A stretch of DNA of 20,789 nucleotides from Methanoregula sp. (GTDB lineage Archaea > Halobacteriota > Methanomicrobia > Methanomicrobiales > Methanospirillaceae). The translations under genes were made by a program, and so were the position numbers. Under the pieces are notes generated by a model, which worked only from the letters and a program-made list of their open reading frames with translations, made no database searches and was not told the DNA's origin. Positions 1-20,789 of this stretch are shown here, piece by piece. The stretch is taken from assembly GCA_003136075.1 (NCBI GenBank), contig PNBP01000197.1, positions 7,798 through 28,586 on the forward strand, read 5' to 3'. How positions within the stretch are numbered: position 1 is the first letter of the stretch; every line of letters begins with the position of its first letter.

Positions 1-149
1 TCCATTCCCTTGGGGCCGAGTGTGGTCCTGACTGCAGCTGCGACTGCCATTGCAGCGGTTATGTTCATACCCTGGGCGTCACGGCCGCGAGTACGGGTGC
101 TGCCTTCTTTGAGAATAAGGATCTGTTGTCCTCCAAGTTGTTGTGACAT
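1..149 (-). CDS. thsA: Thermosome subunit (group II chaperonin), N-terminal fragment
   Basis: Reading leftwards from an ATG at 149, the minus strand encodes about 49 residues beginning [19 protein letters not shown] and continuing with [22 protein letters not shown]. This is the conserved start of archaeal thermosome subunits, including the [10 protein letters not shown] nucleotide-binding region. The rest of the gene lies beyond the window. The thermosome is the cytosolic ATP-driven double-ring folding chaperonin, commonly heat-inducible. A Shine-Dalgarno GGTGA (complement of 155-159) sits 5 nt before the ATG, which supports this start. A strong TATA box lies at 189-198. The subunit letter is a guess because genomes carry several paralogues; the family is near certain. 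Confidence 0.93.
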
Positions 150-188
150 AAATTTCACCACTTTTAGCACTAAAATTGGTTTGTGGTT

Positions 189-198
189 CTATATATAG
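189..198 (-). promoter_or_regulatory. TATA box of the thermosome gene
   Basis: CTATATATAG lies about 45 nt upstream of the thermosome ATG, which predicts a transcription start near 165-170 and a short leader holding the GGTGA ribosome site. The box is nearly symmetrical, so it could also fire rightwards into the mobile element that begins at 211; that is inference. The element inserted so close that only about a dozen original bases remain upstream of the box. Confidence 0.7.
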
Positions 199-202
199 GT
201 TA

Positions 203-210
203 TTGAAAAA
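203..210 (+). repeat. Left 8-bp target-site duplication
   Basis: TTGAAAAA lies directly outside the left terminal inverted repeat. The same 8 bases lie directly outside the right terminus at 8226-8233, in the same orientation. Eight bp is the duplication length known for the IS6 family. The match continues by chance or by target choice into GGTTC, because the right flank also reads GGTTC. Confidence 0.88.
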
Positions 211-227
211 GGTTCTGTTGCGTCTGC
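211..227 (+). repeat. Left terminal inverted repeat
   Basis: GGTTCTGTTGCGTCTGC is identical to the reverse complement of 8209-8225. After one mismatch the similarity continues for four more bases (GTTG), giving about 21 of 22 matching positions. Confidence 0.9.
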
Positions 228-260
228 AGTTGGGTGTTGCATTTGACTAGCCGCGTTGCA

Positions 261-271
261 TCGCGGTTGGT
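261..271 (+). repeat. Left subterminal repeat TCGCGGTTGGT
   Basis: TCGCGGTTGGT begins 51 nt inside the left end. The same 11 bases occur in inverted orientation at 8182-8192 near the right end, and the variant TCGCGGTTGAT occurs inverted at 8165-8175. Repeated motifs just inside the termini are typical of transposase binding sites; that role is inferred. Confidence 0.5.
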
Positions 272-296
272 CGCGCAAAATTCATTTTCACCACAC

Positions 297-1571
297 ATGG
301 TCATAGATATTAAAATCGCAAATAAATTATTGTCGAACAAGTACTGTGATTGTATGGTTCTAATTTCAAGAGTAAAGATTGATCCGAAAATTAAGAGTGA
401 TATTAAAAAAAGATTTCAAAAAGGATCTTTGCTTCTCTGTCCTAATGCAACAAGTGATAATTCCTTTCTAAGGAGGACAGAAAAAAAAGATAAAGATTTT
501 CTTCGTTTGCCTTATTCTAGAGATTCGGATAGGATACTCCATTCAAAAGCATATTCTAGGTATATAGATAAAACACAAGTTTTCTTTTTAGTTGATAATG
601 ATCATATAACTCATAGAGTCCTTCATGTTCAACTTGTCTCTAAAGTAGCACGGACTATCGGAAGAGCACTTGGATTAAATGAAGATCTAATTGAGGCAAT
701 ATCATTAGGTCACGATATTGGTCACGTTCCGTATGGGCATCTAGGGGAGAGAATATTATCCGATTTGTGCAAAGAATATAAAATTGGTGGATTTTTCCAC
801 AATGCTCAAGCAATCCAATTTCTAGATACAATTGAAAATTTGAATTTGACATTCCAAGTTTTAGATGGTATCCTATGTCATAACGGTGAAGTAAACGATT
901 GGACTGTTATTCCTGACAGAATTATTGACGCAGAATCGTTTGATTCAAAACTCAAAAAAATAAATGATGGTGAGAAGATTATTCCGAGCACATATGAAGG
1001 ATGTGTTGTGCGATTTGCAGACAACATAGCATATCTTGGTCGTGATTTGCAAGATGCGATTGAATTAAAATTGTTAACTCACGACAAAGAATTAAAAAAA
1101 TTCCCGAAATCATGCAAAAATCTATTCAAGTTGCACAATGAAAAGAATTTCAGTCACATTAATTGGTATATACTTGACACTCTGGTAAAAGATGTTATCA
1201 ATAGTAGTCATGGGACAGATAAAATCTGTTTTTCAAGATCTGTATCTGAAAGTGTCACCGAACTAAAAAAATTTAATACAGAAAATATCTACTATAATCC
1301 AAAATTAAAAGAAGAAAATTCTAAAATTGAGTTTATGTTTAAGACAATGTTTGAGACATTTTTAAAAGATTTTAAGGAGAATAAAACTACATCTCCGATC
1401 TTTACTGATATGTGTGATCTCAAATGGATCTCGCCTAATTATAAAAAAGAGGTTAAAAATAAACCGGAAATACTAGTTAGGGATTACATTGCTGGGATGA
1501 CTGATCGATATTTTGATAAAAAATTTTCAGACATTATGTCACTTTTACCAAAGAGGAGGGCGCATTTTTAA
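297..1571 (+). CDS. HD-domain deoxynucleoside triphosphate triphosphohydrolase (dGTPase-like)
   Basis: This 424-residue protein matches the dGTPase-type HD family, which hydrolyses dNTPs to deoxynucleoside and triphosphate. Visible hallmarks are the entry block LPYSRDSDRILHSKAYSR, the metal-binding HD set (THRVLH at about 105-110, GHDIGH at 138-143, ADNIAY with D242) and the following FFHNAQAIQFL, which corresponds to the family's GFEHNAQ. The frame is open back to a GTG at 234; I prefer the ATG at 297, and an ATG at 354 is also possible. No good ribosome site decides between them. The stop overlaps the next start by one base (TAATG), with a GAGGAGGG site at 1553-1560, so the two genes are translationally coupled. 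Family members act in dNTP homeostasis, and some bacterial ones in phage defence by dNTP depletion. Substrate specificity cannot be read from sequence. Confidence 0.88.
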   Translation: MVIDIKIANKLLSNKYCDCMVLISRVKIDPKIKSDIKKRFQKGSLLLCPNATSDNSFLRRTEKKDKDFLRLPYSRDSDRILHSKAYSRYIDKTQVFFLVDNDHITHRVLHVQLVSKVARTIGRALGLNEDLIEAISLGHDIGHVPYGHLGERILSDLCKEYKIGGFFHNAQAIQFLDTIENLNLTFQVLDGILCHNGEVNDWTVIPDRIIDAESFDSKLKKINDGEKIIPSTYEGCVVRFADNIAYLGRDLQDAIELKLLTHDKELKKFPKSCKNLFKLHNEKNFSHINWYILDTLVKDVINSSHGTDKICFSRSVSESVTELKKFNTENIYYNPKLKEENSKIEFMFKTMFETFLKDFKENKTTSPIFTDMCDLKWISPNYKKEVKNKPEILVRDYIAGMTDRYFDKKFSDIMSLLPKRRAHF

Positions 1572-1993
1572 TGAAAAAACGAGTTTATATTGCCGGACCA
1601 TTATTCTGCCAAGCAGAGTTAGATTTTAATCTGAAAGTAGATGCATTCCTGAACGAATTGGGATTTGAAACGTTTTTACCTCAAAGGGATGGGCATTTGC
1701 TGGCAAATTTGATTGTTGATAACGAACCTAAATACAATGCAATTAAAAAAATATTTGATCTTGATGTTGAAGAGATAAGAAAATCAGATATTCTTATTTT
1801 TATTATGGATGGCCGGGTTCCAGATGAGGGGGCATGTGTTGAACTCGGAATTGCTTTCTCTTTACACAAAGAGTGTATTGGTTTAAAAACGGATTCTCGA
1901 TATTTGATGGATAGTCTTGATAACCCACTTATCTTAGGGTGTATCAAAGGACAGGTCGCAAAATCAATTCCCGAACTAAAAAAATTTCTTTAA
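1571..1993 (+). CDS. Nucleoside 2-deoxyribosyltransferase family protein
   Basis: This 140-residue protein has the full layout of the family: the N-terminal KRVYIAGPLF, the central SDILIFIMDG and the active-site segment PDEGACVELGIAF, in which E91 corresponds to the nucleophilic glutamate, then KTDSR. Such enzymes break or swap the N-glycosidic bond of deoxynucleosides; relatives hydrolyse deoxynucleoside monophosphates. The ATG overlaps the stop of the upstream dNTPase, with a strong GGAGG ribosome site 10 nt before it, so the pair is one operon. Coupling suggests a pathway in which the first enzyme releases deoxynucleosides and this one acts on them. It ends 3 bp before the convergent transposase gene. 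Confidence 0.87.
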   Translation: MKKRVYIAGPLFCQAELDFNLKVDAFLNELGFETFLPQRDGHLLANLIVDNEPKYNAIKKIFDLDVEEIRKSDILIFIMDGRVPDEGACVELGIAFSLHKECIGLKTDSRYLMDSLDNPLILGCIKGQVAKSIPELKKFL

Positions 1994-1996
1994 AAA

Positions 1997-3184
1997 TTAT
2001 TTTACCGCCAACCCAATCATCGTTTCCCATCTGTTTCCTAGTAGGTTGATCGGGATATTTGCCATCTGTGCCGGGGTTAATCCCCCAATTCCCTGATGTG
2101 GTCGGATGTAGTTGTAATAGGTCTGCATCCCGATAGCGAACTCCTCCGCACCAATCGCGCTATCAAGGCTCCGCATTACCTTTGTCCTCTCCCTGAAAGT
2201 CCCGTTTAATCTTTCGAGGATGTTGTTGTTCGGCTTCGTCTCGAAATCCTTTAGTCGGATGTGGGGGTTCTGGATTCTTCCGAGTCCGTAGTATTCTGCC
2301 TTTATTGCCTCTTTGTATGCCTGTAAGCCATCGGTCACAATTGCGTCCGGTACGTTCATCGCGATCTCTTTTGCCTTGTGGAGTGGCTTTCGTGCATCCT
2401 TTACAAAGCGGGTTTCAGTAACTTGGCAGGCAAGGAGATATCGCGTCTTTGCATCCATGACGTTCCAGATCCACTGGTAATACTTTTTCTCACCCTCTTT
2501 CTTGATGAACACTGTCATTTCATCGGAGTGCCAGATGTTGCCGACATCGGCCTTGTATTTCTCGGAATACTTTGCGAGAAGTTTCAGGTACTTCTTAATC
2601 CAGCTCATGACGGTTGGCTGTGTGATTTCAACATTTTCAAACTGTTTCAAGTGATCAACAATCTTTCTCTGTGACACTCCTTTGAAGTAGAGGTCAAGGG
2701 TAAGGGTAATTGTTTTTGGGCTGTTCTTCATCTGACAGAATCCCTTATCGACAACAAATTTGTGATTGCAGTCGCGGCATGCAAACCTCTGAACAGTCCC
2801 AAAAGTGGTTTTACGAATGCCCCACTTTACAACTCTCTCGCTCTTGCAGGACGGGCAGGTAATCTTTGGTTCAGCCTCTTCAATTGCGGCAGGTGCGCTT
2901 TGTTCTTGAACATCACCTGCAATCTTTAACGAGAGTTGGACGGCATGAATATGTTTACAAGGCAGATTACGGGTCTGGTAATCCGGGCAGGAACACGTCC
3001 AGATTCCCGGTGATCTCATACGCTCTTCCCGGTTTTTCGGGAAGGTTCTAACGATGTGATAATACGCATCAATCGACTGTGATCGAACATCCCATTCATT
3101 CTCTCCGGTCTGAATGACCGTACCGGGCTGGCTGAGGATTGCCAGTCCTCTTAATTCTCTTGGATCGGTTAGTTGGCGGATCAT
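1997..3184 (-). CDS. IS6-like DDE transposase with N-terminal SWIM zinc finger
   Basis: This 395-residue transposase is taken from the ATG at 3184, which is preceded by GTGAG; a GTG at 3193 is the alternative. Order of parts: a SWIM zinc finger (CSC at 64-66, CKH at 76-78), a four-cysteine zinc ribbon (C110, C113, C136, C139), a helix-turn-helix region (about 165-200, GVSQRKIVDHL) and a DDE catalytic core (D221 in WHSDEMT, D285 in VTDGLQAY, E324 in NNILERLNGTFRER). The arginine 7 residues after the Glu and the IRPHQG segment fit the IS6 and related superfamily, as do the element's termini. The D-to-E spacing (38) is slightly longer than the 34 usual for IS6. Its base composition is more balanced than the AT-rich cargo around it. 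It is convergent with the deoxyribosyltransferase gene and divergent from the RHH gene. Confidence 0.88.
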   Translation of the reverse strand: MIRQLTDPRELRGLAILSQPGTVIQTGENEWDVRSQSIDAYYHIVRTFPKNREERMRSPGIWTCSCPDYQTRNLPCKHIHAVQLSLKIAGDVQEQSAPAAIEEAEPKITCPSCKSERVVKWGIRKTTFGTVQRFACRDCNHKFVVDKGFCQMKNSPKTITLTLDLYFKGVSQRKIVDHLKQFENVEITQPTVMSWIKKYLKLLAKYSEKYKADVGNIWHSDEMTVFIKKEGEKKYYQWIWNVMDAKTRYLLACQVTETRFVKDARKPLHKAKEIAMNVPDAIVTDGLQAYKEAIKAEYYGLGRIQNPHIRLKDFETKPNNNILERLNGTFRERTKVMRSLDSAIGAEEFAIGMQTYYNYIRPHQGIGGLTPAQMANIPINLLGNRWETMIGLAVK

Positions 3185-3206
3185 TTCTCTCACTTTATTA
3201 CAATCA

Positions 3207-3248
3207 TTACATTGGATGTATAACTATTTAATAGTTTACATTGGATGT
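3207..3248. promoter_or_regulatory. Candidate operator: 13-bp direct repeats flanking a palindrome at the transposase promoter
   Basis: TTACATTGGATGT occurs at 3207-3219 and again at 3236-3248. Between them is the inverted repeat AACTATT-T-AATAGTT (3222-3236). The minus-strand TATA-like sequence of the transposase gene falls inside this structure, 25 to 45 nt from its start. The divergent gene encodes an RHH-type DNA-binding protein, a class that binds short repeated operators. Binding by that protein is inferred. Confidence 0.45.
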
Positions 3249-3269
3249 TATTACAACATTCATTACAAT

Positions 3270-3280
3270 AACTATATTAG
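3270..3280 (+). promoter_or_regulatory. TATA box of the RHH gene
   Basis: AACTATATTAG is centred about 26 nt before the ATG at 3301. That is the spacing expected when transcription starts at the start codon, so it supports a leaderless transcript and the choice of 3301 over the ATG at 3310. Confidence 0.5.
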
Positions 3281-3300
3281 ATACCTGAAACATAATCAAT

Positions 3301-3483
3301 ATGATAAATATGGCAAGAGCAAGGGACGAAAATAAAACCTCGCGTAATATCGCATTGAAGCTGGAAACCTATGAGCGACTGGACAAATACAAAGCAAAAC
3401 TTATGGGAGAAAAAGGGACGACAAATGTTTCATTCGATGATGTAATCATTTCTTTGTTAGATTCTAAAAAAGGAATTACGTGA
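3301..3483 (+). CDS. Small RHH/VapB-type antitoxin-like DNA-binding protein
   Basis: This 60-residue protein has the pattern [32 protein letters not shown], which resembles archaeal VapB-like antitoxins: a short beta strand (residues 15-20) followed by two helices, as in ribbon-helix-helix regulators. No PIN-domain or other toxin gene follows it. The next gene is a DNA methyltransferase 55 bp downstream, and the divergent neighbour is the transposase. It may have been co-opted as a regulator of the transposase or of the cargo. The RHH fold is inferred from the residue pattern; function is unproven. Confidence 0.6.
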
Positions 3484-3504
3484 AAATAACGTCGTAAAAC
3501 CGGA

Positions 3505-3530
3505 AGTACTATATATAAGTACGTACTATA
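3505..3530 (+). promoter_or_regulatory. TATA box and overlapping palindromes before the first methyltransferase
   Basis: A TATATATAA box (3510-3518) is centred 25 nt before the ATG at 3539, which predicts a leaderless mRNA. It is bracketed by AGTACT (3505-3510) and the perfect 10-bp palindrome AGTACGTACT (3518-3527), and TACTATA occurs twice. The symmetry over the promoter suggests an operator; no binder is identified. Confidence 0.5.
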
Positions 3531-3538
3531 AATCTCCA

Positions 3539-4405
3539 ATGAAGAGGGGTTTAGAGAGAAACCAAATTTATTCAATAGATTGTCTAGATGGGCTGGACTT
3601 ACTAGACTCCAACTCTGTAGATGTGATTGTAACTTCGCCGCCGTACAACATCGGGATTCAATACAACATTTACGATGATAAAAAAACAAGACAAGAATAT
3701 CTAGATTGGTTAGAGAAAATTGCAATTTCGTGCAAGCGAGTGATGAAAAACGATGCATCGTTTTTCTTAAATATTGGAGGAACGCTTGCAGATCCTTGGA
3801 CACCATTTGACGTGGCACAAAGATTTAGGAGTCACTTTGTTTTACAGAACACGATTCACTGGATCAATTCAATTGCTATCTCAAAAGAGGATTTGGGCAT
3901 ATCTAACAAAATTAACAGGAATATTGCAGTTGGTCACTATAAACCAATTAACAGTAAGCGATTCCATCATGATTGTCATGAATTTATTTTTCACTTCACT
4001 AAAGGGGGCAATGTAGCGCTCGACAAATTATCGATAGGAGTTGAATATCAGGACAAAACCAATATCAATAGATGGAAAATTGCAACATCTGACAAGAGAG
4101 ATAGGGGAAATGTTTGGTTTATCCCTTATCCAACAATCAGGGAATCCAGAGAGCATCCGGCATCATTCCCTATAAAGTTGCCAGAGATGTGCATAAAGGA
4201 TCATGGCATTTCAAGAATAGAATTGGTTTTAGATCCTTTCATGGGATCGGGAAGTACGGCAATTGCATGTACTCGGTTAGGTGTAAATTTCATCGGGTTT
4301 GAAATTGATCCTTATTATTCAGATATTGCAAACAACTCAGTAAACCGGGAAATTGAAGCAATAAAATCAGATATTACAAAAATTTCAATCTCATCATATC
4401 TGTGA
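3539..4405 (+). CDS. Site-specific DNA methyltransferase (beta-class, N4-cytosine or N6-adenine), copy 1
   Basis: This 288-residue enzyme transfers a methyl group from S-adenosylmethionine to an exocyclic amino group in DNA. Catalytic motif IV (TSPPYN, residues 32-37) precedes the SAM-binding motif I (DPFMGSGST, 232-240), the permuted beta-class order. The region between them (about 80-200) should hold the target-recognition part. The [10 protein letters not shown] block after motif I is normal for the class. SPPY is often seen in N4-cytosine enzymes but does not settle the base modified. It starts the element's restriction-modification cluster. The gene appears leaderless. Confidence 0.87.
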
Positions 4406-4452
4406 TTTTAATATACAATAAATTTATTTTAATATCCATCAATAAGGCACAT

Positions 4453-4953
4453 ATGCCATTTGTCACTACTGCAAAACAGTTTCTCGAAGACCCTGGAGAA
4501 TTAGCCGAAGATAAAAAACTCGATGTAATGTATGATACTGTCGGATATCTGTTAGAGAATGCCATCGGGCTTAAAAATGCCAAATCTACAGACAAAATTA
4601 TCAAATTTTTAAATAAACGAGGCTATGCTATCAATCGCCATCAGTGGGAAATTGAAGTTTTGGGAAAGTTAAGGGATGAAGGAATATTTATTGCATCTCA
4701 TAAAAGTAAAGGAATGTACATTATTGACACAAGGGAAGAGGCCGAAAACTTTTATCTCCAATACCTCAAGAGAGTTGCCAAACAAAAATACCGGCTTGAA
4801 TTTTTAAAAGATTTAATTGATAACGGTCATTGGGAGTCAACGCCAATAACAAAAGGTAATTTTGATGTGGGTGTATCCGATGATACGATTCATGTCCCAC
4901 CCTCCCCTCCGCCACCACCTCCGCCTTCACCCAAAAAATCAAAGAGAAAATAA
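4453..4953 (+). CDS. Uncharacterised protein, possible winged helix, with proline/lysine tail
   Basis: This 166-residue protein of unknown function is taken from the ATG at 4453. A GTG at 4402, overlapping the methyltransferase stop as GTGA, would add 17 residues. A TATA-like TTTAATAT (4428-4435) about 22 nt upstream supports the ATG. The middle (KIIKFLNKRGYAINRHQW, LGKLRDEGIFIASHKSKGMYIID) reads like a winged helix-turn-helix with a beta wing. It is followed by a helical stretch and then an odd tail, PPSPPPPPPPSPKKSKRK: a short polyproline run followed by six basic residues among eight. It lies between the two methyltransferase genes, so a role in controlling or assisting the restriction-modification system is likely but inferred. 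Confidence 0.6.
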   Translation: MPFVTTAKQFLEDPGELAEDKKLDVMYDTVGYLLENAIGLKNAKSTDKIIKFLNKRGYAINRHQWEIEVLGKLRDEGIFIASHKSKGMYIIDTREEAENFYLQYLKRVAKQKYRLEFLKDLIDNGHWESTPITKGNFDVGVSDDTIHVPPSPPPPPPPSPKKSKRK

Positions 4954-4967
4954 ACAATAATAAAGAT

Positions 4968-4986
4968 TCTCTATTTTTTATTTTGT
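4968..4986 (+). terminator. Probable oligo-T terminator
   Basis: Just after the winged-helix-like gene the plus strand runs into T-rich sequence (TCTCTATTTTTTATTTTGTG), the form taken by intrinsic terminators in archaea. A second T-run (TTCTTTTTTG) lies near 5014-5023. Confidence 0.4.
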
Positions 4987-5038
4987 GTTTCCATTCGAAG
5001 TCTAACTATTGACTTCTTTTTTGCCAAAATTATAGACC

Positions 5039-5049
5039 TATAATTATAT
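5039..5049 (+). promoter_or_regulatory. TATA box of the AbrB-like gene
   Basis: TATAATTATAT lies about 30 nt before the ATG at 5075 with no clear ribosome site between them, so the AbrB/methyltransferase operon mRNA is probably leaderless or nearly so. Confidence 0.45.
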
Positions 5050-5074
5050 CTATTAATAGGACTAATATTCAACC

Positions 5075-5272
5075 ATGACGCTTAAACGAGATACAACATT
5101 AATTCGAGTAAACAAAAATTGTGATTCGTTAAGAACCACAATACCAAAACCAATAATGGATTTATTTGATTTAAAAGAAGGTAATAAAATCACATGGGTT
5201 TATGACCCAAAACATAAGTCAAGTATCAAAATTTCCTGTTCCAATGGAAATGGTAGGGGCGGGGGTGAATAA
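5075..5272 (+). CDS. AbrB/SpoVT-type (MazE-like) DNA-binding protein
   Basis: This 65-residue protein contains RVNKNCDSLRTTIPKPIMDLFDLKEGNKITWVYD, the swapped-hairpin AbrB pattern (LRTTIPK, LKEGNKI). The fold forms dimers that bind DNA, as in AbrB and the MazE antitoxin. The C-terminus is a short glycine-rich tail. It is followed after 3 bp by the second methyltransferase, whose ribosome site (GGGGGTGA) is inside this gene, so the two are co-translated. No toxin gene accompanies it. By position it may act as a control protein for the restriction-modification genes, which is inferred. Confidence 0.72.
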   Translation: MTLKRDTTLIRVNKNCDSLRTTIPKPIMDLFDLKEGNKITWVYDPKHKSSIKISCSNGNGRGGGE

Positions 5273-5275
5273 AAG

Positions 5276-6535
5276 ATGATATCAGAAGTGATACTCCCTC
5301 ATAACCAATATATCTCCGAATCAGATGTTCCAACAGTAGAGAGTTCTGACGATAATAAAAAATTTCCAAAATCTGAATATAAAAAATTGATAGTTAAAAT
5401 TGACAGTCCCTTAAATCTGGCAGAAAGCGTACTACTAACCAAAATACACAAGAAATTTTCAAAAAACGGCTTCCAGATGGATATACAGGAATTTGAGATT
5501 GTTTTGTATCTTCATTCGATTGATCTCGAAGCTTTCAAAACATATATCCACGGTCTGCTAAGTACTACCAGCCCCGAATTAGTCGATAAAACGGTTTTTC
5601 TAAATATTATTGAAAAAATTTCGAGGATTAAAAGTTACGGTATCAAAGGCGGAAAAAGATTTTATGTAACGTATAACGATGAACGAAAAGTTGAAAATCG
5701 ACAATCCAAAGTCACTAAAAGAGGTCTGTACTATTACGCTCAAAAAAATAATTTCTCAAAAGTAAATACCCCCCTTCCAGAAAAATATGAAAATCTTGTA
5801 ATTTGTAGAGATAGCGAAGAGGTCTTAAGACAATTACCAGACAACTGCATCGATCTGATTATTACGTCTCCACCTTACAATTTTGGATTGGGATATGATA
5901 CATCAAAAGACGGAGTAAATTGGGAGAGGTATTTTCAGAAATTATTTGAAATCTTCGACGAGTGCATCCGCGTTCTGAAATATGGGGGCAGGATAATTGT
6001 TAATATCCAGCCATTATTTTCAGATTACATCCCTAGTCACCACATTATTTCAAATCATTTCATGGAGAAAAAAATGATCTGGAAGGGTGAGATCCTCTGG
6101 GAGAAAAATAATTATAACTGTAAATATTGTGCATGGGGGAGCTGGAAAAGTCCGAGTTCCCCCTACCTAAAATATACGTGGGAATTTTTGGAGATATTTT
6201 CAAAGGGAGATTTGAAAAAGGAGGGGCTTCCTGAAAATATCGACATCAACGAAGACGAATTTAAAAAATGGGTTGTTGCAAAGTGGTCGATTGCACCAGA
6301 AAGAAAAATGGTTCAGTATGATCACCCCGCGATGTTCCCAGAAGTTTTGGTAGAAAGAGCCTTGAAACTTTTTAGTTTTCAAGGAGATATAATACTAGAT
6401 CCATTTAACGGAGTGGGGACAACATGTGCAGTAGCAAAACGATTGGGTCGAAAATATATTGGAATTGATAAGTCTCAAAAATATTGTAGCATCGCCAAAA
6501 GAAGGGTTAAGGAAATTTTACCCGGAACAAATTAA
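5276..6535 (+). CDS. Site-specific DNA methyltransferase (beta-class), copy 2, with N-terminal extension
   Basis: This 419-residue enzyme has catalytic motif IV TSPPYN at 197-202 and SAM-binding motif I DPFNGVGTT at 375-383, followed by KYIGIDKSQKYCSIA. The motif order is the same as in the other methyltransferase of this cluster. The first 170 residues precede the catalytic domain, are lysine-rich and are not part of a standard methyltransferase; I do not recognise them. Two different methyltransferases serving one nuclease are known where the recognition site is asymmetric and each strand needs its own enzyme. The gene is convergent with the nuclease gene, the stop codons overlapping by about 4 bp (6532-6535). 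Confidence 0.87.
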   Translation: MISEVILPHNQYISESDVPTVESSDDNKKFPKSEYKKLIVKIDSPLNLAESVLLTKIHKKFSKNGFQMDIQEFEIVLYLHSIDLEAFKTYIHGLLSTTSPELVDKTVFLNIIEKISRIKSYGIKGGKRFYVTYNDERKVENRQSKVTKRGLYYYAQKNNFSKVNTPLPEKYENLVICRDSEEVLRQLPDNCIDLIITSPPYNFGLGYDTSKDGVNWERYFQKLFEIFDECIRVLKYGGRIIVNIQPLFSDYIPSHHIISNHFMEKKMIWKGEILWEKNNYNCKYCAWGSWKSPSSPYLKYTWEFLEIFSKGDLKKEGLPENIDINEDEFKKWVVAKWSIAPERKMVQYDHPAMFPEVLVERALKLFSFQGDIILDPFNGVGTTCAVAKRLGRKYIGIDKSQKYCSIAKRRVKEILPGTN

Positions 6536-7326
6536 TCGGGTAAAATTCCTCCCAATTGGATTCTTATTGCTTCACGAGACAACTTTTCCAAAGCGAGTTT
6601 TACTTCAGTAAAAAAAGAAAACACAGCCTCATTGCTCACAGGGTTTGTTGTTTTTCCGCGAATGATAAAAATTTGATCTAAGGGCGTCCTACCTTTTGTT
6701 GGTATTTCGTCAACATCAATTTCATTCCTTTCAGACACACAATACACTTTTACATTCGGGGAACCTTGTTTCATTTTTTGTGCGGTAAATTGTGCTTCGC
6801 TTAACATCGTTTTGTCGATGTAAGTTTTACATTCTATTGCAATAACTGGGATGATTATAGTGTAATTTTCATCACCGATATTAACATCAAATTCCTTACC
6901 GATACAAAAATCAATATCTTTAGTTTTTATTTTTGCGTTCCCCCCTCTATCAAGCGTTATTCCAGCAAAAACCCCCTTATTGAAAAAATCAAGATTCAAT
7001 CTTCCAATTTCAGGGATGTCCTTTAAAAGAAATCCACAAAATTCCTCTAATACGGTCGGTCTAAATTTCGATTGTGATGTTATTTTTACACCGTTACCTG
7101 CCATATTACCAATAAAAGAATCGACGCGAGTATAATATTCTGAAAGCAATCGTGTTTTTTCATTTATATCTTCGATTTGGATACCAGTAATTGCCAATTG
7201 AGCTTGGTAATAATATAATCGATAATGTTGCTCTTTAAAATCAGAAAACTCGTCTCCAATTTCCTTATAATTTGAGTTTATTTTTCCATCAATGTTACTT
7301 TCGTGATAAAAATAACTCCCAACCAT
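6532..7326 (-). CDS. Type II restriction endonuclease, Bpu10I-like
   Basis: This 264-residue protein has a PD-(D/E)XK nuclease signature: E94 in a helix (TVLEEF), D137/D139 in KTKDIDFCIG, then IAIECKTY with E165 and K167. The sequence around VIAIECKTYIDKTM reminds me of the Bpu10I family, which cuts an asymmetric 7-bp site as a heterodimer; I could not run the search. It lies convergent to methyltransferase 2 and 5 bp downstream of a small partner gene. Two methyltransferases plus one or two nuclease subunits fits an asymmetric-site system. The nuclease call is firm; the Bpu10I label is moderate. Confidence 0.75.
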   Translation of the reverse strand: MVGSYFYHESNIDGKINSNYKEIGDEFSDFKEQHYRLYYYQAQLAITGIQIEDINEKTRLLSEYYTRVDSFIGNMAGNGVKITSQSKFRPTVLEEFCGFLLKDIPEIGRLNLDFFNKGVFAGITLDRGGNAKIKTKDIDFCIGKEFDVNIGDENYTIIIPVIAIECKTYIDKTMLSEAQFTAQKMKQGSPNVKVYCVSERNEIDVDEIPTKGRTPLDQIFIIRGKTTNPVSNEAVFSFFTEVKLALEKLSREAIRIQLGGILPD

Positions 7327-7331
7327 ATGTT

Positions 7332-7694
7332 TTAGAATTTGTTCTTACACATATCATCTTTGCGCGGTTTGTTAAACATCATCGTGATTTCTTTTTGTAA
7401 ATCGATCCAAAGTTTATCTTCTTTTTTTGCTTTTGATATGGATTCAAATATTGCGGTTGTAACCTGCATAGCCCTATCGTAGAAAAGACTGTGCCAGGAA
7501 ATATCTTCATCGGAATCTGGATTTGGATTAGACCCTGTTTCGAGGCAGATTTGTAATATTCTAGCTCCGCTTGGTCTAACAATGAACTCTATCCAATCGT
7601 CTTTCCCTGTGGCATCCATCTGTTGAAAAGATATTGAAAATACATTATCGAGGTTTATCCAGTCATCATCTTGGCAATTTTTTATCCAGACCAT
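7332..7694 (-). CDS. Small uncharacterised protein upstream of the restriction endonuclease
   Basis: This 120-residue acidic protein begins MVWIKNCQDDDWINLDNVF and shows no motif I can assign; I see no PD-(D/E)XK triad. It is the first gene of a two-gene minus-strand operon with the endonuclease, separated by 5 bp. Position suggests a nuclease-associated subunit, specificity helper or control protein. A TATA box at 7717-7723 places transcription start at its ATG. Confidence 0.6.
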   Translation of the reverse strand: MVWIKNCQDDDWINLDNVFSISFQQMDATGKDDWIEFIVRPSGARILQICLETGSNPNPDSDEDISWHSLFYDRAMQVTTAIFESISKAKKEDKLWIDLQKEITMMFNKPRKDDMCKNKF

Positions 7695-7716
7695 AATATA
7701 AATTAAAATTTGTAAT

Positions 7717-7723
7717 TTTATAA
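7717..7723 (-). promoter_or_regulatory. TATA box of the endonuclease operon
   Basis: The minus strand reads TTATAAAA, centred about 26 nt before the ATG at 7694, with no ribosome site in between. This implies a leaderless transcript for the small protein and the endonuclease. Confidence 0.5.
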
Positions 7724-7776
7724 CAATCTATTGGTCTTTCGATCAATTACGCACTCATTTTATTTCGTTTTATAGG

Positions 7777-7811
7777 ATAATCACCGCGCGCCCATTATTT
7801 TTAGTGATTAT
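7777..7811. repeat. Inverted repeat ATAATCAC...GTGATTAT between divergent genes
   Basis: ATAATCAC (7777-7784) and GTGATTAT (7804-7811) are perfect inverted 8-mers separated by 19 bp that include CGCGCG. They sit in the divergent intergenic region between the endonuclease operon and the zinc-ribbon gene. This could be an operator; the binder is unknown. Confidence 0.35.
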
Positions 7812-7850
7812 ACAGTGTTAATTAATGAAAATACGTGAGAATAGAGGTTT

Positions 7851-8141
7851 TTGGAAAATGGTCGACGAAAGTCATATAAAGGGGCAATTTCTGACCTTTT
7901 ATTAGGCGAGTCCGATCCGGATCGCTTGGAGGTGAAGATCACGCCGAAATTTATTAAGAAAGCAACCGGAATTTACAAACCCCCAAAATGCCCAAAATGC
8001 GACACTATTTTGTTGGTCGAGAAATTTGATGAGGCTGATGGTAAAGATATGAGCGAGGGAGAATTAGCTGAATATCTAGCTGGCACTCACGGAACCATGC
8101 ATTGTCCCAAATGTGATTATTCAGAAGATTTCGAAGACTAA
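7851..8141 (+). CDS. Small zinc-ribbon protein of unknown function
   Basis: This 96-residue protein carries two CPKC knuckles (C47/C50 and C85/C88), enough for one zinc ribbon, joined by an acidic linker. The N-terminus is basic. The only in-frame start after a stop at 7842-7844 is the TTG at 7851, so the start is uncertain; TTAATTAA at 7818-7825 could be its TATA element. It is the last gene before the right end of the mobile element. Zinc ribbons are common in archaeal transcription and nucleic-acid factors; I cannot assign a role. Confidence 0.6.
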   Translation: MENGRRKSYKGAISDLLLGESDPDRLEVKITPKFIKKATGIYKPPKCPKCDTILLVEKFDEADGKDMSEGELAEYLAGTHGTMHCPKCDYSEDFED

Positions 8142-8164
8142 TCAATAATTTTCATTCACAATTA

Positions 8165-8192
8165 ATCAACCGCGACTTATCACCAACCGCGA
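8165..8192 (-). repeat. Right subterminal repeats
   Basis: Read on the minus strand, TCGCGGTTGGT (8182-8192) and TCGCGGTTGAT (8165-8175) repeat the motif found inside the left end at 261-271. GGTTGATCAACC (8197-8208), a perfect palindrome, lies between them and the terminal repeat. All four belong to the right-end architecture of the element. Confidence 0.5.
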
Positions 8193-8208
8193 GTCCGGTT
8201 GATCAACC

Positions 8209-8225
8209 GCAGACGCAACAGAACC
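8209..8225 (-). repeat. Right terminal inverted repeat
   Basis: GCAGACGCAACAGAACC is the exact reverse complement of 211-227. It is followed directly by the TTGAAAAA duplication. Confidence 0.9.
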
Positions 8226-8233
8226 TTGAAAAA
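8226..8233 (+). repeat. Right 8-bp target-site duplication
   Basis: TTGAAAAA is identical to 203-210. Three bases further on, at 8237-8239, is the stop codon of the HTH regulator, so insertion spared that gene. Confidence 0.88.
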
Positions 8234-8236
8234 GGT

Positions 8237-9163
8237 TCACTCGCCGATCATATCGAGGAGCTCAAAACCGGTCTCGATCCGGTGGAGGCGGTCTTCGCCA
8301 ATCACCAGTGTTTTGCCGATCTTTTTCTCTTTATGGTAATCCGTGATAATACACATCGCATGCTTTTTTGCAATCTGGGAAAGATTGCCGATCAATGCAG
8401 CACGCTTTACGACTTTCTGCGCCGGGCCATAGCCTGTCAGGATTGTTTGTTTGTCAAACGTGAGAAGTGCCTGGAACGGGGCTCCCCGGAGCGTCTGCAA
8501 CCGCACGCCAATCTGCTCTAAAAATTCTATGGGTACGTTCAGAACCTTCCGGTCTTTTGGCCCGTCGTGCCGGGTTTCATCCGGACGCTCGTGCCGTATC
8601 AGGTTAATCGATTCAACAACACCGGTATCGAAATATTCCTCAATTTTTATCGCCACATCGAGCGTTGTGCCCATCCCACCCTCGTACTTGCTGATGGTAC
8701 GGCGCGAAACGCCCAGCACCTGTCCGAGATCGCCAAGCGACATGTTACGCTGTTCGCGGAGTTCCCGAAGAGTGTCGCCATTGATATTGACATAGAGCCC
8801 TCCAGGCGACGCATAGACAAGGGGTGGAACCTTCTCCACGAAGAAGTCATAGAGTGTTGCGGGACTGATTGCATAGATGCCATACCGGATATAGACTGCC
8901 CCCCGCTCAAGCTCCGCATCACGGGCACGTTCACCAACGATCAACGGCACCCCACCCAAATGGCGCGCGATCACGTCGAGATCAAATGCCGCGTCCTCGC
9001 TCACGGAATCGATATGGGCGACGACTTTGATGACAAGAAGCGTCCCGTTGTTCCGTGCAATGAGGTCAAAACTTCGCGGGCGTATGCTAAAGCGCTCGGA
9101 AACCTCAAAGCCTGCGGTGATCATGACACTGATGACCATCTGGAGCTGGCGATCTTGGGACAT
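8237..9163 (-). CDS. Archaeal HTH-type transcriptional regulator (XRE-like)
   Basis: This 308-residue protein is taken from the ATG at 9163 (MSQDRQLQM); an upstream in-frame start would run into tiaS. The N-terminal 110 residues (FDLIARNNGTLLVIKVVAH) resemble a nuclease-like fold without a complete active site. A helix-turn-helix of Cro/XRE type occupies about 131-180 (LRELREQRNMSLGDLGQVLGV, SRRTISKYEGG), followed by an alpha/beta C-terminal domain. This is the layout of the conserved archaeal putative HTH regulator family found in most methanogens. Its target is unknown. A TATA sequence at 9190-9204 is 25-35 nt upstream. The gene ends just before the mobile element; before the insertion it would have been followed by the thermosome gene in the same direction. 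Confidence 0.85.
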   Translation of the reverse strand: MSQDRQLQMVISVMITAGFEVSERFSIRPRSFDLIARNNGTLLVIKVVAHIDSVSEDAAFDLDVIARHLGGVPLIVGERARDAELERGAVYIRYGIYAISPATLYDFFVEKVPPLVYASPGGLYVNINGDTLRELREQRNMSLGDLGQVLGVSRRTISKYEGGMGTTLDVAIKIEEYFDTGVVESINLIRHERPDETRHDGPKDRKVLNVPIEFLEQIGVRLQTLRGAPFQALLTFDKQTILTGYGPAQKVVKRAALIGNLSQIAKKHAMCIITDYHKEKKIGKTLVIGEDRLHRIETGFELLDMIGE

Positions 9164-9189
9164 GCAGTTACAAATGGATAGAGCGTGCC

Positions 9190-9204
9190 CATATATTAAT
9201 ATAG
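9190..9204 (-). promoter_or_regulatory. TATA box of the HTH regulator
   Basis: CATATATTAATATAG is symmetrical and lies about 34 nt before the regulator ATG, the right distance for a short-leader transcript. It is too close to the tiaS ATG at 9207 to be that gene's TATA box. Confidence 0.5.
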
Positions 9205-9206
9205 AT

Positions 9207-10430
9207 ATGCTAATCGGTATCGATGACACGGATTCCCCACAGGGGATGTGCACGACCTACCTTGGGGCAGTTCTCGCCCGGCGTTTAATCCGGGAACATA
9301 TGCGGATGCGTGTGGCCCGGCTCGTCCGGCTCAACCCGAACGTGACGTGGAAGACCCGGGGGAACGCAGCGATCATGCTGGACGTAGAGGGAGATCCCGG
9401 CCGTGCGTTTACGGTCGCGTGCGAAACCGTGGAGGAACTAGCTGATTTCTCGTGCGAAAATACGAACCCGGGGGTTGTCGTGGCAGATGCCCGGCCGGAC
9501 CCGGCGTTTTACCGGAAAGCGGTCATGGATTTCTGCACTACAGAAGAAGCGGTCGGCATCCTTGATGCTGCCGGGGCCCGGTACCATGGCTGGAAGAACC
9601 GTCGCGGGTTGATCGGGGCAACAGCTGCGATTGCAAGCGAACTTGTGGACAGGACTTCGGAGATTCTCGTGTACCGGCAACCAGAGCGGTTTGGTATGCC
9701 CCGCGAGGTAAATCGAGAGAACCTGTTTGCCGCTGAAGAGGCCACGTTCCCGCACACGTGGGACACCGTGGACATGGCAAACGATGTTGTTGTCTGCGTA
9801 CCACACACGCCGGACCCGGTGCTGTTTGGCATCCGGGGCGAGAGCCCGTCATGGGTGCTGATGGCCCGGTCAATGATCGAATCGGAGCCCCCCGGCATCT
9901 CCCAGATCTGGGTGACAAACCAGGGAACGGATGCCCACCTGCTTGCCGGGAAGATCGGGGAACTGCGTGAGGGGCTCTCGTACCATGTGAAAGGGACGGT
10001 TGCCGGTTTGCCGGTAACCGGGACAGGGGGCCATGTCGCTTTTGCGATCCGCGATAGCGAACAAACAGTGCAGTGTATGGCATACGAGCCCACGAAAAAT
10101 TTCCGGTTTATCGTGCGTGAGCTTGTGCCGGGCGATGAGGTGATTGCCGTTGGCAGTTACAAGAAAGGCAGCGTCAACTTAGAGAAGATGAAGGTGGTGT
10201 CGCTTGCAAAGCCCGTTATATCCCGCCCACCGATGTGTACTGCATGCAACAAGCGGATGACCAGTGACGGGAAAGGCAAAGGCTGGAAGTGCAAAAAGTG
10301 CGGGGCTCGTGCAACGGAGCCGGAGGTTCTGGAGATCTCCCGCACTCTCAAAACCGGATGGTATGAGGTACCTCCAACCGCACGAAGACACTTGGCAAAG
10401 CCATTGTGCCGGGGCGAGCCGGCATTTTAA
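9207..10430 (+). CDS. tiaS: tRNA(Ile2) 2-agmatinylcytidine synthetase TiaS
   Basis: This 407-residue protein starts MLIGIDDTDSPQGMCTTYLG, the hallmark of TiaS. The enzyme uses ATP and agmatine to modify C34 of the CAU-anticodon isoleucine tRNA so that it reads AUA and not AUG; it is essential and archaea-specific. The catalytic kinase-like region is N-terminal, an OB-fold RNA-binding domain follows (about 260-335, VKGTVAGLP, GDEVIAVGSYKKG), then a four-cysteine zinc ribbon (C344, C347, C362, C365) that helps hold tRNA. The length is normal for the family. The ATG at 9207 matches the conserved N-terminus; the long open frame upstream is not coding. Confidence 0.95.
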   Translation: MLIGIDDTDSPQGMCTTYLGAVLARRLIREHMRMRVARLVRLNPNVTWKTRGNAAIMLDVEGDPGRAFTVACETVEELADFSCENTNPGVVVADARPDPAFYRKAVMDFCTTEEAVGILDAAGARYHGWKNRRGLIGATAAIASELVDRTSEILVYRQPERFGMPREVNRENLFAAEEATFPHTWDTVDMANDVVVCVPHTPDPVLFGIRGESPSWVLMARSMIESEPPGISQIWVTNQGTDAHLLAGKIGELREGLSYHVKGTVAGLPVTGTGGHVAFAIRDSEQTVQCMAYEPTKNFRFIVRELVPGDEVIAVGSYKKGSVNLEKMKVVSLAKPVISRPPMCTACNKRMTSDGKGKGWKCKKCGARATEPEVLEISRTLKTGWYEVPPTARRHLAKPLCRGEPAF

Positions 10431-10593
10431 ATCCGGTTGGCGGCTGAACGATTTCGCCCCGGCTTATCAAAAGAGCAAAACGCTGCAACGAGAAAGCGTA
10501 TTACTCTGTCCTTCATTCTCTTTTAAAAATAATCTTTCAATAGTATTTCCAAAAAAAATCCGGAAAAATTGTAAAAACCAAAGGGGATCGGCA

Positions 10594-11013
10594 ATGAAAG
10601 GACCACGACCGTCAAAAATCCGGGACGAGACAAAGATCTGCGCCGGGAACATGGGCTATCGATGGGTTGAGAATACGGAACCGGATCTCCCGTTTGATGC
10701 GTTTATGTTCCGGCAAGGAATTATCGTCGCGGTGAAACTCAAAAAAGTCCGGTATACAATCGACAATGACGTCATCATAGAGTCCAAATACCCGGATGAT
10801 GTGGGGATGCTCCGATCCCTTCCGCTGCCTCAGTGCGTTATCCGGGAGCTCTGGATCAGGACCCAGAACGAGCGGGCGTGGCGGAGGTTCTATATCCTGC
10901 CGATGACTACAGCGGAGATCGAGTTCAACTCCGCGGAGGGCTACCGGAACACCCACTTTGACGAGGAAAAAATGAGGAATGCACCAATTCGCAGGGCGAT
11001 CTCCCAGGAGTGA
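10594..11013 (+). CDS. Conserved hypothetical protein, possibly PD-(D/E)XK-related
   Basis: This 139-residue protein begins MKGPRPSKIRDETKICAG and is preceded by a GGGGAT ribosome site. The stretch LPFDAFMFRQGIIVAVKLKK resembles the core strand pair of small PD-(D/E)XK or VRR-type nucleases (D35 then K48/K50), but the expected acidic residue before the lysine is missing, so it may be inactive. The rest (SLPLPQCVIRELWIRTQNERAW) is not familiar. It has its own T-rich and TATA-like upstream region (10520-10540). Confidence 0.55.
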   Translation: MKGPRPSKIRDETKICAGNMGYRWVENTEPDLPFDAFMFRQGIIVAVKLKKVRYTIDNDVIIESKYPDDVGMLRSLPLPQCVIRELWIRTQNERAWRRFYILPMTTAEIEFNSAEGYRNTHFDEEKMRNAPIRRAISQE

Positions 11014-11308
11014 TGGGGGATCCAAAAGGTACCCGTGACAGGGATGCCCTCAAATAACCCCATTTCAGGCTCCTTTTGCCAAAAGGACGAAGGTCATTTT
11101 TTGGGGAGGGTTAAGTGTGTCCACGCATGTTTTTATATGCGATATTTACGGGTATTTTTAAAAAGTAGCGGTTTATTGCAGTTTTTGACCCTGCAATATA
11201 GCGGGCTTTTAGCGCTCCCTTTTTGGGGGGTATACTATTGGGGGCAACAGGAGAGATCAGCCGTCCGGTGCCCAATACGAGGCGAATTTTTTTTATCGAC
11301 GGTGGCCG
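11014..11308. other. Intergenic region with hairpin and T-runs
   Basis: No gene is supported here. The plus strand holds several T-runs (11095-11100, 11218-11222, and eight Ts at 11287-11294) suitable for ending transcription of the upstream gene. It also holds a perfect 8-bp inverted repeat, TATTGCAG (11174-11181) and CTGCAATA (11191-11198), with a 9-nt loop. A TATA-like TTTTTATATG lies near 11130-11139, about 25-30 nt before a possible transcript start. Together these could encode a short RNA, but the evidence is weak. Confidence 0.35.
11287..11294 (+). terminator. Oligo-T terminator candidate
   Basis: Eight consecutive Ts lie on the plus strand between the hypothetical gene and the convergent restriction-modification gene, consistent with archaeal intrinsic termination. 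Confidence 0.4.
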
Positions 11309-14300
11309 TCAGATACTAACCGATTCAACGATCGCAATCTCTTCCGCTGTCAATCCATACAGATCATACACCAACGCATCGATCCGGACATCCGTCGCAT
11401 CGATCTCCTGCTGTACCAACCGCCGCTCCTGGTCGGTCTTCGCCTGCGGGAGGTAGCGGTTCAATTCCAATGTCTGGGTGACGAGCGCAACCATCTTGTC
11501 GTGCCGGGTCTTGTCCGCAAGCTTGTCAAAGTCGGGGACGTAGATGGGGATCTTGCCAAGGTACTGGAAAATGAGCTGATAACCACCCTGAATTTTTGTA
11601 CAATAATTTGAGATTAAGAACCAACCTAATTTTGAATTCAATAAACCGAGCAAGAAGAAATCCTTCTTTGGAATGATAAATATTGCACCATTTGGATAAT
11701 GAATTCCAGAGTCAAAAGTAAATGCAGTTTTCATCTGGAATTTTACATAAATTAATTTTGGTTTTTCAAACTCTGGATAAAAATCAATAACATCCTGAAT
11801 TTCATACCATTTGTAAGGGCCGGGTTTTCTTCCTTCCCAAGCATTTCCATTCCAGTCATCAGGCTTTGGAGTTAACTGGGGCTTAAATTGTTTAAGATAT
11901 TTTTCAATCGCAGGATAATTATTAATATCAATCCCCCGTCGTGTAAATATTAAAAATCTCTTATCTGGAAGCGGTTGATATCGTTTGATGTCACGACCGA
12001 CTAAATATGGTTTAATAATTTCAATACTACGTGGATCTTCTTCAATAAGTTTTTTCTTAATATCCCCACCAATCACAAATGCCTTATCTAATCCTGTTAT
12101 AATTCCACGGTAAATCCCACCCATCACGTAATTTTCCAGCGGTGTCCCGGCACTCTGCAGCTTCTTCAGCAGCAGTTCCGTCCGCTTGTCGCCGAGCGTC
12201 CAGCCGCCGTCAGTAAGCGTAGCCTGCTCAATCAGGTGCCGGTGCTGCTGCACGTAATCCGCAAGGTTTGGGAAGTCGAGCATCTCCACCTTTGAGATGC
12301 AGATCTCCTTTGCCGGTTTTGCATTCCTGACCCGGATGATGCACGGGTACGTCGTCGCGGTTTTGAAGACCGGCAGATCGCCGAAGTCCACGATCTCGTC
12401 GATCTGTTTTGTCAGGAGGAACTTGCGGAGCGGCTTGCCGTAGTTCGCCCGCATCCATTTATTTGCCACGATGTACGAGAAGATCCCACCGGGGCGCAAC
12501 AGCGAGATGCCCTTCTCGATGAAGTACGCGTACAGGTCGGCAGTGCCCTGGTAAACCGCGTAGCGGGACTGGTAATACTCCTTCTGGTCTTTGAGCGATT
12601 CCTGCCGGACGTACGGGGGATTGCCGATCACCGCATCGAATCCTCCCGCCTTCATCACCAGCGGGAACCCGGCCTGCCAGTCAAACGCATTGATCCGCTT
12701 TTGCTCCGCCATGTTAAACGGGTGCGCCTGTTTGAGATCGAAATAATCCGGCGCAACAAGCGAGTTCCCGCACCGGATGTTGTGATGCAGGGAGGGCAGC
12801 GCCCGTTCAGCAAAAAGTTTCAGCTGCTTTGAGACATTCTCCTCGCTCTCCTCTTCAAGAACTTTTAAGAGAAGCGAGAGTTTCGTCACCTCGACTGCCT
12901 GCGTGTCGATGTCCACACCGTAGAGGTTGTTTACAAGAATGCGTTTGCGCTCCGCAGTCATTAGCCGCCAGTCGCTCCGCATCCTTGAGGAGTGATCGGT
13001 CCCGGCCTTGTAGATCGGCAGTTCGTACGCGCCCTCTTTCTTTGCCTCCTTCCCCAAAACAACTGGATCCGGCAGGAGCGCCCGGACTTCCGGCGAGGTT
13101 GCCGGATGATCGGCAAGCACCGGCACCAGATGCCCGATGTACCAATCGCGGTGCCAGTCAAGCAGGAACTGGTACGTTCCCAGCAGGAACGAACCGGAGC
13201 CGCACGCAGGATCGACAACGGTGAGTTTTGCCACCTCGCGGGGAGTTTTTCCCTTCACCAGTTCGCCCACCGTCTTTTTCACGATATAGTCCACGATATA
13301 TGCAGGCGTATAGAAGACTCCTCCGGCCTTGCGTACCTCCGGCTTGTCCTCCACATCCGCCCGGTGCGCTGCGGTGAGCCTGATCACTTTCCCGAGGAAC
13401 TGCTCATACACCTGCCCGAGGATCTCGGCAGGGATCACCGAGAACTCGTACGGGCTCTCCGGGTAGTAGAGCCGGTTAATGATCGTCTTTAAGACCGTAT
13501 CGTCAATAACGAGCGTGGGCGTGAGCGTATCCGGCATCTCATCGCGTCCGGCCTCACCCGCGAAATGGAAAAGCCCGGAGTTATACTTGTCATCCGCGAG
13601 ACGAAACAGGTCACAAATGCGGGCATAGACACCCGGATCATGGGACAGGGCATGCAGGGTCTCGTAGTGCTCAATTCCCCGGTCCTCGCAGATTCGCAGG
13701 AAAATAATACGATCGATAATCAGCTGGACTGCGGTGTTCACCTCTTCCTGTGAGAGCCCGATATTCCGCAGGGCGATATTGCGGGCAAGCAGCAGCCGCC
13801 AGTTCTCGATATCCTCCAGGAACTTCTGATCGACACCGGCGGTCCCGTGCTTCTCGCCATTCGTTGCTACGTACTTGTCGTACGAGCCTTTCTGGATGCC
13901 CTCCGGGGAAAAGACCGAGGCGATCCGGTCCCATCGTTTTTCATATTCGGTATAGGGAAAATAGGCAATCCGGGCTGTTGCCGCCGTATCATCGCTACGA
14001 AGGGGAACATTGCAGTCATAGACCGCGAACTCCTCGAAATTCGTCAGGATTGAAAGTTTTAAGCCGGCATTCCATGCGTACCGGCGCAACTGGAGAGCGG
14101 CATCCAGATCGTCTTTGAGGGAAACCGCTGGTTTCTTCGCTTCGCAGATGAACTTGCGGGCCCCTCCCACCCGAAACGAGTAATCGATGAATTTTGTCTG
14201 GCCCCGTATGCGGATCGGGTCTTCGTGGGCGACTTCCTTGTACGCCTCCGACCAGCCCTTGTTATTGTCCACGTCCCACCCAAGCGCACGGAAGAACGGA

Positions 14301-14410
14301 GCAAGAAATTCCCGCCGCAGTTCAGTCTCATTCTTCTGCCCCTTGTGATAGACCGGGCGATTGAACTCGTAGCGTTGTATAAGATCGATAATCGGTTGCG
14401 GTGCCGGCAT
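11309..14410 (-). CDS. Type IIG restriction-modification enzyme (nuclease, methyltransferase and specificity in one chain)
   Basis: This 1033-residue fusion protein has an N-terminal PD-(D/E)XK nuclease with D76 (FIDYSFR) and E90/K92 (FICEAKKP), a helical linker (about 150-350), and a gamma-type N6-adenine methyltransferase with motif I DPACGSGSF (400-408) and catalytic NPPY (597-600, GNPPYVRQE). The C-terminal target-recognition region (about 740-1000) has the TaqI/Eco57I-like pattern (GIITGLDKAFVI, IKPYLVGRDIKRY). Such enzymes cut unmodified DNA a fixed distance from the site and methylate their own genome. No separate HsdS or HsdR genes are present. The stretch 11585-12130, coding residues about 760-941 of the recognition region, is sharply AT-rich while the rest of the gene is GC-rich, which suggests the specificity module was exchanged. 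The frame is intact. Confidence 0.9.
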   Translation of the reverse strand: MPAPQPIIDLIQRYEFNRPVYHKGQKNETELRREFLAPFFRALGWDVDNNKGWSEAYKEVAHEDPIRIRGQTKFIDYSFRVGGARKFICEAKKPAVSLKDDLDAALQLRRYAWNAGLKLSILTNFEEFAVYDCNVPLRSDDTAATARIAYFPYTEYEKRWDRIASVFSPEGIQKGSYDKYVATNGEKHGTAGVDQKFLEDIENWRLLLARNIALRNIGLSQEEVNTAVQLIIDRIIFLRICEDRGIEHYETLHALSHDPGVYARICDLFRLADDKYNSGLFHFAGEAGRDEMPDTLTPTLVIDDTVLKTIINRLYYPESPYEFSVIPAEILGQVYEQFLGKVIRLTAAHRADVEDKPEVRKAGGVFYTPAYIVDYIVKKTVGELVKGKTPREVAKLTVVDPACGSGSFLLGTYQFLLDWHRDWYIGHLVPVLADHPATSPEVRALLPDPVVLGKEAKKEGAYELPIYKAGTDHSSRMRSDWRLMTAERKRILVNNLYGVDIDTQAVEVTKLSLLLKVLEEESEENVSKQLKLFAERALPSLHHNIRCGNSLVAPDYFDLKQAHPFNMAEQKRINAFDWQAGFPLVMKAGGFDAVIGNPPYVRQESLKDQKEYYQSRYAVYQGTADLYAYFIEKGISLLRPGGIFSYIVANKWMRANYGKPLRKFLLTKQIDEIVDFGDLPVFKTATTYPCIIRVRNAKPAKEICISKVEMLDFPNLADYVQQHRHLIEQATLTDGGWTLGDKRTELLLKKLQSAGTPLENYVMGGIYRGIITGLDKAFVIGGDIKKKLIEEDPRSIEIIKPYLVGRDIKRYQPLPDKRFLIFTRRGIDINNYPAIEKYLKQFKPQLTPKPDDWNGNAWEGRKPGPYKWYEIQDVIDFYPEFEKPKLIYVKFQMKTAFTFDSGIHYPNGAIFIIPKKDFFLLGLLNSKLGWFLISNYCTKIQGGYQLIFQYLGKIPIYVPDFDKLADKTRHDKMVALVTQTLELNRYLPQAKTDQERRLVQQEIDATDVRIDALVYDLYGLTAEEIAIVESVSI

Positions 14411-14525
14411 GACAGAAGATGCCTCTTGTATGATAGATACGCTGGCGTTCCACCATCTATCTTTCGATTTTTAAAGTCAGTTCCTTTACCAAGGCCAGTA
14501 AAAAAGAGAGGGGTTGTGCAGTGTT

Positions 14526-15974
14526 CTAAAACCCAATCCCCACTTCGCCACTACACTCGCCCGATGGCTCTTTTTCTTTTACCACAAGCATCAGCACGAT
14601 CCCGATAATCTCAAGCCCCATGCAGAACAGGAACGCCGCGTCGAACGCACCTGCAAGTTCTGCAGGGGCGAGCGTATGAGCGGAATACTCGGCAAGTTTT
14701 GGCCCGGCTGCCACCATGGCGATGAGCATAACCATGGCAACACCAAGCGATGACCCAAGATTTGTCATCATCTTGACAAGCCCGCTTGTCGAGCCGCGAT
14801 CCTTCACGGAACATTCACCCATCACGGCACTATTCAGGGGGGAGAACGCAATACCGGTGCCTGCCCCAAGCAGGAGGAGGTAGATGCAGACATGCCCTAC
14901 GCTCGTGTCGGCAGAAATCGTCGATAGAAAGAACAGCGCAACCGCACACAGCACAAAACCGGTGACGATGGGTTTTTTTGTCCCGATCACGTCCGAGATT
15001 TTTCCGGAGATGGGGGCGGTGACAATCATACCAACCGGAAGCGCAAGCAGGATCGTGCCCGCGTTGTCAATCGGGATCTTTTTGACAATCTCAAGATAGA
15101 AAGGCATGATGACCATGACGCCGCTCATCGCCATCTGGATGAGCAGGACGCACACGTTCTGGAGAGAATATGCCCGGTTGGAAAACAGGGAGATATTGAC
15201 AAGCGGTTCCCCGTTACGCCGTTCCTGCACGTAGAACAGGGCCCAGAAGATCGCAGAGATCACAAGAGCAGCGATTCCCATCACCGGCTGTGTTCCCTGG
15301 AGTGTAGTCAGGCCGAAGATCAGGGTGCCAAGAGCTAAAAAGACCATGACGATTCCGCCATGATCCATCTTTGCCGATGGGGAGACCGGGGCAAGGCGTG
15401 GGATTATGCGCATCCCAAGGAAGATCGCAATGATACCGACCGGGAGGTTCACAAAGAAAATGTATTGCCAGGAAAACGCACTGGTCAAAAACCCGCCGAC
15501 AACCGGCCCGAGTGCCGCACCGAGCATCGTGAACATGGCAACAATGCCCAGCGCCTGTCCCCGCAGGGACGCGGAAAGGTACGAGGTGACCATGACCGCT
15601 CCCAATGCGGAGATGACGGCACCACCCACTGCCTGTATCATCCGGGACAGAATGAGGATATCAAGAGTTGGCGAGAGCCCGCAGAGCAGGGAGCCCGTGG
15701 TAAACAGTGCAAAGCCGCTGAGGAACACGTTCCGGTACCCTTTCATGTCCCCCAGACGCGACGCCGCGAGCAGGAGGCTGACAAGGATAATCAGGTACGC
15801 GTTGAGCACCCATGACACGGCCACGGTAGATACATCAAAGGACTTTGCAATCGCGGGGAGGGCGATGTTCACAATCGTCGCATCGAGGCCGGCCATGAAT
15901 GATCCCAGCGCAACCACGATGACGATCATCAGGTCTTTTGGCGACATTTTCGGGCTTGAACGTGCGTCAGGCAT
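14526..15974 (-). CDS. MFS drug-efflux transporter, DHA2 (14-TM) type
   Basis: This 482-residue polytopic membrane protein shows the DHA2 signatures: LDATIVNIALP in TM1 (D31), the loop 2-3 motif LGDMKGYRNVF (about 74-84), the RMIQAVGGA segment and the TM5 motif LGPVVGGFL (155-163). Length and hydrophobic segment count fit 14 membrane spans. The family exports drugs, dyes or organic ions by proton antiport; the substrate cannot be predicted. It is transcribed in the same direction as the type IIG enzyme, with 115 bp and a T-run (near 14500) between them, so they are probably separate units. An ATG at 15947 is an alternative start. Confidence 0.9.
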   Translation of the reverse strand: MPDARSSPKMSPKDLMIVIVVALGSFMAGLDATIVNIALPAIAKSFDVSTVAVSWVLNAYLIILVSLLLAASRLGDMKGYRNVFLSGFALFTTGSLLCGLSPTLDILILSRMIQAVGGAVISALGAVMVTSYLSASLRGQALGIVAMFTMLGAALGPVVGGFLTSAFSWQYIFFVNLPVGIIAIFLGMRIIPRLAPVSPSAKMDHGGIVMVFLALGTLIFGLTTLQGTQPVMGIAALVISAIFWALFYVQERRNGEPLVNISLFSNRAYSLQNVCVLLIQMAMSGVMVIMPFYLEIVKKIPIDNAGTILLALPVGMIVTAPISGKISDVIGTKKPIVTGFVLCAVALFFLSTISADTSVGHVCIYLLLLGAGTGIAFSPLNSAVMGECSVKDRGSTSGLVKMMTNLGSSLGVAMVMLIAMVAAGPKLAEYSAHTLAPAELAGAFDAAFLFCMGLEIIGIVLMLVVKEKEPSGECSGEVGIGF

Positions 15975-16138
15975 GAGAATCAGAACCGTTGAACAAGAGA
16001 AGGTTGTTTTTCTGATATGAACTCTTGCAAATAATTCCTGCGCTGGAATGCCACATTAATATCAGAGTGGTGATTCCCGGCAAACGGTTTTATCGGACAC
16101 GGTGCAACCACCACCACAAGGATCTCTGGTGTCACTCT

Positions 16139-16696
16139 ATGCAAAAACCTACAGAACCAAAAAAAGACTATGCCTCAGTGCCGTTCAGGACCATCGCCCA
16201 CCTGTTCGACCCTGACGACCCCTCACTTGAAAACAGCCGGCTGCTGACTGACGCGGCGGAAAACCAAATCTTCCGGGAAGTGCTGGATGTTCCAAAAGGT
16301 AATCCGTCTCACATCAATACCCGAGTTAAAATCCTGCTCCCGGCTTCCGATCTCACACCGGGGCGGACAGACGCGATCATCGCTGCCATCCGCGCCCACT
16401 TCAGTACCCGGGCAGACGAGATCCAGCGGGACATGAGACTGACCGTCCGGGTCGGCCTACGGGAGTTCCGGCTGACGGTTGCCGTGTGCGTTCCCTCATT
16501 CATCGGCATTGCCATCTGTTCCCAGTTCAAGGGAAATCCTCTCATTGAAGTTATCGAAAATGTCCTGATCATCTTCTGCTGGGTGACCATCTGGCAACCG
16601 TTCCAGTCACTGGTGTTTGATCGCTGGACGCAGGCAGAGCAGGCAAAAGTTTACCGTAAGATTGCCGGCATGGATATATCGGTAAAACCTTCCTGA
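16139..16696 (+). CDS. Uncharacterised two-TM membrane protein
   Basis: This 185-residue protein is taken from the ATG at 16139 (MQKPTEPKKDYAS); a TTG at 16025 would add an unlikely His/Cys-rich leader. The first 110 residues are soluble and charged. Two hydrophobic segments follow at 112-130 and 139-160 (ENVLIIFCWVTIWQPF), and a short basic tail ends the protein. It looks like a small inner-membrane protein with a large N-terminal cytosolic domain. I do not recognise the family. It lies 56 bp upstream of dys. Confidence 0.65.
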   Translation: MQKPTEPKKDYASVPFRTIAHLFDPDDPSLENSRLLTDAAENQIFREVLDVPKGNPSHINTRVKILLPASDLTPGRTDAIIAAIRAHFSTRADEIQRDMRLTVRVGLREFRLTVAVCVPSFIGIAICSQFKGNPLIEVIENVLIIFCWVTIWQPFQSLVFDRWTQAEQAKVYRKIAGMDISVKPS

Positions 16697-16752
16697 AACA
16701 CAGTTATCAGCATAAACCACCAATACCTTGCAACAAAATAAGAAGGGAATCT

Positions 16753-17691
16753 ATGGCAAAACAATGCGATGAGCCGGTCACCCAGATGCATATCAGGCCG
16801 GGCATGACCGTCAATGAACTGGTCAACGCGATGGGAAAAGCCGGTGCCTACAACGGCGGATCGCTGTGTCATGCAGCAAATATTTACGAGCAGATGCTGC
16901 GGGACGAAACAACAACAAAATTCTTCGGTCTTGCCGGCGCGATGGTGCCGGCCGGCATGGGCGGGATTGTTTCTGACCTGATCAGGGAGGGCCATATCGA
17001 CATCCTCGTTTCAACCGGCGCAAACCTTACCCACGATATTATTGAGGCGATCGGGTGCCGGCATTTCCACGGTACCGCGTTCTGCAACGACATCGAACTC
17101 CGTCACGACGAGATCAACCGGATCTATGATGTTTATCTCCCAAACGAAGCCTTCGAGCACTTCGAAGTGTTCATGCAGGACGTGTATGGGAAACTCGAAC
17201 CCGATAGCAAAATATCCATATCCGGGCTCCTCCGCCACATCGGCTTAAACCTCAAGTCAGGCATTCTCCATACCGCAGCAAAAAACGAAATTCCGGTCTA
17301 CTGCCCTGCCGTGCAGGACTCGATGGTCGGGCTCCAGTACTGGCTCTTTTCCCAGACCAACAAAGTAACGGTGGACGCTTTTGCGGACATGCCGGCACTG
17401 ATGGATACCTGCTTCTCGACCAAAAAAGCCGGGGCATTGCTTGTCGGCGGGGGTGTGCCTAAGAATTTTATCCTCCAGAGCATGCTCATGACCCCGAACG
17501 GTTTTGATTACGCAATCCAGTTGACGGGCGATCGCCCGGACCTTGGCGGACTCTCGGGCGCCACACTCGATGAGGCCCGTTCGTGGGGCAAGATTACGGA
17601 AGAAGCACAGGCAGTAACGGTCTACGGTGACGCGACCATTACCCTGCCGGTCCTGGTCGCTGCAGTAATGGAGCGGTTGCACCATGGCTGA
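16753..17691 (+). CDS. dys: Deoxyhypusine synthase
   Basis: This 312-residue enzyme transfers the aminobutyl group of spermidine, using NAD, to a lysine of archaeal translation factor aIF5A. Diagnostic segments are LVSTGANLTHDIIEAIGCRHFHG, and LSGATLDEARSWGKI, in which K280 is the lysine that forms the imine intermediate. The length is normal. A GAAGGG ribosome site lies 5-6 nt before the ATG. Its end overlaps pyrF by 8 bases, so the two are coupled. Confidence 0.95.
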   Translation: MAKQCDEPVTQMHIRPGMTVNELVNAMGKAGAYNGGSLCHAANIYEQMLRDETTTKFFGLAGAMVPAGMGGIVSDLIREGHIDILVSTGANLTHDIIEAIGCRHFHGTAFCNDIELRHDEINRIYDVYLPNEAFEHFEVFMQDVYGKLEPDSKISISGLLRHIGLNLKSGILHTAAKNEIPVYCPAVQDSMVGLQYWLFSQTNKVTVDAFADMPALMDTCFSTKKAGALLVGGGVPKNFILQSMLMTPNGFDYAIQLTGDRPDLGGLSGATLDEARSWGKITEEAQAVTVYGDATITLPVLVAAVMERLHHG

Positions 17692-18334
17692 ACTGATCCT
17701 CGCACTGGACGCTACCGACCGGAAAAAGGCACGTGAGATTGCTCATGCGTGCGCTCCCCATATCGATGCAATAAAGATCGGCTACCCGCTCGTCCTTTCC
17801 TGCGGGTTGTCCATCGCACAGGAACTTGCAGAAGAGAATCTCCCCATCATCGCCGATTTCAAAGTCGCAGATATCCCAAACACCAACCAGCTGATCTGCG
17901 AGCGGGTGTTTGAAGCGGGGTGCTCCGCGGTCATCTGCCATGGTTTTGTCGGTATGGATTCATTAAAAGCATGTGTTGCAGTCGCACACCAGCACAAGGG
18001 CGCCTGTTATGTCGTCGCTGAGATGAGCCATCCCGGGGGAAAAGAGTTCTTTTCGGGCGGGATTGCAGAACAGATTGCATCCAACGCGATGATTGCCGGT
18101 GCCGATGGGATCATTGCCCCGGCAACCCGCCCGGACCGGATAAAAGTGCTGCGGGGTTTTGTCGGGCGCCACAAGATCCTCTCACCGGGTATCGGGACGC
18201 AGGGCGGGGATGCAGATGCAGTCGCCTCACTGGTTGATGGGGTGATTGTCGGGCGCTCCATCTATGATGCCGCAGATCCGCTTGAGTCGGCACGCACATA
18301 TGCTCACGTCAGGAAGGTTAACCCCTCCTATTAA
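17684..18334 (+). CDS. pyrF: Orotidine 5'-phosphate decarboxylase
   Basis: This 216-residue TIM-barrel enzyme catalyses the last step of UMP synthesis. The N-terminal LILALDATD, the substrate strand DAIKIGYPL, the catalytic tetrad segment IADFKVADIPNTN (D58, K60, D63) and the phosphate-binding SPGIGTQGGDA are all present. It is the short archaeal form. It overlaps dys by 8 bases; that link joins pyrimidine synthesis to aIF5A maturation only by position. Confidence 0.95.
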   Translation: MAELILALDATDRKKAREIAHACAPHIDAIKIGYPLVLSCGLSIAQELAEENLPIIADFKVADIPNTNQLICERVFEAGCSAVICHGFVGMDSLKACVAVAHQHKGACYVVAEMSHPGGKEFFSGGIAEQIASNAMIAGADGIIAPATRPDRIKVLRGFVGRHKILSPGIGTQGGDADAVASLVDGVIVGRSIYDAADPLESARTYAHVRKVNPSY

Positions 18335-18414
18335 ACCCGCTCCATTTTGCCGGCAGATACTGCGATGCACAGCAGGGTATCCGCGAATTGCCAGACCCTT
18401 CAACCTGCACCGTC

Positions 18415-18426
18415 TAAATATTTATT
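18415..18426 (+). promoter_or_regulatory. TATA box of the Cys-rich NrdD-like gene
   Basis: TAAATATTTATT is centred about 30 nt before the ATG at 18450, giving a nearly leaderless transcript. Confidence 0.45.
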
Positions 18427-18449
18427 AAGGATTGCCGCGATGTAGTTGT

Positions 18450-18812
18450 ATGGATTGGAGCATAGAGCAAGCGGAAATAGCAAAAAAATACAAAAAACTC
18501 GAAGATATTCCCAAAAAAGAACGACAATACAAGTGCCACACCTGCCACCTTATCGTTGATGAAGATCCCTGTCCCAACTGTGGCGAGACACATCTGGAGA
18601 TCATGTGCCCACTCGACAACTGTCACTGCACCCATGAAATGATCTCGGGCATAGAGTACTGCCCCCTCTGTGGCAAACCCGTCTGTCCCGAATGCGGTTC
18701 ACACGACGTCGTCCAGATCAGCCGGGTTACCGGCTACCTGCAGGATGTTTCCGGGTGGAATGCCGGCAAACAGCAGGAATTAAAAGACCGAAGACGATAC
18801 TCGGTCGCATAA
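18450..18812 (+). CDS. Small Cys-rich protein resembling the C-terminus of anaerobic ribonucleotide reductase
   Basis: This 120-residue protein has eleven cysteines in zinc-finger-like pairs (C29/C32, C41/C44, C53/C58/C60, C71/C74, C79/C82), followed by ISRVTGYLQDVSGWNAGKQQE and LKDRRRY. The last part matches the C-terminal tail of class III (anaerobic) ribonucleotide reductase NrdD, where the CPxC pairs bind zinc and the glycine in RVxGYL carries the radical (G95 here). The catalytic barrel of NrdD, normally several hundred residues, is absent. Methanogens have such short proteins annotated as NrdD-like. It may supply a radical-bearing or zinc-binding part, or do something else. The ATG at 18450 is preferred over the TTG at 18432. 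Confidence 0.7.
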   Translation: MDWSIEQAEIAKKYKKLEDIPKKERQYKCHTCHLIVDEDPCPNCGETHLEIMCPLDNCHCTHEMISGIEYCPLCGKPVCPECGSHDVVQISRVTGYLQDVSGWNAGKQQELKDRRRYSVA

Positions 18813-18827
18813 CAAAATTTCATCGGG

Positions 18828-18843
18828 TTTTTTATTTTTTTTA
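18828..18843 (+). terminator. Oligo-T terminator after the NrdD-like gene
   Basis: GGGTTTTTTATTTTTTTTATTC follows the stop by about 15 nt, a strong T-rich archaeal termination signal. Confidence 0.55.
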
Positions 18844-18961
18844 TTCACACGGTCACAAGAAGAAGAAAACAAGTTTGACCGGTTGACTGCTCCGTTGGAT
18901 CCGTATCAAAATCTTACTATCAGATGTGCACAAATACCAACACTGTCAGGTCGACTGCCGT

Positions 18962-19834
18962 ATGCGCTACTATCTCGATACTACGACTCTTTTTATCCAA
19001 GGGGCGTTCCGTGCCGCCAGTACGGGTAGTGACGGGGGGATCCTGAGGGTATCAACCCTCATGAACCATACCGTGCAAAAAGATGTGAGCGGGATAGAAC
19101 CGGTAAAAGAGCTGGAGCGGGTTGCCGCAGGAGCCGGGATCAGCCGGGATTTTTTCGGAGTACTGACCGCTGTCCCGATCACAAGCCTCTGCGTGCTCCA
19201 GTACGATTTTATTACGGTGTTTGTGACGGCCGGAACCGAGACGGTACCGGATACCGGGATGGTAAACATCATCGTTTGCAGCAGTGAGGGCATGGCAGAT
19301 TCGACCCTGCTCGAAATGATAATGGTCGCCACGGAAGCAAAAACCCGGGCGCTGCTTGCATCGGGATACGATATCCCCGGCCCTTCCACAAATGCCATCA
19401 TCACTGCATGCGAAGGGGAAGCCCGGCACCCCTCATCGAAACGGATCACCGCCATGCGCGAGCGGGTGTACACCGCGGTGCTCAAAGGATTTCCCGAAGC
19501 GCTTCGCCGTTCGAAAAATCCTCAGGGGGTTACCCGGCCGAGATTTTTTATTTTCAGCCGGTTCAACGGGGAGCACTGGGTGGAGTGGACCCCGGAGAAC
19601 TGCCCGTATTATCCCTGCCATTTTGCCGGGCAGCGGTGCGACTTCTGTTACTGCCCGTTCTACCCGTGCGGGAACGAGAGTCTCGGGGACTGGACGACTA
19701 GTTCAAACCACGGGCAGATCTGGAACTGTGCCCGCTGCACGCTTATACACGAGCCAAAGGTTGCAAATTACCTGAAAAACTATCCGGATGCATCGCTTGA
19801 AGAACTCATGCACCTGAAAGAAAAAAATACGTAA
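18962..19834 (+). CDS. cbiZ: Adenosylcobinamide amidohydrolase CbiZ with C-terminal Cys-rich domain
   Basis: This 290-residue protein is taken from the ATG at 18962; an in-frame GTG at 18926 is possible. Residues 1-200 match CbiZ: LFIQGAFRAASTGSDGGI, NIIVCSSEGM, ATEAKTRALLASGYD, GPSTNAIITACEG. CbiZ cleaves the aminopropanol arm of adenosylcobinamide to give adenosylcobyric acid, letting archaea salvage incomplete corrinoids for coenzyme B12, which methanogenesis requires. The tail (214-260) is a separate cysteine-rich small domain (CPYYPCH, CDFCYCPFYPC, WNCARC; eight Cys), which often travels with CbiZ and probably binds metal. Its stop abuts the convergent DUF1858 gene with no gap. Confidence 0.9.
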   Translation: MRYYLDTTTLFIQGAFRAASTGSDGGILRVSTLMNHTVQKDVSGIEPVKELERVAAGAGISRDFFGVLTAVPITSLCVLQYDFITVFVTAGTETVPDTGMVNIIVCSSEGMADSTLLEMIMVATEAKTRALLASGYDIPGPSTNAIITACEGEARHPSSKRITAMRERVYTAVLKGFPEALRRSKNPQGVTRPRFFIFSRFNGEHWVEWTPENCPYYPCHFAGQRCDFCYCPFYPCGNESLGDWTTSSNHGQIWNCARCTLIHEPKVANYLKNYPDASLEELMHLKEKNT

Positions 19835-20029
19835 TTATTCCTTAATCCCAAGTGCCTTTAAGAGCTCGGGAAGGGGAATGCCATGGGCTTCTGCAGCCTG
19901 GCGGATGGTTTCGCCGCGGGCGATTGCGCAGCCGACACAGCCCATACCAAACTTGAAGAGCGCTTCGGTCGATTCTGGTTTTGCCTGCAGGAGATCATAG
20001 ATCGTGGAATCAGCAGTTAATTCAGCCAT
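19835..20029 (-). CDS. DUF1858 redox-disulfide domain protein
   Basis: This 64-residue single-domain protein has the form ITPDSTIYDLL...GCVGC typical of DUF1858, the hybrid-cluster-protein-associated redox disulfide domain. The CxxC pair is C31/C34 in MGCVGCAIARGETI. A helical C-terminus (ELLKALGIKE) completes the domain. It is proposed to be a small thiol redox or cluster-related partner in anaerobes; its actual partner is not visible here. It is convergent with cbiZ and divergent from the RPA gene. Confidence 0.85.
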   Translation of the reverse strand: MAELTADSTIYDLLQAKPESTEALFKFGMGCVGCAIARGETIRQAAEAHGIPLPELLKALGIKE

Positions 20030-20113
20030 ATCATAGTAAATTCCCCTGCCGGCTCATAAACTTCACCATCGCGGTTATGCCGTGCATGTCACTTTCACTG
20101 CGCACACTTCGCA

Positions 20114-20120
20114 ATATATA
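20114..20120 (+). promoter_or_regulatory. TATA box of the RPA gene
   Basis: ATATATA lies about 38 nt before the ATG at 20155, predicting a short leader that contains the GGAG ribosome site (20146-20149). Confidence 0.5.
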
Positions 20121-20154
20121 CCACTTGAAAGAACCGATATGTGTCTGGAGATGT

Positions 20155-20789
20155 ATGAACATGGATTTTTCCGAAACAACTGAAAGAATCTCCCGAAAGT
20201 TTTCACAAAAAGGACAAACAGTCGATCACCAGAAGATCGAGGGCAAACTACGCCGGCTCATTGAAGAGTTTGGCGTCCAGCCATCGGAAGCAGAGCGCAG
20301 CGTGACAAACGAACTCTACAAAGAGTTCAACATCCCGATTACGAGTCCCGGCAGTGCCGGCACCAGTGCGGGCGGCACAACGGAACAGAAAAAGATCGCA
20401 GATGCGATGTCGGGCGAGTGGGTGACCATCAAAGGAAAAGTGGTGTCAGTCGCATCGCCCGCCTCACCGGCGATTGCCCAGAGCGGCATCATCGCTGATG
20501 AGTCCGGGGGGATCCGGTTTGTAGCTTGGGCAAAGTCAAACGCCCCGCTGATGACAGAGGGCGGATGGTACCGGATTGAATCTGCGGTTGTTGATGAATA
20601 CAAGGGAATACCCAGCCTTAAAATTCATTCCGGCACTACCGTAAAGGAGCTCGGGACAACCGATCCGCTCATCCCCACGCCAGTGCCAATTACCTCACTT
20701 CATACCGGTGTAGGAAGTGTCCGTGCGAAAGTGGTCTCGGAATGGGATGCTACGCACGAACGGATGCTCCAGTCCGGTCTTTTAGGCGA
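20155..20789 (+). CDS. rpa: Replication protein A-type single-stranded DNA-binding protein, N-terminal part
   Basis: About 211 residues are present before the window ends. The protein opens with a helical region (VDHQKIEGKLRRLIEEFG, about 20-60) and continues with an OB fold (about 85-160: MSGEWVTIKGKVVSVASPA, GIIADESGGIRFVAWAKSN, WYRIESAVVDEYKGIPSL). A second OB fold seems to begin near 190 (VGSVRAKVVSEWDATHER). This is the archaeal RPA/SSB layout, which protects single-stranded DNA in replication and repair. GGAG lies 5 nt before the ATG at 20155 and 11 nt before the in-frame ATG at 20161, so 20155 is preferred. The 3' part is cut off. Confidence 0.88.
   Translation, partial: MNMDFSETTERISRKFSQKGQTVDHQKIEGKLRRLIEEFGVQPSEAERSVTNELYKEFNIPITSPGSAGTSAGGTTEQKKIADAMSGEWVTIKGKVVSVASPASPAIAQSGIIADESGGIRFVAWAKSNAPLMTEGGWYRIESAVVDEYKGIPSLKIHSGTTVKELGTTDPLIPTPVPITSLHTGVGSVRAKVVSEWDATHERMLQSGLLG

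Follow-up and report, generated by a model that had tools for sequence, protein, structure and literature searches.

An 8-kb IS6-like passenger transposon of Methanoregula and a family with apparent insertion 5 nt upstream of TATA boxes

The window, i.e. the whole stretch of DNA analysed, comprises 20,789 nt of contig PNBP01000197.1 (Methanoregula sp.) and is numbered from its first letter. Positions 211-8225 form a single unit of 8,015 bp with perfect 17-bp inverted ends and exact 8-bp target repeats (TTGAAAAA) outside them (Table 1). The 17-mer GGTTCTGTTGCGTCTGC was found at 211-227 (+) and 8209-8225 (-), and no further copy was found elsewhere in the window at up to three mismatches, a tolerance at which 0.06 chance matches are expected. 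The repeat search gave inverted-repeat arms of 24 nt (96%). Neither a second end pair with matching repeats around the transposase nor any other inner end was found. The unit is AT-rich, with a GC content per kilobase of 0.32-0.47 vs 0.51-0.58 in 10 of the 11 kilobases after position 9,000 (0.435 in the eleventh).

Table 1. Features of the unit and of the adjoining host DNA (window positions)
Feature	Position	Strand	Evidence
Thermosome (group II chaperonin) gene, 5' part, host	1..149	-	tblastn, 91.8% to L039 thermosome, itself Cpn60_TCP1
Thermosome TATA box, 5 nt from target repeat	190..197	-	sequence
Spacer with BRE-like AA between thermosome TATA and target repeat	198-202	-	sequence
Left 8-bp target repeat TTGAAAAA	203..210	.	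sequence; single copy in empty site L189
Left terminal inverted repeat	211..232	+	repeat search, 17-mer match
HD-domain dGTPase-like phosphohydrolase, passenger	234..1571	+	Pfam HD, HD_assoc; TIGR01353 over cut-off; PADLOC dGTPase
Nucleoside 2-deoxyribosyltransferase-like, passenger	1571..1993	+	PF05014
IS6-like transposase, SWIM + zinc ribbon + DDE	1997..3193	-	domain searches; model fold
Small divergent ORF beside transposase, 60 aa, RHH-like	3301..3483	+	by eye
N6/N4 DNA methyltransferase 1, passenger	3539..4405	+	PF01555, PADLOC MTase_II
183-aa passenger protein	4402..4953	+	Pfam, NCBIfam, PADLOC: no family
N6/N4 DNA methyltransferase 2, passenger	5276..6535	+	PF01555, PADLOC MTase_II
Bpu10I-family restriction endonuclease, passenger	6532..7326	-	PF09549, 57.9 bits vs cut-off 25
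120-aa passenger protein	7332..7694	-	Pfam, NCBIfam, PADLOC: no family
96-aa protein with CxxC motifs, passenger ORF	7851..8141	+	ORF list; Pfam: no family
Right terminal inverted repeat	8204..8225	-	repeat search, 17-mer match
Right 8-bp target repeat TTGAAAAA	8226..8233	.	sequence
HTH regulator, host; stop codon abuts insertion site	8237..9253	-	Pfam, locus comparison

The transposase carries SWIM and DDE_Tnp_IS240 domains (Pfam), and PF13610 was over its cut-off. Its zinc ribbon scored below Pfam's cut-off for the InsA type (24.4 vs 26.1 bits) and above that of NF050000 (34.1 vs 28 bits). The NCBIfam IS6 model was the best model (107 bits) but remained below its cut-off of 125, as it did in 8 of the 10 scanned relatives; the transposases of L126 (133.6) and L170 (125) reached it. 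No transcription factor was among the 50 listed matches to the structure model of the transposase (best of five models, pLDDT 72). Small ORFs also occur at the matching place beside the transposase in relatives. For the Bpu10I-family endonuclease, 149 homologues were found.

In the relative locus L189, the site is uninterrupted and reads ...GAATGAATC TTTTTCAA TAACCTATATATAGAACC..., while the window reads ...GAGTGAACC TTTTTCAA (unit) TTTTTCAA TAACCTATATATAGAACC. GGTTC just past the repeat at 8226-8233 was considered as a relic of another element and rejected; it is probably a one-base coincidence because L189 has GATTC there. Judged from its ends, repeats and empty site, 211-8225 is a DNA transposon, complete and with passengers, from a clade close to IS6. 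A sequence-only reading of this DNA had proposed a single IS6-like transposition unit with restriction-modification cargo, far above IS6 length, and had suggested a search of relatives for an empty site between regulator and thermosome promoter. The proposed unit was borne out, and the empty site exists: one transposase lies between the perfect ends, two DNA methyltransferases and the endonuclease lie inside, and IS6 lengths are given as up to 1.76 kb (PMC7986276). In the loci read, no relative had these genes at this place without the terminal repeats.

Seventeen units of 0.8-8.8 kb with identical 8-bp repeats were collected. Identical repeats were a requirement of the search, so that 17 of 17 exact repeats holds by construction. 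The passengers vary by element: DNA methyltransferase genes occur in at least six of the units, and others hold toxin-antitoxin-like, nuclease-like and unknown genes. Further elements that combine such ends with other cargo, for which the earlier reading had suggested a search, exist. Its unusual mobile defence island stands as a mobile unit with restriction-modification cargo, but not as a one-off, since it is a member of a passenger-bearing family. Stacked elements were seen in L061, L040 and L041. The searches gave no pair of ends bounded by identical 8-bp repeats in L122-L124, L127-L133, L135-L137 or the Thaumarchaeota loci L232-L237, which are outside the 17; in L134, and in L120 as first read, the pairs were all chance-like. 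In the window's own genome, L008 and L009 are MITE-like end pairs and L010 is a single end; they showed no matching repeats and were not counted. Within the host's order, the second transposase of G000 (L011) is bounded by ends whose repeats do not match, and the 7 kb read around it contained no heat-shock gene.

A TATA box (at most one mismatch) lies exactly 5 nt past the target repeat in 12 of the 17 units; the five with more than one mismatch at this position are L041, L048, L061, L121 and L169. Exact matches to the three TATA heptamers, a set picked after the first sites had been seen, numbered 10 at +5 and two over the remaining offsets up to 44. In the first set, 7 of 10 units had a TATA at +5 vs 177 of 25,200 background heptamers (0.7%). 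Two units were recognised by other routes: L120 by scanning its promoter stretch for ends with a TATA at that spacing, and L200 through inspection of the thermosome locus. Without them, TATA at +5 was found in 10 of 15 units (exact boxes in 8) and a heat-shock gene in 10 of 15. Of 18 aligned flanks, whose side was chosen by the TATA, 17 had A at +3, and positions +6 to +13 gave a TTTATATA profile. All such counts overstate certainty, since species are related and promoters recur, and a binomial from an assumed 20 heat-shock genes in 2,500 was not relied on. Read from these genomes, target choice is non-random, with the target repeat ending 5 nt before a TATA box.

The genes behind the insertions were mostly heat-shock genes in the host's order (9 of the 10 paired units that had been collected irrespective of their neighbours). 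Pfam searches on ten neighbour proteins, together with tblastn, gave Cdc48, Hsp20, HtrA-like, ArsR-type regulator and thermosome; the neighbour protein of L061 had no Pfam match, and this unit lies, by eye, upstream of an ATP-synthase-like operon. L122 has a GroES-GroEL neighbour (by eye, one end read). Outside the order, a heat-shock operon was found in one of six paired units (L125). L120 precedes a tRNA and an rpoH-like ORF, and the ORF after L126 is HTH-like (by eye). For L121, L169 and L170, the search of the neighbourhood gave no heat-shock gene. One of six transposases in a Thaumarchaeota genome was near Hsp20. As a control, none of 30 PF01609 transposase loci was near these genes. A cargo effect was rejected as the source of the heat-shock signal: none of the counted heat-shock genes lies between the target repeats, and empty sites have the thermosome as well. 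As far as the sequences tell, what the family has in common is a landing site 5 nt before a TATA box, which in the host's order is mostly that of a heat-shock gene.

With good confidence, the best overall explanation is an IS6-like passenger transposon with TATA-spaced targets, for which we infer docking on the TBP/TFB-bound promoter. The single DDE transposase would act on the two outer GGTTCTG... ends and move all DNA in between, and insertion would yield the 8-bp target duplication. The transposase may dock on promoter DNA carrying TBP and TFB, perhaps via its SWIM/zinc-ribbon N-terminus. The target repeat stops short of the presumed TFB recognition element, on its upstream side, so that the core promoter is left intact. 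Heat-shock promoters, repressor-held or heat-induced, may be the richest source of TBP/TFB complexes. Each insertion would restore the repeat-N5-TATA arrangement, with the same 8 bp open to re-use; this would account for stacked elements with one common repeat.

The transposase might instead read BRE/TATA DNA alone, without TBP or TFB, the heat-shock promoters being good copies of the motif. This is possible but unlikely. The motif across the aligned flanks is strong, and the strict pattern NAANNTTTATATA is rare, with 4-12 copies in each of three genomes; of its 12 copies in G048, the thermosome and Cdc48 sites are occupied and the other ten are without an element. However, none of the 20 strict sites read elsewhere had an element end at that spacing, and none of the genes downstream of them matched a heat-shock query, although one was GrpE-like by eye. 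Occupied sites are also sometimes imperfect (L041, L048, L061, L096).

The guide could also be an HSR1-type heat-shock repressor bound downstream of the TATA box, so that the TATA spacing follows from a fixed operator-TATA distance. We consider this improbable. The HSR1-type operator CTAAC-N5-GTTAG (motif from PMC9133787), searched with up to two mismatches, begins 17-18 nt from the start of the TATA box in 10 of the 14 occupied promoters, a count that takes the best position within 57; at a fixed spacing of 16-19 nt, it was found in none of the 20 strict sites without an element. Yet the thermosome promoters, which are used repeatedly, had no such operator, and the TATA spacing is also seen at L120 and L170, where no heat-shock gene was found.

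Random insertion in AT-rich intergenic DNA is likewise quite improbable. The survivors would be those with a spared core promoter, at genes with downstream repressor operators. The TATA box is indeed retained in the counted units, and with operators downstream of it, the upstream DNA may be dispensable. Such survival predicts many distances, at odds with the 10 exact heptamers at +5, with two at other offsets, and it leaves the rare use of other genes' upstream regions unexplained; the 30 control transposase loci are not near these genes.

At the thermosome site, at least eight genomes carry an element end, and one ancient element, later overwritten by exchange of cargo and ends, would make these occupants non-independent. 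This is very improbable: the four units there with both ends and exact repeats differ in their repeats (TTGAAAAA, GAGACTCA, TTGAAAAT and, on the other strand, TTTTTAGA), ends and cargo, and the thermosome is directly adjacent to the regulator in 21 of 30 loci and in 15 of 16 further genomes. The gene next to the regulator is usually the thermosome in relatives; their loci are either empty or occupied by the end of another element, and a few (L183/L208, L215) have other DNA there. The repeats of L207 differ at two positions. One end only was read for L095-L097, L122, L136, L171 and L209, and the regulator side only for L044 and L206. Finally, a compound structure of two IS6 copies, reduced to ends around a resident island, is the usual IS6 way of mobilising genes (PMC7986276) but is hardly credible here, given the single transposase, the lack of inner ends found, the uninterrupted site in L189 and the many similar units with unrelated cargo.

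Returning to docking on the promoter complex, the pattern of TATA spacing is visible from genomes alone and across transposases down to 36% identical (the Cdc48 insertions L040 and L045). The prediction from it is that TBP/TFB, or else a heat-shock repressor, serves as the docking partner. The wider proposal is evenly balanced in our judgement: the landing mark of a prokaryotic transposon family would be the archaeal preinitiation complex, TBP-TFB on BRE/TATA, and heat-shock promoters kept in a TBP/TFB-bound state would tie the mobility of defence genes to stress. The pattern also shows a route by which restriction systems can spread, via a safe landing place that spares an important chaperone promoter, perhaps with a tie to stress. 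In annotation, ends of this kind together with an 8-bp repeat next to heat-shock genes offer a simple rule by which more elements and their unknown cargo can be found.

Bpu10I has two different endonuclease subunits. The window resembles this type of restriction-modification in that a PF09549 endonuclease adjoins DNA methyltransferases (two PF01555); it differs in having one PF09549 ORF only among the nine unit ORFs scanned.

Transposons that insert at a constant spacing to a core promoter element, or with factor-directed integration, are to our knowledge known only from eukaryotes, and a literature search at the level of titles and abstract listings found no report of promoter- or TBP-directed transposition in archaea. 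Yeast Ty3 integrates at a fixed distance, placed by promoter-bound initiation factors (TFIIIB). The fixed spacing to a core promoter element is shared here, with 5 of the 17 units departing from it. Ty3, however, is a retrotransposon at RNA polymerase III genes and, unlike there, the docking factor here is only inferred. For Drosophila P elements, which are eukaryotic and have an unrelated transposase, we know of no fixed TATA distance; they are described as accumulating in proximal promoters of heat-shock genes (PMC2793543).

The IS6 family has an end consensus of the GGNNCTGTTGC type. The present elements share short, near-perfect GGTTCTGTTGC-type ends and, in the window unit and its relatives, 8-bp target repeats. 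The IS6 model as the best one for the DDE domain and the N-terminal zinc-finger extension recall IS6/IS26 clade i, described with a zinc finger and an extra N-terminal domain (PMC7986276). In contrast to the IS6 lengths of 0.7-1.76 kb in that review, the units here are up to 8.8 kb long with variable passengers, and the window transposase has an N-terminal SWIM domain. The present units are also TATA-positioned, whereas the main text of the review is without the words heat, TATA, AT-rich and preference. The one passenger-bearing member named there, ISDsp3, is likewise an IS6-type element with a passenger, a single hypothetical one in one copy; the present elements differ in forming a family, with restriction-modification and other cargo.

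The single IS6-like transposition unit with defence-type cargo proposed by the sequence-only reading is real. Its 17-bp inverted ends are flanked on either side by TTGAAAAA. At locus L189, the insertion site of the window is empty. The element is classed as IS6-like, its membership of IS6 being unproven, and the predicted structure of its transposase has an ordinary DDE core with matches to ISCth4, TnsB and integrase. The larger finding is the targeting of the element.

Features of the window and of compared loci (L, loci; G, genomes; passengers identified with Pfam)
Feature	Location	Description
Transposition unit	window 211–8225	perfect 17-bp inverted ends, IS6 type
Unit contents		HD dGTPase-like, nucleoside deoxyribosyltransferase-like, transposase, 2 DNA methyltransferases, Bpu10I-family endonuclease, small ORFs
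dGTPase-like and nucleoside deoxyribosyltransferase-like genes	window 234–1993	one-base overlap; possible nucleotide-depleting pair
Left neighbour of unit		thermosome gene
Right neighbour of unit	end at 8237	HTH regulator
Type IIG restriction-methylation enzyme	window 11309–14410 (-)	1,033 aa (PADLOC); outside transposon, ~3 kb from right end; surrounding GC mostly host-like
G048 insertion	L039 7230–7260	in final regulator codons
1.1-kb element	L061 14614–15729	no transposase; same type of ends; beside larger unit
Site: thermosome	window, L039, L094, L200, L207, L209	also L044 and L206 via regulator side
Site: Cdc48	L040, L045	
Site: Hsp20	L041, L042, L043	
Site: HtrA-like	L048	
Site: HSR1-like regulator, Cdc48, Hsp20 operon	L125, L136	
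Site: ArsR-type regulator	L095, L096, L097	with CTAAC operator
Site: GroES-GroEL	L122	
Passengers	L040	type IIG enzyme, DUF1828 and DUF6978 proteins
Passengers	L042	MvaI/BcnI endonuclease, methyltransferase
Passengers	L043	N6 methyltransferase, specificity subunit, Fic
Passengers	L039	methyltransferase next to 310-aa unknown
Passenger	L041	HNH protein
Passenger	L045	ClpP-like protease
Passenger	L094	GNAT protein
Passenger	L126	methyltransferase
Passenger	L206	Schlafen AlbA_2 (locus half-read)

Transposase matches were found in 12 of 232 genomes of the class, with ten copies near full length (scan with a seven-row alignment), and in 25 of 392 genomes of a phylum sample; a protein search gave 1,401 homologues. 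Identical 8-bp repeats defined 17 units around the matches, 807 to 8,762 bp in length. Overall, 11 of the 17 were located at heat-shock genes: 10/11 in the host's order, Methanomicrobiales (9/10 without L200), and 1/6 outside it. Transposase pieces were present at the thermosome in L046 and beside Hsp20 in L100. No heat-shock gene was found in the neighbourhoods searched at L061, L120, L121, L126, L169, L170, L171 and L011, and ends without repeats (L008–L010, L016/L047, L062, L063, L098, L099) showed none. Heat-shock neighbours were likewise absent from 30 PF01609 transposase loci (tblastn, 1e-3; ~3.3 kb each), which came from eight of the 12 transposase-bearing genomes and had shorter flanks than the long units.

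The HTH regulator was present in 93 of 100 relatives. The thermosome was directly next to it in 21 of the 30 best loci (gap 66–103 bp) and directly after it in 15 of 16 further genomes (gap 54–78 bp). L208 (G019) and L215 (G052) contained 428 bp and 1.6 kb of additional DNA between the two genes, in which no end was recognised. In L039, the regulator's reading frame seems to run on to a stop codon in the element's inverted repeat, which lengthens its end from GDS to GDSGSDKL.

In 7 of 10 units, exactly 5 nt separated the outer side of the target repeat from the start of a TATA box (+5), against a background of 177 matches in 25,200 intergenic heptamers (0.7% for each heptamer and strand; binomial ~1e-11). 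In the enlarged set, a TATA box with ≤1 mismatch was at +5 in 12/17 units; exact heptamers were at +5 in 10 of 17 and at other offsets twice. The promoter side of L126 is ambiguous: it was scored on the left (TTTGTAAAA), yet the right side also has TATTTATA. Eighteen flanks, of which three belonged to single ends and three to the thermosome locus, aligned as repeat-N-A-A-N-N-TTTATATA, and the target repeat itself contained little information. The AA presumably fits the archaeal TFB recognition element.

Were the distance from the TATA box to define the target, a second insertion would have to fall on the same 8 bp. In L061, CTCAACTG occurred before a 5,855-bp unit, after it, and after a second element, 1.1 kb long, whose ends differ; L040 and L041 also adjoin a further end on the far side of their own repeats. 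The 1.1-kb element carries most of a 351-aa ORF with no Pfam family, which a 303-aa ORF on the viral contig L170 resembles by eye.

DNA methyltransferases were present in 6/17 units (window, L039, L040, L042, L043, L126), a count that leaves out the passengers of L048, L121, L125, L169, L170 and L200. The passengers scanned in L061 and L120 had no Pfam match. Six pairs of Bpu10I-like and transposase homologues share a longest-contig value (9656, 7624, 6357, 18248, 4789, 8974), which suggests, without proving, that they are linked. In each of the 13 loci inspected, small divergent ORFs adjoined the transposase; by eye, they were AbrB-, RHH- or Zn-ribbon-like in most. Ends of this type also occur in the window's own genome, singly or as short MITE-like pairs, without matching target repeats (L008, L009, L010). 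Relatives of the element occur on IMG/VR viral contigs (L169, L170, L171), and in L170 and L171 the repeat, or presumed repeat, is separated by 5 nt from a TATA-like box; viruses or plasmids may thus carry such relatives. G541 (Thaumarchaeota) has six related transposases (L232–L237); the one in L236 adjoins HsdM- and HsdS-like ORFs (by eye), and that in L232 is near Hsp20.

The strict BRE/TATA-like pattern NAANNTTTATATA occurred 12 times in G048, 9 times in G098 and 4 times in G011, and two of the 12 sites in G048 were occupied (thermosome, Cdc48). Of the 23 other sites, 20 were read: none had an element end at the required distance or an operator at 16–19 nt, and no adjoining gene matched the heat-shock queries (L240 is GrpE-like by eye, GrpE being outside the queries). 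A good BRE/TATA is thus insufficient for insertion. Direct reading of the TATA box by the transposase was downgraded on account of these 20 sites and is unlikely. The same sites raised a rival reading, guidance by an HSR1-type repressor rather than TBP/TFB, which we consider distinctly improbable. In 10 of the 14 promoters tested, CTAAC-N5-GTTAG (≤2 mismatches) lay 17–18 nt from the start of the TATA box, with exact copies in L048 and L125; it was absent from the thermosome promoters tested.

In our preferred reading, the element would dock at heat-shock promoters loaded with TBP and TFB. According to PMC9133787, repression by archaeal Phr works through a block to RNA polymerase at the TBP/TFB-bound promoter, and HSR1 regulates itself through CTAAC-N5-GTTAG. 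Together with the operator spacing, this background makes TBP/TFB-loaded heat-shock promoters plausible docking sites.
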